Below, one piece after another: positions 1 to 64,000 of a stretch of DNA of 64,000 nt. Both the position numbers and the translations under genes were made by a program. Position 1 is the first letter of the stretch. The number at the start of each line of letters is the position of its first letter. The notes under the pieces are model-generated. The model searched no databases and was not told the DNA's origin. It saw only the letters and a list, made by a program, of their open reading frames with translations. Source of the DNA: Candidatus Binatia bacterium. GTDB lineage: Bacteria; Vulcanimicrobiota; Vulcanimicrobiia; Vulcanimicrobiales; Vulcanimicrobiaceae. The stretch lies in contig DATKHY010000007.1 of NCBI GenBank assembly GCA_035544215.1, positions 62,001 through 126,000 of the forward strand, in the 5' to 3' direction.

Positions 1-4
1 GAGG

Positions 5-676
5 CTAGTCGCTCGCCCGCCTTCCGCCGAAAATCTGCAGCAAAGCGAGGAAGATATTGATCGCATCCAGGTAGATGCTCGTCGCCATCAGGACAGGCGT
101 GAGGCCGTCGCCGCCGGCGCGCAGGCGCGCGAAGTCGATCAGCACCAAACCGGAGAAGATCACGAGCGTGATCCATGCGTACGTCTCCGGATGGATGAAG
201 CGCACGAAGATCGAGATGATGCCGACGACGATGAGGCCCATCAGGGCGATCATGAAAATGCCCTGGAAGCGGCGCAGGTCGAGGCCGGTCGCGTAGACGA
301 TCGCGCCAAGCGCGAACATGCCGAGGCCGGTGGTCAGTGCGGCGTTAACCACCACGTCGGGACCGAACGCGCGGACGTACTGGCCGACGACCGGCGCGAT
401 GCCGACGCCTTCGCAGAACGTGAACGCGTAGAACAGCAGCAGCGAGAGCCCCTCGTTGCGCCGGACGGCATAGATCGAGAACAGCAGAATCAGCCCGACG
501 ATCATCGCAACAAGGCCGATGCCGGGGCTGAGATCGTGGAACAGCCACGCGGCGAGCGCGCTGACGCACAGGCCCAGCGCCGTGATGCCTAGCACCTGCG
601 CGAGTATAGAGTGCGTCGGGACCGCGGGCGCGACCGGACCACCGAATCGATTTTGCGGTTGTAAGCCGTAAGCCAT
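5..676 (-). CDS. BAX inhibitor-1/YccA family membrane protein
   Basis: A 223-residue, strongly hydrophobic protein with about seven membrane segments and short connecting loops. This is the length and layout of the BAX inhibitor-1 (TMBIM/YccA) family. Bacterial members include pH-sensitive calcium-leak channels and YccA, which modulates FtsH; the role here cannot be told from sequence. The start is the ATG at 676 (MAYGLQPQ). The open frame runs further upstream, but that part reads as arginine-rich shadow of the MFS gene. The stop lies at 5-7, so the gene is complete. It is the last gene of the minus-strand run, 56 bp after the MFS gene. Confidence 0.85.
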   Translation of the reverse strand: MAYGLQPQNRFGGPVAPAVPTHSILAQVLGITALGLCVSALAAWLFHDLSPGIGLVAMIVGLILLFSIYAVRRNEGLSLLLFYAFTFCEGVGIAPVVGQYVRAFGPDVVVNAALTTGLGMFALGAIVYATGLDLRRFQGIFMIALMGLIVVGIISIFVRFIHPETYAWITLVIFSGLVLIDFARLRAGGDGLTPVLMATSIYLDAINIFLALLQIFGGRRASD

Positions 677-732
677 GACGCTCTCTACTAACCTTGGGAG
701 CGGAAAAGAGTTTCTCGAAGCCCCTCTGCTCG

Positions 733-1869
733 CTAGGTTCGCCGCACCCGGCCGAGCCCAAAGGCCAGCAACGCCGCAAATGCCGGCAAGACGCCGAGGT
801 ACCTGGGATTGGCGCCGATGATCGCCGAGCCCGTCGCCGGGCCAAGGATCATCGCAAGTCCGTTGATCGAGTCGCTGACGCCCATGATCGCGCCGCGCTC
901 GGATGGCCTCGCCCGCACTGACAGCAGCGCGGTCAGCGTCGGCTCGACCATCGCCGATCCGATGGCCCAGACGATCAAGGCGATCCCGAAGACCCAAAGG
1001 TCCGTGACGAACGAGAGCAGGCCATAGGCGAGGAAACTCGCGAGCAGGCCGATCTGCGCGACGCGCCGGTTCCCGAGGCGCGTGGCCAGCGGCGAAACGA
1101 CGAAGATCAGGGCCGCCCCGCCGACCACGCCTGCGCCCGCCAGAAGCCAGCCGACCTCCGATACCGGCGAACCGAGCACGTGGTTGAGATACAGCGCGAA
1201 GTTCGCGAGAAAGCACACGATCGCGAAGATCGCGAGGAAATGGCGGATCAACACGAGGCGCACTCCCGGCGCGTTAGCGGCCCGCAGCGACGCCTTGACG
1301 CTCGTGTGACTCGTGCGCTGCATGTGTGAGGGTAACAGCAGGACCGTGATCAGAATCGTGACGAGCTCGATGCCCGCCGCGACGAAGAACGGCACCGCGA
1401 GCCCGGCATGTATCAGGAAGCCCGACGTCACCGGCCCCACGATGAACGCGATCCCGAAGACCGCGCCGTACAGCGAGTACGCCAGGTCGCGCTGATCCTC
1501 GCGCGTGACGTCCGCGATGTACGACTGTACCGCGCCGAGCGCACCGCCGCCGCATCCCGAGATGATGCGCGACATGAAGATCAAGAACAGAGACGGCGCC
1601 GTCGCCTGCATCAGGTATCCAGCCAGCGTCAGGAACTGCGCGATTAGGATAATCGTCTTGCGCCCCAGGCGATCGCTGAGCTTGCCCCACACGGGCGCCG
1701 CTACCATGGAGCAGAACGCTGGAACGCTGAGCAGCGCGCCCACCATCACATCCGACGCATGGTACTGCCGCACGATCGCCGGCAGCAACGGAATCATCAG
1801 CGTGTAGCCGAGCGTCTCGACCAGCGTCGTGCCATAAACGGGCAGCAACGCTCGCGGTAAGCGTTGCAA
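733..1869 (-). CDS. MFS transporter (TetA/DHA1-like)
   Basis: A 378-residue major facilitator with twelve predicted hydrophobic segments. The loop after the second segment has the family signature WGKLSDRLGRK, so it belongs with drug:H+ antiporters of the TetA/DHA1 type. The start is a TTG at 1869 (MQRLPRALLPV), only 2 bp after the purD stop, so it is probably translated from the purine transcript. The substrate is unknown. A link to purine or analogue export is suggested by position alone. Confidence 0.85.
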   Translation of the reverse strand: MQRLPRALLPVYGTTLVETLGYTLMIPLLPAIVRQYHASDVMVGALLSVPAFCSMVAAPVWGKLSDRLGRKTIILIAQFLTLAGYLMQATAPSLFLIFMSRIISGCGGGALGAVQSYIADVTREDQRDLAYSLYGAVFGIAFIVGPVTSGFLIHAGLAVPFFVAAGIELVTILITVLLLPSHMQRTSHTSVKASLRAANAPGVRLVLIRHFLAIFAIVCFLANFALYLNHVLGSPVSEVGWLLAGAGVVGGAALIFVVSPLATRLGNRRVAQIGLLASFLAYGLLSFVTDLWVFGIALIVWAIGSAMVEPTLTALLSVRARPSERGAIMGVSDSINGLAMILGPATGSAIIGANPRYLGVLPAFAALLAFGLGRVRRT

Positions 1870-1871
1870 TA

Positions 1872-3140
1872 TTAGGGGAGCTTTGCGATGTCGGTGCGGT
1901 AGGTGAGCGCGTCGGTGCCGAGGCGGCCCGCGAGCTCTTTCACGCTCGCATATGCGCGCGTGCGCGCCTGCGCGAGATCGTCCCCGAGCGCGGTGACCGT
2001 AAGCACGCGTCCGCCGCCGGTGGAGACCGTGCCGTTTTCGCGTCGCGATGCGCCCCAGAAGGCGCGGCAGCCGTCACCCAGCGACACGTCCGGGTTCAGT
2101 CCGGCGAGCGCGGTGTTGCTACGCGGGTAGTCTTGCGTTGCGAGCACTATGCCGACGCACTGCTGCTCCGAGAGCGTGGCGAGCGAGAGGTCCATCGCTC
2201 CGTTCGCCACGGATTGGAGCAGCGCTGCGAAGTCGCCGCCCACCCGCGGTAACAGCACCTGCGTCTCGGGATCGCCGAAGCGTGCGTTGAACTCGATGAC
2301 CCGCGGCGCTCCGCCTTCCCACATCAATCCGCAGTAGAGCACGCCGACGTACTCCTCGCCCTCCGCGAGCAATCCGCGCAGCAACGGTGCGAGAATCAGC
2401 TCGCGCACGCGATCGTCGAGATCTTCGGGGAACCCCGCCGGCGGCGAGTACGCGCCCATCCCGCCGGTATTGGGGCCGGTGTCTGCGTCGCCCGCGCGCT
2501 TGTAGTCGCACGCGGCGCCCATCGGCACGATCGCGCGACCGTCGCAGAATGCAAAGACGCTGACCTCGCGCCCCTCGAGGCGCTCTTCGAGCAGCACGTC
2601 GGAACCACCGCCGGGAATTTTGTTGCGCGCGTACCAGTCCGCCAGCAGCGCGTGCGCCTCGCGCGCATCCGCCGTGACCACGACGCCCTTGCCGGCGGCC
2701 AATCCGTCGGCCTTGACCACCACCGCACCCGGCCACTCGTCGAGCGCCTTGTTCGCCGCTTCCAGAGAGTGCACTACGGCGGCGCGCGCCGTCGGGATGC
2801 CGTGCCGTTCCATGAAGCGCTTCGCGAAGATCTTGCTCGATTCGAGACGCCCGCCCGAGCGGTTGGGGCCGAACACCGCGAGCCCGGCGTCGCGCAGACG
2901 GTCGCCCACGCCGGCGGCGATCGCCGTTTCCGGCCCGAGCACGACGAGATCGACTTTCTCATCGGCGGCGCGCTGCGCCAGCCGCTTCCCGTCGGTCGCC
3001 GCAATGTCCCAGTTCTCGCCGCGCGACGCGGTGCCGGCGTTCCCCGGCGCCGCGAACACCGCGTCGCACGACGGCGATTGCGCGATGCGCCACGAAAGCG
3101 CGTCTTCGCGCGCGCCGCTGCCGACGACGAGCACGCGCAT
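1872..3140 (-). CDS. purD: Phosphoribosylamine-glycine ligase (GAR synthetase)
   Basis: A 422-residue ATP-grasp enzyme that joins glycine to 5-phosphoribosylamine, the second step of IMP synthesis. It begins MRVLVVGSGAREDAL, the usual N-terminal glycine loop. It also has the ATP-grasp lysine strand VVVKADGLAAGKGV, the GPNTGGMGAYSP motif, and the FNARFGDPETQ metal-binding motif near residue 290. Length is normal. It follows guaA by 10 bp and precedes the MFS gene by 2 bp in the purine run. Confidence 0.97.
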   Translation of the reverse strand: MRVLVVGSGAREDALSWRIAQSPSCDAVFAAPGNAGTASRGENWDIAATDGKRLAQRAADEKVDLVVLGPETAIAAGVGDRLRDAGLAVFGPNRSGGRLESSKIFAKRFMERHGIPTARAAVVHSLEAANKALDEWPGAVVVKADGLAAGKGVVVTADAREAHALLADWYARNKIPGGGSDVLLEERLEGREVSVFAFCDGRAIVPMGAACDYKRAGDADTGPNTGGMGAYSPPAGFPEDLDDRVRELILAPLLRGLLAEGEEYVGVLYCGLMWEGGAPRVIEFNARFGDPETQVLLPRVGGDFAALLQSVANGAMDLSLATLSEQQCVGIVLATQDYPRSNTALAGLNPDVSLGDGCRAFWGASRRENGTVSTGGGRVLTVTALGDDLAQARTRAYASVKELAGRLGTDALTYRTDIAKLP

Positions 3141-3150
3141 TAGGAAAGCG

Positions 3151-4692
3151 TTACTCCCACTCGACGGTGGCGGGTGGCTTCGTCGTGATGTCGTAGGCGA
3201 CGCGATTGACGCCTTGCACCTCGTTGACGATGCGCGACGAGATTCGTTCCAGCAGCTCGTGCGGCAGCCGCGCCCAGTCCGCCGTCATGCCGTCCTCGCT
3301 CGTGATGGCGCGGATCGCGACGAGGTTGGCGTACGTGCGCCCGTCTCCCATCACTCCGACGCTCTTCACCGGCGTCAGCACCGCGAAATACTGCCACGGG
3401 TGCGGATCGAGCGTGGCGCCGTCGATCTCGCCGCGCACGATGGCGTCGGCGCTGCGCAGGACGTCGAGCCGTTCCTGCGTGACGTCGCCGATGATGCGCA
3501 CGGCCAGGCCGGGCCCCGGGAACGGCTGGCGCTCGACGATCGCCCCGGGAAGGCCGAGCGCGCGCCCCAAGGCGCGTACCTCGTCCTTGAACAGCGCGCG
3601 CAGCGGCTCGATCAGCGACAGGTCCATGTGCTCGGGAAGACCGCCGACGTTGTGGTGTGACTTGATCTTGTGCCCGGCCTTGCTCTGCGGCGTCTTGGAC
3701 TCGATCACGTCCGGGTAGAGCGTTCCCTGGACCAAGTGTTTGACGCCGGGGATCTTGGCCGCCTCGGCCTCGAATACGTTGACGAACTCGTGTCCGATCA
3801 CGATCCGTTTGCGCTCGGGATCCTCAATGCCGAGCAGCCTGGCGAGAAACCGCTCGCGCGCATTGACCGCGACGACGTTGAGATGCAGGATCTCGCGGAA
3901 CGCCGCCAAGACCTGTTCGGCTTCGCCCTGCCGCAACAGGCCGTGATCGACGAAGATGCACGTGAGCTGCTCGCCGATAGCGCGCGACACGAGCGTCGCC
4001 GCTACCGCCGAGTCGACGCCGCCCGATAGCGCGCAGATTACCTTGTCGCTCCCGACTTGGCGCCGAATCTCTTCGACCGATTGCTCGAGGAACGACTCCA
4101 TCTTCCAGTCGCGCCGCAGCCCCGCGATCTCGCCGAGGAAGTTCTCGAGGACGACCCGGCCGAATTGGGTTTGCACGACCTCCGGATGGAACTGCGTGCC
4201 GTAAATCTTCTTCCCGCCGTCGCCCATCGCCGCGACGTGGCAGCGCTCGGTCGACGCCAACGCGCGATATCCCTGCGGCAGCTTCACCACCGTATCGCCG
4301 TGCGACATCCACACGCGCGACTCGTTGGGAACGCCGTCAAACAGCGGCGTGCCGCGATCCGTGACGACTAGCGTTGCCGGTCCGTACTCGGCGTGATCGA
4401 GTTTGACGAGATCGGCGCCGATCTCGCGCGCCAGCAGCTGCATGCCGTAGCAGATCCCGAGGATCGGCACGCCCGAGTCGAGGATCGCCGGATCCATTTC
4501 CGGCGCACCGTGCACGAGCGTGCTCTCCGGGCCTCCGGAGAGGATCAGCGCCGCCGGGCGCCGCGCAGCGAGCGCGGTCCACGGCGTGTCGTACGGCACG
4601 ATCTCGCAGTAGACGCCGAGCTCGCGCGTGCGCCGTGCAATCAGCTGACTATACTGCGCCCCAAAATCGAGGACGAAGACCGTCTCGGTCAT
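3151..4692 (-). CDS. guaA: GMP synthase (glutamine-hydrolysing)
   Basis: A 513-residue two-domain enzyme that converts XMP to GMP. Residues 1 to about 190 are a class I glutamine amidotransferase with the nucleophile elbow GICYGMQLLA and the FHPEV histidine motif. The ATP-pyrophosphatase loop ALSGGVDSAVAA follows, and the C-terminal dimerisation domain ends in IRAITSEDGMTADWARLP and the terminal PPATVEWE. The start at 4692 (MTETVFVLDFG) has an AAAGGA ribosome site about 5 bp upstream. It sits between tpx and purD. Confidence 0.98.
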   Translation of the reverse strand: MTETVFVLDFGAQYSQLIARRTRELGVYCEIVPYDTPWTALAARRPAALILSGGPESTLVHGAPEMDPAILDSGVPILGICYGMQLLAREIGADLVKLDHAEYGPATLVVTDRGTPLFDGVPNESRVWMSHGDTVVKLPQGYRALASTERCHVAAMGDGGKKIYGTQFHPEVVQTQFGRVVLENFLGEIAGLRRDWKMESFLEQSVEEIRRQVGSDKVICALSGGVDSAVAATLVSRAIGEQLTCIFVDHGLLRQGEAEQVLAAFREILHLNVVAVNARERFLARLLGIEDPERKRIVIGHEFVNVFEAEAAKIPGVKHLVQGTLYPDVIESKTPQSKAGHKIKSHHNVGGLPEHMDLSLIEPLRALFKDEVRALGRALGLPGAIVERQPFPGPGLAVRIIGDVTQERLDVLRSADAIVRGEIDGATLDPHPWQYFAVLTPVKSVGVMGDGRTYANLVAIRAITSEDGMTADWARLPHELLERISSRIVNEVQGVNRVAYDITTKPPATVEWE

Positions 4693-4700
4693 CGATTCCT

Positions 4701-5240
4701 TTAGGAGGCCGCGGCCGCGGCCCGCAGCGCCGCGTCGTAGTCCGGCTCGTCGGCGACCTCACGGACGATCTGCACGTACGAGATCGTGCCGTCCTTGGCG
4801 ATGACGATCACCGCCCGGGCGAGCAGCCCGAGCTCGCGGATCAGCAGCCCGTAGTTCACTCCGAAATTGCGGTCGCGATAGTCGGAGAGCATCTGCAGCT
4901 TCACATCGCCCTGCGCCGTGCACCAGCGCGCCTGAGCGAACGGCAGGTCCATGCTCACGACGGCGGCTTGGATGTCGCCGGGAATCTCACCCAGGCGCCG
5001 GTTGAATTTCTGCGATTCGAGCGAGCACACCGACGTGTCGAGCGACGGAACGGCGATCAGCAGCGCCGGCCGCCGCCCCTCATCGAGCAGGATCTCGCGC
5101 GTGACGTTCGAGAGGTCGCCCGCTGTCAACGAGAACGCGGGCGCCGGGTCGCCTACCCGGAGCTCCGGCCCGAGCAGCGTCATCGGCTGGCCTTTGAATG
5201 TTATGGCGCCTGCGCGTTCTTGCACGTTATCGACGGTCAT
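4701..5240 (-). CDS. tpx: Thiol peroxidase (atypical 2-Cys peroxiredoxin)
   Basis: A 179-residue peroxiredoxin of the Tpx family that reduces hydroperoxides using thioredoxin. The peroxidatic cysteine is in the motif PSLDTSVCSLES; most relatives have DTPVC, so Pro is replaced by Ser. The resolving cysteine is in DLPFAQARWCTAQG. It starts at 5240 and ends 8 bp before guaA. Cytochrome bd genes and a peroxidase in the same run hint at a shared oxygen-stress theme, but this is inference. Confidence 0.93.
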   Translation of the reverse strand: MTVDNVQERAGAITFKGQPMTLLGPELRVGDPAPAFSLTAGDLSNVTREILLDEGRRPALLIAVPSLDTSVCSLESQKFNRRLGEIPGDIQAAVVSMDLPFAQARWCTAQGDVKLQMLSDYRDRNFGVNYGLLIRELGLLARAVIVIAKDGTISYVQIVREVADEPDYDAALRAAAAAS

Positions 5241-5270
5241 GATTCTCTCCTCACAAGACGGACGTGATGG

Positions 5271-6458
5271 CTATGTCAACACATCTTCGAGGCGCTCGGT
5301 GTCGCGCGCCATGACGACTTCCATGGCGATCCGTTCCCCGACGGAAACGTCCCGGCCCCAGCGGTATGCCGAATAGGGCGTGTAGCGCGTGCCGGGCGAT
5401 CCGGGGATGCGCAGCGATACGTCGTAACAGACGAGCTCCTTCGGCGGTCCCGCGGCCACGATGCACTGCAGCGCGAACGGACCGATGACCCCCGGCGGGC
5501 ACAGCTCGCGGCTCGCCGCAACGAAACGCTCGCCCATTCCGAACGCCGGCTCCAGCATCGATTCCAGAATCGTGGCGGCGACGTGACCCGCCTCCTCCAT
5601 GCGCAGCGTCACGCCGCGCAACGCGTCCAGCGCGCTCGGGGGAACGTTGCGGAAACCCTCGAGGTTCGTCTGGCGCCGCGTGTCCGTGCCGGAGAGCTCG
5701 AGCTCGCCCAAGACCGGCGAGTAGAAAAAATTCAAATTGACCGACGGTCCCAGCGCAAACTCCTCGATGCGCGCCGTCGCGAGCGCCTCGGCGGTCAGCG
5801 AGCCCTCCGCGATCAGCCGCCGCGCCGCGGCGCCGTACTCCTCCGGTGAGGACGCGAGGAAGAATGCGCGCTCGAAACTGACGCGTGCGTGCGGCGCCTT
5901 TACCATCACGAGCCCGTCGATCTCGTCGGGTGAAGCGTATCGTCGCGGGTGCCGAATGGCCGCCCGCTCCAGCAGCGCGTACTGATCGGTTTCGCTAACT
6001 TGTCCTGAGTCGTTCGACGAGCTCAGGACAGGCACTGTCGGAGGGTTCCGCTCTTCTGCTTTCAGGAGGCTGCGATTGCCGAAGAACGGCACGAGCATCT
6101 GGCGTTCGATCGCGTCGTAGCCGTAGCGCTGATGTAGGTAGACCTCGAACGACCGGTTCGCCACGAAGAGCACGTTGCGATCGAGCATTTTCTCTTGGAC
6201 GTCCGCGCGCAGGATATCCGCAAAGGCGTCGAGCTCCAGCACCTCGTCCACGCAGCCGCGCGGCACGGGATCCTGGCGCACTGCGAAGTAGCGCGAGTAG
6301 GTTTGCTCGCGGTCTTTGGCGGTCACGACGAGGTTGCGCAAGCCTTGCAGGCGCGCGCCATACGCCACGTCGAGGGCCGAGTGGCTCCCGATGGAACAAA
6401 GCGTCACGCGCGATCGATCGTATACGGCGAGCGCGCGAGCGACGTACTCCGTGCTCAC
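5271..6458 (-). CDS. PurP-family ATP-grasp protein, divergent paralogue with altered ATP loop
   Basis: A 395-residue protein aligning along its length with archaeal PurP (formate-dependent AICAR ligase). N-terminal TLCSIGSHSALD matches the PurP ATLGSH signature, and IEEFALGPSVNLNFFYSP matches the central PurP block. The start is taken as GTG at 6458, 7 bp after cydB; the longer open frame is cydB shadow. Two features depart from active PurP. The glycine-rich loop (GARGGRGYF in archaea) is replaced by PHARVSFERAFF. The metal-site motif (EMSARVDGGTN) is replaced by DVSLRIPGSPGTR. About 17-20 residues near position 145 come from a repeat insertion. It may be a non-catalytic partner of the PurP at 9920-10942. 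Confidence 0.8.
   Translation of the reverse strand: MSTEYVARALAVYDRSRVTLCSIGSHSALDVAYGARLQGLRNLVVTAKDREQTYSRYFAVRQDPVPRGCVDEVLELDAFADILRADVQEKMLDRNVLFVANRSFEVYLHQRYGYDAIERQMLVPFFGNRSLLKAEERNPPTVPVLSSSNDSGQVSETDQYALLERAAIRHPRRYASPDEIDGLVMVKAPHARVSFERAFFLASSPEEYGAAARRLIAEGSLTAEALATARIEEFALGPSVNLNFFYSPVLGELELSGTDTRRQTNLEGFRNVPPSALDALRGVTLRMEEAGHVAATILESMLEPAFGMGERFVAASRELCPPGVIGPFALQCIVAAGPPKELVCYDVSLRIPGSPGTRYTPYSAYRWGRDVSVGERIAMEVVMARDTERLEDVLT
5999..6035. repeat. REP-like palindromic insertion inside the purP paralogue
   Basis: The plus strand has TGTCCTGAG and CTCAGGACA arms about 12 bases apart, with TTCGACGAGCTCAGGA at the core. It encodes roughly SSSNDSGQVS in the host protein, at a point where archaeal PurP shows no such residues. 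Related TTCGA(N)GCTCAGG sequences occur at the cydA 3' end and within asd. Confidence 0.6.
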
Positions 6459-6465
6459 CGGCGCG

Positions 6466-7452
6466 TCATTCGACGCTAATCTTGCCGCCCATGCGGCGCC
6501 ACACGACGGGCGAGTAGATCCCGACGATGACGATCCCCGCGATCGTGACCGTGAGTGCACAGGCCAACGCGACGCTCGAGGGCGCGGCCGCGAAGATCGA
6601 GACGCCGCCGCGCCCCTGCGGAAAGGCCGGAAGCAGATACGGGAAGATCGTCCCGGCCGACGCTGTCAGCAGCGTGACGATGAAGAACGACGACTCCAAG
6701 AACGCCGCCGCCGCCTGGCCGCGTGCCACGCGGCGGCGAAGATCGACGAGCGTCACGAGCGAGATCACCGGCATCGCAAACAGCCACGACGCGCCCAACG
6801 GCGCGCGGACGGCGAACGTCAACGCCGTCACGGCCAGATAAAGAATCAGCACGGCCCACCAGAGACGCAGCATTCCACGCCGCGCCTTCTCGCCCAGATC
6901 GCCGTCCACGCGCCAGCTAAGGAACGCGCCGCCGTGCAGCGCCAGCGTGCACAGCGCGAACGCACCGACGAGCAAAGCGTAGGGGTTGAGCAAGAACGCG
7001 AAGGTACCTTGAAAGTAACCGGCGGCGTCGAGCGGCACGCCGCGCAGCAGGTTGCCGAGCGCGACGCCGAACAACACGATCAGCAGCGCGCTCGAAAGCG
7101 AAAAGGCTGCATCCCAGAACTGATGCCAGAGCTCCGACGGCAGATGCTCGCGCAGCTCCAGTGCGATGCCGCGGAACATCAGCAGCCAGAGCACGACGAT
7201 GAACGGAAGGTAGAAGCCCGAGAACGACGATGCGTACGCGACGGGGAAGAGCGCGAACAGCGCCGCCCCCGCGCCGACGAGCCAGACCTCGTTGCCGTTC
7301 CAGAACGGGCCGATGCTCGCCATTATCGCCGCGCGCTCGCGATCCGAGCGCGCGATCGTGGGCCCGATCGCGGCGACGCCCAGGTCGTAGCCGTCGAGCA
7401 GCACATACATCGTGAGCATGAAGGCAACGACGATGAAGCCTGCGATAGCCAC
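6466..7452 (-). CDS. cydB: Cytochrome bd ubiquinol oxidase subunit II
   Basis: A 328-residue membrane protein with about eight hydrophobic segments. The family motifs are GYDLGVAAIGP near the N-terminus, FWNGNEVWLVGAGAALFALFP, and FRGIALELREH. CydB partners CydA to form the high-affinity quinol oxidase that reduces oxygen to water. It starts at 7452, 2 bp after cydA. Its placement between purine genes is unusual. Confidence 0.95.
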   Translation of the reverse strand: MAIAGFIVVAFMLTMYVLLDGYDLGVAAIGPTIARSDRERAAIMASIGPFWNGNEVWLVGAGAALFALFPVAYASSFSGFYLPFIVVLWLLMFRGIALELREHLPSELWHQFWDAAFSLSSALLIVLFGVALGNLLRGVPLDAAGYFQGTFAFLLNPYALLVGAFALCTLALHGGAFLSWRVDGDLGEKARRGMLRLWWAVLILYLAVTALTFAVRAPLGASWLFAMPVISLVTLVDLRRRVARGQAAAAFLESSFFIVTLLTASAGTIFPYLLPAFPQGRGGVSIFAAAPSSVALACALTVTIAGIVIVGIYSPVVWRRMGGKISVE

Positions 7453-7454
7453 GG

Positions 7455-8798
7455 TTACCCTTCGACGGGGCTCAGGGCGACGCGAGAAGTCGACGGGCCG
7501 ATGCCGATCTCGCGCAGCACCAGATACAAGAACAGAACGCCGAGCAGAAAGTACATGCCGGCGAAGCCGATGAGCGTGAAGATCGTCTCGCCGGCGCCAA
7601 CGGTCGGCGAGCCGGCCTCAGCCGTGCGCATCAGTCCGTAGATGATCCAGGGCTGCCGGCCGACCTCGCTCACGGTCCAGCCGGCTTCGTTGGCGATGTA
7701 CGGAAACGGCATCAACAGCATCAGCAGCCAGAGCATCCAGCGCGACCTCCAGAGGCGGCCGACCCGGAGCAACGCCACGGCCAGAGCCGTGACGGCCAAG
7801 AAGATCGTTCCGAGACCGACCATCACGTGATAGGCGTAGTAGGTGATCTCCACCGGCGGCCACAGCTCGCGCGCGTACGCGTTGAGGCCCTTGACGTTGG
7901 CTCTGAAGTTTCCATAGGCCAAGAAGCTCAAGAAGTCGGGTACGAAGATCGGATCGATGAGGCGACGCGTAGCGACGTCAGGCATGCCGATGATCGCTAG
8001 CGGCGCGCCGTGCGTCGTCTCGAACAGTCCCTCCATCGCGGCCAGCTTGACCGGCTGGTATGCGGTTTCGTCTTCGCTGTTTCGATCGCCGGTCGGAAAT
8101 ATCGCGACGGTCGCGAATATCAGGCCGACGATCGCGCCGGCGCATACGAAGCGGCGCCCGATCGCCTCATCGCGCCGCGACAGCAGGTAGTACGCTCCTA
8201 TGCCGGCGACGATGAAGCCGCCCGCGAGCAGCGCGCCGGTCAGCACGTGCGCGAACTGCCACCCCAGAAACGGTGAAAACAGCATCGCCCAGACGCTTAC
8301 GAGCCGGATGGTGCCATCGGGCGCGACGTTGTACCCGACGGGGTGCTGCATCCACGCGTTGGTCGCGACGATGAAATATCCCGAAAGCCACGAGCCCACA
8401 CAGACGAAAACGGCCGACCACGCCGTGAACGCCGTCGGCAGACCGCCGCGGCGATACAGCAGCACGCCCAAGAAGATCGACTCAAGGAAGAACGCGAACA
8501 TACTCTCCATCGCGAGCGGCTGGCCGATCACGGAGCCGCTGCGCCGCGAGAACGCCGCCCAGTTCGTCCCGAATTGGAACTCCATCGGAATGCCCGTCAC
8601 GACGCCGGCGGCGAAATTGATCGCGAAAATTTTCGTCCAAAACCGCGCGATCAGAGCGGACTCCTCATCGAGCTTGAACGCCGCCTTCCACGTGTATGCC
8701 GCAACGAACGGCGCGAGCCCCATCGTCCCGATCGGGAAGAGGTAATGGAACATGACGGTGAAGGCGAACTGGAGGCGGTCGGCCAGAACGGGATCCAT
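7455..8798 (-). CDS. cydA: Cytochrome bd ubiquinol oxidase subunit I
   Basis: A 447-residue multi-pass membrane protein carrying the haems b558, b595 and d. The N-terminal DRLQFAFTVMFHYLFPIGT contains the conserved haem-ligand histidine. GTNWAAFSR and GWTVSEVGRQPWIIYG are CydA hallmarks, and the moderate length fits the short Q-loop class. The start at 8798 has an AGGGGAG ribosome site. The last residues (SRVALSPVEG) are encoded by a repeat that has replaced the natural tail. Confidence 0.95.
   Translation of the reverse strand: MDPVLADRLQFAFTVMFHYLFPIGTMGLAPFVAAYTWKAAFKLDEESALIARFWTKIFAINFAAGVVTGIPMEFQFGTNWAAFSRRSGSVIGQPLAMESMFAFFLESIFLGVLLYRRGGLPTAFTAWSAVFVCVGSWLSGYFIVATNAWMQHPVGYNVAPDGTIRLVSVWAMLFSPFLGWQFAHVLTGALLAGGFIVAGIGAYYLLSRRDEAIGRRFVCAGAIVGLIFATVAIFPTGDRNSEDETAYQPVKLAAMEGLFETTHGAPLAIIGMPDVATRRLIDPIFVPDFLSFLAYGNFRANVKGLNAYARELWPPVEITYYAYHVMVGLGTIFLAVTALAVALLRVGRLWRSRWMLWLLMLLMPFPYIANEAGWTVSEVGRQPWIIYGLMRTAEAGSPTVGAGETIFTLIGFAGMYFLLGVLFLYLVLREIGIGPSTSRVALSPVEG
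7456..7485. repeat. REP-like sequence forming the cydA 3' end
   Basis: The plus strand reads CCTTCGACGGGGCTCAGG at the end of cydA and encodes the terminal ALSPVEG residues and nearby stop. The core TTCGAC(N4)GCTCAGG is the same as in the repeats at 5999-6035 and about 39885-39920. These look like dispersed copies of one small repeat. Confidence 0.5.
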
Positions 8799-8823
8799 CG
8801 CTTCTCCCCTTCTGCCTAGGCGG

Positions 8824-9939
8824 CTACGTGCCTAGGAGTTTTCGTGCTTGCGGGCTGTCCTGGTATTCGATGGTGAGGATCGCCTTGAGCCGGCGTGCCC
8901 CAGCGCGTGACTGCTCGTCAGTCATGCGCTGCAGCGTGGTGTAGCACCAGTACATCAGCATCGGCAGATCCCGGTCGCGCGGGTAGACCTTCTGCATCGC
9001 CACGATCGAATTGACGACGTTGCTGGCAGGATCGCTCTCGCGGTTTCCATAGTCGTAGTCGAGCATGAAGTTGATGTGCTTGAGGCGGTTCTCGATCTCC
9101 AGAATCGACATGCCCATTTGCCCGAAGTATTCGTCGGCCGGCGCGAGCGTGCTGAGGTAGACGTCGTGCGGCAGCGCAGTGACCGAAGCGATGACGCGGA
9201 TCGGATCGACGGCCTTCAATCGTGCGATGAACGTCTCGGCGTTCTGCACGTCGGCCCTCGAATAGCCGTTGTCGGTCGAGGCACGATTGGCGTCGGCGAC
9301 GAGTTCATTACCCCAATTCGTCGGGAGGTGCGCGACCGGGAAGTTCGACGCTGCCGCGCGGGCGAGCGCGAGGGAACGCCACTTCGTATCGTGCGTCAGC
9401 AGCCACGCGCGCCAGTCGGCCTCGACGCGAATGAGCAGCGCGTCGATATCTCCCGGATACGCCATGACGTTGGCGTTCGCGTCCTCGTCGGCGAGCCGCG
9501 CGAGCAGCGCCGGGTCGTCCTCGGAGTTGACCCGTTGCAGCAGTGCCTGTGCCTGGCCGATCAGGTGCACGTCCTCGGAGTGCTTGGAAACCCAGTCGGC
9601 CGCCTCGCGAACCCACCACACGGCGGCGTCGTGATTGGTGAGCGGGTTGTAGTGCTGACCCGTGCCGATGCTCACGGTCAGAGTCGCGAGCTCGCCGTAG
9701 GCGGGATCGTCAGGATACTGCAACGAGTACGCTCGGCCGGCGTTGAAGATCGTCGAAAGGTAGATCGCCTCTGCGCGAAAGTTCCAGCCGTCTGCGTCGC
9801 CCTTGGCGTACGCGTCCTTCATCTGCTGATAGAGTACCGCCGGGTCAACCTCTAGCGTCGCCCTGACCGCGACCGGCAGGGCCGCCGCCGCTCCCGCGAA
9901 GAGCAACACGGCCGCCAGCCTAAACAACGCTCGAATCAT
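8824..9939 (-). CDS. Secreted or periplasmic protein of unknown function
   Basis: A 371-residue protein with a clear N-terminal signal segment (about residues 1-27, hydrophobic LAAVLLFAGAAAALPVAV). The mature part is largely helical and rich in Asp, Ala and Tyr, without a motif I recognise; a TPR-like helical repeat fold is possible. The start at 9939 overlaps the end of the PurP gene by 20 bp, and it stops 25 bp before cydA, so it is cotranscribed with purine and oxidase genes. No function can be assigned. Confidence 0.75.
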   Translation of the reverse strand: MIRALFRLAAVLLFAGAAAALPVAVRATLEVDPAVLYQQMKDAYAKGDADGWNFRAEAIYLSTIFNAGRAYSLQYPDDPAYGELATLTVSIGTGQHYNPLTNHDAAVWWVREAADWVSKHSEDVHLIGQAQALLQRVNSEDDPALLARLADEDANANVMAYPGDIDALLIRVEADWRAWLLTHDTKWRSLALARAAASNFPVAHLPTNWGNELVADANRASTDNGYSRADVQNAETFIARLKAVDPIRVIASVTALPHDVYLSTLAPADEYFGQMGMSILEIENRLKHINFMLDYDYGNRESDPASNVVNSIVAMQKVYPRDRDLPMLMYWCYTTLQRMTDEQSRAGARRLKAILTIEYQDSPQARKLLGT

Positions 9940-10942
9940 CCAACACCAGACGAAGGTTATTGGTTAGCAGCGCGTTCTTCAGCTCCCTGGCGATCCGGCG
10001 CCCGGTCGACATCGGCTCCGAGTAATTCAGATAAGAATATGGTGAGCCGTCGATGAACAGATTCGTTCCAGCGACGATCCGCGCGGAGATCTCCATGACG
10101 TAGAATTGGATGTCCGGCGTGATGATCGTCTCGATGCAGAACGCACCGAACAGCCCCTTCGGCCCGCAGATCTCCTTGCTGACCCGGACCACGTCGTCGC
10201 CCATCCGCAGCGCCTCGGCGAGCATCGACTCGCGCAGCGACACCGGCTGGTTTCCAACCACGACGTAGGACGGACTCACGTCCATGCCCTCCTGGGCCGC
10301 CGCCGGTATGCGCCCGAGCGAGTCTACGTTCGTCTCGTAACGCCGGTCCATCGACATGATCTCGAGCTTGTTCTGCAGCGGCGAATAGAAGTAGTGGATG
10401 TAGATGGGCACGCCGATGATGTATTCCTGAATCGTGTACTTCTCTTTGAGATGTGTCGCGCGCACCTCGAAGTCGTGAGTGTCCCGGATGAACATGTAGC
10501 CCTTGCCGCCCTGGGCGCCGTAAAGTTTCACGATCACGGGCCGGTCGATCTCGGCGCCGCTGCGGAACTGCCGCGGCAGCTTGAGACCGGCGCGCGAGAG
10601 CCACTCGCGCTGAAGTTCACGGCTGGCCTCCCAGTCGAGGACCGCCTTGTTCCCGAAGTACGGGATCGTCATCTTCTTGTGCTCTTCGAGCGACAGGTAG
10701 GCCACGAACGAACCGTGCGGCACGATGATGACCTTGCGCTTCTCGAGCTCGGAGATCAGGCTCATGAACTCGGAGTAGTCGTTGAGCGCAATGACTTCAT
10801 CCACGAACGCGAACGACCGGTAGAGCCGCTCGGTATCGCGGTTTGAGATCGCGAGCGTGTGGAAGCCCTCGTCGTGAGCCCCTTTAAGGATCTGCAGCGC
10901 CGAATGGGAGCCGAGCGTCGCGACGGTGTACGGCCGATTCAT
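9920..10942 (-). CDS. purP: PurP-type formate-dependent AICAR ligase (FAICAR synthetase)
   Basis: A 340-residue ATP-grasp enzyme. PurP formylates AICAR with formate and ATP, replacing the folate-dependent PurH transformylase. YTVATLGSHSALQILKGA matches the AICAR-binding start of archaeal PurP. The ATP loop is intact (KLYGAQGGKGYMF), as are IHYFYSPLQNKLEIMSMDRRYETN and the metal-binding EISARIVAGTN. The start at 10942 shares ATGA with the PurS-like stop. PurP is best known from archaea; here it lies between the FGAM synthase genes and cydAB. Either it replaces PurH in this genome, or it has diverged in substrate. Confidence 0.85.
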   Translation of the reverse strand: MNRPYTVATLGSHSALQILKGAHDEGFHTLAISNRDTERLYRSFAFVDEVIALNDYSEFMSLISELEKRKVIIVPHGSFVAYLSLEEHKKMTIPYFGNKAVLDWEASRELQREWLSRAGLKLPRQFRSGAEIDRPVIVKLYGAQGGKGYMFIRDTHDFEVRATHLKEKYTIQEYIIGVPIYIHYFYSPLQNKLEIMSMDRRYETNVDSLGRIPAAAQEGMDVSPSYVVVGNQPVSLRESMLAEALRMGDDVVRVSKEICGPKGLFGAFCIETIITPDIQFYVMEISARIVAGTNLFIDGSPYSYLNYSEPMSTGRRIARELKNALLTNNLRLVLDDSSVV

Positions 10943-11364
10943 GCATCCGGTCCTTCCGGCTCGCCGCCGCCGGTCAGCGGACGAGCGATGGCGGGATTGC
11001 ACAGGAGACGCTCGACCGCGGCTTCGAGCGCGCCGCGCGCGACCGGCGCTCCGTCGCCGTCGAGGAGCCGCCACGCGATCGCCGCTGGGCCCGCCTTCGA
11101 AGCCACCAGCGGTTCGATCCACACTTCGCCGCGCCCAGGCGCGTCGCGCTCGAGCACGGACAGCCGATGTTTGTTCGGATTGAAGATCGTTTCGTCCGCG
11201 GCGACACGATCGGCGAGCGCCGCCACGTCGGGCTCGTCGTCGAAGAAGTACAACTCGCTGCGCTCCACGCGGTCCACGGCGACGCCCAAGCGGCGAAGCG
11301 CGACGAGCGCGGTATACGCCGTGTTGTCCGGAATCTTGAGATCGATCGCGACGGCGCGCTTCAT
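10939..11364 (-). CDS. PurS-like subunit of FGAM synthase (divergent)
   Basis: A 141-residue protein whose first 85 residues resemble PurS in layout: KRAVAIDLKIPDNTAYTALVALRRLGV, then a second alpha/beta half. PurS, PurQ and PurL together form formylglycinamidine ribonucleotide synthase. It is longer than normal PurS (about 80 residues), with about 55 extra C-terminal residues. ATGA overlaps with purQ upstream and purP downstream support its role. The assignment rests more on position than on clear sequence similarity. Confidence 0.6.
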   Translation of the reverse strand: MKRAVAIDLKIPDNTAYTALVALRRLGVAVDRVERSELYFFDDEPDVAALADRVAADETIFNPNKHRLSVLERDAPGRGEVWIEPLVASKAGPAAIAWRLLDGDGAPVARGALEAAVERLLCNPAIARPLTGGGEPEGPDA

Positions 11365-12125
11365 GCCAGCGCCTCGACGAAGCTGCGGAAGATCATCGCT
11401 CCGCCCGAGGGCGCGAGAACGTCCTCTCCCTCGCGCCGGTCGAGATGATTATAGTTCCACGCGTCGCGTTCGGGATGGGGCATGATCGCCAGCACGTTCC
11501 CGGCGCGGTTGACCAGCCCCGCGCAGCCGAGGGCGGAGCCATTGGGAACGGCCTTTGCGTCGACGGTGCCGTCGGGGTGCGCGTACACGAACGCCAGGTG
11601 ATTGCCGGCGACGATCTCCTCGAGATGATCCGGCGTGGCCGCGAGCCGGCCTTCGGCGTGCGCGGCCCACGCTGGGACCAGAGCTTCCGGCGCCAGCGCA
11701 GCCGTGATATGGCAGCGCGCCGGATCGACGGCGAGCTTGAGGTAAACGTGGCGACACACGAAGTGCGGCGCCGGCGCGTTGTGCGCGAACGCCGCGGTGG
11801 GTCTGCGCGTCGGGCCCGTGCCCGGCACGAGGCCCGCCTCCAACAGGATCTGCGCGCCGTTGCAGATTCCGAACACGAGCTTGCCTGCATCGGCTGCCGC
11901 GATCACGAAGTCCATCATACGATCGTGCGCGGCTACGGCGCCGGCGCGAATGCGATCCTCATACGCGAAGCCCCCTGAAAGTACGAACGCGTCGAACTGC
12001 CGCAGCGCGTCGGCCTCCGACCAGTGGACGAGCTCCGCGTCGCCGCCACAGTCGCGCAGCAGACGCACGGTCTCATCCTCGGAGTTCGTACCCGGAAACA
12101 CCGGAACGGCGATGCGCGCGCTCAC
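11361..12125 (-). CDS. purQ: FGAM synthase glutaminase subunit
   Basis: A 254-residue class I glutamine amidotransferase that supplies ammonia to PurL. RIAVPVFPGTNSEDET is the standard PurQ start, GICNGAQILLEAGL holds the catalytic cysteine, and the end has MPHPERDAWN with the catalytic histidine. The GTG start at 12125 overlaps the purL stop as GTGA; the longer open frame has no support. The stop overlaps the PurS-like start as ATGA. Confidence 0.95.
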   Translation of the reverse strand: MSARIAVPVFPGTNSEDETVRLLRDCGGDAELVHWSEADALRQFDAFVLSGGFAYEDRIRAGAVAAHDRMMDFVIAAADAGKLVFGICNGAQILLEAGLVPGTGPTRRPTAAFAHNAPAPHFVCRHVYLKLAVDPARCHITAALAPEALVPAWAAHAEGRLAATPDHLEEIVAGNHLAFVYAHPDGTVDAKAVPNGSALGCAGLVNRAGNVLAIMPHPERDAWNYNHLDRREGEDVLAPSGGAMIFRSFVEALA

Positions 12126-14326
12126 GGATAGAGCTCCGCGAGCGGGCGCGACCACATCTCATACAGCCGCCGGATCTCGAAGCGTACGCCGTTGACGACC
12201 AGCTCCGGCTTGTCGCTCGTTTCGCCCACCCGCAGCACGCCGGTGAGATCGACGCCGCTTTCGTCGCCCACCTCGCACAGGAATCCGCCCGCCTCGCACA
12301 GCGGATTGCCGAAGTCGATCTCGGCGCCGACGGTGCGGCCGCGCAGCATCGCATCGAACGCCAGCCGCGCGAGCGCCGTCAGCATCCCGCCGTCGCGCAC
12401 GGCGCGGCACGATCGCAACACGCCACGCGCGATCGCCTCGTGCACAATCGCGACGGCCGCGCGCTCCGCGCCGTACGAGAGCCCGGGCAGCGCTCCATCG
12501 ATGCCCAGCACGTCCGCGAGCACGGAGCCGCCGACGACGAGCTCGCGGCTGCCGATCCACAGCAGGGCCGAACCCGCGGCCTTGAGCCCCGGCGTAACGA
12601 CGTTACCGACGTTCTCGAGCGCGCCGACGGCCACGACGATGGCCGAGGCCGGGACGGCGACGCCATCGCCGGACTCATTGTACAGGCTGACGTTGCCCGA
12701 GACGAACGGAAGGTCGAGCTGGGTCGCCGCGTGCGCGAGCCCCTCGATCGCGGCGACGAACGCGCCGTACTGCTCGGGTTTGCGCGGGTTGCCGAAGTTC
12801 AGGCAGTCGGTGAGTCCTATCGGCTGCGCGCCAACGGCCACGACGCGCCGCACTGCTTCGAGCACGGCGTGCTCCGCGGCGTAACGCGGATCGATGCGGC
12901 CGTAGCGTGGATTGCCGGCGACCGCGAGCGCGACGCCCAAGCGCGACCCGGGGATTGGGGCGAGGACGCCGGCGTCGGCGCGTCCCCGGGGCAGCACGGT
13001 CGCGCCGCGCACCACCGCGTCGTAGCGCCGGTAGAGCGGTTCGCGCGAGCACACGTCGCGGTGAGCGAGCACCTGCGGGAAGAGCGTCTCGACGTCGACG
13101 AGCGGCAGCTCCTCGACTGCGCCCGCATGGTGGATTACCTCGGTATAGGGCAGCTCGTCGCGGATGGCGCCCGTCAGGAACTCGCTCTCGACGTCCATCA
13201 CGACCTGGCCGCGATAGCGCATGACGTAGCGGCGTTCCGCGGTCACGTACCCGATCACCGTCGCGCGCGCGTTGTGCGCGACGTCCGGAAGCGTGAAGAC
13301 TTCGTTATAGATCCGCAGCACCTCCGGCGCGATCTCGGGCGGCACCACCCACAGGAGACGCTCCTGCGTCTCGCCCGCAGCGACGACCTCCGGAGCCATG
13401 CCTTCCACGGCGACGTTGACCTTATCGAGATCGATCTGCGCGCCGAAACCGCCGTGCGCCGTGATCTCCGCGGAACATCCGAGGATTCCGCCGGCTCCGA
13501 GATCCTTGAATGCCGCGTGAATCCGCAGCTCGCGCAGCAGCTTGAACACGTGGTAGCTGGCGCGCATGAGCACGTTTTCGAGGAACGGGTCCGGCACCTG
13601 AACGGCGCCCTTGTTGAGCTCGGCGTCGTCGGAGTCGAGCGAGAGCGATGAGAACGACGCGCCGCCGAAACCGCTCGGATCGGTCGCCTTACCGACGAGC
13701 ACGATCTGCCATCCGCCGGCGTCTTTGGGCGCGTACGAATGGATGATCTCGCTCTCTTTCACGATGCCGAGCGCGACGACGTTCACGAGGCAATTCTCGT
13801 CAAAGCCGTGATCGAAGTAGACGTCTCCCGCGAGGTTGGGCACGCCGATCGCATTGCCGTACGCTCCGATGCCGTCGACGCAGCTCTGCGCGACGTAGGC
13901 TTGATGCGCGCCTTCGGGAGAGCCGAAGCGCAGCGCGTCGGCGATCCCGATTACGTCGGCGCCCATGCAAAGTACGTCGCGAACGATGCCCCCGACGCCC
14001 GTCGCCGCGCCCTCGAACGGGACGACTTGCGAAGGATGATTGTGCGACTCGTGCGCCACGACGACCCCGTAGCGCTCGCCGTCGTGGACGCCGAGATGCA
14101 GGACGCCCGCGTCCTCGCCCGGGCCCAGCACGACGCGCGCGCCGGTGGTCGGGAGCCGCTTGAGATGATGACGGCTCGACTTATAGCTGCAATGTTCGCT
14201 CCACTGCGCGTCGAACGCGTGGAGTTCGGTTGCAGTGGGCTCGCGACCCAGTCGCTCCTCGATCCGCGCGAGCTCGTCGTCGCGCAGCGCGACGTTCGCA
14301 GTTCCGGATACGCCGGAACTAACCAA
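12122..14326 (-). CDS. purL: FGAM synthase large subunit
   Basis: A 734-residue small-type PurL, which converts FGAR to FGAM using ATP and ammonia from PurQ. The motifs FDAQWSEHCSYKSSRHHLKRLP, the metal and ATP region HNHPSQVVPFEGAATGVGGI, and FKDLGAGGILGCSAE are all present. The start is a TTG at 14326 overlapping the purC stop by 8 bp, with no ATG or GTG nearby. The gene order purL-purQ-purS is the reverse of the common purS-purQ-purL order. Confidence 0.97.
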   Translation of the reverse strand: MVSSGVSGTANVALRDDELARIEERLGREPTATELHAFDAQWSEHCSYKSSRHHLKRLPTTGARVVLGPGEDAGVLHLGVHDGERYGVVVAHESHNHPSQVVPFEGAATGVGGIVRDVLCMGADVIGIADALRFGSPEGAHQAYVAQSCVDGIGAYGNAIGVPNLAGDVYFDHGFDENCLVNVVALGIVKESEIIHSYAPKDAGGWQIVLVGKATDPSGFGGASFSSLSLDSDDAELNKGAVQVPDPFLENVLMRASYHVFKLLRELRIHAAFKDLGAGGILGCSAEITAHGGFGAQIDLDKVNVAVEGMAPEVVAAGETQERLLWVVPPEIAPEVLRIYNEVFTLPDVAHNARATVIGYVTAERRYVMRYRGQVVMDVESEFLTGAIRDELPYTEVIHHAGAVEELPLVDVETLFPQVLAHRDVCSREPLYRRYDAVVRGATVLPRGRADAGVLAPIPGSRLGVALAVAGNPRYGRIDPRYAAEHAVLEAVRRVVAVGAQPIGLTDCLNFGNPRKPEQYGAFVAAIEGLAHAATQLDLPFVSGNVSLYNESGDGVAVPASAIVVAVGALENVGNVVTPGLKAAGSALLWIGSRELVVGGSVLADVLGIDGALPGLSYGAERAAVAIVHEAIARGVLRSCRAVRDGGMLTALARLAFDAMLRGRTVGAEIDFGNPLCEAGGFLCEVGDESGVDLTGVLRVGETSDKPELVVNGVRFEIRRLYEMWSRPLAELYP

Positions 14327-15518
14327 GCGTCGCCCCCGCGGGCACGGGCGGCGCCTGCTGCAGCGAGGCGTCGGCGTGCACCACCGAGGAGCGCGCGTTA
14401 GCCTGCATCAACAGCGTGCGGCCGTAGAGCACGGTGTCTTCGAGCCCAAAGAGTTTGGCGCACTGCGTGATCAGGCGCTGCGTCTCCGTGCCGCCGTCGA
14501 GCACCGGCGCCGACGAGTTCGCGTCCAGCATCGAGCGCAGCAGGTCGTTCTCGCCCACCGCCACAACGATCAATCGCGCGAAGCTCGCCTCGAGCTGCTG
14601 CATCAGCTGCAGCACGTAGCCCGGCGTGGTCGACGGGCTGGCTACGTGCCGGACCGTCGGGACGCCGAGCTGCCCGAGCGCCGTCACGATCTCGCTCGCG
14701 CGCTCAACCTGCGGCGCCGCGTCGGCGATTACCGCGACCATTCCGGGCCGCATCACCGGGAACGTTCCGACCAGATCCGCGACGCGCTCGTAGGCTCGCT
14801 TGACGTTCTCGAGTGCGGCTTCGTCGACGGTCTGCAGGTTGCGGTACATCTGCTTGTCGAGCATCAGCTCTTCGCGGCCCTGCGGCCAGACGCGCCACGA
14901 ATCGTTGTCGATCACGTCCGCGATCACGAGCTGGCCCTGGTTCTCGCCGCCGGCGAGGCGCCCGAACTCGACTTTCAGGTCCACCAGCAGCACGTCGCGC
15001 TTGCGCCACGCGTGCGAGAGGATGTCGAACGTCAGCCGCGCCAGCTCCGTCATCACGCCGATCTCCTGCGGCGCGGCGATGCTTTGTGCAACGATCTGAT
15101 CGGGAGAGATCATCGGATCGTGCTGCGCGTCGTCCTTGAGAAAGAACTCGATGACGCGAGGAACCAGCAGCGTTCCGCGCGCAACGCCGGGATTGCGCCT
15201 GGCGAACGAGCCCGCGGCCACGCCGCGCGTCACGACCTCGAGCGGGATCATGTTGGCGCGCCGGACGACCATCTCATTGTTGTCGTCGTCTTCGCCGCCG
15301 TTGAGATAGTGGGTCGGGAGGCCGCAGAGATTGAGCAGCCGGAAGACGCGCGCCGTCGTTTGCGCCGCGAGGCGCCCCTTGCCGGCAATCTCGTGCCGTC
15401 GCGCCCCGTCGCCGGCCGAGATCTGATCGGTCTGTGCGACCACGAGTTGGTGCGGCTGGCCGGGGTCTTCGTACAGGACTTTGGTCTTGCCGCGCGCGAT
15501 CTCGATGCCTTTGTTCAA
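14319..15518 (-). CDS. purC: SAICAR synthase fused to a degenerate PurE-like domain
   Basis: A 399-residue fusion. Residues 1 to about 245 are SAICAR synthase (aspartate addition to CAIR), with GKTKVLYE, the DQISAGDG motif, EVVTRGVAAGSFARR and IADVIDNDSWRVW. Residues about 260-375 resemble the AIR carboxylase PurE fold: MVAVIADAAPQVERASEIV, then LIVVAVGENDLLRSMLDAN with APVLDG. The layout matches animal PAICS. Two PurE active-site features are missing: the SD after the first strand (here ADAAP) and the SAHR/SAHK histidine (here ASPSTTP near residue 293). The start is TTG at 15518, overlapping the purB stop (TTGA). Confidence 0.93.
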   Translation of the reverse strand: MNKGIEIARGKTKVLYEDPGQPHQLVVAQTDQISAGDGARRHEIAGKGRLAAQTTARVFRLLNLCGLPTHYLNGGEDDDNNEMVVRRANMIPLEVVTRGVAAGSFARRNPGVARGTLLVPRVIEFFLKDDAQHDPMISPDQIVAQSIAAPQEIGVMTELARLTFDILSHAWRKRDVLLVDLKVEFGRLAGGENQGQLVIADVIDNDSWRVWPQGREELMLDKQMYRNLQTVDEAALENVKRAYERVADLVGTFPVMRPGMVAVIADAAPQVERASEIVTALGQLGVPTVRHVASPSTTPGYVLQLMQQLEASFARLIVVAVGENDLLRSMLDANSSAPVLDGGTETQRLITQCAKLFGLEDTVLYGRTLLMQANARSSVVHADASLQQAPPVPAGATLG

Positions 15519-16933
15519 GTGAGCCGTACCTCGGTTTGGCGCGGGAACGGTTGCAGATTCTCGATGCGGTCGGCGAGCAGGCGCGCGCGCTGCGGCGCCG
15601 TGCCCACGTAGCCGCTGGGGTCGAGCAGCCTCCGAATCTCGGCGGGATCCACGAACGCGGTCAACTCACGCTCCTCGGAAAGCAGGGCCGAAAGCGGGTT
15701 ATCTTCCCCACGCCCGACCGCCGCCCACGCCAGCATCGATGCACCGCGCAGGGCTTCGTGCAACCGTTGACGGTCTCCGCCGGCTCGCGCGGCCTCCAGC
15801 ATCACGGCCTCGGTTCCGGCGAACGGCGCGTATGCACGAAGGTTCGCGGCGATGCGACGTTCGTCGACTTGGAGCCCCGCGATCACCGTGCGAGCGAGCG
15901 TCACAATTTCATCTGCGCAGAACAGCGCCTCGGGCAGGACGACGCGCCGGTTGGCGCTGTCGTCGAGCGTCCGTTCTAAAAAGTTCGTTGCGGCGTTTTG
16001 CCACGTGACGTCGGCGTACGACGGGAGCAGCCGCGCTAACGAACCGATCCGCTCCGAAAGCGTCGGATTGCGCTTGAACGGCATGGCCGAGCTGCCGACC
16101 TGCGAGCGGCCGAACGGCTCCGCGAGCTCGCCGAAGCCCGGGCTGCTGAGAATGCGCACGTCGGCCGCAAACTTAGAGAGCGACGCGCCCAGTCCGGCCA
16201 GTGCCGAGAGCAACAGGTAGTCGAGTTTGCGCGGATACGTCTGCGTGCTGATCTCGCGGGCGCGCAGACCGAACGTCTCCAAGACGTACGCCTCGACCTG
16301 CGCCGAGCCGCCGGCTTCGTTTGAAAGACGTTCGTAGGATGCCGCAGTCCCCACCGCTCCGCGCAATCCCTTCGTCGTGAGGTTCTCGAAGACGAAGCGC
16401 AGGTTTTCGTCGTCAACCAACAGATCTTGCGCGTACGAGGCCAGCCGGTAGCCCAGCGTCGTCGGCTCGGCCGGCTGCAGATGCGTAAACCCCATGCACG
16501 CGAGGTCGTCAAAGGCGCGGATCTTCTCACGGAAGGCGCCCAGCAGCGCGTAGAGGTTCTCGCCGATGTACGAGAGTGCAAGGCGCAGCCGATACGTCTC
16601 CACGGTGTCCTCGACGTCCATCGAGGTCGCGCCGAGGTGCAGTTTTCCGCCGCCGCGCTTTGCCTGCTCGGCGAAAACGCGAATCTCTGCCATCAGATCG
16701 TGGTGGATCGCGCGCTCGATCTCGAGCGCCGCCTCGATGTCGACGTTGGCGGCGTTGGCGCGCAGGTCTTCGAGCTCGGCTTCGGCGATCAGACCTTGCG
16801 CGGATTGCGCTTCGGCCAGCGCGACCCATACCGCTCGCCACAGCCGGCGGCGCATCTGCTCGGAATAGAGCGTGCGCAGCTCCGCACGGCCATATCTCCA
16901 GGAAAACGGCGAGGCGTACGTGCTGTAGTCCAT
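15515..16933 (-). CDS. purB: Adenylosuccinate lyase
   Basis: A 472-residue member of the fumarase/aspartase superfamily that acts twice in AMP synthesis (SAICAR cleavage and adenylosuccinate cleavage). The signature loop SSAMPFKRNP, the catalytic region MGFTHLQPAEPTTLGYR and LGATSMDVEDTVETYRLR are clear. The start is ATG at 16933 (MDYSTYASPFSWRYG), one codon inside the longest frame. It is the first gene of the purine run; the 60 bp upstream is shared with a divergent lipoprotein gene. Confidence 0.97.
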   Translation of the reverse strand: MDYSTYASPFSWRYGRAELRTLYSEQMRRRLWRAVWVALAEAQSAQGLIAEAELEDLRANAANVDIEAALEIERAIHHDLMAEIRVFAEQAKRGGGKLHLGATSMDVEDTVETYRLRLALSYIGENLYALLGAFREKIRAFDDLACMGFTHLQPAEPTTLGYRLASYAQDLLVDDENLRFVFENLTTKGLRGAVGTAASYERLSNEAGGSAQVEAYVLETFGLRAREISTQTYPRKLDYLLLSALAGLGASLSKFAADVRILSSPGFGELAEPFGRSQVGSSAMPFKRNPTLSERIGSLARLLPSYADVTWQNAATNFLERTLDDSANRRVVLPEALFCADEIVTLARTVIAGLQVDERRIAANLRAYAPFAGTEAVMLEAARAGGDRQRLHEALRGASMLAWAAVGRGEDNPLSALLSEERELTAFVDPAEIRRLLDPSGYVGTAPQRARLLADRIENLQPFPRQTEVRLT

Positions 16934-16993
16934 CAACTCGTTACTGCGTTCGCCTCACGGGAAGCGGCGGCCTCGTCACCGTAATGCGCCAGC

Positions 16994-18622
16994 ATGAAGG
17001 CAGCGTCGGCCTGTCTGTTAGCCGCGGTGCTCGTTGCTGCGGGCTGCGCGAAGAGCGGACTCGAGTCGAGCGGGCGGCACTCGTGGACGAAGCCCGGCGT
17101 GTTGCGCGTCGCGATCCCTTTCGAGCCGAAGAATCTCAACCCGCTGCTGTTCGCGACGACGGGAGAAGGCTTCGTCGATCGTCTCATGTTCGAGCCGCTG
17201 CTCTCCGCCGATCGGCGAGGGAATCCCGTGCCCATGCTCGCGACCGCCGTGCCCACTCAGGCCAACGGCGGCATCAGCCGCGACGGCCTGACGATTCGCT
17301 ATTCGCTGCACCGGAACGCGCGCTGGAGCGACGGGGTACCGGTCACCGCGCGCGACGTCGTCTGGTCGTGGCAGGCCATCATGAATCCGAACAACGACGT
17401 CGTTTCGCGCCACGGCTACGACGTCATCCGCTCCATCGACGAGCCCGACGCGCACACGCTCGTCGTTCACTTGATCCGGCCCTTCGCGCCGTTCGTCAAC
17501 ACCTTCTTTGCCGAAAGCGACCAGCCGTACGACGTCGTGCCGGCCCACGTCCTCGCACGCTATCCGGACATCAATCACGTCCCGCTCGACAGCGCACCGA
17601 CGGTCAGCGACGGCCCGTTTCGATTCGTGGCCTGGCGGCGCGGCGACAGCATAACGTTGACGGCGAATCCTACGTTCTTCCAGGGCAAGCCCGGCCTCAA
17701 CGCGATCGAGGTTCACATCGTGCCCAACGAGGACACCGCGATCAACCTGCTGCGTACGCACGCCATCGACTACTTCTTCTCGCCGACGGTGCAGACGTAT
17801 CCGGTCTTGCGGTCGGTCCCGGACACGCGCATAATCTGGACCAACGTCAACGGCTACGAGGGCGTGATGTTCAACCTCGCGCACCCGATCCTCGCCGATC
17901 CGCTCGTGCGGCGCGCCATTGGCGCGGCGATCGACAAGGCGTCGCTGACGCGACAGCTGGCCTACGGCCAGGTGACGGTCGCCAGCGAGGACCTGCCCAA
18001 CTGGATGTGGGCGTTCGACCCCGCGGTTCGAGCCGTGCCGTACGATCGCGCCGCCGCGGTGAAACTGCTCGCGCGCGCGGGCTGGATCGCCGGGCCCGAC
18101 GGCATAGCGCGCAAGCAGGGACGCCCGCTCGAACTGCTGCTGGTTACCGATACGCAGACCGCCCTGCATCGCTCCGAGAGCCTCTTGGTTCAGGCCGCGC
18201 TGCGCCGCATCGGGATCGTCGTCGAGATCAAGTACTTTCCGCAGGACATCCTGTACGCGCCGCAGGGGATGGGCGGCATCATGCACGGCGGCAAGTACGA
18301 CCTGATCCTGTACCCGTGGTTCTCGGGAATCGATCCCGATGACTCATCGCAGTTCACCTGCGACAACCAGCCGCCGCACGGTTACAACGACAGCCGCTAT
18401 TGCAGCGCGGCGATGGATGCCGCGCAGGCCGCGGCGCTGACGAACTACGCCGCCGCCCCGCGCAAGCGCGCGTACTCGCGCATCGAACGGCTGCTCTCCA
18501 TCGACAACCCGCTCGTCTTCTTCTGGTGGCAGCGCGGTCAGGACGCGATCAGTGTCGACCTCCACGGCTTCGATCCGAATCCCTCCAACGAAGCCTGGAA
18601 CGCCTGGGAATGGAGTATCTAG
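16994..18622 (+). CDS. Peptide/oligopeptide-type solute-binding lipoprotein
   Basis: A 542-residue family-5 extracellular solute-binding protein (DppA/OppA type). The N-terminal signal ends in a lipobox (LVAAGC, Cys near residue 18), so it is membrane-anchored. The mature protein has the fold's markers: PKNLNPLLF, RYSLHRNARWSDGVPVTARDVVWSW, and the C-terminal DPDDSSQFTC with ligand-loop aromatics. No permease or ATPase gene adjoins it, so it is an orphan in this window. It diverges from purB and meets the BAAT gene tail-to-tail with a 4-bp overlap. Confidence 0.9.
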   Translation: MKAASACLLAAVLVAAGCAKSGLESSGRHSWTKPGVLRVAIPFEPKNLNPLLFATTGEGFVDRLMFEPLLSADRRGNPVPMLATAVPTQANGGISRDGLTIRYSLHRNARWSDGVPVTARDVVWSWQAIMNPNNDVVSRHGYDVIRSIDEPDAHTLVVHLIRPFAPFVNTFFAESDQPYDVVPAHVLARYPDINHVPLDSAPTVSDGPFRFVAWRRGDSITLTANPTFFQGKPGLNAIEVHIVPNEDTAINLLRTHAIDYFFSPTVQTYPVLRSVPDTRIIWTNVNGYEGVMFNLAHPILADPLVRRAIGAAIDKASLTRQLAYGQVTVASEDLPNWMWAFDPAVRAVPYDRAAAVKLLARAGWIAGPDGIARKQGRPLELLLVTDTQTALHRSESLLVQAALRRIGIVVEIKYFPQDILYAPQGMGGIMHGGKYDLILYPWFSGIDPDDSSQFTCDNQPPHGYNDSRYCSAAMDAAQAAALTNYAAAPRKRAYSRIERLLSIDNPLVFFWWQRGQDAISVDLHGFDPNPSNEAWNAWEWSI

Positions 18623-19998
18623 GACCTCGGCGACCGCGTTTGCGGCGCCGCGGCGCAAAGGCGGTCGAGGAACGCCAGCACTTTCGGCCACATGTTTTTG
18701 TCGGCTCGCGCATAGCCCGAGGGCGTACCCCCCAATGCGAGCCGGAAGCTGCCCTCGTCAACGACGGCGAGGTCGCCGGTCGGCATGTACGGCACGTCGA
18801 TCGCATGTCCCGCCCCCGGAAATACGAGTAACTCGTCCCTGAACTTCAGGCCGCTCGCCCTGCGAGCCGCCAAGATCCGATGCGCAAAAACGTCAGACGG
18901 CCAAAGCTGGTCGTCGGCGCCCGCCACCAGCAAAAGCGGGCCGGAGATTTTTTCGACCGCGATGGTGCTTTCGGGCTTCGGGGGCGTTGCCAGCGCCACG
19001 TATTGAGCGCGAAAAGAAACGGCGCGCTTCGCGGCGCGATCAGCTTTGATTTGTGCTTTTACCTCGGCCGCGATCGGATTGTCGGCATATGACAGCGGCA
19101 CTCCCGATACCGTCCAAGAAGCGCGCCGCACACCCTGTCGCGTGGAGAATCCCTCAAACACGCTGCTGGAGGGCGCCAACGCTACCACACCTTTGACTAG
19201 CGGGTCACGCGCAGCAATCAGCAGCGCCAGCTCCGCGCCTTTTGAATCGCCCACAATTATTAGCGGAAGGTTCCGGGTCTGCGGTTGTTCGCGAACCCAG
19301 GCGATGGCGCGCACGACGTATTCGAGAGGAATGTCAGCCAGCTCGGCGGGCAGCCCCTCCATACCAAAATACGCGAGCGCCAAAGTATCGAAGCCATGCG
19401 AAGCGATGATCGCGGCGCGGCTCTCATCCGCTCCGCCTTCGGAACCGCCAAGCACGAGGACGACTCCGCGCGCGGTGGCTTCACGCTGAAGGAAAAGCGT
19501 TCCAACGATCGATCCCCCGTGGAGAGGGACGCGCGTTACATCCGGTGCGATCCTGGTTCGCGTTACGATTACGCTTCGCGAGCCGGATCGCGTAAAGAGG
19601 GTCATGCGAATCCGGATCGGGGCGAGCGATGACGGCGTGTAGCCCTGGCTCTTGACAACTCGCATCGACCAAAATAGCCCCATCGGGTCCACGCCGGTGT
19701 AGGTACCCCGGAGCGGTGCAGCTGCAGCAAGATCGACTGTGCCCGCACGATCCGTTCGAAACGAAGCCCAACTGCGGTAAGTCGTTGCATCGATATCGGC
19801 CCTAGCCTCAACGGTAACCGGCTCGTCGCCCGTTCTCGTCTTAACCCAAATGTGGACGGGGGTATCGAATAGCGCGCTTTCCGGCTTTACTATTAGTTGC
19901 GGCGCATCCAGTTGCGCTGCCTCTGACGCAAAAAGCGCGCGGACGGCCAAGGCAAACAGCCCAATGGCAAGCACCGAGGCGAACAAACGAGGAATCAC
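18619..19998 (-). CDS. Secreted BAAT/acyl-CoA thioesterase-type alpha/beta hydrolase
   Basis: A 459-residue protein with an N-terminal signal or anchor segment (residues about 1-25). An N-terminal beta domain like the thioesterase/BAAT N domain covers about 35-160 (LIVKPESALFDTPVHIWV), and an alpha/beta hydrolase domain follows. LVLGGSEGGADESRAAI precedes the nucleophile elbow VGDSKGAELAL. Mammalian BAAT uses cysteine at the nucleophile; here it is serine. Late GADDQLWPSD and GAGHAID supply Asp and His. An exported acyl-CoA thioesterase is odd, so the substrate is likely another ester. It is monocistronic with its own promoter. Confidence 0.8.
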   Translation of the reverse strand: MIPRLFASVLAIGLFALAVRALFASEAAQLDAPQLIVKPESALFDTPVHIWVKTRTGDEPVTVEARADIDATTYRSWASFRTDRAGTVDLAAAAPLRGTYTGVDPMGLFWSMRVVKSQGYTPSSLAPIRIRMTLFTRSGSRSVIVTRTRIAPDVTRVPLHGGSIVGTLFLQREATARGVVLVLGGSEGGADESRAAIIASHGFDTLALAYFGMEGLPAELADIPLEYVVRAIAWVREQPQTRNLPLIIVGDSKGAELALLIAARDPLVKGVVALAPSSSVFEGFSTRQGVRRASWTVSGVPLSYADNPIAAEVKAQIKADRAAKRAVSFRAQYVALATPPKPESTIAVEKISGPLLLVAGADDQLWPSDVFAHRILAARRASGLKFRDELLVFPGAGHAIDVPYMPTGDLAVVDEGSFRLALGGTPSGYARADKNMWPKVLAFLDRLCAAAPQTRSPRS

Positions 19999-20034
19999 AT
20001 AACCCCCAGCGGCATTGACAACTAACTATTTAAG

Positions 20035-20064
20035 AGTATATCAGCGGGGGGTCTCCGCGGTCAA
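20035..20064 (-). promoter_or_regulatory. Sigma70-type promoter for the BAAT-family gene
   Basis: On the minus strand a -35 TTGACC (20064-20059) and a -10 TATACT (20040-20035) are separated by 18 bp. The predicted transcript starts about 30 bp upstream of the ATG at 19998. This is a motif call from sequence only. Confidence 0.5.
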
Positions 20065-20072
20065 CTATGAAA

Positions 20073-20987
20073 TTAGGTGCGCGAGATCTTCGACAGTTCG
20101 ACGCTGATGCGGTCGACCAGCGCGCGGTGATCGTCCGGGTCGCTGCCCGCGCGCCCGGTGACGATCGCTTCGAGTCCGCGCACGGCGCGCTCGTACGCGA
20201 TCCGGGCGCGGCGTTCGCCGACGCGGCGGGCCACCGGACGCAGGAAGCGCTCGCGCCAGCGCGCGCGCGACGGCAGTTCGCCGCCCGGCCGCGCGAGCTC
20301 CCAGATATAGTTACACTCCGTCGCGAGCGCGGAGAGCAGCGGCACCGCCGCGCCGCGCGGGTCGCCTGAGAAGGATTCGTGCGCGATCGCGAGCGCCTCA
20401 GCGATCCTGCCTTCAGCGAGCGCGCTCGCGTATTTATAAGCCTTCGGATCCTCGATGGCCAACGCCTCACGCTCGAGATCCTTGAGCGTTATTCGTTTCC
20501 CGCCGAGCGCGAGTTTCTCGAGATCGCTGCGCACCGCGGCTAAGTCGGCTTGGCTGCGTGAAAGCTCGTCGACGACGCGCGCCTCCGCCTTGGCGCCGTT
20601 ACGTTCGAGCGTCTCGCGCACGAAACGCTCGCGCGTCTCTTCGCCCGCGGTCGTGTCGATGCGGAGCGCCGCGCGCCCGGCCATCGTGCCGAACGGCGCC
20701 GGCCGCTGCGCACGCGGCGACAAGAGATCGAGCAACACGAGCGTGTTGCCGTCGGGCACGTTTTGCGCGACGTCCCAAAGCTCTTGGCGCGGCGCCGACC
20801 GCATGCTCTGCGTGTCGGTGACGACCGCGACGCGCCGCTCGGCCAGAAACGGCATCGCCTGCACGGCCTCGCGCACGGGCGCGACGTCGCCGAGGCTCTC
20901 GGCGGCGAAGCGCGCCAAGTTCAGATCGCGCACGTCGGCCGGCAACACGCGATCCAATACGACCTCCAAGGCGCGGTCGGCCAGCAC
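20073..20987 (-). CDS. holA: DNA polymerase III delta subunit (clamp loader)
   Basis: A HolA-like protein of 304 residues from the GTG at 20987. Domain order fits delta: an N-terminal AAA+ like region, FVRETLERNGAKAEARVVDELSRSQADLAAVRSDLEKLAL as the DNA-pol3-delta central helices, then a C-terminal collar domain. The true N-terminus is probably upstream. In-frame codons reading KFYDFLDKEPAIGRLVIIEG precede the GTG and supply the missing first strand, but the only candidate start there is CTG at 21059, inside the mtnA 3' end. Translational coupling to mtnA is likely. Confidence 0.8.
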   Translation of the reverse strand: MLADRALEVVLDRVLPADVRDLNLARFAAESLGDVAPVREAVQAMPFLAERRVAVVTDTQSMRSAPRQELWDVAQNVPDGNTLVLLDLLSPRAQRPAPFGTMAGRAALRIDTTAGEETRERFVRETLERNGAKAEARVVDELSRSQADLAAVRSDLEKLALGGKRITLKDLEREALAIEDPKAYKYASALAEGRIAEALAIAHESFSGDPRGAAVPLLSALATECNYIWELARPGGELPSRARWRERFLRPVARRVGERRARIAYERAVRGLEAIVTGRAGSDPDDHRALVDRISVELSKISRT

Positions 20988-21033
20988 GCGTTCGGTGCCC
21001 TCGATGATGACGAGCCTGCCGATGGCCGGCTCT

Positions 21034-22044
21034 TTATCGAGAAAGTCGTAGAACTTCAGGCCTGAACTCCAAGTCCGGGATGGTTTCCACGTAGGGCGGG
21101 CGCACGATGCCGGACTCCGTGACGAATGCCGTGACGAGATGGCCGGGCGTCACGTCGAACGCGGGATTGTACACCACCGCACCCTCGGGTGCCGCACGGC
21201 TGCCGGCGAACGCCGCGACCTCGTCGGCGGCGCGCTCCTCGATCGGGATCGCGTCGCCGCTCGAGAGACTGAAATCGAACGTCGAGCGCGGAGCCGCGAC
21301 GTAAAACGGAATCCCGTGGTGCGCGGCGAGGATGGCCAGCGCGTAGGTGCCGATCTTGTTCGCGGTGTCGCCGTTGCGCGCGATGCGGTCGGCGCCGACG
21401 ATCGCGAGGTCGATGCGCTGCCGCTTCATCGCGATAGCCGCGGCCGCGTCGACCATGAGCACGGCGTCGACGCCCGCGTGACGAAGCTCGAGGTAGTTCA
21501 GCCGCGAGCCCTGCAGCAGGGGGCGCGTCTCGTCCACGAAGACGCGGGGCTTCTTTCCGCCGCGATGCGCGGCGATGATGACGCCCAGGGCGGTGCCGGC
21601 GCCGCCGGTGGCGAGCGGTCCGGTGTTGCAATGGGTCAGCACGCGAGCACCCTTCCCGATCAGCTCGAGTCCGTTCTCGGCGATCGCCGCGTCGATCGCA
21701 ATCTGCTCCTCGTGGATCGCGCGCGCTTCCTCCAATGGATCGGCGGCGGCGAGGACCCGGTCGACGGCCCAGGCCAGGTTCACCGCGGTCGGACGCGCCT
21801 CGCGCACGCGCCGAGCGACTCGCTCAAAGAGCTCGTCGTCGTCGATCGTTCGACGCAGCAACGCCGTTCCGTAGGCGGCGAACACGCCGATGCACGGTGC
21901 GCCGCGCACGGCGAGGCTCTTGATCGCCGCCTCGATGTCCTCGACGGTTTTGGCTCGCTCGTGGCGCACTTCATGCGGCAGCAGGCGCTGGTCGAGATAG
22001 ACGACGGCGTCGCCGTCCCACGCGATCGGCGCGAACGACGTCAT
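21034..22044 (-). CDS. mtnA: S-methyl-5-thioribose-1-phosphate isomerase
   Basis: A 336-residue enzyme of methionine salvage that isomerises methylthioribose-1-phosphate to the ribulose form. Family motifs: SLAVRGAPCIGVFAAYG, VLTHCNTGPLATGGAGTALG with the catalytic cysteine, VDETRPLLQGSRL, DLAIVGADRIARNGDTANKIGTY with the catalytic aspartate, and YNPAFDVTP. The start at 22044 (MTSFAPIAWDG) overlaps the ribH stop as ATGA. The longer frame upstream is ribH shadow. Confidence 0.95.
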   Translation of the reverse strand: MTSFAPIAWDGDAVVYLDQRLLPHEVRHERAKTVEDIEAAIKSLAVRGAPCIGVFAAYGTALLRRTIDDDELFERVARRVREARPTAVNLAWAVDRVLAAADPLEEARAIHEEQIAIDAAIAENGLELIGKGARVLTHCNTGPLATGGAGTALGVIIAAHRGGKKPRVFVDETRPLLQGSRLNYLELRHAGVDAVLMVDAAAAIAMKRQRIDLAIVGADRIARNGDTANKIGTYALAILAAHHGIPFYVAAPRSTFDFSLSSGDAIPIEERAADEVAAFAGSRAAPEGAVVYNPAFDVTPGHLVTAFVTESGIVRPPYVETIPDLEFRPEVLRLSR

Positions 22045-22532
22045 CGAAACCCCGCCCGAGGGATGTCCGAGTTCACGCTCAGCAGCGTCGCCGCCGCGAG
22101 GGCCGCCGCGTAGCCCTTGTTGCCGCGCTGCGGATCGGCGCGCTCCTCCGCCTGCTCCAAATTGTCCGTCGTGAGGATGCCGAAACCGATCGGAACGCCG
22201 GTCGCAAGCTGCACGTCCATGATGCCCCGCGCACACTCGCCCGCGACGAAGTCGAAGTGCGGCGTCTCGCCGCGAACGACGGCGCCGAGCGCAACGAGCG
22301 CGTCGAAGCGGTCGGCTTCGATCAGGTTGCGGCAGGCTACGGGCACTTCGAAGCAGCCGGGAACCTCGTAGACGCTGACGTGGTCGGCGGCGACGTTGCA
22401 CGCCCGCAGCGCCGTCTTAGCCCCCTCGACGAGCCGGTCGGCGATCTCGGGGTAAAAGCGCGCCACGACAATCGCGAAGCGCCGGCCGGCGCAGTCGGGG
22501 GCCGGCGGCTTGCGCGCGCCGTTGACCTTCAC
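22041..22532 (-). CDS. ribH: 6,7-dimethyl-8-ribityllumazine synthase
   Basis: A 163-residue lumazine synthase, the penultimate riboflavin enzyme. It has FAIVVARFYPEIADRLVEGA, YEVPGCFEVPVA, the phosphate-binding loop ALGAVVRGETPHFDFVAGE with the catalytic histidine, and the substrate contact VPIGFGILTTDNLEQAEERA. The start is GTG at 22532, overlapping the ribBA stop as GTGA; the stop overlaps mtnA as ATGA. Confidence 0.95.
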   Translation of the reverse strand: MKVNGARKPPAPDCAGRRFAIVVARFYPEIADRLVEGAKTALRACNVAADHVSVYEVPGCFEVPVACRNLIEADRFDALVALGAVVRGETPHFDFVAGECARGIMDVQLATGVPIGFGILTTDNLEQAEERADPQRGNKGYAAALAAATLLSVNSDIPRAGFR

Positions 22533-23938
22533 GACGCGGCCTCTTCGTCGAGTATGTGGCCAAGCTTCGAGCGCTTCGTAGCGATGTAGTGCTTGTTGTG
22601 CGCCGTCGGTGTGGTCTGGAGCGGCATCCGGCCGACGATCTTGAGGCCGTACCCCTCGAGGCCGAAGATCTTCTTTGGGTTGTTCGTGATCAGTCGCATC
22701 TCGCGCACGCCGAGGTCGACGAGAATTTGCGAGCCGATGCCGTAGTCGCGTTTGTCGGCCGGCAGCCCGAGCGCGAGGTTCGCCTCGACGGTGTCGGCGC
22801 CGCCGTCCTGCAGCTCGTACGCGCGCAGCTTGTTGGCAAGACCGATGCCCCGGCCTTCCTGCCGCAGATAGAGAAAGACGCCGCGGCCTTCGTGCGCGAT
22901 CACGCGCATGGCCCCGTCGCGCTGCGCCGCGCAATCGCAGCGAATCGAGTGCAGCGCGTCGCCGGTCATGCACTCCGAGTGTACGCGAACGAGGATCTCC
23001 TTCCCGTCGCCGATCTCGCCCATTATGAGCGCCACGTGAGTGTTCTCGTCGATACTCGTGTTGTACGCAACGCCCTTCCACTCACCCAGCGTCGTCGGCA
23101 GAGAGAACTCCGCGATCTTATTCACGAGCTTCTCGGTGCGCATGCGATACGCGATGAGGTCTTTGACGGTTACGAGCTTGAGCTCGTGGCGGTCGGCGTA
23201 GCTGCGCAATCCCACCAGACGTTCCATCGTGCCGTCTTCGGCCATGACCTCGCAGATCACGCCGGCCGGATACAGACCGGCGAGGCGCGCGAGGTCCACG
23301 GCGGCCTCGGTCTGCCCGGCGCGCACCAGCACGCCGCCCTCGCGCGCCCGCAACGGGAACGTGTGTCCGGGCCGCAGGAAATCCGCCGGCTTCGCCTCCG
23401 GGTCGATCAGCCTCTTGATCGTCGCGGCGCGGTCGTGAGCGGAGATTCCCGTCGTCGTCACTCCGCGCGCCTCGACGGAAACCGTGAATGCAGTCTCGTG
23501 AACGGCGGTGTTGTCGCGCACCATCTGCGGGATGTGAAGTTCGTCGAGGCGGGCTCCGACCATCGGCACGCAGATCAGTCCGCCGGCGTGCTTGCGCATG
23601 AAGTTGATCGCGGCGGGCGTGACCATTTGCGCCGCCATCACGAGGTCGCCCTCGTTCTCGCGGTCCTCGTCGTCGAGCACGACGACCATCTTTCCGGCAC
23701 GGACGTCGGCGATCGCATCGGCGATCGTGTCGAACGGCCCGTGCCGCCCCGCCGGCTGTTCGCCGAGCTCCGGGAGCACCTGGCTCAGACGCTGCAGCGT
23801 CCGGTACGAGGGCTCGCGCCGGCCCGCGCGCAGAAGCGAAATGGCCGACTCGGTCAGGCCCGACTCCTCGGCCAGCTCAGCGGCCGAGAGGCCTGCCGCC
23901 TCCATGGCGCCATTGAGCGTGTCTGCAAAGCTGTCCAT
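22529..23938 (-). CDS. ribBA: RibBA (DHBP synthase / GTP cyclohydrolase II) with N-terminal XRE-type HTH domain
   Basis: A 469-residue three-part fusion. Residues about 5-57 form a Cro/XRE helix-turn-helix: AAGLSAAELAEESGLTESAISLLRAG is cut here to its ends AAGLSAAEL and AISLLRAG, followed by REPSYRTLQRLSQVL. Residues about 68-265 are RibB (DDEDRENEGDLV, TTTGISAHDRAATI, RPGHTFPLRAREGG). The rest is RibA, with the zinc site CMTGDALHSIRCDCAAQ and the LRQEGRGIGLANKL motif. ATG at 23938 is the only sensible start. The two catalytic parts make both riboflavin precursors; the DNA-binding part suggests autoregulation at the palindrome just upstream. Confidence 0.95.
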   Translation of the reverse strand: MDSFADTLNGAMEAAGLSAAELAEESGLTESAISLLRAGRREPSYRTLQRLSQVLPELGEQPAGRHGPFDTIADAIADVRAGKMVVVLDDEDRENEGDLVMAAQMVTPAAINFMRKHAGGLICVPMVGARLDELHIPQMVRDNTAVHETAFTVSVEARGVTTTGISAHDRAATIKRLIDPEAKPADFLRPGHTFPLRAREGGVLVRAGQTEAAVDLARLAGLYPAGVICEVMAEDGTMERLVGLRSYADRHELKLVTVKDLIAYRMRTEKLVNKIAEFSLPTTLGEWKGVAYNTSIDENTHVALIMGEIGDGKEILVRVHSECMTGDALHSIRCDCAAQRDGAMRVIAHEGRGVFLYLRQEGRGIGLANKLRAYELQDGGADTVEANLALGLPADKRDYGIGSQILVDLGVREMRLITNNPKKIFGLEGYGLKIVGRMPLQTTPTAHNKHYIATKRSKLGHILDEEAAS

Positions 23939-23945
23939 AGGCTTC

Positions 23946-23974
23946 TAGACTAGCCGGTACTTGACAAATGTCAA
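23946..23974 (-). promoter_or_regulatory. Putative ribBA promoter
   Basis: Minus strand: -35 TTGACA at 23974-23969, then a weak -10 (TAGTCT) about 16 bp later. The predicted RNA start would be within roughly 10 bp of the ribBA ATG, giving a very short or absent leader. There is no room for an FMN riboswitch. Confidence 0.35.
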
Positions 23975-23975
23975 G
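23960..23975. promoter_or_regulatory. Perfect palindrome, candidate operator between ribBA and a small divergent gene
   Basis: CTTGACAAATGTCAAG has two perfect 7-bp arms (CTTGACA/TGTCAAG) around AA. It covers the likely -35 of ribBA and a TTGACA on the other strand. The size and symmetry fit a dimeric XRE-type HTH protein, such as the one fused to RibBA 22 bp away. Confidence 0.55.
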
Positions 23976-23994
23976 GTGATATAGTCGTTTACGC

Positions 23995-24174
23995 ATGCCG
24001 AAGCGGAAGAGAGCCAAGATCGTTCCCCGCATGGGTCCGCCAACGAATCTGCGCAAGGCTGGAGCTCACGAGGACAAGCGCGACAAAGCCTTAGAGCGAT
24101 TGGAGCGCGAGGAGCAGCATGAGCTCGACGACCTCAGCGCACTCGGTTCTTGGGCCTTCGACGAAGACGAGTGA
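23995..24174 (+). CDS. Small charged protein of unknown function
   Basis: A 59-residue open frame starting ATG at 23995 and ending TGA at 24174. It begins MPKRKRAKIVPRMGPP, has a highly charged helical middle (DKALERLEREEQHELDDL) and ends acidic (WAFDEDE). The sharp basic-to-acidic layout and clean frame look like a real protein. It diverges from ribBA across the palindrome at 23960-23975, so both may be controlled together. I recognise no family. Confidence 0.55.
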   Translation: MPKRKRAKIVPRMGPPTNLRKAGAHEDKRDKALERLEREEQHELDDLSALGSWAFDEDE

Positions 24175-24243
24175 GCGAGGACGTCGAGAAGGTCGGACCG
24201 TGTGCCCGTGAAACGGTAGGTTAGAGGCCAAGCCACCCCTCAC

Positions 24244-24250
24244 AAGGAGG
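24244..24250 (+). promoter_or_regulatory. Ribosome binding site of the beta-propeller lipoprotein
   Basis: AAGGAGG lies 7 bp before the ATG at 24258. It is a near-perfect Shine-Dalgarno sequence and fixes the start. Confidence 0.7.
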
Positions 24251-24257
24251 CTCTAAA

Positions 24258-25286
24258 ATGATTGGTCCCGTTGGCCGTGAGATTCTTACCGCGGCTATAA
24301 TCGCCGCGGCTCTCGGCCTGTCTGCATGCGGCGGAGGATCGGTGAACCCGCCCGCCGGCGAGCCCGCTTCCGCCCTGCGTTCGACGGTCACTCCGGGCGC
24401 GTTTCCGGACTTGACCAAGCCCAGTCTTTACGTCGCCAACTTCTACGGGTCCACGGTGACCGTTTATGCGCCGACGGCGAAAGGGAACACCAAACCGTTG
24501 CATACCATCGCGGGCTCGAAGACCGGACTAAAAGGGCCGTACGGCGTCGCCGTCGATGCCGGCTATAATGTTTCCGTCGTGAACACGAATGGCGGCCCCT
24601 CATCGACCGGCAGCGTGACCGTTTACAAATCGGGCGCTTACGGAAACGTCGCGCCGACACGCACGATTGGCGGCTCGAACACGGGCCTGTTTTATCCCTT
24701 CGGCATCGCTCTGGATTCGAGCAAAAATGCGTACGTCGCAAACTACAACGGACAAAGCGTGACCGTCTACGCGGCGAGCGCGAAAGGCAACGTGGCCCCG
24801 ATCCGGACCATTAGCGGCCCGAACACCGGACTGTTCTATCCCGAGGGCATCGTCTTGAGTGGAACCGGAAAGACCTACGTCGCGAACTCGAGCGGCGCCA
24901 GCGTGACCGTTTACCCGGCTGGTGCGAATGGCAACGTCACGCCCGTCCAGACCATCAGCGGATCGAACACCGGGCTGAACCAGCCCCAAGGCATCGCTCT
25001 AGGCAACTCAAAGATCTATGTCGCGAACTTCGCCGGGAGCGTGACCGTCTACAGGTTGGGGGCAAACGGTAACGCCGCGCCCGTCCAAACCATCAGCGGC
25101 TCAAACACTGGGTTGAACGAGCCATTTGGCGTCGCCGTCAAAGGGTCGGTCCTGTACGTTGCAAACGAAAGCAACAACACGATAACGGTTTACTCTGCGA
25201 CCGGCAGTGGTAATGTTGCCCCGATTAGGACCATAAGCGGCTCGAACACAGGCCTGAATGGGCCGGCGGGCATCCTACTGCACTGA
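24258..25286 (+). CDS. Beta-propeller (NHL/YVTN-like) lipoprotein
   Basis: A 342-residue protein with a signal peptide and lipobox (LGLSAC, Cys near residue 23), so it is exported and lipid-anchored. Six repeats of about 45 residues follow, each with YVAN, SVTVY, GNxAPxxTI, SGSNTGL and PxGIA elements; this is the blade pattern of NHL or YVTN propellers. Such proteins are often binding scaffolds. Low-complexity linker residues separate the anchor from the propeller. There is no operon partner: the next gene is on the other strand. Confidence 0.85.
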   Translation: MIGPVGREILTAAIIAAALGLSACGGGSVNPPAGEPASALRSTVTPGAFPDLTKPSLYVANFYGSTVTVYAPTAKGNTKPLHTIAGSKTGLKGPYGVAVDAGYNVSVVNTNGGPSSTGSVTVYKSGAYGNVAPTRTIGGSNTGLFYPFGIALDSSKNAYVANYNGQSVTVYAASAKGNVAPIRTISGPNTGLFYPEGIVLSGTGKTYVANSSGASVTVYPAGANGNVTPVQTISGSNTGLNQPQGIALGNSKIYVANFAGSVTVYRLGANGNAAPVQTISGSNTGLNEPFGVAVKGSVLYVANESNNTITVYSATGSGNVAPIRTISGSNTGLNGPAGILLH

Positions 25287-25314
25287 CGCCTTAGCCTAAA
25301 ATAGCCTATCGCGT

Positions 25315-27111
25315 TTAGCAGCCTTTCGAGCGGGAGGCGATCACGTAGTTCGCTGACTTCAGCGTCTCGTCATAGCAGCGGTATCCCTGCAGGTTGCGCA
25401 GCTTGTACTGCTGCCGGCTCTTGCCGTTCGACGGCGTGAAGCCAGACGGCGTAATCGTCAGCGTATCCGACGACTGCACGACGTTGAGCAGCGACCACGG
25501 CAGATCGTTGAGGACTCCGCTCTGGTTCTTCGTCTGTGACACTGCGGTCGTTTGGGTGGAGCTGCTTGCGGTCCCGACCGAGTTGTAGTCGACCGTCAGC
25601 GGCCAGTTACGCTGCTCGCGGATCTTCTGCGTACCATTCTTCGTGATGATCACGATATCCGAGGCCACCAGCGTGTCTTGCTTGATGTCTTGCAGATACT
25701 GGCTCGAGGTCACGTCGATCTTCTGAACGTTCGAGAAGTGGATGCTCTGCAACACGCGAGTATCGATCCGGCCCTTCGACGTGATCACGTAGCCGTTGAC
25801 GAACACCGCGTGTGTCGCCGTCGTCGCGATCGTTCCCCGCGTGCCGCCGCTCTTCGTGGTCTTGACGTCCTCGTCGACCTTCTCGTCGGGGGTGCCCGGC
25901 GTGCCGTCGCTAATGAGCCTTCCGGTCACGACCTTCGAGCCGTGATCTTCGTAGACGAGCAGCGCCGCGTTCGCCGCGAAGTAGTTGTTGTCGTTGTAGA
26001 CCGACACGGCGATCGTGTGCGGGTTGCCGTCGTCGAGCTGTCCCGCGAAGGGCGTCAGATTGATGCGGTACGGCACGAAGTTGAGCGTCTCGACCCCGGG
26101 TATCGGGATCCACAGGAAGGGGTCGATTCCGCCGGTGTAAATCCACGGATAGACCGGAACCACGCCTGCCGGATGGTTGTCCACGCTCACCTCGCCCTCG
26201 CGAAACGCGGTGTTGCCGCAGTTGTTTAGCTTCGATGCGAGGTCGTTCGGGAAGCACGTGTACCAGAACTCGTCCCCTCCCTGCGATTCGAGAAACACAT
26301 CCAGATACGCGGCCGCGACGTTGGTCGGGAACGTGAAGCTGCCGGTCATCTGGCTCGACGCGGAGTTCAGGTCGACATATCCTCCCGTAGGGCCGCCGGA
26401 CAGCGGATAGACGGCGTCGGCGGCATGGGCGGCCGGATACTGCGAGGTGGCGGGATAGAAGTCGAGCTCGGCCGATCCGTAGATGATGCCCGTGTACTGC
26501 GTGTTCACGATGTTGTACACGGAAGCCTGACCCGTGGATTTCTGCGCGAAGATCGGCGCATATTCCGACACATCACGCTCCACGGTCCATTCGGGGCTCG
26601 CGTGCGCGCCGGGCTCCGAGGTCGTTCCGAAGAAGATGTTCGTCGCGCCAACCCAGACGGCGCCGGTGCGATCATACTGCACGCCCGCCGAGACCCTGAA
26701 GTGCATCTTGAAAACGATCTTGGCGTACGGACCGGGGCAGTTCGCCGGCGGCTCGTAGTGGAACGGATGATCCTTATAATCGGCGAACTTGCCGACGCGC
26801 AGGTCGCCCTTATTGATCGGGGGCGTGCGCGGCGTGAACAGCACGTCCACGCAGGGCGCCTCGTTCGGAACCTGCACGCGCGGGACGGCCGTTGCGGGGT
26901 AACCGGCTCCGCCGTGCGCCGCCTTCGAACCGGCTGCATCGCCGAGCGCGCGAATTCGCTCCGCGGCTCGCTGCATCGAGAGTGGCCCGGTCGCAATCTG
27001 CGAGGGCACCCCCGGCACGCCTGGCGCGAATCCGGCGCGGCTACACGCCGTCAAACTCCCGGCACATAGCGCGATCGTCGCAATCCAAAGGGGGGCTTTG
27101 GTTACACGCAT
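25315..27111 (-). CDS. Peptide-N4-asparagine amidase A (PNGase A)-like lipoprotein
   Basis: A 598-residue exported protein. The start is ATG at 27111, supported by GGAGG 6 bp upstream. The signal ends in LTAC, a lipobox. The body matches the plant-type PNGase A family: YDRTGAVWVGATNIFFGTTSEP, WTVERDVSEYAPIF, LDVFLESQGGDEFWYTCFPN and VPVYPWIYTGGIDPFLW are diagnostic blocks. Family enzymes release N-glycans from glycopeptides. Here it would act outside the cell, perhaps on plant or fungal glycoproteins. The neighbouring phosphoesterase on the same strand, 24 bp upstream, may be coexpressed. Confidence 0.85.
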   Translation of the reverse strand: MRVTKAPLWIATIALCAGSLTACSRAGFAPGVPGVPSQIATGPLSMQRAAERIRALGDAAGSKAAHGGAGYPATAVPRVQVPNEAPCVDVLFTPRTPPINKGDLRVGKFADYKDHPFHYEPPANCPGPYAKIVFKMHFRVSAGVQYDRTGAVWVGATNIFFGTTSEPGAHASPEWTVERDVSEYAPIFAQKSTGQASVYNIVNTQYTGIIYGSAELDFYPATSQYPAAHAADAVYPLSGGPTGGYVDLNSASSQMTGSFTFPTNVAAAYLDVFLESQGGDEFWYTCFPNDLASKLNNCGNTAFREGEVSVDNHPAGVVPVYPWIYTGGIDPFLWIPIPGVETLNFVPYRINLTPFAGQLDDGNPHTIAVSVYNDNNYFAANAALLVYEDHGSKVVTGRLISDGTPGTPDEKVDEDVKTTKSGGTRGTIATTATHAVFVNGYVITSKGRIDTRVLQSIHFSNVQKIDVTSSQYLQDIKQDTLVASDIVIITKNGTQKIREQRNWPLTVDYNSVGTASSSTQTTAVSQTKNQSGVLNDLPWSLLNVVQSSDTLTITPSGFTPSNGKSRQQYKLRNLQGYRCYDETLKSANYVIASRSKGC

Positions 27112-27135
27112 GGGGGACCTCCGTAGCAAGGGTGA

Positions 27136-28521
27136 TTACCAGTCATCGTCGGGGTCGGCATTGGACGTCGGCTGCGCCAGGAAGTAGTCGCGACCAAGCG
27201 GCGCGCTTACGGGCCTGAAACGCGTCGCGGGCTTCGTGAAGTCGAAGCAATCGAAGAGATCGTCCGCGCGGACGTCGGTCGTGTGCAGCGGCGTCATCCC
27301 GAACGCCCTCTCCGTAAACTTCAGGATGCTGCCGAACTCGTGCTCGTCGTGTGAGATGTAATGCTGCTTTGCGTATGGCGACACCACGATCAGCGGCACC
27401 CTGAATCCGAGCTCGTAGGCATTCAACTGGCGGGGCGCGACGTGATCGTACCATCCTCCCCAGTCGTCCCACGTGATGAATATCGCCGTGTCGTCCCAGT
27501 ACTGGCTCTTGCCGATCGCATTGACGATGCTCGCGACCCAGGACGGGCCCGAGCCGTCGGTGACGCCGGGGTGATCGGACGCGGCTCTAGTGGGTGTCAC
27601 CCACACCACGTTGGCCAGGTCGCCGGCGACGACGTCGTCGAGCACGCGCTTTGCCGGCGCGACAACGTCCGTGCTGTAAAGAGGGCCGTAGCGGACGTTG
27701 CGGATGGCGTCCGGCGCATTCCATAAGCCACGTCCGATGTGTGCCTGGTAGTAGCGCCACGTCAAGCCTTTGGCGGTGATGCGGTCCATCAGCGACACGC
27801 GCGTGAAACAGGGGAATACTTGGCGGTTTTCCTGACCCTGCGGATCGATGACGGATACCAGCGTGCCGGGCTTCGAATCGCAGCCGCCCGAGCCGGAAAC
27901 GCCCTTGTCGTGGGGGTTCTCCGCCGCCCACAGGGGCGACTGGTTGGAGATCGTGGACGTTCCGCTCACCAGGTACTGATGCGCCGGAAAACTCGGCCCC
28001 TGATTGGTCTGGAACATGTGATCCGCGAGCGTGTAGTCTTCTGCCATCGTCCAATACGGCTTGATCTGTTTCTCGGGCACGTAGCCGTACGCGTGCGGAT
28101 CGCTCTGACGGCAGCGACTGCCGGCGTTTTTGTTGCAGTGCGATTGAACGAGGTCGAAACCGTCCATCTTCCCGCCGTCATATTCCGTCACGAATGCGAC
28201 GTGCCTGTGGTCGATGTCCATCGGCTTGTCCAGCGGCTCGGGCAGCAGCGCGACGAGCTTGCCTTTCGAGGACTTCCCATAGTCGACGGTATCCGCGCCG
28301 GGGAAGCGGTGGAAGAGATTGTCGACCGAGCGGTTCTCCTGGATGATGATGACGACGTGCTGGATCTTATGACCGATGCGCGCCGCCGGCGCCGGCAGAG
28401 CCGGGCCGGCCGGAACCATCACGCCGCTCGACGAACCGGCGCCGGCTCCGCCGCAGCCGGCAGCGAACGCCACGCTCAACGTCGCGACGCCGGCCATACA
28501 CCGATGCAGTCGTTTCAACAT
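27136..28521 (-). CDS. Phospholipase C/acid phosphatase-type phosphoesterase, lipoprotein
   Basis: A 461-residue member of the phosphoesterase family that includes bacterial phospholipase C. The signal peptide ends AFAAGC, so it is probably lipid-anchored. Motifs: HVVIIIQENRSVDNLFHRFPG (the N-terminal metal site and the asparagine-arginine of the PlcC family), DHMFQTNQGPSFPAHQYL, FITWDDWGGWYDHVAP and GFRVPLIVVSPYAK. ATG at 28521 is preferred over a TTG one codon upstream. Phospholipid or nucleotide phosphate release is likely. Confidence 0.88.
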   Translation of the reverse strand: MLKRLHRCMAGVATLSVAFAAGCGGAGAGSSSGVMVPAGPALPAPAARIGHKIQHVVIIIQENRSVDNLFHRFPGADTVDYGKSSKGKLVALLPEPLDKPMDIDHRHVAFVTEYDGGKMDGFDLVQSHCNKNAGSRCRQSDPHAYGYVPEKQIKPYWTMAEDYTLADHMFQTNQGPSFPAHQYLVSGTSTISNQSPLWAAENPHDKGVSGSGGCDSKPGTLVSVIDPQGQENRQVFPCFTRVSLMDRITAKGLTWRYYQAHIGRGLWNAPDAIRNVRYGPLYSTDVVAPAKRVLDDVVAGDLANVVWVTPTRAASDHPGVTDGSGPSWVASIVNAIGKSQYWDDTAIFITWDDWGGWYDHVAPRQLNAYELGFRVPLIVVSPYAKQHYISHDEHEFGSILKFTERAFGMTPLHTTDVRADDLFDCFDFTKPATRFRPVSAPLGRDYFLAQPTSNADPDDDW

Positions 28522-28673
28522 CAAGCCGTTTTCATCGCCGCAGATGCGCCGGGGCAGCGCCGGCTAACGTCTCGGCGATCGCGTCCTCCTCCGAGAGTGT
28601 CATCCCCTCGGTTGTATGGCGCCGCAGTTCCTCCTCCGCGAGGTTCACTCGCAACGCGCCGCGTGCCCGAGCG

Positions 28674-28701
28674 CATACTTGAAACGACTGTTTCAAGTAT
28701 G
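28674..28701. promoter_or_regulatory. Perfect 12-bp inverted repeat, candidate TetR operator
   Basis: Arms CATACTTGAAAC (28674-28685) and GTTTCAAGTATG (28690-28701) are exact complements around GACT. The site ends 12 bp before the GTG start of the TetR gene, as expected for an autoregulated TetR-efflux pair. Confidence 0.8.
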
Positions 28702-28713
28702 TTAGGATGGGCC

Positions 28714-29286
28714 GTGTCGAGAACCGCGGACGAGGCGCGGCGCCGCGAGCTGCTGGAGCGGGCCGTCGACTACGTGTGCCGCCACGGCCTGGCCGAGCTG
28801 TCCCTGCGTCCGCTTGCGAAGGCCCTCAAGTCGAGTCCGCGGGTCCTCTTGTACTACTTTGGGTCGAAGGAGAATTTGGTTGTCGAGATCGTGCGGCGCG
28901 GCCGCGCCCGCCAGCAAGCGATGATGGCGACGGTCAAGCTCGCGGGCCTCGCGCCAAAAACGGTGGCGCGCACGCTATGGCGCGAGTGGAGCAAGCCGGA
29001 GTGGGAGCCGCTCACGCAGCTCTCCTTCGAGATCTACGCGCTGGCGCTGCGCGACGCGTCGCGTTTTCCGGGCTACCTCGAGGGCTCGATCCACGGCTGG
29101 CTTGCGGCGCTCGAGGTCTGCACGATGCTGCCCGGTTACACGCGCCGGCAGGCCGAGGCCTTGGGCACGCTGCTCATCGCCGGGTTCCGCGGATTTCTGC
29201 TCGATCTCCTGGCGACGCACGAACGCGCCCGAATCAATCGGGCCGTCGATCTATGGTTGGAGTTTGTGTATGATGCGGCCGAATAG
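28714..29286 (+). CDS. TetR-family transcriptional regulator
   Basis: A 190-residue repressor. Residues about 8-55 form the TetR HTH: LLERAVDYVCRHGLAELSLR, then PLAKALKSSPRVLLYYFGSKENLV, here split for length. The ligand-binding half is helical (WREWSKPEWEPLTQLSFEIY and onward). The GTG at 28714 is preferred because AGGA lies 6 bp upstream; an in-frame ATG at 28699 falls inside the palindrome. Its end overlaps the MFS start, so the two form a repressor-pump unit. Confidence 0.9.
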   Translation: MSRTADEARRRELLERAVDYVCRHGLAELSLRPLAKALKSSPRVLLYYFGSKENLVVEIVRRGRARQQAMMATVKLAGLAPKTVARTLWREWSKPEWEPLTQLSFEIYALALRDASRFPGYLEGSIHGWLAALEVCTMLPGYTRRQAEALGTLLIAGFRGFLLDLLATHERARINRAVDLWLEFVYDAAE

Positions 29287-30538
29287 CGCTCGGCGCGGCG
29301 CGACGATCTTCATCTTCATTACGGTGCTCATCGACATGCTGACGTTTGGCATGATCGGACCGGTGTTGCCAAAGCTTATCGCGAGCTTCGTCGGCAACGA
29401 CTTCGCGCACGCCGCCGAGATCATCGGTCTCTTCGCCACGGTGTGGGCGCTGATGCAATTCTTCTGCTCGCCGCTGCTCGGCATGCTCTCCGATCGTGTC
29501 GGGCGGCGCCCGGTGATCCTGCTGTCCAACGCGATAACCGTCGTCGACTACGCGATCATGGCGCTCGCCCCAAACCTCGCCTGGCTCTTCGCAGGCCGTG
29601 TGCTCTCCGGCGTCGCGACGGCGAACATGACCGCCGCGAGCGCGTACGTCGCCGACGTCAACCCGCCCGAGAAGCGTGCCGCGGCCTTCGGCATGATCGG
29701 CAGCGCCTTCGGGCTGGGGTTCGTCCTCGGTCCCGCGATCGGAGGGCTCGTCGGCAACGTCAATCCCCGCCTGACGTTTTGGGCCGCGGCTATCTTCGCT
29801 CTGCTGAACACCCTCTACGGCCTATTCGTGCTGCCGGAGTCGCTCGCGCCGGAGAATCGGACGCGCCGGCTCGAATGGAAACGCGCGAATCCAATCGGGT
29901 CGCTCGCGCTTTTGCGCTCCCACCACGAGCTGTGGGGCCTGACCTGGGTCAACTTCATCACCTACCTCGCGCACGAGGTATTTCCGAACGTCTGGGTGAT
30001 CTTCTGCATCGCCGCGTTCGGCTGGAGCACGGGGAGCGTCGGCCTCACCCTGGCGCTCGTCGGCACGATCGCGGCGATCAATCAAGCGACGATGATACGG
30101 CCCGTCATCGCGCGCCTCGGCGAGCGACGCACGCTGCTGGCCAGCCTCGTTGTGGCCGCGGCGGGACTCGCGCTGATGGGAACCGGCAACGGCGTCCTGT
30201 TCCTCGTCGCTGCGGCGATAATATCGCTGCCGATGTACCAGGCGTCGTCGCAGGCACTCATGACGCGACGAGTCGGCGCCGCGGAACAGGGTCAGCTGCA
30301 GGGTGCGCTCGGGTCCGTGCGCGGCATCTCGATGTTGATCGGCCCGTTGATCTTCACGCTGACTTTCGCGCAGTTCGCCGGGCCGTGGCGCTCGCTGGGA
30401 TTGATCGGCGCGCCGTGGCTGCTCGCCGCAGCACTGTACGCCGTCTCGCTGGCGATCGCGTGGCGAGTCACCTCGCGCGCCGACGACGTCGTGCTTCCGC
30501 CGCTCGAACCGGCGCCCCCGATCTACGCCGAGGGCTGA
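29270..30538 (+). CDS. MFS transporter (TCR/Tet-like)
   Basis: A 422-residue twelve-segment transporter: ITVLIDMLTFGMIGPVLPKL in the first segment and LGMLSDRVGRRPVILLSN in the loop after the second are diagnostic of the TetA/TCR class. ATG at 29270 has TTGGAG 7 bp upstream; a second ATG follows directly. It overlaps the TetR gene by 17 bp and converges with the alcohol dehydrogenase with a 16-bp overlap. Export of a toxic compound sensed by the TetR protein is the simplest reading. Confidence 0.92.
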   Translation: MMRPNSARRGATIFIFITVLIDMLTFGMIGPVLPKLIASFVGNDFAHAAEIIGLFATVWALMQFFCSPLLGMLSDRVGRRPVILLSNAITVVDYAIMALAPNLAWLFAGRVLSGVATANMTAASAYVADVNPPEKRAAAFGMIGSAFGLGFVLGPAIGGLVGNVNPRLTFWAAAIFALLNTLYGLFVLPESLAPENRTRRLEWKRANPIGSLALLRSHHELWGLTWVNFITYLAHEVFPNVWVIFCIAAFGWSTGSVGLTLALVGTIAAINQATMIRPVIARLGERRTLLASLVVAAAGLALMGTGNGVLFLVAAAIISLPMYQASSQALMTRRVGAAEQGQLQGALGSVRGISMLIGPLIFTLTFAQFAGPWRSLGLIGAPWLLAAALYAVSLAIAWRVTSRADDVVLPPLEPAPPIYAEG

Positions 30539-31539
30539 GCGAAGCTGACGATCGGCTTGACGATGCGCGCCTCCGCCAAGTCGCGATAGGCGCGCGGCAC
30601 GTCGGCGAGGTCCACGAGCGTCGCACCGACTTTCTCAGCCGAGACGACGCCCTGTTCGATCAAGTCGAGCGCCGCTCGCGTGTCCTGCGGTCCCGCCGAA
30701 TAGCTCGCGACCGCACGGAGATCGCCGAAGTAGAAGCGCTCCGAACCAATCGTGAGCGGCACGTCCGGCGGAAACGGCGTGAACATTACGACGGTGCCGG
30801 AAGGCGCAGCGGACTCGAACGCGTGCTCCAACGCGCGCGCGGTTCCCGGCCCGCAGATGACGACCGCGGCTCCGGCGCCGACCACGCGGCTCGCGTCCTC
30901 CGGAGCAAACGCGACCGCGCCGTTGCGCGCGGCGATCGCGCGGCGCGCCTCGATGAAGTCGCTCGCGAACACCTCGGATCCGATTTGCCGCGCCGCCAAA
31001 ACGTGCAACTGCCCCATGACACCGAGGCCGATCACGTACACGCGCTCGCCGGCAGCGGCACCGCCGCGGCGAAGCGATTTCACCACGCAGGCCAGCGGTT
31101 CGGTCAGCGCGGCATCGGCAAACGCAACGCCGTGCGAAAGCCGCAGGGTGTCGCGTTGATTTTCCACGGGCACGCGAAAGTATTCGGCGATGCCGCCCGG
31201 CTCGATCTTGGTGGCACGCCAGGTCGCGCACTGCACGTACTCGGCGCGACGGCATGCCGCGCACTCGAAGCACGGGGCGTGGTGATGCACGAACACGCGA
31301 TCTCCGACCGCGAACGCGCTGCTGCCGCGTACCTCCGCGACGATCCCCGCCGGCTCGTGACCGAGCACGAGCGGCGCCTTGCGCTTGATGTACCAGGGCA
31401 TGACGTCGCCGCTGCAGATGCCGCTCGCCATCGTGCGCACCAGCAGCTCGCCGTCGCCGAGCTCCGGTACCGGGCGCTCCTCGACGCGCACGTCGTCGAC
31501 GTCGTAGAGCACGGCGGCCCGCATCGTGCGCGGGCTCAC
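30523..31539 (-). CDS. Zinc-dependent alcohol dehydrogenase (MDR family)
   Basis: A 338-residue medium-chain dehydrogenase. The catalytic zinc site has SGICSGDV (Cys), GHEPAG (His-Glu) and a distal Glu. The structural zinc lobe is FECAACRRAEYVQC, and the NAD(P) fold has VYVIGLGVMGQLHVLAA. The start is GTG at 31539 (overlapping the upstream stop as GTGA) or ATG at 31524. It is the last gene of a long minus-strand run. The substrate is probably a polyol or sugar alcohol, but this is not resolved. Confidence 0.88.
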   Translation of the reverse strand: MSPRTMRAAVLYDVDDVRVEERPVPELGDGELLVRTMASGICSGDVMPWYIKRKAPLVLGHEPAGIVAEVRGSSAFAVGDRVFVHHHAPCFECAACRRAEYVQCATWRATKIEPGGIAEYFRVPVENQRDTLRLSHGVAFADAALTEPLACVVKSLRRGGAAAGERVYVIGLGVMGQLHVLAARQIGSEVFASDFIEARRAIAARNGAVAFAPEDASRVVGAGAAVVICGPGTARALEHAFESAAPSGTVVMFTPFPPDVPLTIGSERFYFGDLRAVASYSAGPQDTRAALDLIEQGVVSAEKVGATLVDLADVPRAYRDLAEARIVKPIVSFAQPSA

Positions 31540-32567
31540 GGCTCGATCAACGCCTTCAGTCCCTCTCCCGCGTCGAGCCGCCCGAACAGCTCGACGATCT
31601 CGCTTAGCGGTGCGGTGTGCGTGATCAGGCGCCGCAACGGCAGCGTGTGCGCGGCGATCAGATCGTACGCCGCGCGCACGTCGGCCGGCGTGAAGTGGAA
31701 CGGGGCCAGGAGCCGGACCTCGTCGTAATGCAGCCGCGCGGCTAAGAACGAGACGCGCGCCTCGCTCGGTAGACCCGCGAAGAACGACACGACGCCGCCG
31801 CGTCGGACGTACGACGGCGCGCCCTCCCACATCTCCGGGCTTCCCGTGCATTCGATCACCGCGTCGGCGCCGCGGCCGTTCGTGCGCTCGAGGATGACGT
31901 CGCGCATCGCCACGGCCCCGGGGTAGTAACTATCTAGCCCCAGATCGCGGGCGAACGCGACGCGCTCGGCGCGCCGGCCGAAGAGCAGCACGTCGACGGC
32001 CTGGCGCTGCAGCAGCAGCCCGTGTAGAATTCCAAAGCCGCCGTTGCCCAGCACGACGACGGTCGAGCCGGGGGTGGGCTCCAGCATCGCGAGCGAGTGC
32101 GCGACGCACGCGAGCGGCTCAAGAAACGCGCCTTCGGCATAGCTTACGCCGTCCGGCTTGGGATAGCAGTTCTTATCGACCACGCGTTTGGGCAAAGCGA
32201 CGAAGTCCGAATACGCGCCGAGAACCATCGCCGACATAATGCTCTCGCACAGCTCCTCTTGCGAGTGGCGGCACCAGAAACAATGGCCGCACGGCGCGGT
32301 GTGCACGCACATCACTGGGTCGCCGGGCCCAAACGCCGTAACGCCGGAGCCCACCGCGGCGACGTCGCCCGAGAACTCGTGACCGAAGCGCGTCGGCATC
32401 GGCATCTTCGGATGTCCGCGGCGGAACGTCTTCAGATCCGTGCCGTCGGTCAGCGCCGCTCTGACGCGCACGACGATCCCGCCCGGCGGCGCCTCCGGCA
32501 TCGACTCGAGCTGCAGTTCGATCCGCTTGGGCTCGACGAGCATGGCCACGCGCGACGAAGCATTCAC
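31536..32567 (-). CDS. Zinc-type alcohol/polyol dehydrogenase (MDR family), Asp at a catalytic zinc position
   Basis: A 343-residue MDR enzyme, about one third identical in layout to its neighbour. The structural zinc lobe is intact (CGHCFWCRHSQEELC) and GHEFSGDV supplies His-Glu. The first catalytic zinc ligand, normally Cys, is Asp (ALTDGTDLKTFRRGHP), as seen in some sugar dehydrogenases. The nucleotide fold is VVVLGNGGFGILHGLLL. GTG at 32567 overlaps the thioesterase stop as GTGA. The tight coupling of two dehydrogenases suggests one pathway. Confidence 0.87.
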   Translation of the reverse strand: MNASSRVAMLVEPKRIELQLESMPEAPPGGIVVRVRAALTDGTDLKTFRRGHPKMPMPTRFGHEFSGDVAAVGSGVTAFGPGDPVMCVHTAPCGHCFWCRHSQEELCESIMSAMVLGAYSDFVALPKRVVDKNCYPKPDGVSYAEGAFLEPLACVAHSLAMLEPTPGSTVVVLGNGGFGILHGLLLQRQAVDVLLFGRRAERVAFARDLGLDSYYPGAVAMRDVILERTNGRGADAVIECTGSPEMWEGAPSYVRRGGVVSFFAGLPSEARVSFLAARLHYDEVRLLAPFHFTPADVRAAYDLIAAHTLPLRRLITHTAPLSEIVELFGRLDAGEGLKALIEP

Positions 32568-33025
32568 GGCGCGATCGCTTCCCCGACGCAGGCCAGCAAC
32601 GCCGAACGAATCGGCTGCGGCAGCGGCCGGCTCTTCTTCGTCGCCGCGTCGATCGCGGCGACCACGAGCGTAAGGGCGGCTCCCGCCTCCGCCGAGCGTT
32701 CGTTGAACATGACGGTCTGCCAGCGCACGCTCGACGCCCCGACGTGCTCGATGTGCGTGCGCATGCGCAGCCAGTCGCTCATGAGCGCCGGCGCGTGGTA
32801 CTCGGCCTCCACGCGCACCCGAGGCAGCCAGAATCCATACTCCGTGAACACGCTCTCGTACGGAAACCCCAGCTCCGCAAAAAGATGCATCTCGGCGTAC
32901 TCCGCAAACCGCGAGTAGGCCGCGAAATACATGATTCCCACGACGTCGACGTCGGCCCACTGGACCTGGAGCCGGCTCTCGAAGACCCGCGCGCCCTGCG
33001 GAAGCCGGTCGACGAAGCGCGTCAT
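32564..33025 (-). CDS. Acyl-CoA thioesterase (4-hydroxybenzoyl-CoA thioesterase/YbgC type)
   Basis: A 153-residue hotdog-fold protein. FESRLQVQWADVDVVGIMYFA contains the conserved aspartate that defines the 4HBT/YbgC class (QWADVD), here quoted only to its core, and FAEYAEMHLFAELG follows. ATG at 33025 overlaps the ribE stop as ATGA. It lies between riboflavin genes and two dehydrogenases, so its substrate is not apparent from context. Confidence 0.87.
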   Translation of the reverse strand: MTRFVDRLPQGARVFESRLQVQWADVDVVGIMYFAAYSRFAEYAEMHLFAELGFPYESVFTEYGFWLPRVRVEAEYHAPALMSDWLRMRTHIEHVGASSVRWQTVMFNERSAEAGAALTLVVAAIDAATKKSRPLPQPIRSALLACVGEAIAP

Positions 33026-33618
33026 CGTAGGCTCAGGATGACGTCGGCGTAACGAGCGAGCGGATCGACTTCGAGGTTGACGCGGCTGCCCGGCACGCGC
33101 GCCCCGAGGGTAGTTCGCGTCAGCGTCTCGGGGATCAGCGCGACCTCGAACCACTGCGGTCCCGCTGCCGCGACGGTGACGCTCACGCCGTCCAGCGCGA
33201 CGAAGCCCTTGTTCGCGATCATCGGAGCGAGTTGCACGGGCGTCTCGATTCGCAGTCGCTCTCCCTGACCCTCGGGGTTTCGCAGCAAAACGCGCGGCGC
33301 CGCGTCGACGTGCCCGTAGACCAGATGTCCCCCCAGCCGGTCGCCCACGCGCAGCGCGTATTCGACGTTGACCAGCTCGCCCGCCGTCCTCTCGCCCAGC
33401 GTGCTGCACGCGAGCGTCTCGGGAACGACGTCGAACGAAACGACCTCGCCATCGATTGCGGTCGCGGTGAGGCAGACGCCGTCGATCGCTATTGAATCCT
33501 TGGGCTCGACGCGCTCCGCTCGCGCGCCCTCGCAACGCACGGCCAGCGTCGCGCCGCCGTGCGCGTGCGCGTCGAGCGCGACGACCGCGCCGCGGTATTC
33601 GATCAAGCCGCTAAACAT
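33022..33618 (-). CDS. ribE: Riboflavin synthase alpha subunit
   Basis: A 198-residue protein with two homologous lumazine-binding halves. MFSGLIEYRGAV is the family start, and SIAIDGVCLTA and FVALDGVSVTV are the paired ligand motifs of the two barrels. It dismutates two lumazines to riboflavin. ATG at 33618 overlaps the ribD end by 8 bp. Its partner ribH is 11 kb away in locus I. The C-terminal DVILSLR is coded by a sequence resembling the dispersed CTCAGGATGA repeat. Confidence 0.95.
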   Translation of the reverse strand: MFSGLIEYRGAVVALDAHAHGGATLAVRCEGARAERVEPKDSIAIDGVCLTATAIDGEVVSFDVVPETLACSTLGERTAGELVNVEYALRVGDRLGGHLVYGHVDAAPRVLLRNPEGQGERLRIETPVQLAPMIANKGFVALDGVSVTVAAAGPQWFEVALIPETLTRTTLGARVPGSRVNLEVDPLARYADVILSLR

Positions 33619-34720
33619 CGCCGAACGTGCCCGAGAGTATGACATCGTCACCGACGCGTTCCACGTTGTCGAAGCGTGCGCGTACCGCGCGCGACGCGAG
33701 GTCGACGCCGCGGAGCACGGGCACGGCGCCCTCCGCGTGCAGCAAGCGCGGGGCGATGGCCCAATAGAACCGATCGGCGAGGCCGCCGGCGATCAGCCGG
33801 GCGGCGAGCCTCGGTCCGCCTTCGCACAGCACGCTGCAGATGCCGCGCTCGCGCAGCGCCTCCATTGCCTTGGCGAGGTCGAGCGTCACGGCGTCGGCGT
33901 CGCCGATGACAATCACGTCGGCCGCATCCGCGAGAGAGTCGAGTCGCGGCCGCAGGGCCGCCGGAGCGAGCACGATCGTTTTCGCGTAGCCGTCGGCTGC
34001 GACGAAAATGCGGCTGCCGGACGGAACCGCGTCGCGTTCGCACGCCACGATGCGAAGGTACGGGCGCGCGCGATCGTGTTCGGGACGGACCGTCAGCATC
34101 GGATCGTCGATGCGCACGGTTCCCGCACCGACCATCACTGCGTCGTGAACGATGCGAAGCTCGCGCACGTAGCGCTGCTCCGCCTCGGATCCGAGCGGCT
34201 CGCGCAGCCCGGGTGCGGGCGCGACCGCGCCGTCGAGCGACATCGCCATTTTCACAGCAACGTACGGGCGCCGCAGCGCGCTCGCGCGCGCGAAGGGCTC
34301 GATCAGCGCTTCCGCGGCGGCGTCGCCCGCGACGGCGACCTCCACGCCGCGTTCGCGCAACTGCGCGGTGCCGCCGTGCCCCGCCGGGTCGAGCGTGCCG
34401 ACCACGACGCGCACGACGCCCGCGCCGACGACGGCCTGCGCGCAGGGAGGCGTTCGCCCGACGTGCCCGCACGGTTCCAGCGAGACGTAGAGTGTCGCGT
34501 CGCGGGCCCGCGATCCGGCGCCGCGCAAGGCGTTCACCTCGGCGTGCGGAGCGCCGGCGCCATGATGATAGCCCTCGCCGACGACGCGCCCGTCGCGAAC
34601 CACGACCGCGCCGACCGGCGGGTTTGGGGCGGTCTCTCCGAGCCCGCGCGCGGCGAGCTCGTAGGCCCGCTGTAGAAACAGCTCGTCGAGCGGCGTCAGT
34701 TCGGCCCTTAGTCCTCCCAC
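33611..34720 (-). CDS. ribD: Bifunctional riboflavin deaminase/reductase
   Basis: A 369-residue two-domain enzyme. The N-terminal cytidine-deaminase fold has the zinc motifs GAPHAEVNAL and EPCGHVGRTPPC. The C-terminal reductase half has VKMAMSLDGAVA, IDDPMLTVR and LCEGGPRLAARLI. It converts the GTP cyclohydrolase II product to the ribitylamino pyrimidine. Start GTG at 34720, overlapping the comF end by 13 bp. Confidence 0.95.
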   Translation of the reverse strand: MGGLRAELTPLDELFLQRAYELAARGLGETAPNPPVGAVVVRDGRVVGEGYHHGAGAPHAEVNALRGAGSRARDATLYVSLEPCGHVGRTPPCAQAVVGAGVVRVVVGTLDPAGHGGTAQLRERGVEVAVAGDAAAEALIEPFARASALRRPYVAVKMAMSLDGAVAPAPGLREPLGSEAEQRYVRELRIVHDAVMVGAGTVRIDDPMLTVRPEHDRARPYLRIVACERDAVPSGSRIFVAADGYAKTIVLAPAALRPRLDSLADAADVIVIGDADAVTLDLAKAMEALRERGICSVLCEGGPRLAARLIAGGLADRFYWAIAPRLLHAEGAVPVLRGVDLASRAVRARFDNVERVGDDVILSGTFGDV

Positions 34721-35319
34721 GGGTCGCGGCCTTTCGCTACCGCGACGACCACCGCATCCTCAACGACCCCTCCGGCCTCGCGCACTGCCGTGGCGCAGTC
34801 GCGCAGGGTCGAACCGGTCGTGCACACGTCGTCGAAGAGCGTCACCCGCTTTCCGGCGACGCACGCCGCGCGGCATTCGAAGCGGCCGCGGGCGGCGAGA
34901 CGCTGGGTGCGCGAACGCCCGCGCTGCGCGTCGCCGGATCGCTGCTCCAGCGCCCGGACCACGTAGGCGCCGGCGATGGCGGCCGCATGTCCGGCGACCA
35001 GCGCGACGCCGTCCATGCCGCGTACGCGCCGCCGCTTCGCCGTCGTTGGAATCGGGACGAGGATCGCACGCGGTGCGACCAGGTCCGCAACCGCTGCCCC
35101 CAGCGCCTCGGCGACGTCGCGGCGCCCGTCTTTGAGCGCCAGCACCGCGGCGCGCAGGGCGCCTTCGTACGGGCCGAACGCGTTAACCGCGAGTCCGGGC
35201 AATCGGACTACGATCGTTTCGCCGCTCGGCGCGCAGCTCGAACACAATCCGGTGCCGAGCGCGTTGCAGCTCGCGCACTGCGGCGGGAAAAGGACATCGA
35301 GCAGCCGGCGCCACGCCAT
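34708..35319 (-). CDS. comF: ComF-family phosphoribosyltransferase-like protein
   Basis: A 203-residue ComF protein. A four-cysteine zinc ribbon (CASC, CSSC) near the N-terminus is followed by a type I phosphoribosyltransferase fold with the PRPP motif VTLFDDVCTTGSTL. ComF is needed for single-strand DNA uptake in transformation. Whether this cell is competent is unknown, since no other com genes are in the window. Confidence 0.9.
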   Translation of the reverse strand: MAWRRLLDVLFPPQCASCNALGTGLCSSCAPSGETIVVRLPGLAVNAFGPYEGALRAAVLALKDGRRDVAEALGAAVADLVAPRAILVPIPTTAKRRRVRGMDGVALVAGHAAAIAGAYVVRALEQRSGDAQRGRSRTQRLAARGRFECRAACVAGKRVTLFDDVCTTGSTLRDCATAVREAGGVVEDAVVVAVAKGRDPWED

Positions 35320-35346
35320 GCGGCTCGATCACGACGGCTCGGGTGC

Positions 35347-35871
35347 TTATCTAGCGGCGATGGACGAATGCGAGTCGGACGCGAGAGCGGACAGCTCGGC
35401 GGCGAGCACGCCGTCGGGGATTATTCCGCGATAGATGTACCGCACGACTCCTTGGCGGTCGATGAATATGCTCTCAGGGAGTGCGCGCACGTCGAACGTC
35501 GCGGCGAATTGGCCGCGGTCGACGGCTACCGGCGCCGGCATGCCGAGCTGCAGCGCGAAGCTTTGCACGCGGCTCGCGGATTCTTGTTCGTCGACCAACA
35601 GAAAGGCGATGCGGTCGCGATACTGCTGCGCTTGCCGCGCGATCGCCGGAAACTCCCTGCGGCACGGAGAGCACCACGTCGCGAAGACGTTGATGTATGC
35701 CGGAGAACCGTGGAAGTTGCCGTCGACCGATTTTCCGTCCAGCGTATCGAGCACGAATGCCGGCGCGAAATCTCCGGTGGAGAGAGTGCCCGCGCGCGTT
35801 ACCGCAGGCGACCGTGCCGCCGCCAGCGCAACGGCGAGGACTGCCACGGTGCCGAGGATGGTGCGCAACAC
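35347..35871 (-). CDS. TlpA/ResA-type thioredoxin-fold protein
   Basis: A 174-residue protein with an N-terminal hydrophobic anchor (VLRTILGTVAVLAVALAAA) and a thioredoxin domain. The active-site motif is ATWCSPCRREF, and the cis-proline loop LPESIFIDRQG is near the end. TlpA-like proteins reduce periplasmic disulfides, often for cytochrome c or oxidase assembly. The start is taken as GTG at 35871, 17 bp after the nucleotidyltransferase. Confidence 0.88.
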   Translation of the reverse strand: MLRTILGTVAVLAVALAAARSPAVTRAGTLSTGDFAPAFVLDTLDGKSVDGNFHGSPAYINVFATWCSPCRREFPAIARQAQQYRDRIAFLLVDEQESASRVQSFALQLGMPAPVAVDRGQFAATFDVRALPESIFIDRQGVVRYIYRGIIPDGVLAAELSALASDSHSSIAAR

Positions 35872-35888
35872 GATGGGTTTATACCCAT

Positions 35889-36905
35889 CTATTCCTCCGC
35901 AACCAGAGTATTTTTCAACAAGCTTTCGCCGGCGACGACGGTATCGTTGCCGACGATCGCTTCGAGCAGCTCCGCGCGTGCTCCGATGGTTGCGCCTTGC
36001 CAAACGATCGTACGTTTCAGCCGCGCGCCTGCTTCGATGCGCACGCGATCGTCCACGACACATGGGCCTTCGATCGAGACGTTCTCGCCGATGCAGACGG
36101 CGGCGCCGAGTCGCACCGCGCCTTCGATGCGTGCGCCGGCGCCGATCGTCACCGACGGATCGATGCCGTTGGGGCTGGTTTGTGGGATTCGAACGATGCC
36201 GCTCACGACGTCGTAGCTCGCGCGACGATATTCGCTCGGCGTGCCGATGTCGGCCCAATATGCGCCGCGCGCATCGAATCCATAGAAGCGCTCGTTCGCC
36301 GTCTGCAACGATGGGAACACCTGCTTGCCGAAGTCGTAGAACTCGCCCGCCGGGATGTGGTCGAAGATTCCCGGCGAGAATACGTAGACGCCGGTGTTGA
36401 CGAGCTTGCTGCGCTCCGCTCCGCGCGGCGGCTTCTCCTGAAAGGCCGCGATCTTCCCCCGCTCGTCAAGGACGACGACGCCGTACTGTTCGACGTCATC
36501 GCACTCGACCAAAGCGATGCTGGCCAGCGCATCGCGGTCGCGATGGAAGGCCAGAAGGCGCTCGAGGCTCAGATCGGTCACCTCGTCGCAGCCGATCACC
36601 AGGAAGGTTTCCTCGCCGAAGAACTCCTGAATGTTCTTGACCGCGCCCGCGCTGCCGAGCAGCTCGGGTTCGTGCGAGTAGTGGATCTTGACGCCGAACC
36701 GCGATCCATCGCCGAGCGCGGCGACGATCGCCTCAGGATGATAGTGCAGGTTCATCGCGATCTCGTCGAAGCCGTAGGCTCGGAGATAGCGCAGCAAGTG
36801 CGCGGCGTTCGGCACACCGGCGACCGGGACGAGCGGCTTGGGCACGCGCTTGGTCAGCGGATAGAGCCGGGTCGACAGCCCCCCGGCGAGGATCATCGCC
36901 TTCAC
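35889..36905 (-). CDS. NDP-sugar nucleotidyltransferase with left-handed beta-helix tail (GMP-pyrophosphorylase-like)
   Basis: A 338-residue enzyme. The N-terminal nucleotidyltransferase begins AMILAGGLSTRLYPLTKR, with VPKPLVPV binding the nucleotide. The region ending VKNIQEFFGEETFLVIGCDE holds the catalytic aspartate. About residues 250-338 are hexapeptide repeats (IGAGARIEGAVRLGAAVCIG). It makes NDP-mannose or NDP-glucose for glycan synthesis. GTG at 36905 overlaps the glycosyltransferase stop (GTGA), tying it to that gene. Confidence 0.9.
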   Translation of the reverse strand: MKAMILAGGLSTRLYPLTKRVPKPLVPVAGVPNAAHLLRYLRAYGFDEIAMNLHYHPEAIVAALGDGSRFGVKIHYSHEPELLGSAGAVKNIQEFFGEETFLVIGCDEVTDLSLERLLAFHRDRDALASIALVECDDVEQYGVVVLDERGKIAAFQEKPPRGAERSKLVNTGVYVFSPGIFDHIPAGEFYDFGKQVFPSLQTANERFYGFDARGAYWADIGTPSEYRRASYDVVSGIVRIPQTSPNGIDPSVTIGAGARIEGAVRLGAAVCIGENVSIEGPCVVDDRVRIEAGARLKRTIVWQGATIGARAELLEAIVGNDTVVAGESLLKNTLVAEE

Positions 36906-37648
36906 GAGCCTGTACCACTGTTGCGCGCGCGAAGGCCGAGGCCATCGAGCGCGACGAGCCAGACGAATCTCGGCAACGCGAGCTGCCGCCTCCATCGGTA
37001 CGGTTCCTTGACGAGACGATAGAGCCACTCCAAGCCGGCGCGGCGAACGAGCGCGGGCGCGCGGCGCACGCGTCCCGCGATCACGTCGAACGAGCCGCCG
37101 ACGCCGATGCCAACGCCGCAGCCGGTTTGTTGCAGATGCCGCGCGAGCCAGTACTCTTGGCGCGGCGAGCCCATGCCTGCGAAGAGTAGGCGCGCGCCGC
37201 TCGCTGCGATCGCTGCGGCGACGTCCCCGCTCTCGGCGTCGGCGAAGAATCCGTCGTGGGCGCCGGCGACGACCAGACCGGGGAAGCGCGCCTTCAGGAG
37301 TGCCGCCGCATCCGCGGCGACGCCGCTTGCGCCGCCCAAGAAATAGACGGCTAGACCAGCGGCGGCCGCGCCGGCGCAGAGGCGATCGACTAGCTCCACG
37401 CCGGTGACGCGATCGCGCAGCGCCGCGCCCCGCCAACGAGCCACCGCGAGCAGACCGACGGTGTCGCAGAGCGAGAGCGCACAGGCGTTGACGGTCGCGC
37501 GAAAGCGCGCGTCGCGCTGCGCGTAGACGACCATCTCGGTACCGAGCGTTACGATTTGCGCCGCGTCCGTCCGGCCCGCGAGCGCCAGGATCCGAGCCGT
37601 CGCCTCATCCGCGTCGATCGCATCGAGGCGGCATCCCAGAATCTCCAA
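36902..37648 (-). CDS. WecG/TagA/CpsF-family glycosyltransferase
   Basis: A 248-residue GT26 enzyme. The core motif LLFAGMGSPRQEYWLARH and GIGVGGSFDVIAGRVRRAP are diagnostic; the family transfers ManNAc-type sugars to lipid-linked glycans in cell-wall and exopolysaccharide synthesis. The start is a TTG at 37648, 6 bp after dapA; no ATG is in frame. Together with the two nucleotidyltransferases it indicates surface polysaccharide synthesis. Confidence 0.9.
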   Translation of the reverse strand: MEILGCRLDAIDADEATARILALAGRTDAAQIVTLGTEMVVYAQRDARFRATVNACALSLCDTVGLLAVARWRGAALRDRVTGVELVDRLCAGAAAAGLAVYFLGGASGVAADAAALLKARFPGLVVAGAHDGFFADAESGDVAAAIAASGARLLFAGMGSPRQEYWLARHLQQTGCGVGIGVGGSFDVIAGRVRRAPALVRRAGLEWLYRLVKEPYRWRRQLALPRFVWLVALDGLGLRARNSGTGS

Positions 37649-37654
37649 TCGGCA

Positions 37655-38557
37655 TCACCGCGATTCGACTGGATGCGACGCGTACGGCGCCAGCAGCGGA
37701 CGCAGCCGAGCGGCGACACCCTCCGGCATGCCGTCCAGCGGCAGGCGGCACTCGCCGACTGCAAACCCGATCTGGCGCATCGCCCACTTCACGGGAATCG
37801 GACTGGTCGTGGCAAACAGCGCGTCGATCAGCGGGAGGAGCGAGGCATGGATCCGAGCGGCCTCGTCAACGCGCCCGCCGCGGTATGCGTCGTACATGCG
37901 CCGATACTCGCGCGAGCACAGGTGCGACGCGACGCCGACGACTCCGTCGGCGCCCAGCGACAGACACGGCAGGAACAGATGATCGTCGCCCGCCCAGACG
38001 ATGAAGCCGTCGCCGCGATCGCGGAGGATCATGCCGATCTGCTTGAGATCGCCGCTGGATTCCTTGACGCCGGCGACGTTGGCGTGACGCCGCGCGAGTT
38101 CAAACAGCGTGTCGGGCAGCATGTTGGCCGCCGTTCGGCCCGGGATGTTATAAACGACGACCGGCAGCCGCACGGCCTGTGCGATCGCTCCGAAGTGCGC
38201 GAGCATTCCGCTCTGCGTCGGCTTGTTGTAGTAGGGCACGACGGCCAGGATGACATCGGCGCCGGCTGCCTCCGCAGCCTCGGCCGTCGCGACGGATTCG
38301 CGCGTCGAATTCGTGCCCGCGTTCGCGATCACGACGGCGTCGCGCCCCACTGTATCTTTGACGACCTTCCACAGCGCGACACGCTCCGCGGAATCAAGCG
38401 TTTGGCCCTCGCCCGTGGACCCGGCGACGACGAGGCCGTCGTTGCCGCGATCGACGAGCCAGCGCGCCAAGCGCCCGGCCTCGCGCAGATCGAGGTCGCC
38501 GCGGTCGTCGAAAGGCGTGACCATCGCCGTGACGATCGTTCCTAGCTCGCGCGTCAT
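37655..38557 (-). CDS. dapA: 4-hydroxy-tetrahydrodipicolinate synthase
   Basis: A 300-residue TIM-barrel enzyme that condenses pyruvate with aspartate semialdehyde in lysine and diaminopimelate synthesis. It has GSTGEGQTLDSAERV, the YNIPGRTAANM tyrosine loop and the Schiff-base lysine in VAGVKESSGD. The start at 38557 overlaps the lysC stop as ATGA. It is in a dapB-asd-lysC-dapA run. Confidence 0.95.
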   Translation of the reverse strand: MTRELGTIVTAMVTPFDDRGDLDLREAGRLARWLVDRGNDGLVVAGSTGEGQTLDSAERVALWKVVKDTVGRDAVVIANAGTNSTRESVATAEAAEAAGADVILAVVPYYNKPTQSGMLAHFGAIAQAVRLPVVVYNIPGRTAANMLPDTLFELARRHANVAGVKESSGDLKQIGMILRDRGDGFIVWAGDDHLFLPCLSLGADGVVGVASHLCSREYRRMYDAYRGGRVDEAARIHASLLPLIDALFATTSPIPVKWAMRQIGFAVGECRLPLDGMPEGVAARLRPLLAPYASHPVESR

Positions 38558-39777
38558 GTCTCCGGGTCCTCCCTGTCGAGTCCGAACTGTCCGTGCACGG
38601 CGCCCTCCGCCCGCGTGACCTCGGACTCCGGCACGAGGATCGAGATCGTGACGTTGCTGTCTGTGCAGTGGATGATCTCCACGTCGGCGCGCGACAGCGC
38701 ATCCACGACCTGATGCACGACGCCCGGCTCGTAGCGCATCCCCGTGCCGACGATGGATAGCTTAGAGCAACCCTCGCGCACGCGAACCGCGAGATTCAAG
38801 TCGTGCAGCAGCCGCCGAATCTCGGTCCCGCGATCGCCCTCCACGACGAACGCCACGCCCGCCTGATTGATCGTTACCTGATCGATCGAAATCTCGGCAT
38901 CGGCGACGCGGCGAAACATCTCGAGCTCGGTCTCCATGCGCCGGCGCGGCGACTCGATGTCGCCACGAATGATGCGCACCCAGGTCAGCCGACCCGATGC
39001 CGTCACGCCCGTGACCGGCCGATGATGATCGATGCCCTCGTCTACGAGCGTCCCGCGATCGCTTTGCAATCCCTTGATCGAATAGTTCGTGCCGGTGCGA
39101 CTCGCATAGTCGGCCGCCTTGTGGTGCATGACCTTGGCGCCGTGGCTCGCGAGCTCGGTCATCTCCGCCAGCGACGCGCGTTCGATCGTGCGGGCTGCCG
39201 GGATGCGGCGCGGGTCCGCGGTCATGGCGCCGCTGACGTCCGTGTAGATGTCGACGCGCTGCGCGTCGAGCGCGTGTCCGATCGCGATCGCCGAGAGGTC
39301 CGTGCCGCCGCGGCCCAGCGTCGTGACGGCACCGTCTTCGGTCGTGCCGTGAAAGCCGGCGACTACCGCGACCGCGCCGCACTGCAACACCGCATAGATC
39401 GCGGCCGGCTCGACCCGTAAGATCGTCGCATCGCCGTGGCGCGCGTCGGTGACGATGCCGGCCTGCGCGCCCGAGAGCGCTACGGCATCGACGCCGCGCG
39501 CCGCGAGCTCGTCGGCGAAGACGGCCGCAGAGATCACCTCGCCCGCGGCGAGCAGCAGGTCGGCGTTGGGAGTGCCAGTGCGTCCGTCGATGAGCCCGAG
39601 AAGCGTGTCCGTCGCATAGGGCTCCGGCGGGCGGCCCATCGCCGACACGACCGCGACGATCGAATACCCGGCCTCGCGCGCGTCGCGCACGCGGCAGTAG
39701 GCGACGTCACGCTGCTCGCTCGTCGCGACCGACGTGCCGCCGAACTTCAGGACCGCGATGCGCTGCGTCGCGTTCAC
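38554..39777 (-). CDS. lysC: Aspartate kinase
   Basis: A 407-residue aspartokinase. The N-terminal kinase domain has VLKFGGTSVATSEQRDV, FHGTTEDGAVTTLGRGGTD, and the ATP region YTDVSGAMTADPRR. Two ACT-type regulatory regions follow at the C-terminus (SIDQVTINQAGVAFVVE and IHCTDSNVTISILV), implying end-product control. GTG at 39777 overlaps the asd stop as GTGA. Confidence 0.95.
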   Translation of the reverse strand: MNATQRIAVLKFGGTSVATSEQRDVAYCRVRDAREAGYSIVAVVSAMGRPPEPYATDTLLGLIDGRTGTPNADLLLAAGEVISAAVFADELAARGVDAVALSGAQAGIVTDARHGDATILRVEPAAIYAVLQCGAVAVVAGFHGTTEDGAVTTLGRGGTDLSAIAIGHALDAQRVDIYTDVSGAMTADPRRIPAARTIERASLAEMTELASHGAKVMHHKAADYASRTGTNYSIKGLQSDRGTLVDEGIDHHRPVTGVTASGRLTWVRIIRGDIESPRRRMETELEMFRRVADAEISIDQVTINQAGVAFVVEGDRGTEIRRLLHDLNLAVRVREGCSKLSIVGTGMRYEPGVVHQVVDALSRADVEIIHCTDSNVTISILVPESEVTRAEGAVHGQFGLDREDPET

Positions 39778-40790
39778 GCCGCGACGTACCCTTTGGCGAG
39801 CAGCAACTCGAGGATCTGCACGGCATTGGTGGCGGCGCCCTTGCGCAGCTGATCGCCGACGCACCACAGCGCAAAACCCACACCCTTGTCATCCTGAGCG
39901 GAATCGAAGGATTCCCGGCGCAGGCGCGCGACGTGCACGTCGTCCGTGCCCTCGACGTCGCGCGGCGTGACGATGCCCTCGCCGTGGTACGCGATGCCGG
40001 GAGCGCTCGCGAGCGCGGCGGCGAGTTCCGCGACGCTCGCCGGCCGCAGCGTCTCGAGGAACACCGCCTCGCTGTGCGCGGTCCGGACGGGAACGCGCAC
40101 CGCCATCACGCTGACGCGAAGCTCGGGGAGTTCGAGCATCTTACGCGTTTCGTCGCGGATCTTGCGCTCCTCCCCGCTCCATCCCGAATCGTCGAAGGCC
40201 CCGATCTGCGGCACGACGTTACGCGCCAGTCGACTGGGAAAAACCTCCGCGCGCGGCTCGGGATCGCCGCTCACGGCCGCACGTTCCTGCGCCAAGAACT
40301 CCTCGAGCCCCGCGCGGCCCGCGCCGCTCGCCGCCTGATACGTCGCAACGCGCACGGAGCGCAGCCCCGCCGCGTCGCGAATCGGGCGCAGCGCCGTGCA
40401 CAGTACGATCGCCGTGCAGTTCGCAACCGGAAAGAGCCGGTGCTCGGCGCGCATCGCCTCGGCGTTGACTCCTGGAACGATCAACGGAACGTCGCTGCGC
40501 ATGCGGAACGTCGCGCTGTTATCGATGACCACGCAGCCGCTTTCCACCAGCCGCGGCGCGTACCGTTCGCTGGCGTCCTCACCGCTCGCGAAGAACACGA
40601 CGTCGAAGCTGCGCAGCGCCTCTTCCGAAGCCTCGCGCACGTCCAGCGAGTCGCCGCGGAAGCGCACCGCGGCCGCTCGCGGCCGCGAGGCGAACAGCCC
40701 CAGCGCGCCAACCGGAACGTTGCGCTCGTCTAGTAGGCGTAGGATCGTTTCGCCGACGACGCCCGTTGCACCGACCACCGCGACGTTCAC
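39774..40790 (-). CDS. asd: Aspartate-semialdehyde dehydrogenase
   Basis: A 338-residue enzyme reducing aspartyl phosphate. The NADP fold is NVAVVGATGVVGETILRLL, the catalytic cysteine is in FPVANCTAIVLCTAL, and RVPVRTAHSEAVF carries the catalytic histidine. About 10 residues (ESFDSAQDDKG) near position 295 come from a REP-like insertion, just ahead of GVGFALWCVGDQLRKGAA. The start at 40790 overlaps the dapB end. Confidence 0.95.
   Translation of the reverse strand: MNVAVVGATGVVGETILRLLDERNVPVGALGLFASRPRAAAVRFRGDSLDVREASEEALRSFDVVFFASGEDASERYAPRLVESGCVVIDNSATFRMRSDVPLIVPGVNAEAMRAEHRLFPVANCTAIVLCTALRPIRDAAGLRSVRVATYQAASGAGRAGLEEFLAQERAAVSGDPEPRAEVFPSRLARNVVPQIGAFDDSGWSGEERKIRDETRKMLELPELRVSVMAVRVPVRTAHSEAVFLETLRPASVAELAAALASAPGIAYHGEGIVTPRDVEGTDDVHVARLRRESFDSAQDDKGVGFALWCVGDQLRKGAATNAVQILELLLAKGYVAA
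39885..39920. repeat. REP-like insertion inside asd
   Basis: On the minus strand, CCTTCGATTCCGCTCAGGAT and TGACAAGG encode FDSAQDDKG within Asd. It shares the TTCGA(N)nGCTCAGG core with the insertions at 5999 and 7456. It is in frame and does not disrupt the enzyme's motifs. Confidence 0.5.
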
Positions 40791-41479
40791 GGTGCGGCCT
40801 CCAGGATGGAGTCCAAGCCGACCGACAGGCCGCGCAGGTTCACGACCGCATGCACTGCCGCCAACATGCCGGGGACGAAAGACTCGCGCGTCAGCGAGTC
40901 ATGTCGGATCGTCAGCAGCTCCCCCGGCCCGGCAAACAGGATCTCGTGATGCGCTAGGAGCCCCGGTAGCCGAACGCTGTGCGTTGCCGGCGCTCTATGC
41001 GACGTCGCCTCGACGCGCGAAACGATCTCGCGTGCCGTGCCGGACGGCTTGTCCTTCTTCTGTGCGTGATGCATCTCGACGATCTCGGCGTCGGGGAAGA
41101 AGCGCGCGGCCTCTTCGGCGAAGCGCATCATAAGCGTGGCGCCGACGGAAAAATTTGGCACCAGCAGCGCTCCGACACCGCGCCGCTCCGCCATCTCGGC
41201 GAGCGCCGCGCGCTGCTCGGGGCTCCATCCGCTGGAGCCCACGACGGTGCAGAGCCCGCGCGCAACGGCCGCGAGCGAGATCTCGTAGCTCCCCGGTTGG
41301 GTCGTAAGGTCGAGCAGAGCGTCAGGCTTATGCGCGAGCACGTCGTCGAGCGTCGTGACGATCGCCTGCTCAGGATCGGCCAAGCGAGCGAAGCCGCAGC
41401 AGTATTCGTTCGTGCGCTGCAGGGCCTCGCGGGCGACAGTGCCCATGCGTCCCATCGCTCCCGCAACGGCAACGCGCAT
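40787..41479 (-). CDS. dapB: 4-hydroxy-tetrahydrodipicolinate reductase
   Basis: A 230-residue DapB, on the short side for the family. The nucleotide loop is VAVAGAMGRMG, the dihydrodipicolinate motif is EMHHAQKKDKPSGTA, and VPNFSVGATLM is conserved. It reduces the DapA product in diaminopimelate synthesis. It is the first gene of the lysine run, 15 bp after pcrA. Confidence 0.93.
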   Translation of the reverse strand: MRVAVAGAMGRMGTVAREALQRTNEYCCGFARLADPEQAIVTTLDDVLAHKPDALLDLTTQPGSYEISLAAVARGLCTVVGSSGWSPEQRAALAEMAERRGVGALLVPNFSVGATLMMRFAEEAARFFPDAEIVEMHHAQKKDKPSGTAREIVSRVEATSHRAPATHSVRLPGLLAHHEILFAGPGELLTIRHDSLTRESFVPGMLAAVHAVVNLRGLSVGLDSILEAAP

Positions 41480-41494
41480 CAGGTTCCCCAGCCT

Positions 41495-43657
41495 TTAGAT
41501 TTTTTCGAGCGGAGCGTACTTGAGCATCAGCATCTTCTGACCGACGTTGGGGAAATCGATCGTCACGAGGCCGTCGCCGCCGGCGCCAACGATGCTCTCG
41601 ATCCGCCCTTCCCCCCACTTCGGATGGCGCACGCGATCGCCGTCCTTCAGGCCGAGATGGACGCCCGCCCCCGCGGACTCGTGAATCGCGACCTCGCGCC
41701 AGCGGCCGCCGGCCGGACGCGGCAACGGCACGCTGTCGCTCTCGAGCACCTCTAGGCCCGGAATCTCCTCCAAGAACCGCGATTTCGGGTAGGCGTAGGT
41801 GTTGCCGAACAGCGCGCGGCGCGACGCATACGTGAGAAAGAGCCGATCGATCGCGCGCGTGATGCCGACGTACGCGAGCCGCCGCTCTTCCTCCAGCTCG
41901 CCGGTGTCCGTCAGCGCGCGGCTGTGCGGGAATATTCCCTCCTCCAGCCCCGTCAAGAACACGCTCGGAAACTCCAGCCCCTTGGCGCTGTGCAGCGTCA
42001 TCAGCGTCACGTACGAGGCGTCTTCGACGAGCGCGTCGAGATCGCTGACCAGCGCGATGTTGCCGAGGAATCCCGCAAGCGACGCATCGTCCGCGGCGGC
42101 CTCGTATTCGCGAGCCACGCCGACGAGTTCGGCCAGGTTCTCGAGGCGCGAGCGCGCGTCGTGCGTGTCCTCGCTCTGCAGCTCGCGCACGTATCCTGAG
42201 TGCTCCATCACGGCGACCAGCAGATCGGCGACGCCGATCCCGTCCGCGCTCTTGCGCAGATCCAAGACGAGGTCCGCGAACCGCTCCAGCTCCTTGAGCT
42301 TCTTGGGCACTGCGGAGCGCAGCAATTCGGTGTTGAAGACCGCCTCGCCGACCGAGACGCGCGCCGCGTTGGCGGCCTGCACCAGCGCCGCGAGCGTCTG
42401 CTGCCCGATCCCGCGCCGCGGGACGTTGACGATGCGCTTGAACGCGAGCGCGTCGGACGAGTTGACGATGTAGCGGAGGTACGCGATGATGTCTTTGATC
42501 TCGGTGCGCGCGTAGAATCCGACTCCGCCCACGACCCGGTAGGGAATTCCCTCAGCCAGGAGCGCCTCTTCGTACACGCGTGACTGCGCGTTGGTGCGGT
42601 AGAGCACGACGAAGTCGCGATACGCCGCGCCGTCGCGAACGAGGCTCTTGACCTTCTCGACGACGTACCGCGCCTCGTCGCGTTCGGTCGCCGCCGGGTA
42701 GAGGGTGATCGGCTCGCCCTCTTCGCGTGCGGTGAACAGCTTTTTGGGCGCCCGCGAGCGATTGTTCGCCACGAGCGTGTTCGCAGCGTCCAGGATGCGC
42801 CCGGTGCTTCGGTAGTTCTCTTCGAGCTTGAACGTCTTCGCGCCGGGAAAATCTTCCTCGAAGCGCAGGATCATACGATAGTCGCTGCCGCGCCACGAAT
42901 AGATCGACTGATCGTCGTCGCCGACGACGGTGACGTTGCCGTTATACGCCGCGAGCAGCGCGATCAGACGGTACTGTGCGGCGTTGACGTCTTGGTACTC
43001 GTCGACCAAGACGTACTCGAATTTGTGCTGGTACTTCTCGCGCGTCGCGGCGTCGCGCTCGAGGAGATCGATCGTGCGAACGATCAAGTCGTCGAAGTCG
43101 AGCGAGTTCGACTCGTTCAGCCGGCGCTGATACTCGGCGTAGACGTTCGCGATGCGCTCGCCGATGAAAGAGGTCTGGCTCTGAGCGTACTGCTCCGGCC
43201 ACATCAACGCGTTCTTGGCCTTGTCGATTTCGGCGAGACACGCGCTCGCTGAGAGCTGACGCTCGTCGTAGTCGAGATCGTCGAGAATCTCCTTGACCAG
43301 CTGGCGCTGGTCCGACTCGTCGATCACGGCGAAGCTGGGACCGATGCCGATGCGTTGGCCGTCGCGGCGCAGAATACGAACGCACATCGCGTGGAACGTG
43401 CCGACCCAAACGTCGCGCGCTATCGCGCCGACCATGCCGTGTAGCCGCGACTTCATCTCGCCCGCGGCCTTGTTCGTAAACGTTACGGCGAGGATTCGAT
43501 CGGGAGCGATTCGCAGTTCGCGCAGAAGGTACGCAATGCGGTGCGTCAAAACGCGCGTTTTGCCGCTGCCGGCTCCGGCAAAGATCAAGACCGCGCCATC
43601 GCTATGCCGAACGGCGGCAGATTGCACGTCGTTGAGTACTTCGGTTTCCAGGAGCAT
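41495..43657 (-). CDS. pcrA: UvrD/PcrA-type superfamily 1A DNA helicase
   Basis: A 720-residue 3'-5' helicase. It has the Q motif NDVQSAAVRHSDG, Walker A FAGAGSGKTRVL, Walker B VLVDEYQDVNAAQ, motif III VGDDDQSIYSWRG, and VTLMTLHSAKGLEF. The last about 60 residues are the Tudor-like tail (GDRVRHPKWGEGRIESI) that binds RNA polymerase in PcrA. Roles in repair, plasmid replication and transcription conflict are expected. Confidence 0.95.
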   Translation of the reverse strand: MLLETEVLNDVQSAAVRHSDGAVLIFAGAGSGKTRVLTHRIAYLLRELRIAPDRILAVTFTNKAAGEMKSRLHGMVGAIARDVWVGTFHAMCVRILRRDGQRIGIGPSFAVIDESDQRQLVKEILDDLDYDERQLSASACLAEIDKAKNALMWPEQYAQSQTSFIGERIANVYAEYQRRLNESNSLDFDDLIVRTIDLLERDAATREKYQHKFEYVLVDEYQDVNAAQYRLIALLAAYNGNVTVVGDDDQSIYSWRGSDYRMILRFEEDFPGAKTFKLEENYRSTGRILDAANTLVANNRSRAPKKLFTAREEGEPITLYPAATERDEARYVVEKVKSLVRDGAAYRDFVVLYRTNAQSRVYEEALLAEGIPYRVVGGVGFYARTEIKDIIAYLRYIVNSSDALAFKRIVNVPRRGIGQQTLAALVQAANAARVSVGEAVFNTELLRSAVPKKLKELERFADLVLDLRKSADGIGVADLLVAVMEHSGYVRELQSEDTHDARSRLENLAELVGVAREYEAAADDASLAGFLGNIALVSDLDALVEDASYVTLMTLHSAKGLEFPSVFLTGLEEGIFPHSRALTDTGELEEERRLAYVGITRAIDRLFLTYASRRALFGNTYAYPKSRFLEEIPGLEVLESDSVPLPRPAGGRWREVAIHESAGAGVHLGLKDGDRVRHPKWGEGRIESIVGAGGDGLVTIDFPNVGQKMLMLKYAPLEKI

Positions 43658-43724
43658 TTATCGCGATTCGACGGAGGGCCGGTGATCGCCTTGTATCAGC
43701 GTGCAAATGCGACGTTTGCCGCAA

Positions 43725-44711
43725 TCAACGCACGGCACGAAGTACCTGAGCCCGCCGCTGCGCCATCGCGCAGGAGGCAGCCAAAAACGCCAGCGTGGAT
43801 TCGGCTCCTTCGTTATAATTGACCACGCTCTCGCCGAGACCGTCATAGCATCCGCCGCCATGCGCCATGGGGATGCCGCGCGAGTTCTTGCCGTGGTACC
43901 ACTCCAACGCAAGCTCGGCCGTCGCAAAATGGGCGGCATCACCGGTCGCGTCGAAGGCGGCCAGCTCCGCGTCGACCATCGCGTACGCCTCGAGCGGCTG
44001 TTGCGCGTAGCGCGCGCGCTGCTCCCCGCGCCGGTACCAGCCGTCGTTGCCGATCGGAACGTGGACCCCGTTCTCAATCGTGACGCCCTCATAGAACTTC
44101 AGCGTGGCGAGGCCGACTTCGGTGTAGCGCGCATCACGGAGCCCCTGCCCGGCGCGCAGCAGGGCCTCGGGCAGCCGCGCGTTGTCGTACGTCAGGATGT
44201 CTTCGAACCACGGCCACTCGGGATCCGCGGTCGCGTCGTACGCCGCCAACATCTCGCCGGACAGGTAGCGGAGTGCCGCCGCGTATTTCGGCTCGGGCGC
44301 GGCCGCGTAGGCGTGCGCGAATCCGAGCGCCGCGTACGCCCTGGAGCGGATGTACTCGAGCGACTCGAGAGAGGGCAGCGCGCGGGCGAGCAGCGTCTCG
44401 CAGACCCGCCGCCAGGACTCGGATGGCACGTTCGCGACCCCGTAGCCGAGCGCCCAGATCGCGCGTCCGCAGCTATCGTGGGTTCCGATCTCATCCGTCC
44501 AGTTGCGGTCGTACGCCATGAAGTTGTGGAAGCGTCCGTCGTCGAGCTGAGCGTGCTGCAGGAACGACAGGTAGGTCGATGCCAGGCGCAGGCTCACGCG
44601 CTCGGATGGAGCGAGCCGCGAGTGCGCGAGCGCGACCATGAAGGCGCGCGCGACATCGTCGGTGCAATAGCCGAACTTCCGATTCGGCACGGTCTCGAGC
44701 GCGTGTTGCAT
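43725..44711 (-). CDS. Six-hairpin glycosidase-like protein associated with GT4
   Basis: A 328-residue helical protein from the ATG at 44711. Recurrent paired helices with LGFAHAYAAAPEPKYAAAL, FEDILTYDNARLPEALLRAG and WYHGKNSRGIPMAH suggest an alpha/alpha six-hairpin toroid. Related proteins occur beside, or fused to, GT4 glycosyltransferases. In-frame codons upstream (LDHLVVLSDDVG) look conserved but have no ATG, GTG or TTG; a CTG at 44783 overlapping the GT4 stop is the only start, giving 352 residues. Whether it cleaves glycans is unknown. Confidence 0.75.
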   Translation of the reverse strand: MQHALETVPNRKFGYCTDDVARAFMVALAHSRLAPSERVSLRLASTYLSFLQHAQLDDGRFHNFMAYDRNWTDEIGTHDSCGRAIWALGYGVANVPSESWRRVCETLLARALPSLESLEYIRSRAYAALGFAHAYAAAPEPKYAAALRYLSGEMLAAYDATADPEWPWFEDILTYDNARLPEALLRAGQGLRDARYTEVGLATLKFYEGVTIENGVHVPIGNDGWYRRGEQRARYAQQPLEAYAMVDAELAAFDATGDAAHFATAELALEWYHGKNSRGIPMAHGGGCYDGLGESVVNYNEGAESTLAFLAASCAMAQRRAQVLRAVR

Positions 44712-44775
44712 GACACCGACGTCGTCCGAGAGGACGACGAGATGGTCGAGCGGCGGCGCGGCGTTCGGTTTCGTC

Positions 44776-45948
44776 TTACGCAGACGTCACCAGCTCGAGG
44801 GGATCGCGCGGACAGAGCTCCGTGAAGAGCTGGCCGTACTCGGCGGCGACGTGCGGCCACGTCATCTGCCGGCCGAAGCGATACGCGCGCCGTTCGGTGG
44901 CGCGCCGCAGCGCCGGATCGTCGAGCAGCATGTTCAGCCGCAGAGCGATCGAGTCGGCGTCGCGGAAGTCGCACAGAAAGCCGCGGTTATGATCCAAGAG
45001 CTCCTGTGCGTAGAGATACGGCGTCGAGACGATAGCCTTCCCGCATCCGACAGCGTAGGCCAGCGTGCCGCTGACGATTTGCGCCGGGTTCAGATACGGC
45101 GTGAGGTAGATGTCGGTCGCCGCGAGATAGCTGACGACCTCGTCGAAATCGAGATACTTGTCGACGAGCTGGACGTTGTATTGCAGCCCGTACTCGCGCA
45201 CCATAGCGGTCAGAGATTCGCGGTAGGACTCGCCTTCCTGGCGGCGCACGACGGGATGCGTCTCGCCGAGGATGAGATACAGCGTCTCGGGGTGGCGCCG
45301 CACTACGGAGCGCATGGCCTCGATCGCGTACTCGAGACCTTTGCCGCGGCTGATCAGCCCGAAGGTCGAGATCACCGTGCGCTGGCCGATGCCGAAAGTG
45401 GCCTTCGCGAAGTGCGTGTCTTGGAACGGCACGTCCGGTACGCCGTGATGAATAGTCTGCAGGCGCTGCGGGTCGATGCCGTAGATGCCCTCGAGCAGCC
45501 CGCGTCCCGTCTCGGAGAGCGCGACGACGCGTGTCGAGTATTTGCAGAGCTCGCGCGTCACGCGCAGATAGGATACGTCCGGATCGGGCAGGACGGTATG
45601 CAGCGTCAACACGACGGGCTTCTCGAGGAGACGAATGAAGTCGACGAGCCACTCGCCGCGTTCGCCGCCGAAGAGCCCATACTCGTGCTGGATGTTGACG
45701 AGCTCGACCGGATTGCGGTTGACGAAGTCAGCCGCGGTCGCATAGCTTCCGCGGTCCTGCTCCGCGATGCGCGCGACGACTTCGGGCGGGTAGCGCCGCA
45801 CCTCCGCGCCGGGCTCGTCGAGCGCGATCACGGGAGCTTTCAAATGGAATGCCCGGTCGTACGCGTCGACCATATCCTTAGTAAAGGTCGCGATTCCACA
45901 TTCTCGGGGAGGGTATGACCCCAAGAACAAAGCGCGCGGCGGTAGCAT
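44776..45948 (-). CDS. GT4-family glycosyltransferase
   Basis: A 390-residue GT-B enzyme. N-terminal FLGSYPPRECGIATFTKD is the acceptor-side Rossmann start. The donor half has STFGLISRGKGLEYAIEAM, YLILGETHPVV and the E-x7-E type region LNPAQIVSGTLAYAVGCGKAIVS. ATG at 45948 begins MLPPRALFLGS. It transfers an activated sugar, likely mannose or glucose from the adjacent pyrophosphorylase product. Confidence 0.9.
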   Translation of the reverse strand: MLPPRALFLGSYPPRECGIATFTKDMVDAYDRAFHLKAPVIALDEPGAEVRRYPPEVVARIAEQDRGSYATAADFVNRNPVELVNIQHEYGLFGGERGEWLVDFIRLLEKPVVLTLHTVLPDPDVSYLRVTRELCKYSTRVVALSETGRGLLEGIYGIDPQRLQTIHHGVPDVPFQDTHFAKATFGIGQRTVISTFGLISRGKGLEYAIEAMRSVVRRHPETLYLILGETHPVVRRQEGESYRESLTAMVREYGLQYNVQLVDKYLDFDEVVSYLAATDIYLTPYLNPAQIVSGTLAYAVGCGKAIVSTPYLYAQELLDHNRGFLCDFRDADSIALRLNMLLDDPALRRATERRAYRFGRQMTWPHVAAEYGQLFTELCPRDPLELVTSA

Positions 45949-46024
45949 GTGTGCGGGTGACTCCTCCACTTCAGGACCACAGTTTACCCGGGCCCAGATG
46001 CGGGATAAACCGAATGCTCCCTCG

Positions 46025-47110
46025 CTAGCCTGGTATCCTCTCGGGCGGCGAGCCGAGGCGAGTCCCGGGTTCCAAGACGGTCCCGGGTTCGACCGTGACG
46101 TCGTGACCGATCACGCTGCCGCGCGCGATGCGCGCGTTGGCGCCGATCGTGACGCCGCTGGCGAGGATCGCTTCTTCTATAATGGCGCCTGCGCCGACGC
46201 TAACGTGTTCCCACAGTACGGACTCGCGCACCGTGGCGGACGCCCCGATGCTGCAGCCGCGGCCCAGAACGACGTTGGGACCGATGGTAGCACTTGCGTC
46301 GACGACGACGTCGGCCCCGGCGTAGATCGGGGGCACGACACCCGGGTGTCCGCCTAATGCATCCTTGCCGTCGCCGTTGATGCCCGGCTCCATGGCCAGC
46401 GGCATCGCGCCGCTGAGCACGTCGCGGTGGGCGGCGAGATATTGCTCGGGGCGGCCGAGGTCCAGCCAGTAATCGGCCGTCGTGTATGCGTAGAGGGCCT
46501 TGCCTGCTGCGATCGCCTGCGGAAACGTCTCGCGCTCGATCGACACGGCGCGACCGGCCGGGATCAGATCGAGAATGTCGCGCTCGAGCAAATACGTGCC
46601 CGCGTTGATCTCGTTCGTCGGCTCGGTCCCCTTCGGCGGCTTCTCGACGAATGCACCGATGCGGCCCGTCTCGTCGTGCACGACGCAGCCAAAGGGCGAT
46701 GGATCCTCGACGCGGATGAGGTGGAGCACCCCGATGCCGCCCCTCTCGCGGTGATACTCGCGCATGGCGCGCAGATCGAGGCTCGTGAGAATGTCGCCAT
46801 TGAGTACGAAGAACGGGCCCGTGATGTAACGCTCGACGTTCTTGATCGCCCCGGCCGTTCCGAGCGGCGTCTCCTCGATCGCATACGTAATCTTCATCCC
46901 GAGCTTCGAGCCGTCGCCGAAATAATCCACGATGGCCTTCGGCATATAGCCGGCCGCGAGAATCACGTCGCGGATCTCCGCGGCATACAGGCGCTCCATC
47001 GTGCGCGCCAGGAACGGCACGTTCATGATCGGTACCATCGGCTTGGGCGTACCGTACGTGAGCGGACGCAACCTCGTTCCCTCGCCGCCAACCAAAATAA
47101 CCGCCTGCAT
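46025..47110 (-). CDS. Sugar nucleotidyltransferase with beta-helix tail (mannose-1-phosphate guanylyltransferase-like)
   Basis: A 361-residue enzyme. Motif I is AVILVGGEGTRLRPLTYGTPKPMVPI (quoted here as its ends AVILVGGEGTRLRPL and KPMVPI). The catalytic region FFVLNGDILT holds the metal aspartate, and EKPPKGTEPTNEINAGTYL is the family loop. Hexapeptide repeats (IGASATVRESVLWEHVSVG) make up the last 90 residues. It is a paralogue of the protein at 35889-36905 and the first gene of the minus-strand glycan run. Confidence 0.9.
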   Translation of the reverse strand: MQAVILVGGEGTRLRPLTYGTPKPMVPIMNVPFLARTMERLYAAEIRDVILAAGYMPKAIVDYFGDGSKLGMKITYAIEETPLGTAGAIKNVERYITGPFFVLNGDILTSLDLRAMREYHRERGGIGVLHLIRVEDPSPFGCVVHDETGRIGAFVEKPPKGTEPTNEINAGTYLLERDILDLIPAGRAVSIERETFPQAIAAGKALYAYTTADYWLDLGRPEQYLAAHRDVLSGAMPLAMEPGINGDGKDALGGHPGVVPPIYAGADVVVDASATIGPNVVLGRGCSIGASATVRESVLWEHVSVGAGAIIEEAILASGVTIGANARIARGSVIGHDVTVEPGTVLEPGTRLGSPPERIPG

Positions 47111-47175
47111 ATGAGGATTATTTCGACCGAGCCGAATGCCACCCTGTTGGCACGCGCGTTAAATAACATCGTGGC

Positions 47176-47766
47176 ATGCCACGCTTATTATACGATTGGA
47201 CCGCCGTACAGGCGTATCATGACGAGGGTCACGGTTTTGTCGAATGCTCTCGCCGTTTCGGATTTACTCATTTCGCTTGGATCAAAGCGATCAAACGCGG
47301 CGCATTGCGTGTCGCTCCCAGTCGATTCAGCGACCGCCGCCGCAAATACGACTGGACTGAAGTGCAGGCCTACTATGACGCCGGGCACGGTTTTCGCGCA
47401 ACTGCGGCGCACTTCGGCTTTTGCTCAGCCTCGTGGTCGAAAGCTGTACAGCGCGGCAAAATCGTCCCACGTGTGTTCGGCATGTCGATCGCCGAGCTGT
47501 TGGCGAATCCAAAGCGTAACCGCACGCACCTTAAGCTAAGACTGATAAAGACGCGCCTGCTTGAGAGTCGCTGTCAGACGTGCGGGATCAGCGAATGGCG
47601 CGGGCAGCCGCTAAGCCTACACCTAGACCACAATTAACGGCGCAAGGAACGACAATCGGCTCGAGAACCTGCGGATGCTCTGCCCCAATGCCACAGCCAG
47701 ACACCCACTTATAGCGGCCGGAACATCAAACCGCAGCCCTTGCAAGAGCGTGCGCCGGTCGTGTAG
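47176..47766 (+). pseudogene. HNH endonuclease gene with two offset single-base indels
   Basis: Residues 1-153 from ATG 47176 hold two similar 40-residue repeats (YDWTAVQAYHDEGHGF / YDWTEVQAYYDAGHGF) and a CQTCG zinc pair, ending LHLDHN at a TAA. Removing one T after CACAAT gives NGARNDNRLENLRMLCPN. Restoring one T after CCCAAT then gives CHSQTPTYSGRN and a stop at 47766. The recovered DHN and the two CxxC pairs are the HNH hallmark. The two indels, about 50 bp apart, cancel each other in frame. Confidence 0.75.
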
Positions 47767-47786
47767 TATAGACCGTCGCGACACCT

Positions 47787-47862
47787 TCCCGGGTAGTTCA
47801 GCTGGAAGAACGGCGGCCTCTGAAGCCGCATGTCGGTGGTTCGAGCCCATCCCCGGGAGCCA
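47787..47862 (+). tRNA. tRNA-Gln(CTG)
   Basis: The acceptor TCCCGGG pairs with CCCGGGA. The D-arm is AGCTGGA, and the anticodon loop CTCTGAA reads CTG. The T-arm GGTGG-TTCGAGC-CCATC is intact. A 3' CCA is encoded at 47860-47862. Confidence 0.95.
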
Positions 47863-47863
47863 G

Positions 47864-47939
47864 GGCCCCATCATCTAGAGGCCTAGGATGCCGCCCTCTC
47901 ACGGCGGTAACGCGGGTTCGAATCCCGCTGGGGCTACCA
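47864..47939 (+). tRNA. tRNA-Glu(CTC)
   Basis: The acceptor GGCCCCA pairs with TGGGGCT with one G-T pair. The anticodon loop CTCTCAC reads CTC, and the T-arm contains GTTCGAATCCCGC. The encoded CCA is at 47937-47939. It starts 1 bp after tRNA-Gln. Its last 20 bases are repeated at 52731 and 59269. Confidence 0.95.
47916..47935 (+). repeat. att-like core, copy 1 (3' end of tRNA-Glu)
   Basis: GTTCGAATCCCGCTGGGGCT is the T-loop and acceptor of tRNA-Glu. It is identical at 52731-52750 and 59269-59288. An integrase remnant begins 97 bp beyond this copy. Confidence 0.85.
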
Positions 47940-48031
47940 CAAAAATCCCATATCCTATCAAGGTTTTTGCGCGCGCCGCCAAGTTTCGTCTAATTAATGT
48001 CTAACTGACGGTTCGCATTGCGTTTTTTGCC

Positions 48032-48720
48032 TTAACTCACCATCCTATCGAAGGCCTCCGCTGCGGCCAGATCCCGCTCCCGATAGACCGTGATATAGCG
48101 GTCGACCGTGATTGAGATCGTGCTGTGACCGAGACGCTGACTGATGACCTCGATCGGCACCCCGGATTTGGCCAGCAGCGAAGCATGGGTGTCGCGCAGG
48201 TCGTGCAGGGTGATCCGTGTGACCCTCGCCCGCTTGACCAAATCGCCAAACGCCTCGGCGAAGTTCCATGGCGGGATCGGGTAGCCGTCGGGCCTTGCGA
48301 AGACGAGATCTTCGTCATGGTAGGACTTGCGGAACGCGAGCTTCTCTGCCGCCTGAGCCGCCCTATGGGAATGCAGAATCGCGACGAGCTTCTGCGAAAG
48401 GCAGATCGTGCGCGGCTTCCCGCTCTTTGGCTCCTTGAACGAGAGCTGCCCGCGCGGGCGTCCGTGAGCGAGCGCGCGATCGTGGCGGTGGCGTCATTGA
48501 GATCGACGTCGCGCCAACGGACCGCCAGGATTTCTCCGCGCCGCGTACCGGTGAACGCAGCAAAAGCGACGGCCGGACAGAACGCGGGATAGGCTGAAAG
48601 ATAGCCGCGCTTGCGCGAGCGTTGCGTGGGACACCGAGCCTCCTTTAGTAACCGGCTCAGTTCGGCTTCGGATAGCACTGCTGACGCCGGCTTCCGCAGC
48701 CGTGGCAGATCGTCCGCGTC
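48032..48720 (-). pseudogene. Tyrosine recombinase (integrase), truncated and frameshifted
   Basis: The catalytic half of a phage-type integrase, read toward the tRNA. LSEAELSRLLKEA and AFAAFTGTRRGEILAVRW carry the first catalytic Arg. An extra GC in a GCGCG run after about residue 70 shifts frame. The other frame has FKEPKSGKPRTICLSQKL, then LHDLRDTHASLLAKSG (HxxR), LGHSTISITVDRYI and the stop. The N-terminal arm-binding half is missing beyond about 48720. It must have driven insertion at tRNA-Glu but cannot be active. Confidence 0.85.
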
Positions 48721-49040
48721 AAGTAGCAGCTGTGATCGACCGGCGCGGCATCGGCACGCTTCTGGTTCAGTGGAAGGGCGGATCGGCGTATCTCATCCGC
48801 GACGGGACGGCGCGGAGAATCGAGCGCGGCCGCCCGTTCGTGTCCGCCACGCTGACCGTTACGAAACTCTCCGCGCAGGGCGACCGCTTCGACTTCAACA
48901 TGTGGTGCGGCCGCGGAGCCGACCTACGAGGTCACCGTGAACGGCCGGCGCACGGACCGGCGGATGTACTCAGCTGACAATCCCGACCGCCCGCCGCCCG
49001 GAAGCCGCATCCCAAAGTGCGCTACACCATCGTTGTGAGC
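48721..49040. other. Stretch without a clear gene (possible phage-like remnant)
   Basis: Beyond the broken integrase, a plus-strand frame (about 48744-48977) has a beta-rich peptide, LLVQWKGGSAYLIRDG and FVSATLTVTKLSAQGDRFDF, that loses frame near 48910. It could be the remnant of a small protein. No family is recognised, and the rest shows no usable signal. Confidence 0.25.
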
Positions 49041-49255
49041 TTAGGATGACGAAGCGTCGTCGTCCGAGGTCGCGTCCGATGTTGCATCAGACGATGCGTC
49101 GGCCGTAACGTCCGGCGACGCGTCGGCAGTTTCGCCGCTCGGCGAACCGTCTTTCCGGCCTCGACCATCTGGGAGATGGTCTGCGCGACGTCGGCTAGGC
49201 TGGCGCCGTCGAGCGCCTGCGAGGCCCACTGCGTGTCGGTAAACGTGACTGCCAC
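49041..49255 (-). pseudogene. Small Ser/Asp-tailed protein gene, frameshifted
   Basis: From GTG at 49255, 4 bp after the stop of the next gene, one frame reads VTFTDTQWASQALDG, LADVAQTISQMVEAGK. A one-base shift near 49150 then gives GETADASPDVTADASSDA and a Ser/Asp-rich end SDDDASSS with a stop at 49041. This tail matches the Ser/Asp tail of the upstream neighbour, so the shifted frame is the likely original. The role is unknown. Confidence 0.45.
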
Positions 49256-49259
49256 AGCG

Positions 49260-49940
49260 TTAGTTCGACGAGTCGCTCGACGAGTCGCTCGACGAATCGC
49301 TCGACGAGGCGCTGCCGACACCTGACAGATCGGTGTCTTGAGTGCTGGGCGTGAGGATCCCGCCCTCGTTCGCGTCGAGCGACGTTACCGGCTCGAAGCC
49401 GGCCTTAACGAATTTATCGACCAGGTCGGCCATTTGCACGTTCTGATCGCCGGCGTTCTTCCATTGTCGCAACACCCACTCGCGGGTGTAGACCAGCGTG
49501 GGCGTCGTCACACCGTTGAGCCGCAGCGCGCCGGTGTCGTCGATCGGGTAGATCACGCCCCCGGACTTGAGGTACGCGTCTGCTGGGAGCTTCAGGTCGA
49601 GGTCGATGAGGCCGAACGCCACCGAGATCGAGGATCCGCCGGCATATTGCACGACGAGGCTCTCGTTGTCGAGCGTCTCCTCGAACGGGCTGTAGTCGGC
49701 GAGGTAGCATTTGACGATGTTATCGTCGACGTACGACGCCTTGAACTCGTCGTCGTCGATGTTACGGCAGTTCTTAGCATCGTCGTCCAAAAGATAGTAG
49801 GTGGGCGCGTTGACGGACGGTTGGGTGAGATTCGATCCGCCATGCGGATCGAATCCGAGCGCCTTGATCTCGTCGTCGGTGACGATGTGTGCTTGAACGG
49901 TGGTCGGGCTCGGTGTTGAGGTGCTGGCGGAATCGGACAT
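49260..49940 (-). CDS. Unknown protein with repetitive Ser/Asp C-terminal tail
   Basis: A 226-residue soluble protein with no signal peptide. The middle (YYLLDDDAKNCRNIDDDEF, LIDLDLKLPADAYL) is beta-rich. The last 15 residues are SSSDSSSDSSSDSSN. The tail is coded by a 12-base tandem repeat (GAGTCGCTCGAC) at about 49265-49312. It comes from the tRNA-linked element and matches no family I know. Confidence 0.6.
   Translation of the reverse strand: MSDSASTSTPSPTTVQAHIVTDDEIKALGFDPHGGSNLTQPSVNAPTYYLLDDDAKNCRNIDDDEFKASYVDDNIVKCYLADYSPFEETLDNESLVVQYAGGSSISVAFGLIDLDLKLPADAYLKSGGVIYPIDDTGALRLNGVTTPTLVYTREWVLRQWKNAGDQNVQMADLVDKFVKAGFEPVTSLDANEGGILTPSTQDTDLSGVGSASSSDSSSDSSSDSSN
49265..49312. repeat. 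12-bp tandem repeat coding the Ser/Asp tail
   Basis: About four units of GAGTCGCTCGAC with single-base changes, in frame with the 226-residue gene. Length variation would lengthen or shorten the tail by four residues a step. Confidence 0.7.
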
Positions 49941-50035
49941 GGTGCTCTCCTTACTGTGGCACTCGAAATCGAGCGAAGGGACGCGGGGCAGGCGCGCTTC
50001 AGGGCGCGCCCCGCCACGTCCTCCCGTCGGCGAAC

Positions 50036-50262
50036 TCAGCCGCGATAGGCTGCTCGCAGCGCGTTGATGTCGAGCTTCTCCATGCCCATCATCGCCTTCA
50101 TCACACGCGCCGACTTTTCCGGATCGTCGCCGCCGAACAGGTCGGTGAGGCCTGGGGCACGATCTGCCAGGTTACGCCGAACTTGTCGTGGGTCGAAGCG
50201 TCGTCGTGAGAAGCAACGTACCTGGCTTCGTCGAGGTCGAGCTGCCCTCAAACGGGCTGGAG
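50036..50262 (-). pseudogene. VOC/PhnB-like protein, 3' fragment cut by an IS
   Basis: The C-terminal end of a PhnB-type glyoxalase-fold protein: HDKFGVTWQIVPQA in one frame, then TDLFGGDDPEKSARVMKAM and MGMEKLDINAL in another, to a stop at 50036. A single-base shift lies between. The 5' part is missing beyond 50263, where an IS3-family end begins. Confidence 0.65.
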
Positions 50263-50263
50263 C

Positions 50264-51457
50264 TGACCTGAGGTTGCAAAACGGCTCAGGTTGAAACTGT
50301 GAGTTCCGGGCTACGGCCCAAGGAGAACTCACGTGAAGAAGAGTCGCTTCACCGAGGCGCAAATCGTCGCGATCCTCAAAGAGCTCGACGCCGGCACGGC
50401 CGCTACCGAGCTCGCCCGACGACATGGCCTTCACGCCAACACGATCCGACAGTGGCGAGATAGATACGCTGGGCTCGAAACCAGCGACCTCACGCGGTTG
50501 AAACAGCTCGAGGCCGAGAGCGCACGCAAGGATCGCGTGATCGCGCGACTGACCATGGAAGTTGACGCGGTCCGGGAGCTCATCGCAAAAAACGACTGGA
50601 GCCCTCGCAGCGAAAAGAAGCGGTGATGGCCTTGCAGGAGCACGGACTGTCGCAGGTGCGGGCATGCGCGATCGTCGGGCAGCCGCGACGCACGCTGCAC
50701 TACCACGGCAAGCCCAAGGACGATAGCGCGATCGCCGAGCGGACGCAGACGCTGGCACAAGAGCTCCCGCGGTGGGGTTGGCGCCGGCTGCTGATCATGG
50801 CGCGGCGCGGCGGCGTTGAGGTCGGTGAGTTTCGATTTCGGCGTATCTATCGGAGCCTGGCGCTGCAAGTGCGTCCGCGAAAGAAGCGCAAGGTCCGCTA
50901 CATCCGCGGCAACGTGGTTCCCGCCGTCTCGCGGCCCAACGAGCGCTGGTCGATCGACTTCCTCCATGACCGATTAGCGAACGGCCGCAACGTTCGGGCG
51001 ATCGCGATCGTCGATGACTTCACCCGCGAATGCCTTGCCCTGGAGGTCGGGTTCTCTTTTGGGAGCCACGACGTCATCCGCTGTTTCGAGGATCTCGCTT
51101 TTGAACGCGGGTTCCCCCAGACAATCCGTTTTGACAACGGCTCGGAGTTCACAAGCCACGCCATGCTGCGCTGGGGCGCTGAACGAGCGGTCCAGCTTCA
51201 CTTCATCGAACCGGGCAAACCGACCCAGAATGCCCAGATCGAATCGCTGAACGGAAAGATTCGTGACGAGCTGCTCAATGCACACAGCTTCATGACGATC
51301 TTTGAAGCTCGACGCGAGGCCGCCGAATGGCGGCAAGACTACAACGAAGTTCGGCCGCACTCTGCACTCGGCTATGGACGCCAAGGGAGCTCGCCGAGCA
51401 ACTTCAAACTAACCAACCCTCACAGTTATCACCTGCGTAGAATGCCACCTCAGGTCA
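50264..51457 (+). mobile_element. IS3-family insertion sequence
   Basis: An element of about 1.19 kb bounded by inverted repeats beginning TGACCTGAGG (left, 50264) and its complement CCTCAGGTCA (right, ending 51457). It holds orfA and orfB with a DDE integrase domain. Beyond the ends only a 2-bp GC is shared and no clear target duplication is seen. The orfB stop (TAG at 51463) lies in flanking DNA. Confidence 0.8.
50333..50626 (+). CDS. IS3-family transposase OrfA
   Basis: A 97-residue protein with an N-terminal HTH (RFTEAQIVAILKELDAG, then TAATELARRHGLHANTIRQW) and a C-terminal coiled coil (RLKQLEAESARKDRVIARLT) that dimerises. It is the DNA-binding part of the IS3 transposase. The stop overlaps the orfB start, so production may be coupled. 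Confidence 0.88.
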   Translation: MKKSRFTEAQIVAILKELDAGTAATELARRHGLHANTIRQWRDRYAGLETSDLTRLKQLEAESARKDRVIARLTMEVDAVRELIAKNDWSPRSEKKR

Positions 51458-51465
51458 GCGGATAG
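50623..51465 (+). CDS. IS3-family transposase OrfB (DDE integrase)
   Basis: A 280-residue protein. The rve domain carries the three acidic residues in RWSIDFLHD, IRFDNGSEFTS and NAQIESLNGKIRDELL, with the typical YNEVRPHSALGYG end. GTG at 50623 is followed at once by ATG at 50626. It runs past the right inverted repeat into the flank. The frame is intact, so this copy may still be mobile. Confidence 0.9.
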   Translation: MMALQEHGLSQVRACAIVGQPRRTLHYHGKPKDDSAIAERTQTLAQELPRWGWRRLLIMARRGGVEVGEFRFRRIYRSLALQVRPRKKRKVRYIRGNVVPAVSRPNERWSIDFLHDRLANGRNVRAIAIVDDFTRECLALEVGFSFGSHDVIRCFEDLAFERGFPQTIRFDNGSEFTSHAMLRWGAERAVQLHFIEPGKPTQNAQIESLNGKIRDELLNAHSFMTIFEARREAAEWRQDYNEVRPHSALGYGRQGSSPSNFKLTNPHSYHLRRMPPQVSG

Positions 51466-51491
51466 ATCGCCGCCGCCGCGAAGAGGTGCGC

Positions 51492-51926
51492 ATGTCGAAC
51501 TCATTGCGCGGCCTTCTCATCGTTTTGCTCAGCCTCGCCGCACTCGCCCGAATGGGCGCGGCCTCCCCGGCCTCCGAGGTCCTCCAGTTCAGCAGCCCGT
51601 CGCGCGGGATCGGGTGCGTCTATGCAAATTTCGGGACCGCGTCGCTGCGCTGCGACGTGCGCGGTGGCGTCGTCCCGCTACCGGCACGTGACCCCAAATG
51701 CCCAATGGAGGTCAATTGGGGGCAGGGCTTCGTCATGGGCGTGACCGGTCGGGCTAAGGTCGTCTGCGCCGGCGATACCGCAATGGGCTCAAATACGATC
51801 GTCGCGTACGGAACGACGTGGCGGCACGCCGGTTTCGTCTGCGCCTCCTCGACCGATGGGATGCGCTGCACGAACGAGAGCGGGCACGGCTTCTTCATCT
51901 CGCGCGGCCGAGCGTATCGTTTCTAA
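51492..51926 (+). CDS. Secreted DUF6636-like protein
   Basis: A 144-residue exported protein. Residues 1-24 are a signal peptide (LLIVLLSLAALARMGAASPA). The mature part begins FSSPSRGIGCVYANFG and has paired cysteines (VRCDV type: LRCDVRGG, ending VCASSTDGMRCTNESGHGF), as in DUF6636. AAGAGG at 51481-51486 sets the start at ATG 51492. The function is unknown. Confidence 0.7.
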   Translation: MSNSLRGLLIVLLSLAALARMGAASPASEVLQFSSPSRGIGCVYANFGTASLRCDVRGGVVPLPARDPKCPMEVNWGQGFVMGVTGRAKVVCAGDTAMGSNTIVAYGTTWRHAGFVCASSTDGMRCTNESGHGFFISRGRAYRF

Positions 51927-51983
51927 CGCGCGCCGAACAGACCAGACGCGCTGGACTAGACGCGCGTGTGACGGAGGGCAAAC

Positions 51984-52400
51984 ATGAATCAAAAGGATCG
52001 CGTAGAGATCGATCGTCTCGCTGAGGCGCTAACTGCGGCGTGGAATGCTGCAGACGGCGTGGCCTTCGCAAAAATGTTCACCGAGGACGCGGACTTTGTC
52101 AATATCCGTGGCGATCACTTTGTGGGTCGCGATACGATCGCAGAAGGACACCAGAGGATCTTTGACAGCATCTATCGCGACAGTCGGAACGTTTTTGCGA
52201 TATCGAAGATCCGGGAAGCTACCGGTGAAGTTGTCGTTGCTCTGATGGAGGCTCATTTGCATTGCCCGCAGGGACCCATGGCGGGAGATAACGATGCGAT
52301 TGCGACGGCCGTGCTGTGGCGCGAACCTTCTGGTTGGCGCATTGCTTCGTTCCACAACACACTTAAGCAGGGTCCCCCAGGCGCCCGACCCACTCGCTAG
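51984..52400 (+). CDS. SnoaL-like/DUF4440 (SgcJ/EcaC type) protein
   Basis: A 138-residue cone-shaped alpha+beta protein of the NTF2/SnoaL superfamily. EALTAAWNAADGVAFAKMFTEDADFVNIRGD is the family start (given here in shorter form as AAWNAADGVAFAKMFTEDAD), with WRIASFHNT near the end. Members include small enzymes and stress-related proteins. The next gene shows no functional link. Confidence 0.8.
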   Translation: MNQKDRVEIDRLAEALTAAWNAADGVAFAKMFTEDADFVNIRGDHFVGRDTIAEGHQRIFDSIYRDSRNVFAISKIREATGEVVVALMEAHLHCPQGPMAGDNDAIATAVLWREPSGWRIASFHNTLKQGPPGARPTR

Positions 52401-52423
52401 AGAGCTTTTTTAGCGGCTACCGG

Positions 52424-52602
52424 CTATATAAACAGTCGCCGTTCTAAGCTCGGGATCCGGACGTTTCCTCCCCACACGTCCATCGCGTTGGCAGGCGTTA
52501 CCAGGAAGCCGGCGTTCGGCCATCGATGGGCTCGGTCGGCGATCGTTTCGATAACCGGTGACCCGATCGCGATAGCGCAAGCGGGAACGAGCCCCTGGCT
52601 GA
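52424..52602 (-). pseudogene. Possible truncated gene end beside the att repeat
   Basis: One minus-strand frame, closed by TAG at 52424, reads AIAIGSPVIETIADRAHRWP then NAGFLVTPANAMDVWGG and RRLFI. It has coding texture but no start and runs into the repeat arm at 52603. It may be a gene cut by recombination. I recognise no family. Confidence 0.3.
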
Positions 52603-52730
52603 TTTTCTAACATTTTCTAACGGAGCGGTCGGGCATGGGCGGGAACGGACGGGAGCCAGAGCAGCGAAAAGCCCTACAGAATAACACGAATCGGTAGCGG
52701 TCGGGACTCTCCAGAACCCCCCGAGTTGTG
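52603..52730. repeat. Repeat arm flanking att copy 2
   Basis: Starts with two TTTTCTAAC units (52603 and 52613), then CGGAGCGGT, GCCAGAG, GCCCTACA, TCGGTAGCGG and CGGGACT in the same order as at 59131-59268. The two arms differ by scattered changes only. The TTTTCTAAC units could be arm-type integrase sites. Confidence 0.7.
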
Positions 52731-52750
52731 GTTCGAATCCCGCTGGGGCT
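52731..52750 (+). repeat. att-like core, copy 2
   Basis: GTTCGAATCCCGCTGGGGCT, identical to the end of tRNA-Glu. It is followed by a poly-T run and TTTCGTCCTTA, which copy 3 also has. It marks the junction of two stacked elements. Confidence 0.85.
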
Positions 52751-52843
52751 TTTTTTTCGTCCTTATTTTACAAGAAGTTCGCGACACCCGAGGCTCTGGG
52801 CATCAAGAGTGCATCAAACGCAGAGCCTCTTTTCCGCTGTGCC

Positions 52844-52912
52844 TTAGCCGACCAGGCGACCAAAGGCATCGGCCGCCTCGGCGTCTCGGCTCCGATAGAC
52901 GTGCAGGTAAAA
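52844..52912 (-). pseudogene. Tail of a second tyrosine integrase
   Basis: The frame reads FYLHVYRSRDAEAADAFGRL, VG and stop at 52844. It aligns with the end of the first integrase (ITVYRERDLAAAEAFDRMVS). Its stop is 94 bp past att copy 2, against 97 bp for copy 1. Upstream homology is lost, so only about 22 codons remain. Confidence 0.65.
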
Positions 52913-53164
52913 GGCTCGGCAGGCAGGCTTTGGTTTAACGCACTAAAGACTCGGATGTGATCTTCGATGCTGAATCTGTTGCGGGCGGTCGCTTTGAGCG
53001 TGTCGCAGACGGACGCGATCGCCGCGTCCGTTGAAGCGAGTATGAGAGAGCGCCGAATCCCGTCGGTCGATCGTCCTGTTGGCGGCCCTTCCAATCAGCA
53101 GTTCACAGCTACCCGTCGAAGCCAAATTAATCGGCTGGCTCTGGCAGGTGCCGTGCCGGCTGCG

Positions 53165-54343
53165 TTACGGAGTAATGGAAAACACGGTACCGCCATTATG
53201 CGCGCCGCCTTGTTTCGTCGTCCCGTAGAGTGTCCCATGTACGTCGAGCAGGCCTGCGCGGGGAAAACCGCCCTCGGTTTCCTCGCTGAAGCTGTGCAGC
53301 ACCTTCTCCGTGCCCCCCGTCGTGATGCTGAAGACCGTACCGTTATGATGCGCGCCGCCGTCCCTCGTCGTCCCGTAGAGCGTGCCACTTACGTCGAGCA
53401 GTCCTGCGAAGGGCACGATGCCGTCGCCTCCATCGCCGAAGTCGTGCAGCACCTTCTCCTTGCCGCTCGTCGTGATGCTGAAGACCGTGCCCCTTCCATG
53501 CGCGCCGCCTACAGCTGTCGTCCCGTAGAGCGTGCCACTTACTTCGATCAGGCTTGCGACGGGAAGCCTGCCGTCGGTTCCCACGCCGAAGCTGTGCAGC
53601 CCCCTCTTCAAGCCGCCCGTCGTGATGCTGAAGACCGTACCGGCATGATGCGCGCCGCCATCCCTCGTCGTCCCATAGAGCGTGCCACGTACGTCGAGCA
53701 GGCCTGCCTCGGGACCACTGCCGTCGGTTCCTTGGCCGAAGCTGTGCAGCACATACTCCGTGCCGCCCGTGATGAAGAACACCGTGCCCTTTCCGTGCTC
53801 CCCCCCTAGGGCCGTCGTCCCGTAGAGCGTGCCACCTACGTCGAGCAGACCCGCGACGGGGTCCCTACCGTCGGTTCCCTCGCCGAAGCTGTGCAGCACC
53901 TTCTCCTCGCCGCTTCTCGTGATGCTGAAGACCGTGCCGAATTTATGCGCGCCGCCTTTATCCGTCGTCCCGTAGAGCGTGCCGTTTACGTCGAGCAGGC
54001 CAGCATAGGGGTGACGGCCGGTTCCCTCGCGGAAGCTGTGCAGCACCTTCTCCTCGCCGCTTGTCGTGATGCTGAAGACAGTGCCGTCATCATGCGCGCC
54101 GCCAAGACGCGTTGTGCCGTAGAGCGAGCCACTTACGTCGATCAGCTTTGCAAAGGGGTGGTACCCGGCGGGAGGCCCTTTAAAGCTATACAACACACTG
54201 AATGCCAGCGGCCTTTCCAAGCGCTGGTCAGCGCTGGCGTTTGGGGGGTACTGGAAGGGCGAGACTTGCGCCACTTGCGAGCATGCCGCAACAGCGACGC
54301 AGCAGGCGAATAGTCCGAACCGGCTCAAACCGGAAGCCTTCAT
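53165..54343 (-). CDS. GloVer tandem-repeat lipoprotein (1)
   Basis: A 392-residue exported lipoprotein (lipobox VAVAAC). After a 45-residue linker come about seven repeats of 46-47 residues, each with LLDVxGTLYGTTxxGGAHxxGTVFSI and KVLHSF (seen here in pieces such as GTLYGTTRDGGAHHNG). This is the GloVer repeat, which likely forms a beta-propeller. A good AGAGGAG site precedes the ATG. It lies 80 bp after the S9 peptidase on the same strand. The DNA repeats produce long meaningless frames on the other strand. Confidence 0.9.
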   Translation of the reverse strand: MKASGLSRFGLFACCVAVAACSQVAQVSPFQYPPNASADQRLERPLAFSVLYSFKGPPAGYHPFAKLIDVSGSLYGTTRLGGAHDDGTVFSITTSGEEKVLHSFREGTGRHPYAGLLDVNGTLYGTTDKGGAHKFGTVFSITRSGEEKVLHSFGEGTDGRDPVAGLLDVGGTLYGTTALGGEHGKGTVFFITGGTEYVLHSFGQGTDGSGPEAGLLDVRGTLYGTTRDGGAHHAGTVFSITTGGLKRGLHSFGVGTDGRLPVASLIEVSGTLYGTTAVGGAHGRGTVFSITTSGKEKVLHDFGDGGDGIVPFAGLLDVSGTLYGTTRDGGAHHNGTVFSITTGGTEKVLHSFSEETEGGFPRAGLLDVHGTLYGTTKQGGAHNGGTVFSITP

Positions 54344-54423
54344 TTGCTTTGCTCCTCTTTCTGTTCACTGACTGGAAACTTTGTGGCCATGCCGGCAGCG
54401 TGGCGTGACCAACGAACCGGCAC

Positions 54424-56436
54424 TTATGCGTGGCTCTCCGGGGCCAAGTAGCGGTTGAACCATTCTATCATCTGGGCAAGAGCGTCGATCTGGTCGGTGA
54501 CTTTCTGCAGCGCATGACCTTCGTCGGCGTAGACGATGAGCTTTGTGGGCACACCAAGGGTTACCATCGCATGCCAAAACTCGAACGCTTGCGGCACCGG
54601 AACTTCCTCGTCGCGCTCGGGCTGCAGTATGAGCACTGGCGTCTTCGAGCGCGTGATGAACGTAATCGGTGAGCTCCGCGCATAGATGTTGGGGTTATCA
54701 TAGACCGTGGTTCCGAAGAAGGGAATCATCCACTGATCGATCTTGTTTTGACCGTAGTACGATTGCCAGTTGCCGATGCCGGCACCGGCGACGATTGCTT
54801 TGAACCGGGTCGACTGCGTCTCCGCCCACATCGACATGTAGCCGCCGTAGCTCCAGCCAAAAAGTCCCAGACGCTTCGGATCAATTGGTGCGGCGGCTAG
54901 AGCCGCGTCGATGCCCGCGAGATCGTCGCGCCAATCGCCGTAGCCGAAGTCCTTGGCGTTGGCTTTCGTAAACGCCTCACCGTGGCCGAAGCTGCCCCGC
55001 GGATTTGGCATAAAGACGAAATAGCCCGCAGAAGTGAGCGCGTCATAGCCATATGAAGCGAGCGCCATCGCGAAGTGATCGCCAAAACCCGGCACTGTTT
55101 CGGCGGAAGGTCCGCCGTGAATGATCGTGACCATCGGATAGGTCGCGCGTGGATCGAAGTGCAGCGGATAGACGAGCCAGCCTTGGACCGTAAGCCCATC
55201 GCTCTTCCACTGAAGCGATACGGCTTTACCGTGAAGCGGCATTGCGCCGGCGTTGCTGTGAGAAATTTGTCGCAGCTCTGTCGGCGGCCCGGCCCAGACT
55301 TCGGGCGGATCCGCAAAGGAGGCGCGCACGAGCGCGACGATCGAGCCGCCCTTCGCGCTCGACCAGCTCCAGAGCGACTCTTGGCGATCGGTCAGCACGG
55401 TCGCGCGGCCACTGGACGCGTCGACTCGCATGAGGTGCATCGCGCCGGAGACGTGCGCCACCACGTCGAGGCTCGATGAATCGTTCCAATGCAGCGACTG
55501 CACTGAGAACGGCGCGCCGTCGGTCACGTTGCGCGACACGCCCGTCTGCGGGTCAACGAGGTAGAGGTCGCCTCCGACTGACCCGAAATCGCTCATGATT
55601 CCGCCGATGACGGCGATCTGGCTTCCGTCGGGCGACCATTGCGGATCGTTCATCTGAAAGTTGGGTGCGAGCACGTCATGCATCGCGCCGGTCGCAACGT
55701 CGACGCGCGCAAGGTGCGCGATCCACCAGTTGTTGTTGCCGTCCCCCGTCGCGTAGGTCGCTGCAATCTGGCCGCTGTCGGGCGACCATCCGTATTCGTA
55801 TACGTAGACGTCCGGGGGCGTGAGCAGACGGAGCGCACCACTGCGAGCATCGATCGTCGCAAGGCGCTGTTCGTCCACCACCGTGCCGATCACACCCACG
55901 TTGCGCGCGCCGGGTGCGAGCGCCCCTGCTCCACGATGAGCGTCGGCGATATAGAGAATGGCAAGCGACCTGCCGCTCGGCGCCCACGTTAGCCGCTGCA
56001 CGTTACCGCTGAAGCGTGCCAACTGATGCAAGCGCCGGCCGCCGGCGTCGGCGACGAAGAGCTGGACCTGTCCCTTCGACCGCGCGTCGGAAAGAAACGC
56101 AATCCGGCGGCCATCTGGCGCCCAGACCGGATTCTTCTCGTCGTAGTACGCGTCGCGGCCGCCCGCGCTCAAACGGAGCCGTCCCCCACCATGGAGTCGT
56201 TGCACGTACAAAGCGCTGTACTGCGGCGATTGCAAAAGCCGGTTTCGATCGTAGAAGGCCTCCTGCCACGCGACCGCGCTGCCGTCCGGCGCAAGGTCGA
56301 CCCCACTGAGGTCGCGCACGGCATATGCTGCGATCAAGGCCTGCCGAATCGAAGGCGCGGCCGCAGTGCCCGCGACGCCTAGAATCGCGAACGCCGCGAT
56401 GGCGATCGAACACGCGCGATAGATTAGGTTAACCAC
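54424..56436 (-). CDS. S9 prolyl-oligopeptidase family serine peptidase
   Basis: A 670-residue exported enzyme with a signal at residues 1-26. A seven-bladed propeller (PVWAPDGRRIAFLSD, WSPDGSQIAVIGG) covers about 40-400. The alpha/beta hydrolase domain has GWSYGGYMSMWAE (nucleophile), QPERDEEVPVPQ (Asp) and ADEGHALQK (His), with HGGPSAET as the oxyanion region. Dipeptidyl or acylaminoacyl peptidase activity is expected. Start GTG at 56436, 4 bp after the next GloVer gene. Confidence 0.92.
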   Translation of the reverse strand: MVNLIYRACSIAIAAFAILGVAGTAAAPSIRQALIAAYAVRDLSGVDLAPDGSAVAWQEAFYDRNRLLQSPQYSALYVQRLHGGGRLRLSAGGRDAYYDEKNPVWAPDGRRIAFLSDARSKGQVQLFVADAGGRRLHQLARFSGNVQRLTWAPSGRSLAILYIADAHRGAGALAPGARNVGVIGTVVDEQRLATIDARSGALRLLTPPDVYVYEYGWSPDSGQIAATYATGDGNNNWWIAHLARVDVATGAMHDVLAPNFQMNDPQWSPDGSQIAVIGGIMSDFGSVGGDLYLVDPQTGVSRNVTDGAPFSVQSLHWNDSSSLDVVAHVSGAMHLMRVDASSGRATVLTDRQESLWSWSSAKGGSIVALVRASFADPPEVWAGPPTELRQISHSNAGAMPLHGKAVSLQWKSDGLTVQGWLVYPLHFDPRATYPMVTIIHGGPSAETVPGFGDHFAMALASYGYDALTSAGYFVFMPNPRGSFGHGEAFTKANAKDFGYGDWRDDLAGIDAALAAAPIDPKRLGLFGWSYGGYMSMWAETQSTRFKAIVAGAGIGNWQSYYGQNKIDQWMIPFFGTTVYDNPNIYARSSPITFITRSKTPVLILQPERDEEVPVPQAFEFWHAMVTLGVPTKLIVYADEGHALQKVTDQIDALAQMIEWFNRYLAPESHA

Positions 56437-56440
56437 GTAA

Positions 56441-57664
56441 TCAGTTTCCCGACAACGAGTAGATCGTGCCGAAGTTGTGTGAGCCGCCCTTTTGGGTAGT
56501 GCCGTATAGCGTTCCGCCTATGTCGATCAAGCCGGCCTCTGGGCGTGAACCGTCGGTCCCGCCGGCAAAGCTGTGTACCACCCGTTCCACGGGGCGCGTT
56601 GACAATTCGATTGTGAAAACCGTGCCCAGGCCGTGCGCGCCGCCGTCTTCGGTGGTGCCGTACAGCGTGCCGTTAACGTCGATCAGACCGGCTTTCGGGT
56701 GCGCGCCGTCGCTGCCGCCGGCGAAGGTATGGAGCACGCTGTATTCCATGCCATCGGGCTTCATTTGAAAAACCGTGCCGAGGCCAATGCCACCCTCTTC
56801 GGTCGTGCCGTAGAGCGTGCCGCCGATGTCGGTAAGGCCGGCGTATGGCCGCGCGCCGTCGCTTCCGCCACCAAAGCTATGCAATGTTTTCACGCCGGCC
56901 AGGTTAGTTTTAAAGACCGTGCCGTGTTCCGACACGCCGCCGCCTGCAGTCGTTCCGTATATTGCGCCGTTCACTTTGATCAAGCCGGCAACCGGGTGCG
57001 AGCCCGCAGGTTTGCCGTGAAATGCCTCGAGCGGCTCGTAAATGTGATCGTTTATCGAAAAGATTGTGCCTTCGTACCTGCCACCATAGCCGGAAGTCGT
57101 GCCGAGGAGGCCAAAAGTCGATTTGAGTAGGCCGCCGATGGGCCTTTCACCGTCGAGGCCACCTTCGAACCTATGAAGAACCCTTTCGGTGCCGCCGGTT
57201 GTGATTGAAAAAACCGTACCCCCTTCGCCAGAACCACCCTCTTCGGTCGTGCCATAGAGCTTGCCGTCCATGGCGGTTAAACCGGCTCTTGGGCCATTGC
57301 CGTCCCTCCCGCCGGCAAAGCTGTAGAGCGGGGTTTCCTTACCGGCGGGCGTGATCGCGAAGACACTGCCAAAGTGCCTAACGATATCCCCGTAGGTCGT
57401 GCCGTACAGTGTGCCGTTGAGTTCGGTGAGACCGGCACGCGGAAACCTGCCGTCGCGACCGCCTTTGAACTGGTAGACCACATCGTAACTCGAGTTCGGC
57501 TTGAGCGTCATCGCTCGGGCCAACCGGCCGAACGAAGGTTGCGAGCGCAGAGAAGGCGTGAGCGATCCGCGAGCCGGTGTGAGGTTCGATTGGGGCGTAC
57601 CCGAACAAGATGACAGCGTCAGAATCGTGACGGCGACAAGCGCAGCAAACGATCGTGCGTGCAT
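56441..57664 (-). CDS. GloVer tandem-repeat lipoprotein (2)
   Basis: A 407-residue lipoprotein. ATG at 57664 has AAGGAG 5 bp upstream; the signal ends LTLSSC. Eight or so GloVer repeats follow (GTLYGTTEEGGIGLGTVFQ, AGLIDVNGTLYGTTEDGG). It is more divergent than the repeat protein at 53165, notably the repeat reading FGLLGTTSGYGGRYEG. It lies 4 bp upstream of the S9 peptidase and is probably cotranscribed with it. Confidence 0.9.
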   Translation of the reverse strand: MHARSFAALVAVTILTLSSCSGTPQSNLTPARGSLTPSLRSQPSFGRLARAMTLKPNSSYDVVYQFKGGRDGRFPRAGLTELNGTLYGTTYGDIVRHFGSVFAITPAGKETPLYSFAGGRDGNGPRAGLTAMDGKLYGTTEEGGSGEGGTVFSITTGGTERVLHRFEGGLDGERPIGGLLKSTFGLLGTTSGYGGRYEGTIFSINDHIYEPLEAFHGKPAGSHPVAGLIKVNGAIYGTTAGGGVSEHGTVFKTNLAGVKTLHSFGGGSDGARPYAGLTDIGGTLYGTTEEGGIGLGTVFQMKPDGMEYSVLHTFAGGSDGAHPKAGLIDVNGTLYGTTEDGGAHGLGTVFTIELSTRPVERVVHSFAGGTDGSRPEAGLIDIGGTLYGTTQKGGSHNFGTIYSLSGN

Positions 57665-57836
57665 CGGGACTCCTTCGTACAAACCCACAGGACAAGGGGC
57701 GCCAATACGCCGTTCACGATCGGCGCCTAAGTGCACTCTCGCGGCACCAGGCGAAGCACCACGATGTGTCATGCGTCTGGGAGTCGGAATCGACAACGAC
57801 TAGACCGCGCCACCGTTGTAGCCTGCATTGGCGTAG

Positions 57837-58826
57837 TTAATGAGGGTCACAGAGCGCCTTGGCGACGATGATGAAGCCGTCATCATTGTCCTCCGGCCCG
57901 CGAACCATATGCACCGCGCACGCGCCCGGTTCCGCGTAGCTCGATCCGCCTCCGCCGCCACCATCAATTCGAAACCGATGGTCCGGGTCTGCATTGTTGC
58001 CTGTGCCGCCGCCGCCGCCAAACAAACCGCCGCCACCACCACCGCCGCCCCAGAGTCGTTTAGCTGTCTCCGAGGCTTGACCGTCGCCGCCATGACCCGC
58101 GACGCCAAAGCCGCCCTGGTTTGTACCAAACTTCCCGCCGGCGCCACCGTGAGTCTGAGCACCACCGTGACCGCCGCCCTCACGGTCGTATTCACTATCG
58201 CCGCGCGCACCGGTGAGAGGACCCCCGTCGCCCCCTTTCCAGCCGCTGCCGCTTTGCCCGCCGCCACCGCCCGCGACGATAAGGCGCTGGTCCAGCTTGC
58301 CGGCAGGGCCGCCCCTACGCACGTCGGAGGCGCCGCCCCCACCGTACCCTACGTGGCTGCCTATCTCGCCGCCAGGTAGTCTGTCTCCGCCATTACCGCC
58401 GCCGTTCCAACCGCCTTTGCCCCCCTTTACGGGGTTACATTTTCCTTCCGGAGACGCTCGGCTTCCATCCAGAGACGCTCGACACACTGGGCCGTGAGCG
58501 TGCCCTCTCCCGCCCACGAAGATGCCCAATTCTTCGCCCGGCTGCACTTTAATTGTAGCGTCTACCGCTCCGCCTGGGGCGCCGCGCGTATCTCCAGCGC
58601 CGCGGCCGGCATAGAGAAGGAATCGCAGGGCGTGGACGCCGGCGGGCACCGTGTAGGACTGAGGCCCTCCGGTAAAATCGAAGCGTTTTGTCTCAACCGA
58701 AGGTGTCACGCCGTCGCGCGCGATCGCCGGCACCGAGCTCGCCCCGCTAAGGGGAGTCGCGCCGCCGCAGGCAGACAGGATGATCGCGCTAAGACACGCG
58801 CCGAGAAGGATGGACACTCGTTTCAT
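57837..58826 (-). CDS. Glycine-rich (ALK-type TG domain-like) lipoprotein
   Basis: A 329-residue exported lipoprotein (lipobox IILSAC). It opens with a jelly-roll-like start (FDFTGGPQSYTVPAGVHAL, RFLLYAGRGAG). A long glycine-rich domain follows (GYGGGGASDVRRGG, LIVAGGGGGQ, GGGGGGLFGGGGG), ending GGGGGGSSYAEPG. The layout matches the polyglycine-helix domain of ALK-type receptors and bacterial surface proteins. The start is ATG at 58826. It belongs to the second tRNA-linked element. Confidence 0.8.
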   Translation of the reverse strand: MKRVSILLGACLSAIILSACGGATPLSGASSVPAIARDGVTPSVETKRFDFTGGPQSYTVPAGVHALRFLLYAGRGAGDTRGAPGGAVDATIKVQPGEELGIFVGGRGHAHGPVCRASLDGSRASPEGKCNPVKGGKGGWNGGGNGGDRLPGGEIGSHVGYGGGGASDVRRGGPAGKLDQRLIVAGGGGGQSGSGWKGGDGGPLTGARGDSEYDREGGGHGGAQTHGGAGGKFGTNQGGFGVAGHGGDGQASETAKRLWGGGGGGGGLFGGGGGTGNNADPDHRFRIDGGGGGGSSYAEPGACAVHMVRGPEDNDDGFIIVAKALCDPH

Positions 58827-59130
58827 TAGGTCTCTAGCTCCAAAATCGACGCCGCGCCTGCTGCGCATTGTCTGGGAGCAGCGTTATCGAAGCCTAAGCC
58901 ACGATCGCAGGCTGCCTTCGAGGGGATTGGCGCCGCCAGAAAGCCGCAATGCGCAAAGCCAAAACTCGGCGCATGAGTATGCCCCCGCCCTATTCTACTT
59001 CTTGCCGCGGTTTTTGCCAACCAACCTAAGCGCTGTGGAGCTTAAATCCAACGAGCAGCGAGATTCGCGGCGCCGCTTCGAAATGGCCACGCTACTCCAC
59101 GGCGTCCTGCCCGGGCGGCCGACTGGAACA
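58827..59130. other. No gene seen
   Basis: This stretch lies between the glycine-rich gene and the second repeat arm. Frames here are short, and no start with a ribosome site is apparent. Confidence 0.4.
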
Positions 59131-59268
59131 GTTTCTAACATTTTCTAACGGAGCGGTTAGAAACGGGCGGTATTGGTTGGTACAGGTCGGGAACCAGAGT
59201 GGTGAAAAAGCCCTACAAAGTAATACGTTTCGGTAGCGGACGGGACTGGCCGGAAACCCCCTTGTAGA
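59131..59268. repeat. Repeat arm flanking att copy 3
   Basis: Homologous to 52603-52730. It has TTTCTAAC at 59131 and 59141 and an inverted GTTAGAAAC at 59156-59164, giving a 9-bp inverted pair (GTTTCTAAC/GTTAGAAAC). The later segment shares GGAGCGGT, CCAGAG, AGCCCTACA and CGGTAGCGG with the first arm. Confidence 0.7.
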
Positions 59269-59288
59269 GTTCGAATCCCGCTGGGGCT
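59269..59288 (+). repeat. att-like core, copy 3
   Basis: GTTCGAATCCCGCTGGGGCT, the third copy of the tRNA-Glu end. It is followed by ATTTATTTCGTCCTTA, matching the TTTCGTCCTTA after copy 2. It is the distal boundary of the stacked elements. Confidence 0.85.
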
Positions 59289-59418
59289 ATTTATTTCGTC
59301 CTTAACGCACGCAACCACCGCCGCAGTCGACGGAGCACGATCAAAGGCGCGAAGGCTCTTGATGACCTGGACGGGGCGTTAGTTAAGGGCCATAAATCTG
59401 AATAATGAAACCTTCAGC

Positions 59419-59579
59419 CTAGCTTCGACGCCGCTTCTTTGATCGCCCCAGATAGTCGCTAAGCGACGTCGCTCCTTCGCGTTCCAATAACGTGTCGAGG
59501 CGCATATCGGGGCGGTGTCCTTTCGCAAAGCTTTCGCCATAGGTTTGACGTAGCGTGCCCACGAGCGTATCGCCTGATA
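59419..59579 (-). pseudogene. Short unknown gene end truncated by an IS
   Basis: About 52 codons to a stop at 59419: TLRQTYGESFAKGHRPDMRL, DTLLEREGATSLSDYLG, then a basic tail. The frame enters the insertion-sequence end at 59580, so the original start is lost. It resembles small regulatory or antitoxin-like proteins in size only; no firm family. Confidence 0.4.
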
Positions 59580-59627
59580 TGACCCCCTCGGGAGCTGGAC
59601 ACCTGATAAGCGAAGTGAAGGTGTTCA

Positions 59628-60011
59628 ATGAGAAAGCGATCGCAATCAGTTTCGCCACCGGCTCCCGAGCCGGAAAGGTTCGAGCGATGGACCGCGCAGC
59701 GTAAAGCAGCGATCATCCTCGACGTCCTCAAAGGCAAAATCTCCGTGCCCGAGGCGGCGCGCAAATATGGCTTCAGGCAATCAGAGTTCCGCGAATGGAC
59801 GGAAGAGTATCATCGTGCCGGCGTCGACGCGCTCAAGGTGAACCGCAAGGGCCTTGAAGCCGAGTACCGAGCCGAGGTTAAACGGCTCCAGGCCAAGATC
59901 GGCGAGTTGGTCATGGAGAACGAGATTCGAAAGGAGGCGATGCGTCCTTTCACTTCAGTCGAGCCGATGTTACCCGGCTCTCTGCTCGACGAGGATGGCC
60001 AAGAGCCGTGA
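59628..60011 (+). CDS. Transposase OrfA of the second IS
   Basis: A 127-residue protein with an HTH region (WTAQRKAAIILDVLKGKISV, PEAARKYGFRQSEFREW) and a long helix (KGLEAEYRAEVKRLQAKIGE). It is the DNA-binding half of an IS3-class transposase. ATG at 59628. It overlaps orfB by 4 bp. Confidence 0.82.
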   Translation: MRKRSQSVSPPAPEPERFERWTAQRKAAIILDVLKGKISVPEAARKYGFRQSEFREWTEEYHRAGVDALKVNRKGLEAEYRAEVKRLQAKIGELVMENEIRKEAMRPFTSVEPMLPGSLLDEDGQEP

Positions 60012-60802
60012 TTTGCCGGATCCTCGGTGTCGCGCGCAGCACCGCATACTACCGCGAGCACGATCGCGTGCCGATCGTCGATGAGGTGATGGCTCAACGC
60101 ATCAAGCACCTCATCGACGCTGAGTCCTATTTAGGTTATCGGATGGTCTGGGCGCGGCTGCGCCGACAGGGATTCGAGTTCAACCGCAAAGCCGTGCAGC
60201 GTATTATGCAGCTCAAAGGCTGGCAGTGCCATCGCCGCCTCAAGAAACGCTGCTCTCCTCGGGTTGAGTCAAGCCCAAGCGTTGCTCTGGTATCTGACGT
60301 ACGCTGGGCGACGGATGCAACCTATGTCTGGACTCGTCTCGATGGTCTGGTTTACGTCAGTGCCGTGCTGGATTGTGCCGATCGGCAGTGTATTGGACTG
60401 AACGTCAGCCAGCGCAACGACGCACGCGAGGCGGCCTGAGCACTTGAAGACGCACTGATTCGGCGATTCGGCGCTCTACCAAAGGGCGACGCCGACGTTA
60501 CGCTGAGAACCGACAACGCGCTGGTCTACGCCTCGGAGCTCTATCGCGAGCTGGCGAAATCCTACGGTTTGCATCACGAGTTCATTCTTCCGCACACGCC
60601 CGAGCAAAACGGCGTTGCTGAATCGTTCATGGGAACGCTAAAGCTCGAGTGCGTCTGGCAGCACCGCTTCGAAACGTATGAGGCGGCGAAGGCAATGATC
60701 ACGGCATGGGTTAAGCATTACAACGAGGCGCGACCGCACTCGCGCCTTGACTATCTACCGCCGGTCGAATGGCGCCGCCGGCAAGCCGAAATAAGCGCCT
60801 AA
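60008..60802 (+). pseudogene. Transposase OrfB of the second IS, interrupted by TGA
   Basis: The frame from 60008 has TDATYVWTRLDGLVYVSAVL (first Asp). It stops at TGA 60437-60439 after NDAREAA, then continues in the same frame: LRTDNALVYASELY (second Asp), NGVAESFMGTLKLECVW (Glu) and YNEARPHSRLDYL to 60802. A TGG tryptophan is the likely original codon. The full DDE set exists only if the TGA is read through. Confidence 0.85.
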
Positions 60803-60825
60803 TCTGTCCAGAAACCGCGGGGTCA

Positions 60826-60992
60826 CATCACAACGTCGCTGTTTAAAAGCTCCGTGCAGCAGGCGTTGCTGGCCATCGTCGCCGACGGTACGTAGGACAA
60901 GCTGGCTGCCCAGTGACCTGGAGTCGCTTTCAGACCACTTAGCGCTGCTCTGGATATCGACTCAAGAGGCAGGTGATCCGCATACTCTACGT
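60826..60992. other. Spacer, possible gene scrap
   Basis: A minus-strand frame here reads LKATPGHWAASLSYVPSATM, which has coding texture, but it has no recognisable family and runs into sequence shared with the next frame. It may be a fragment. Confidence 0.2.
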
Positions 60993-61379
60993 ATGCCTTT
61001 GAACAAAAAGGCCCAGTGGAGGTGCGTTTTCCTCGTCGCAGTGCTCGTAGCGGGCCTGATGCTATCCTTGCAGGCAACTCCGAGCATCGCACATACAACT
61101 GCAAAGGCTGCCCCTACGCATAACTGCCAAGAGCCATCGGCTTACCAGCCGATCAGAGAACGTGGTCTAAAGAATGAGAAACGCAACGCTGGCAGTTCGC
61201 GAAGTTGTCGGCACCAGCCGAAGGCTCAGGAACGCGCAGCCGATTTTTGGCAAAGCGAGGAGGGCCGCCGGCTAATCGAGGAGGGGCGCCAGCTTGATTC
61301 CAATCCGAACGCAGATGCTTGCCTAACGTACGAGGGCGAGTATATACGCCAGAGTAAGGCCTGTCCAGAGCGCGTTTAG
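60993..61379 (+). CDS. Possible small secreted protein
   Basis: A 128-residue frame from ATG 60993 with a plausible signal segment (CVFLVAVLVAGLMLSLQATP). The charged remainder (EGRRLIEEGRQLDSN, CLTYEGEYI) shows no family. A minus-strand frame overlaps its start, so coding is uncertain. Confidence 0.35.
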   Translation: MPLNKKAQWRCVFLVAVLVAGLMLSLQATPSIAHTTAKAAPTHNCQEPSAYQPIRERGLKNEKRNAGSSRSCRHQPKAQERAADFWQSEEGRRLIEEGRQLDSNPNADACLTYEGEYIRQSKACPERV

Positions 61380-61500
61380 TGGGAGCAAAAGGCGAGAAGG
61401 GCCGCGGGCTTAATGCAGATCCCATAGAGAATCGCCCTGTGGCACAGACGATGACTATGCCGAGGGTAAGGCGTGTCGAGGGCCGGCCCGGTTCAGTCGC

Positions 61501-61990
61501 CTAGACGACGATCCCGAGCGATTCGGGACGATGGGAACGCGTGTGTTCGTATCGACGCCAGGCCGGTGCGAGACGCACGATGCCGGCCTCGATGATCGCC
61601 GGGGAAGCGGTATACGAAAGGCGGACGTATTCCGTACAAGACCCATCTATAGTCATGGAACTGCCGGGAAGGATACGCACTCCCTCGCGCGCGGCAAACT
61701 GCGCGAAGGATGTTGCATCTCCAGATGGTAGTCGCACCCACAGACATAGGCCGCCGGACGGCTTTTTAAACTGCCATTGCGGCAATTGCTCAGCTAGACG
61801 CTGGCAAAAAAGCTCGCAGTGGTCCTCAAGCTGGCGCCGGCGAAACGTGGCGATCTGGTCGAACGACTCAAGGACGCGCAAGGCGAGAACTTGCGAAGGA
61901 ACGGACGTTCCTAAATCGGACAGCACTTTCAGTCGACCCAAGCGGGCGGCAATGCTCGTCGAGGCGCGGATCCATCCGACATGGATCCCC
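61501..61990 (-). pseudogene. MocR-type (GntR/aminotransferase) regulator, 3' fragment
   Basis: The aminotransferase end of a MocR regulator: GIHVGWIRASTSIAARLGRL, KVLSDLGTSVPSQVLA, PSGGLCLWVRLPSGDATSF, ARE GVRILPGSSM. The HTH, the PLP lysine region and all upstream parts are missing. The break is near 61990, so this is a truncated remnant. It would once have sensed PLP or an amine. Confidence 0.7.
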
Positions 61991-62007
61991 GTTAAGATGC
62001 AGACCAC

Positions 62008-62195
62008 TTATCTGCAATGTGGCCATCGAAGTACCTGGCGCGTTGTGTATACTCATGTGAAGTGGCCGTCTATCGAACCCGGCATATCGAGTCTACGGTT
62101 ACTACATTGTAATGCGTACCTTTGGGCGCGATCAAATAATTTTGAGACCTCCATTTAGCGTATTCTCGTTCTCGGGAAAGTCAGGTTGAGCTGCA
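62008..62195. other. No gene seen
   Basis: A short stretch between the MocR fragment and the next gene. It is AT-richer toward 62100-62170, which may include a promoter, but no clear -35/-10 pair is called. Confidence 0.3.
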
Positions 62196-62939
62196 ATGGC
62201 AATCAGAAAGCGCTATTTACTAATAAGACGCTCATTTCGAGGCCTTCAGGGCTACGTTGGTCTTCTCGCAGCGGCTCTGTCGGTCATGAGTTGCGTGGAA
62301 GCGAGCGCGCACATGGCGTCGTACCCGTCAATGGCACCCATTGACACATATCTATCGCAAACCGCTGTGGACGAGATTGGACTCGCGCGTAGCGCGGGAC
62401 CGCCATCCATCTCGAACGACGCCGAAATCCTAACGCTGGGCGTTCACGGCTACAGCCCGGCAGTCAAGGGAAGGAACGGATTTGCGTGCATCGTCGAACG
62501 CGCATGGTCAATGGCATTCGACGATCCCGAGTTTTGGAATCCTCGGGTGCGCGCACCGATATGCTTCAATGCCGCCGCAACGCGATCGGTCCTTCCGGAG
62601 TACCTCATGCGCACGAAATGGGCATTGTCGGGAGCGAGCCGTTCGAAGATGGTCTCACTCGTAAAGGCGGCCGTTGCGTCGCACGAGATCACCGCTCCCG
62701 AATTCGGTTCGATGTGCTACATGATGTCGAAACGAGGATACCTGGGAGACGATGTGGGCGGCCCATGGCACCCACATTTAATGTTCTTTCTTCCTCGCAT
62801 GGCGGCTAACCAATGGGGCGCAAACCTGCCGGGCTCGCCCGTAATGGCTGGCGTCAAGCGCTTCGAGCCTACGACCGTATTTCTCGTGCCGATCGCAAAA
62901 TGGTCTGATGGGTCTGCCGATGGCCGCCAGCAACCGTAG
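62196..62939 (+). CDS. Conserved secreted protein of unknown function
   Basis: A 247-residue exported protein with a signal segment near residues 18-40. The mature part keeps blocks I associate with a conserved hypothetical family in soil bacteria: MAPIDTYLSQTAVDEIGLAR, EILTLGVHGYSPAVKGRNGF, DDPEFWNPRVRAPICFNAAA, SMCYMMSKRGYLGDD, WHPHLMFFLPRMAANQWGAN and VFLVPIAKWSDG. Its function is not known. It is intact, unlike its neighbours. Confidence 0.75.
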   Translation: MAIRKRYLLIRRSFRGLQGYVGLLAAALSVMSCVEASAHMASYPSMAPIDTYLSQTAVDEIGLARSAGPPSISNDAEILTLGVHGYSPAVKGRNGFACIVERAWSMAFDDPEFWNPRVRAPICFNAAATRSVLPEYLMRTKWALSGASRSKMVSLVKAAVASHEITAPEFGSMCYMMSKRGYLGDDVGGPWHPHLMFFLPRMAANQWGANLPGSPVMAGVKRFEPTTVFLVPIAKWSDGSADGRQQP

Positions 62940-62996
62940 CGCACCGCCGCGGCCTTCTCGTTTTGTAATTGTCGGGCGCAGCCTCAGGCGGGAAGT

Positions 62997-63115
62997 CCCC
63001 GGTTGTCGGTTCCCGTCGTCGCAGTCACGGCATCGGAGATGCTGTTCACGCATGCCGATCTCAAGTCCGGCGAAACCGTGCTGATTCAGTGCGCGTCTGG
63101 GGACGTCGGCGGATA
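62997..63115 (+). pseudogene. Quinone oxidoreductase-type dehydrogenase fragment
   Basis: In one frame: LSVPVVAVTASEMLFTHADL, KSGETVLIQCASGDVGGYA. This is the cofactor-binding start of a zinc-type quinone oxidoreductase (normally GAAGGVGxYAVQLA). Homology ends near FRTV on the right and at the left edge, so only about 40 codons survive. Confidence 0.6.
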
Positions 63116-63256
63116 CGCCTTTAGGACGGTCTGCGCCATGCGGTGCGATCCTGATAGACACGTCTCTGGAGAGATCATGGCGAAGATCGCGTTCGCTCTT
63201 TCCATACTGTCTCGCGCTATTGCCCACCGGGGCTCAAGCGAAAAGGAGCCGTTCTG

Positions 63257-63820
63257 ATGTTTATCGCGAGAGTATTCCTGTCTCTCTGTGTCGGCCTGGT
63301 TCTGGTCGCACCGTGCGCGGGCTTAACGCAAACCAGCGCGGCGACCCCCCTTCCCGTTATCGTGATCCCCAAAGCGGATCTCTCCTCGATGAACTTCCTG
63401 GTCGGCACGTGGTCTTGCAGCAAGCAAGAATCGGGCCTTCCCGCGCCGTACACGGCGACGGTAACCTATGCCGTGAGTCCGGATGGCCGGTGGATCGAAC
63501 AGACATCGGTTTGGGATCCCGTTCCGTGGTTTCCAAACAAGTGGACTTCCAACGACAAAATCACTTACGATGCATACACGAAACGCTGGGTCGACGTGGA
63601 GTACGACGAAATCGGCGGATATTTCCTCGCGACGTCTCGTGGCTGGGCCGGAAACACGATCGTGTGGCACGACCCTACCTTCACGCCGAGCCCCAAGGTC
63701 GCGTCAGCAACCGATACCACGATGACGAAAGTCAGCGACTCGAAAGTGACATCGACATGGTCGATCACCAAACCCAATAACGAGATCATCTCCGCGAATA
63801 CCACCTGCACGAAGAGCTAA
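63257..63820 (+). CDS. Secreted DUF1579-like protein
   Basis: A 187-residue exported protein with a signal to about residue 28. The mature part starts with a lipocalin-like pattern (LSSMNFLVGTWSCSKQESG), has WIEQTSVWDPVPWFPNKWTS and ends in a terminal Cys-containing TTCTKS. GTWxC at the start of a small beta-barrel is typical of DUF1579 and related families. AAAGGAG lies 9 bp before ATG 63257. The function is unknown. Confidence 0.7.
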   Translation: MFIARVFLSLCVGLVLVAPCAGLTQTSAATPLPVIVIPKADLSSMNFLVGTWSCSKQESGLPAPYTATVTYAVSPDGRWIEQTSVWDPVPWFPNKWTSNDKITYDAYTKRWVDVEYDEIGGYFLATSRGWAGNTIVWHDPTFTPSPKVASATDTTMTKVSDSKVTSTWSITKPNNEIISANTTCTKS

Positions 63821-63833
63821 TCCTACGGTGAAC

Positions 63834-63992
63834 TCACTCAGATTTGCGAGCGGCTCCGAGCACCATTGCGCGGGGTGCCTTCATTCCGTTCTGGCGTTCG
63901 TCTCCGTGTTTGTCGGCGCTTGCTACCAGCCCATCCTCTTCGTCGCCGGAAAGAACCTCACCGCACAGCGGGCATTTCGCCGTTAAAGCCAT
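63834..63992 (-). CDS. Small zinc-ribbon-like protein
   Basis: A 52-residue frame from ATG 63992: MALTAKCPLCGEVLSGDEED, then GLVASADKHGDERQNGMKAP. One CxxC pair and a following His resemble half of a zinc site, as in DUF1059-type proteins. It is shorter than most gene-caller limits. Complete within the window. Confidence 0.6.
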   Translation of the reverse strand: MALTAKCPLCGEVLSGDEEDGLVASADKHGDERQNGMKAPRAMVLGAARKSE

Positions 63993-64000
63993 CCTCGTCA

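Follow-up and report, generated by a model that had tools for sequence, protein, structure and literature searches.

A conserved dyad at the ribBA promoter is a putative operator of the HTH-RibBA enzyme in Vulcanimicrobiota (Eremiobacterota)

Introduction

The usual account of riboflavin control in bacteria is the FMN riboswitch, a common feedback device on riboflavin genes. The ribBA gene found in the 64,000-nucleotide stretch of DNA analysed here (the window) raises the question of whether an enzyme of the pathway could control its own synthesis. Its product begins with a helix-turn-helix (HTH) domain, and a sequence-only reading had singled out a perfect palindrome at its promoter as a candidate autoregulatory operator. 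Is this palindrome a functional element, is it tied to the HTH domain, and what would it control? The features of the locus are collected in Table 1.

Table 1. Features of the ribBA locus, in window coordinates
Feature	Position	Strand	Remarks
Operator dyad CTTGACA-AA-TGTCAAG	23960..23975	.	Putative; family consensus CTTnACAnnTGTnAAG; 89/89 scored regions and one by hand
ribBA fusion, 469 aa	22529..23938	-	XRE-type HTH + DHBP synthase (RibB) + GTP cyclohydrolase II (RibA)
N-terminal HTH domain, residues 1-56	23771..23938	-	P22 c2/434-like fold, predicted structure
Predicted recognition helix, residues 30-37	23828..23851	-	ESAISLLR
ribH (lumazine synthase)	22041..22532	-	Pfam DMRL_synthase 3.7e-51
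mtnA-like gene	21034..22044	-	ORF; overlaps ribH end
-35 hexamer TTGACA, ribBA promoter	23969..23974	-	Inside dyad; 16-bp spacing to TAGTCT
-10 hexamer TAGTCT	23947..23952	-	8 bases before ribBA ATG

Results

The palindrome and its conservation in relatives

The palindrome had been read correctly, in its position as in its arms: CTTGACAAATGTCAAG at 23960-23975 is made of perfect 7-bp arms and a 2-bp spacer, and 21 bases separate it from the ribBA start codon (23938, minus strand). The exact 16-mer is present as a single copy in the window, and TTGACANNTGTCAA occurs once in the whole 3.23-Mb genome. By itself, the palindrome is statistically unremarkable. The window contains 15 sequences with 7-bp perfect arms and a 2-bp spacer, compared to a mean of 11.3 expected from 20 Markov-1 simulations. 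Significance comes instead from conservation, which is therefore the test.

Upstream sequences of ribBA were sampled from Vulcanimicrobiota/Eremiobacterota relatives as 30 loci, 24 loci and 52 further regions, the last belonging to HTH-type genes. The site CTTnACAnnTGTnAAG was found upstream of HTH-ribBA in 90 of 90 readable regions, so that the alignment of orthologues proposed in the sequence-only reading shows the dyad in all those examined. The first two groups provided 38 genomes with an HTH fusion and a readable upstream region; scored on the 12 fixed positions of the consensus, 25 of them match at 12, 9 at 11, 1 at 10 and 3 at 9. Scores could be given to 51 of the other 52 regions (27 at 12/12, 20 at 11 and 4 at 10), and the 52nd, from G091, where unread bases fall inside the HTH, has an 11/12 site that was read by hand. 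The 90 regions take in two genomes with two HTH-ribBA genes each, L191 and L192 in G098 and L174 and L209 in G079, every copy of which has its own dyad; fused genes whose upstream sequence is lost at a contig end (e.g. G024) lie outside this count. The dyad scores at least 10.5 bits in 89 of 89 scored regions, with a median of 25.8.

In a footprint built from one sequence per genus (20 genera), positions T2, T3, C6, G11, T12 and A14 are identical in 20/20, the G033 row being misplaced in it. Flanking columns reach at most 0.60 bits; the sequence around the dyad has therefore changed freely, whereas its two arms have been retained. Perfect symmetry, as claimed for the window, is correct there. 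Across the relatives it is a minority form, position 13 being A in 33, T in 32, C in 22 and G in 2 of 89 sites, and the conserved unit is CTTnACAnnTGTnAAG. Such palindromes are common in the window, as a chance repeat would be, but conservation at one place over 20 genera between flat flanks leaves that explanation virtually no probability.

The dyad accompanies the HTH fusion

We compared fused genes with 14 HTH-less ribBA genes, 13 of family f3 and one from G062, a genome of the window's own family. The dyad is absent from 14/14, the best score within 300 bases being at most 0.4 bits; this contrast in score is partly circular because the 89 fused-gene sites themselves served to train the matrix, a circularity that does not affect the conservation of the right arm. 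The upstream sequence of G062 is informative. It reads TTGACA, a 17-base spacer, TAGCCT and, 6 bases on, the start codon, whereas the right arm is absent. The promoter is therefore separable from the operator.

Scanning with an HTH alignment, one genome per species, yielded 63 loci, of which 59 are visibly joined in frame to RibB and the other 4 have broken, incomplete or motif-divergent frames. The site is present at 9/12 or better in 62 of the 63; at L145 (the G091 locus) unread bases break the frame and the site is the hand-read one. These loci were not added to the 90 because many come from the same genomes. All are labelled Eremiobacterota, Eremiobacteria, WPS-2, Vulcanimicrobiota or 'bacterium', except for two bins, L124 (Alphaproteobacteria) and L134 (Rhodospirillales). 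We take both labels as wrong; L124 nests among the rest in the protein tree, and the L134 contig equals in length (15272) that of G032, which is from the window's family.

The number of events behind this association was addressed with protein trees. The free tree needs two changes, and one suffices in only 2% of bootstrap trees. However, an AU test on 58 thinned rows did not reject a single HTH-less clade of G062 and f3 (p-AU 0.467), so that independent joint loss in G062 is not proved, nor did gene order in G022, G042 and G062 decide whether G062 lost its HTH independently. The association of HTH and dyad may thus trace to one evolutionary event.

Two side observations concern other ribBA-like genes. 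G048 has an additional RibB-like gene, which is divergent (49% identity) and has no HTH; it lies around positions 1150-1900 of L055 and is preceded by the promoter-like sequence TTGACA...TACAAA. G099 and G109, rated 95% and 94% complete, gave no ribBA match at all.

A single target in the genome

The ribBA dyad is the sole site at one mismatch or fewer in the window's genome. When two mismatches are allowed, 33 sites are found versus 23 for a reversed control, and a core-only pattern gives 20 matches versus 10 in its control. The dyad is not present at unrelated genes beyond chance, and the further copies that had been suggested, for example near riboflavin transporters, were not found in this genome at up to one mismatch. 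It was also looked for at ribD-ribE (33022-34720 of the window), where it is absent. Families f1 and f2, which have the fusion, contributed 41 genomes, and coordinates place all 25 exact copies in them before ribBA, one per genome; 2 of the 19 other genomes hold an unrelated site. With no other close site in the genome, the operator would serve ribBA and the genes that follow it. The start codon of ribH overlaps the ribBA stop, which puts it in the same operon, and the next gene, mtnA-like and presumably encoding methylthioribose-1-phosphate isomerase, is probably on the same transcript. The order ribBA, ribH, mtnA is the same in G022, G042 and G062. At locus L241 in G022, HTH-ribBA comes immediately after ribD-ribE, and the dyad lies in the interval that separates ribE from ribBA; an operator at this place can therefore act on a promoter inside a longer rib cluster.

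Promoter layout and doubled operators

On the ribBA strand the sequence reads TTGACA, 16 bases, TAGTCT, 8 bases, ATG. The claim that the palindrome covers the likely -35 thus agrees with a TTGACA at 23974-23969 (minus) followed 16 bp downstream by TAGTCT at 23952-23947, and a scan with a strict promoter consensus returned no match at the site. In 70 of the 89 regions from relatives, TANNNT ends 6-9 bases ahead of the start codon. With a -10 so close, transcription should begin at or beside the ATG, and the sequence implies that ribBA mRNA would be leaderless, with the putative operator over the -35. Such an mRNA has no 5' leader for a riboswitch, so that control must act at initiation. Relative to the inferred start the dyad is centred near -28, between -35 and -10, which is a position for repression.

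The dyad is kept in six genomes whose -35 has changed from TTGACA: G020 (TTAACG), G033 (TTTACG), G065 (TTAACA), G081 (TTGACT), G092 (TCGACA) and G120 (CTGACA). Its distance to the start codon is shorter, 14-16 bases, in G020, G033, G063 and G065, which have no -10 at the usual place; three of these four are also among the six genomes without TTGACA.

These data bear on the view that the dyad amounts to nothing more than a strong -35, mirrored by back-to-back divergent promoters for ribBA and a 59-aa ORF at 23995. TTGACA does appear on both strands in the window, and the ORF has homologues in 3 of 20 other genomes, with which it forms a genuine small family. Nevertheless, we regard this view as very improbable. 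Besides the six genomes that lost TTGACA and kept the dyad, G062 keeps its -35 without the right arm, and the genome's other four TTGACA-N15-18-TANNCT sites lack TGTnAA. Moreover, ribBA was found in two of the three relatives that carry the ORF, and in both the ORF is on a different contig. Overlapping divergent promoters were rejected as a candidate since the two strands of the dyad do not both conserve TTGACA: position 13 is free, with C in 22/89 only, and the mirror strand therefore mostly lacks TTGACA. The ORF itself (23995-24174, plus strand, divergent from ribBA) shares 61-66% identity with its homologues, and its family is not syntenic with ribBA.

A second dyad is located 26-29 bp upstream of the first in 5 of 89 regions, compared to a mean of 0.3 and a maximum of 2 upon shuffling. 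These are L026 (G031), L028 (G032), L025 (G033), L163 (G065) and L176 (G081). With L210 (G091), where a second dyad 30 bp upstream was read by hand, six genomes are doubled in all. The strong dyad of G031 is the upstream copy, the copy at the -35 having decayed.

The HTH domain of RibBA

Pfam profiles assign to RibBA an HTH_3 domain (1e-8, over the cut-off), DHBP_synthase (1.6e-85) and GTP_cyclohydro2 (3.9e-68). The AlphaFold2 model of the HTH has a mean pLDDT of 87; that of full-length RibBA, only moderate with a mean pLDDT of 67, was used solely for the HTH helices and for the fold match to RibBA enzymes. The best fold matches of the HTH include repressors solved on operator DNA, P22 c2 and 434 Cro. 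Alignment with P22 c2 on its operator using VIA-align gave a Z of 10.8 and an rmsd of 1.9 over 64 residues, and Z is 10.0 for 434 Cro; identity is 19-22%, and here the host of the HTH is a metabolic enzyme. In P22 c2 and 434, a palindromic operator lies over a promoter. Four residues of the predicted recognition helix (E30, A32, I33 and S34) are invariant in 27 sequences, as are the signature stretches of both catalytic domains. Comparison by eye of recognition-helix residues with operator variants showed no clear covariation. By profile and predicted fold, RibBA carries a DNA-binding domain of the XRE/HTH_3 class in the same chain as the enzyme.

Two points count against RibBA as the regulator. 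HppE and cyanase are among the fold matches of the HTH, and to our knowledge their fused HTH_3 domains are not DNA-binding regulators; such domains can be non-regulatory, which counts against the operator reading. Secondly, a separate repressor acting in trans could bind the dyad in place of RibBA. The genome has 13 further HTH_3-like profile matches, the best at 3.1e-7, and XRE factors are reported to act in trans on ribA of Wolbachia (PMC3518464). However, the dyad is restricted to ribBA genes whose own product bears an HTH, ribBA is the only conserved target, and no other HTH of the genome comes close to that of RibBA (4.6e-34 for the latter vs 3.1e-7). A separate repressor is therefore improbable.

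Discussion

Taken together, the data make it quite likely that HTH-RibBA regulates itself, the dyad being the operator at which a dimer of the enzyme would repress its own ribBA-ribH operon. The dyad is neither missing upstream of orthologues nor spread over unrelated genes, and its presence follows the HTH fusion, which supports the candidate autoregulatory operator put forward in the sequence-only reading. From this pattern we infer binding and repression: RibBA itself, arranged as a dimer, would be the binder, and the outcome would be negative autoregulation. Both RibB and RibA act as dimers, and a RibBA dimer would therefore offer two HTH domains to two half-sites. In the mechanism that we propose, RibBA of this bacterial group carries its XRE/HTH_3 domain at the N-terminus of the catalytic chain, and the dimer would place the two HTH domains on two CTTnACA half-sites, whose centres are separated by 9 bp, close to one helical turn. 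The bound dimer would lie over the -35 hexamer and the adjoining part of the spacer and so exclude RNA polymerase from a promoter whose ribBA-ribH (probably mtnA) transcript would begin at the ATG or right beside it. In the genomes with doubled operators, the distance of 26-30 bp, approximately three turns, would allow two dimers on one face of the DNA.

Plain negative feedback that senses the level of the enzyme is the default reading, although GTP, ribulose 5-phosphate or a flavin may tune it as a ligand. A different proposal makes HTH-RibBA on the dyad an activator, or a repressor dependent on a ligand that acts as corepressor or inducer, and hence a sensor of metabolites rather than of its own level. 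The RibB and RibA catalytic domains bind pathway substrates, and both are well conserved. Moreover, no FMN riboswitch (RF00050) that could do the sensing was found in 60 genomes, under strict filters with at most 44 candidates scored per genome, or in the 13.5 kb around the locus (22000-35500 of the window). Activation is opposed by the centre of the dyad, whose place between -35 and -10 is one for repression, and we hold this proposal to be rather unlikely. In our full model, riboflavin synthesis in two families of Vulcanimicrobiota (Eremiobacterota) would be under the control of RibBA, the pathway's first enzyme, in place of an FMN riboswitch. Through its fused XRE domain RibBA would repress its leaderless operon in response to a ligand, at a dyad that has one target and in some genomes is doubled, which would allow cooperativity; as a whole this model is put forward tentatively, with well under even confidence.

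Trigger enzymes such as PutA and BirA act as repressors on genes of the pathway to which they belong. HTH-RibBA resembles them as a catalytic protein with its own DNA-binding domain, but differs in HTH family, enzyme and pathway. A conserved operator-like site, the putative operator, lies at the enzyme's own promoter, as in a trigger enzyme. Unlike genes under an FMN riboswitch, ribBA with its inferred leaderless mRNA would leave no space for such an element. In Wolbachia, wBmxR1 and wBmxR2 are reported as XRE-type factors that bind the promoter of the bifunctional RibBA gene ribA and as activators in an E. coli reporter (PMC3518464); they are separate proteins not fused to the enzyme, whereas the HTH is here in the RibBA chain. 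A table entry (PMC8305020) describes RbkR, an archaeal HTH-riboflavin kinase, with the words 'bifunctional as gene regulator and enzyme'. Both are riboflavin-pathway enzymes fused to an N-terminal HTH. However, RbkR is a kinase and archaeal, whereas RibBA joins DHBP synthase to GTP cyclohydrolase II, has no riboflavin kinase domain and has one conserved target, the enzyme's own gene. By analogy, HTH-RibBA would be the bacterial counterpart of RbkR. No such enzyme-regulator appears under the regulator terms of a 2025 review of riboflavin regulation (PMC12542839), and titles and abstract openings of the open-licence literature yielded no description of the HTH-RibBA fusion.

The locus presents an enzyme as its own apparent regulator in an unusually clean layout, with one operator, one target and a leaderless transcript. 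Natural variants, namely the HTH-less G062, the doubled operators and the altered -35 sequences, open the mechanism to direct tests. Metagenomes are the main source of knowledge on this phylum, to which the dyad adds a defined candidate operator and a bacterial parallel to the archaeal enzyme-regulator.

Follow-up and report, generated by a model that had tools for sequence, protein, structure and literature searches.

Layered remnants of probable tyrosine-integrase elements downstream of a tRNA-Glu(CTC) gene

Genomic islands of the type catalogued by Islander/TIGER (PMC4383910) have an intact tRNA gene, a displaced 3′ tRNA fragment as a direct repeat and a tyrosine integrase gene next to the tRNA, and arrays at a single tRNA are included. 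In 2168 genomes, Islander recorded 125 tandems of two or more islands and only 4 of three or more; as its rules are stricter than those applied here, these figures provide context and not a like-for-like test. In the accretion of CIMEs, as set out in a review (PMC5704250, citing Pavlovic 2004 and Bellanger 2011), an element integrates, decays with its att sites kept, and a new element then enters an att site. In SGI1 tandem arrays (PMC2297512), several copies of one element are stacked at one attachment site.

The locus described here lies next to a tRNA-Glu(CTC) gene in contig C7 of the genome (G000) of an uncultured soil bacterium, and the window, i.e. the whole stretch of 64000 nucleotides that was analysed, corresponds to C7:62001-126000. 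As in Islander-type islands, an intact tRNA gene, tRNA-Glu(CTC), is found at one end, four displaced 3′ tRNA fragments follow in the same orientation, and the island is absent from the same site in two relatives, G005 and G007. However, Islander requires an integrase for each member, whereas the five tRNA ends (cores) present here belong to members most of which have lost it, and a second five-core array is present in the same genome. The three steps of CIME accretion correspond to those proposed for this island, and unit 1, between the first two cores, has kept both arms and cores while its integrase is broken and no transfer genes were found in a scan of its cargo. The island differs from CIME accretion in that no conjugation genes were found and that one core-to-core segment combines arms of different types. 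Segments are stacked at one site as in SGI1 arrays but are decayed and carry unrelated cargo, and repeated copies of one island were ruled out because cargo differs from segment to segment. The kind of structure is thus already known, as tRNA islands and CIME-type accretion; what is notable is its depth and a right arm shared with other sites.

The target and the cores within the window are as follows.

47787-47862, + strand: tRNA-Gln(CTG) (ARAGORN), neighbour of the target; the same tRNA pair is kept in relatives
47864-47939, + strand: tRNA-Glu(CTC), intact, the integration target (ARAGORN, Rfam RF00005)
47915-47935, + strand: core 1 (attL), the tRNA-Glu 3′ end, by sequence match
52730-52750, + strand: core 2 (attR of unit 1 and attL of the next segment)
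59268-59288, + strand: core 3, with 1 mismatch in 21 nt and the 20-nt core exact
59289-64000, no strand: start of segment 3, which runs to core 4 at C7:128436

A first-pass annotation of this DNA had reported three identical 20-bp copies of the tRNA-Glu end at 47916, 52731 and 59269, and these are exact, with GTTCGAATCCCGCTGGGGCT found without mismatch at 47916-47935, 52731-52750 and 59269-59288. No copies are expected from shuffled sequences (n=100), even when 3 mismatches are allowed. In the whole 3.23 Mb assembly, the 21-nt end of tRNA-Glu(CTC) occurs five times (≤2 mismatches), each time on the + strand of contig C7 and within 22 kb. The starts are at C7:109915, 114730, 121268, 128436 and 131830, and the array spans C7:109915 to 131850, with cores 4 (which would be window position 66436) and 5 located beyond the window. 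Repeats common throughout the genome would have spoken against integration, and the confinement of all five copies to one 22-kb stretch does not do so. From the tRNA outward, the mismatches over 21 nt number 0, 0, 1, 1 and 2, and this rise provides a rough stratigraphy of the insertions. The cores are T-arm ends, and likeness to the rest of the tRNA stops beyond the 20-21 bp. No core copy was found at the outermost edge of the island, where a 17-bp partial match at ~C7:139488 was only suggestive of a sixth core and was left out of the count.

The extent of the island was obtained from relatives. The genome of G005, which belongs to the same genus, aligns to that of G000 until C7:109936 (the core end) and resumes at C7:155712, with 946 bp between these points, and the genes of the right flank lie 3.7 kb from the tRNA in G007 and <1 kb from it in G011. 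The island is therefore ~45.8 kb in G000, with its right edge near C7:155711, against 0.95 kb at the same site in G005. In G007, the core is followed by that genome's own ACCA and a hairpin resembling a terminator. Near-empty sites, which the annotation had proposed to look for, are thus found in G005 and G007, though that in G005 is not pristine, the 946 bp there resembling the scar of a left arm. The last 24 kb of the island include two orphan right arms that have no core, at C7:132928 (GTCAC type) and C7:138161 (TTTCTAAC type). Counting right ends, namely those at cores 2, 3, 4 and 5 (the arm at core 5 being weak) and the two orphans, we infer at least six insertions. The stacking that had been proposed from the window therefore holds, but the number of two elements was an undercount, as the window edge cut the array.

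The arms, integrase remnants and cargo genes of the first two segments are listed below.

47989-48005, + strand: left-arm direct repeats TCTAAT and TCTAAC, starts 11 bp apart, in the layout and spacing of most left arms in relatives
48032-48731, − strand: tyrosine integrase remnant (catalytic domain), with a frame break near 48454-48460 and ~165 N-terminal residues missing
49260-49940, − strand: 226-aa protein, unit 1 cargo, no Pfam match
50333-51465, + strand: IS3-type transposase pair in unit 1 (HTH_Tnp_1 and rve, Pfam)
51486-51926, + strand: DUF6636 protein, unit 1 cargo (Pfam)
51984-52400, + strand: DUF4440/SnoaL-like protein, unit 1 cargo, the final gene before the right arm (Pfam)
52604-52729, + strand: right arm of unit 1, with TTTCTAACA/TTTCTAACGG repeats 10 bp apart and a conserved module
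52800-52816, + strand: left arm of segment 2, which is of another type, with GCATCAA repeats at 11-bp spacing (compare L063)
52844-52909, − strand: 21-residue integrase C-terminal tail, which matches the end of the L063 integrase (396-aa frame, G016) at 100% identity
53165-54343, − strand: secreted protein with ~50-residue tandem repeats, segment 2 cargo, no Pfam match
54424-56436, − strand: S9 family (prolyl oligopeptidase) peptidase, segment 2 cargo (PF00326, 9e-44)
56441-57796, − strand: second tandem-repeat protein, segment 2 cargo, no Pfam match
57837-58868, − strand: glycine-rich secreted protein, segment 2 cargo (PF12810)
59132-59267, + strand: right arm of segment 2, TTTCTAAC type

Left arms, which lie to the right of a core, in most cases include a pair of short direct repeats that begin 11 bp from each other and lie ~50-75 bp from the core, and in most cases these are followed by the end of an integrase gene that reads toward the tRNA. 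Right arms, to the left of a core, carry two repeats 10-11 bp apart at ~115-135 bp from it. The repeat words vary by element (TCTAAC, GTCAC, GCATCA/GCAACA, GTTGCC and others). As TCTAAC is found on both sides of unit 1 (the ~4.8-kb cargo unit proposed earlier), this unit looks like one element. The arms of segment 2 differ (GCATCAA on the left, TTTCTAAC on the right), so that more than one element probably contributed to it and the definition of the proposed second unit of ~6.5 kb needs revising; core-to-core segments are hence not all single elements. At core 4, the left side shows GGTTGCC and the right side TCTAAC together with an integrase tail of 24 residues; no clear right-arm repeats were seen at core 5.

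Integrase tails adjoin cores 1, 2 and 4 and point toward the tRNA, and no recognisable tail was found at cores 3 and 5. Tyrosine integrases are represented in this island by remnants only, while long open frames occur at the same tRNA in relatives. The first remnant, with its stop codon 97 bp past core 1, matches the 445-492-aa frames of relatives over 140 residues at 64% identity and over 87 residues in the other frame at 57%. It includes PF00589 matches (Pfam, own genome) at C7:110080-110430 and 110409-110675, retains the motifs LHDLRDTH, LGHS and RY in its C-terminal part, and is 85% identical to a frame adjoining a copy of the same core in the MAG palsa_1529. Remnants ending 97 and 94 bp past cores 1 and 2 had been recorded in the first-pass annotation; the first is well supported and the second consists of the 21-residue tail only. 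A tree of 26 integrase C-termini was used to ask if arm type tracks integrase descent better than target does, but both cluster (6 and 4 changes on the 26-tip tree) and no contrast is claimed.

In unit 1, the IS3-type transposase pair is probably a later insertion. The two secreted proteins of segment 2 that lack Pfam matches are encoded by ~150-bp tandem repeats (window 53172-54160 and 56477-57472), and similar tandem repeats were seen by the second array, at C7:385582-386652.

In same-genus genomes with a readable site, the left neighbours of tRNA-Glu(CTC), a nucleotidyltransferase-like gene and tRNA-Gln, are kept, and the DNA downstream differs. At this tRNA, G003 carries a gene for a 406-aa integrase; 11.7 kb further on, another core copy is followed by a second integrase remnant, and a third core copy is present as well. 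Intact-looking integrase frames of 426, 439 and 412 aa are found at the same tRNA in G014, G016 and palsa_1529, respectively. As the G003 integrase is missing some conserved residues, it may also be decaying. The 11.7-kb element of G003 further encodes a phage-type replication-initiation protein, HTH proteins, a second tyrosine recombinase and a DUF4238 protein. Integrases in plasmid and phage records were mostly distant, with <40% identity in the best matches listed. The encoded CCA of tRNA-Glu(CTC) in relatives (L079-L094) is present or absent according to which element adjoins.

The right arm is the part of these units that recurs. Homology over ~150 bp, mostly without the cargo, was detected in seven genomes, next to unrelated cargo and four tRNA ends, those of Glu-CTC, Glu-TTC, Leu-UAA and SeC. 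In G000, copies of the TTTCTAAC arm at C7:387284, 388271 and 404612 each run into the end of tRNA-Leu(UAA), and a copy at C7:1625875 runs into that of tRNA-Glu(TTC); in G026, this arm is joined to a tRNA-SeC end. Identity of the arm between units is ~70-94%, with different cargo, and some of the genomes sharing it show 72-76% identity in the DNA that flanks the tRNAs. These values would fit movement between species, though the arm may be conserved for other reasons. A stretch of ~1 kb in the island (C7:153320-154366) is 78% identical to DNA immediately to the right of the tRNA-Leu core in G014 (contig C90), and cargo thus appears at different tRNA sites across species.

The second array consists of five tRNA-Leu(UAA) ends in a single orientation on the − strand of C7:387152-407077 (L017, L018), and its units are 1.7, 0.86, 16.3 and 0.99 kb. 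The two short ones have one small gene each, measuring 859 bp from core to core with a gene for ~125 aa and 987 bp with a SnoaL-like gene. The shared right arm and these very short single-gene units merit specialist attention. At tRNA-Glu(TTC) (C7:1618257-1626031; L019), a core copy is located 7.7 kb on with the same right arm, and the cargo includes FAD monooxygenase-like and hydrolase-like frames recognised by eye, with no integrase match.

The locus is very probably a genus-wide integration hotspot where tyrosine-integrase elements were stacked at tRNA-Glu(CTC) and then decayed. Site-specific integration with tandem accretion, as first put forward for the window, is borne out by cores confined to this region, integrase tails, paired arms, integrases at the same tRNA in relatives and near-empty sites. 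Recombination by an element's tyrosine integrase would take place between the ~20-bp core and the tRNA-Glu(CTC) 3′ end; with every insertion, the tRNA would be rebuilt and a core copy left at the far side of the element. A newcomer would use the core proximal to the tRNA and displace older elements outward, and in the residents truncation, frameshift, deletion and IS insertion would then remove the integrase and interior genes. The youngest insertions would thus lie nearest the tRNA, and the segments would no longer be mobile by themselves. Duplication of the tRNA region through ordinary recombination, without integrases, can also give rise to tRNA-end repeats, but is very improbable here, as only 20-21 bp of the tRNA and never the remainder were copied, and all copies share one orientation and are flanked by specific arm modules and integrase tails. 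It is unlikely that the segments are mostly non-autonomous units of core, cargo and ~150-bp right arm, some with a single gene, inserted by integrases acting in trans and not derived by decay from complete elements. A constant arm that is the sole conserved part of many units, with unrelated cargo and at least four tRNA ends, would agree with this, as would the short tRNA-Leu units. However, integrase C-terminal tails past several cores, including one in a 987-bp unit, fit decay of complete elements, and many segments are without the left-arm repeats that an integrase would need. Were it true, Ca. Eremiobacterota would have a tRNA-based equivalent of gene cassettes. The hallmarks of an integron cassette array are attC sites and an IntI integrase; in the present system, the cores are tRNA T-arm ends and the integrase seen in relatives belongs to the phrog_1 type.

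Compatible with stacked insertion is the possibility that the parent elements were prophages or phage satellites and not plasmid-like or mobilizable elements, which appears tenable but somewhat doubtful. The G003 element has an integrase assigned to phrog_1 (PHROGs), the phage-type replication-initiation protein and HTH proteins that are repressor-like, and a contig in the IMG/VR viral set (3300035704_000306; L197) carries this Glu(CTC) core together with a left arm of the GCAACA type and an integrase at 59% identity. Against this, virion and packaging genes, by which a prophage would be recognised, were matched neither in the G003 element (10 proteins scanned; Pfam, PHROGs) nor among the island proteins (Pfam only), and the stretch of the viral contig that was read has beta-propeller-like cargo resembling the host's own (by eye); the viral label of this contig is doubtful. 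Relaxase and transfer proteins, expected of an ICE or IME, were likewise without a match among ~20 proteins of the region and the 10 of the G003 element. For a phylum known mainly through metagenomes, the locus is an example of deep, layered accretion at tRNA genes. Most of these layers would escape island-finding tools in which each member must have an intact integrase. The use of one right arm with several tRNA ends also makes integrase target switching with kept arm sites testable.

The tRNA-Leu(UAA) gene at the second array (C7:407056 to ~407390, − strand; L018) is split, at the position in the anticodon that is classic for such introns, by a sequence resembling a group I intron, recognised by eye from the exon sequences and group I core motifs; ARAGORN and Rfam gave no match for this split gene in G000. 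In the same-genus relative G009 (L040), tRNA-Leu(taa) is called uninterrupted.
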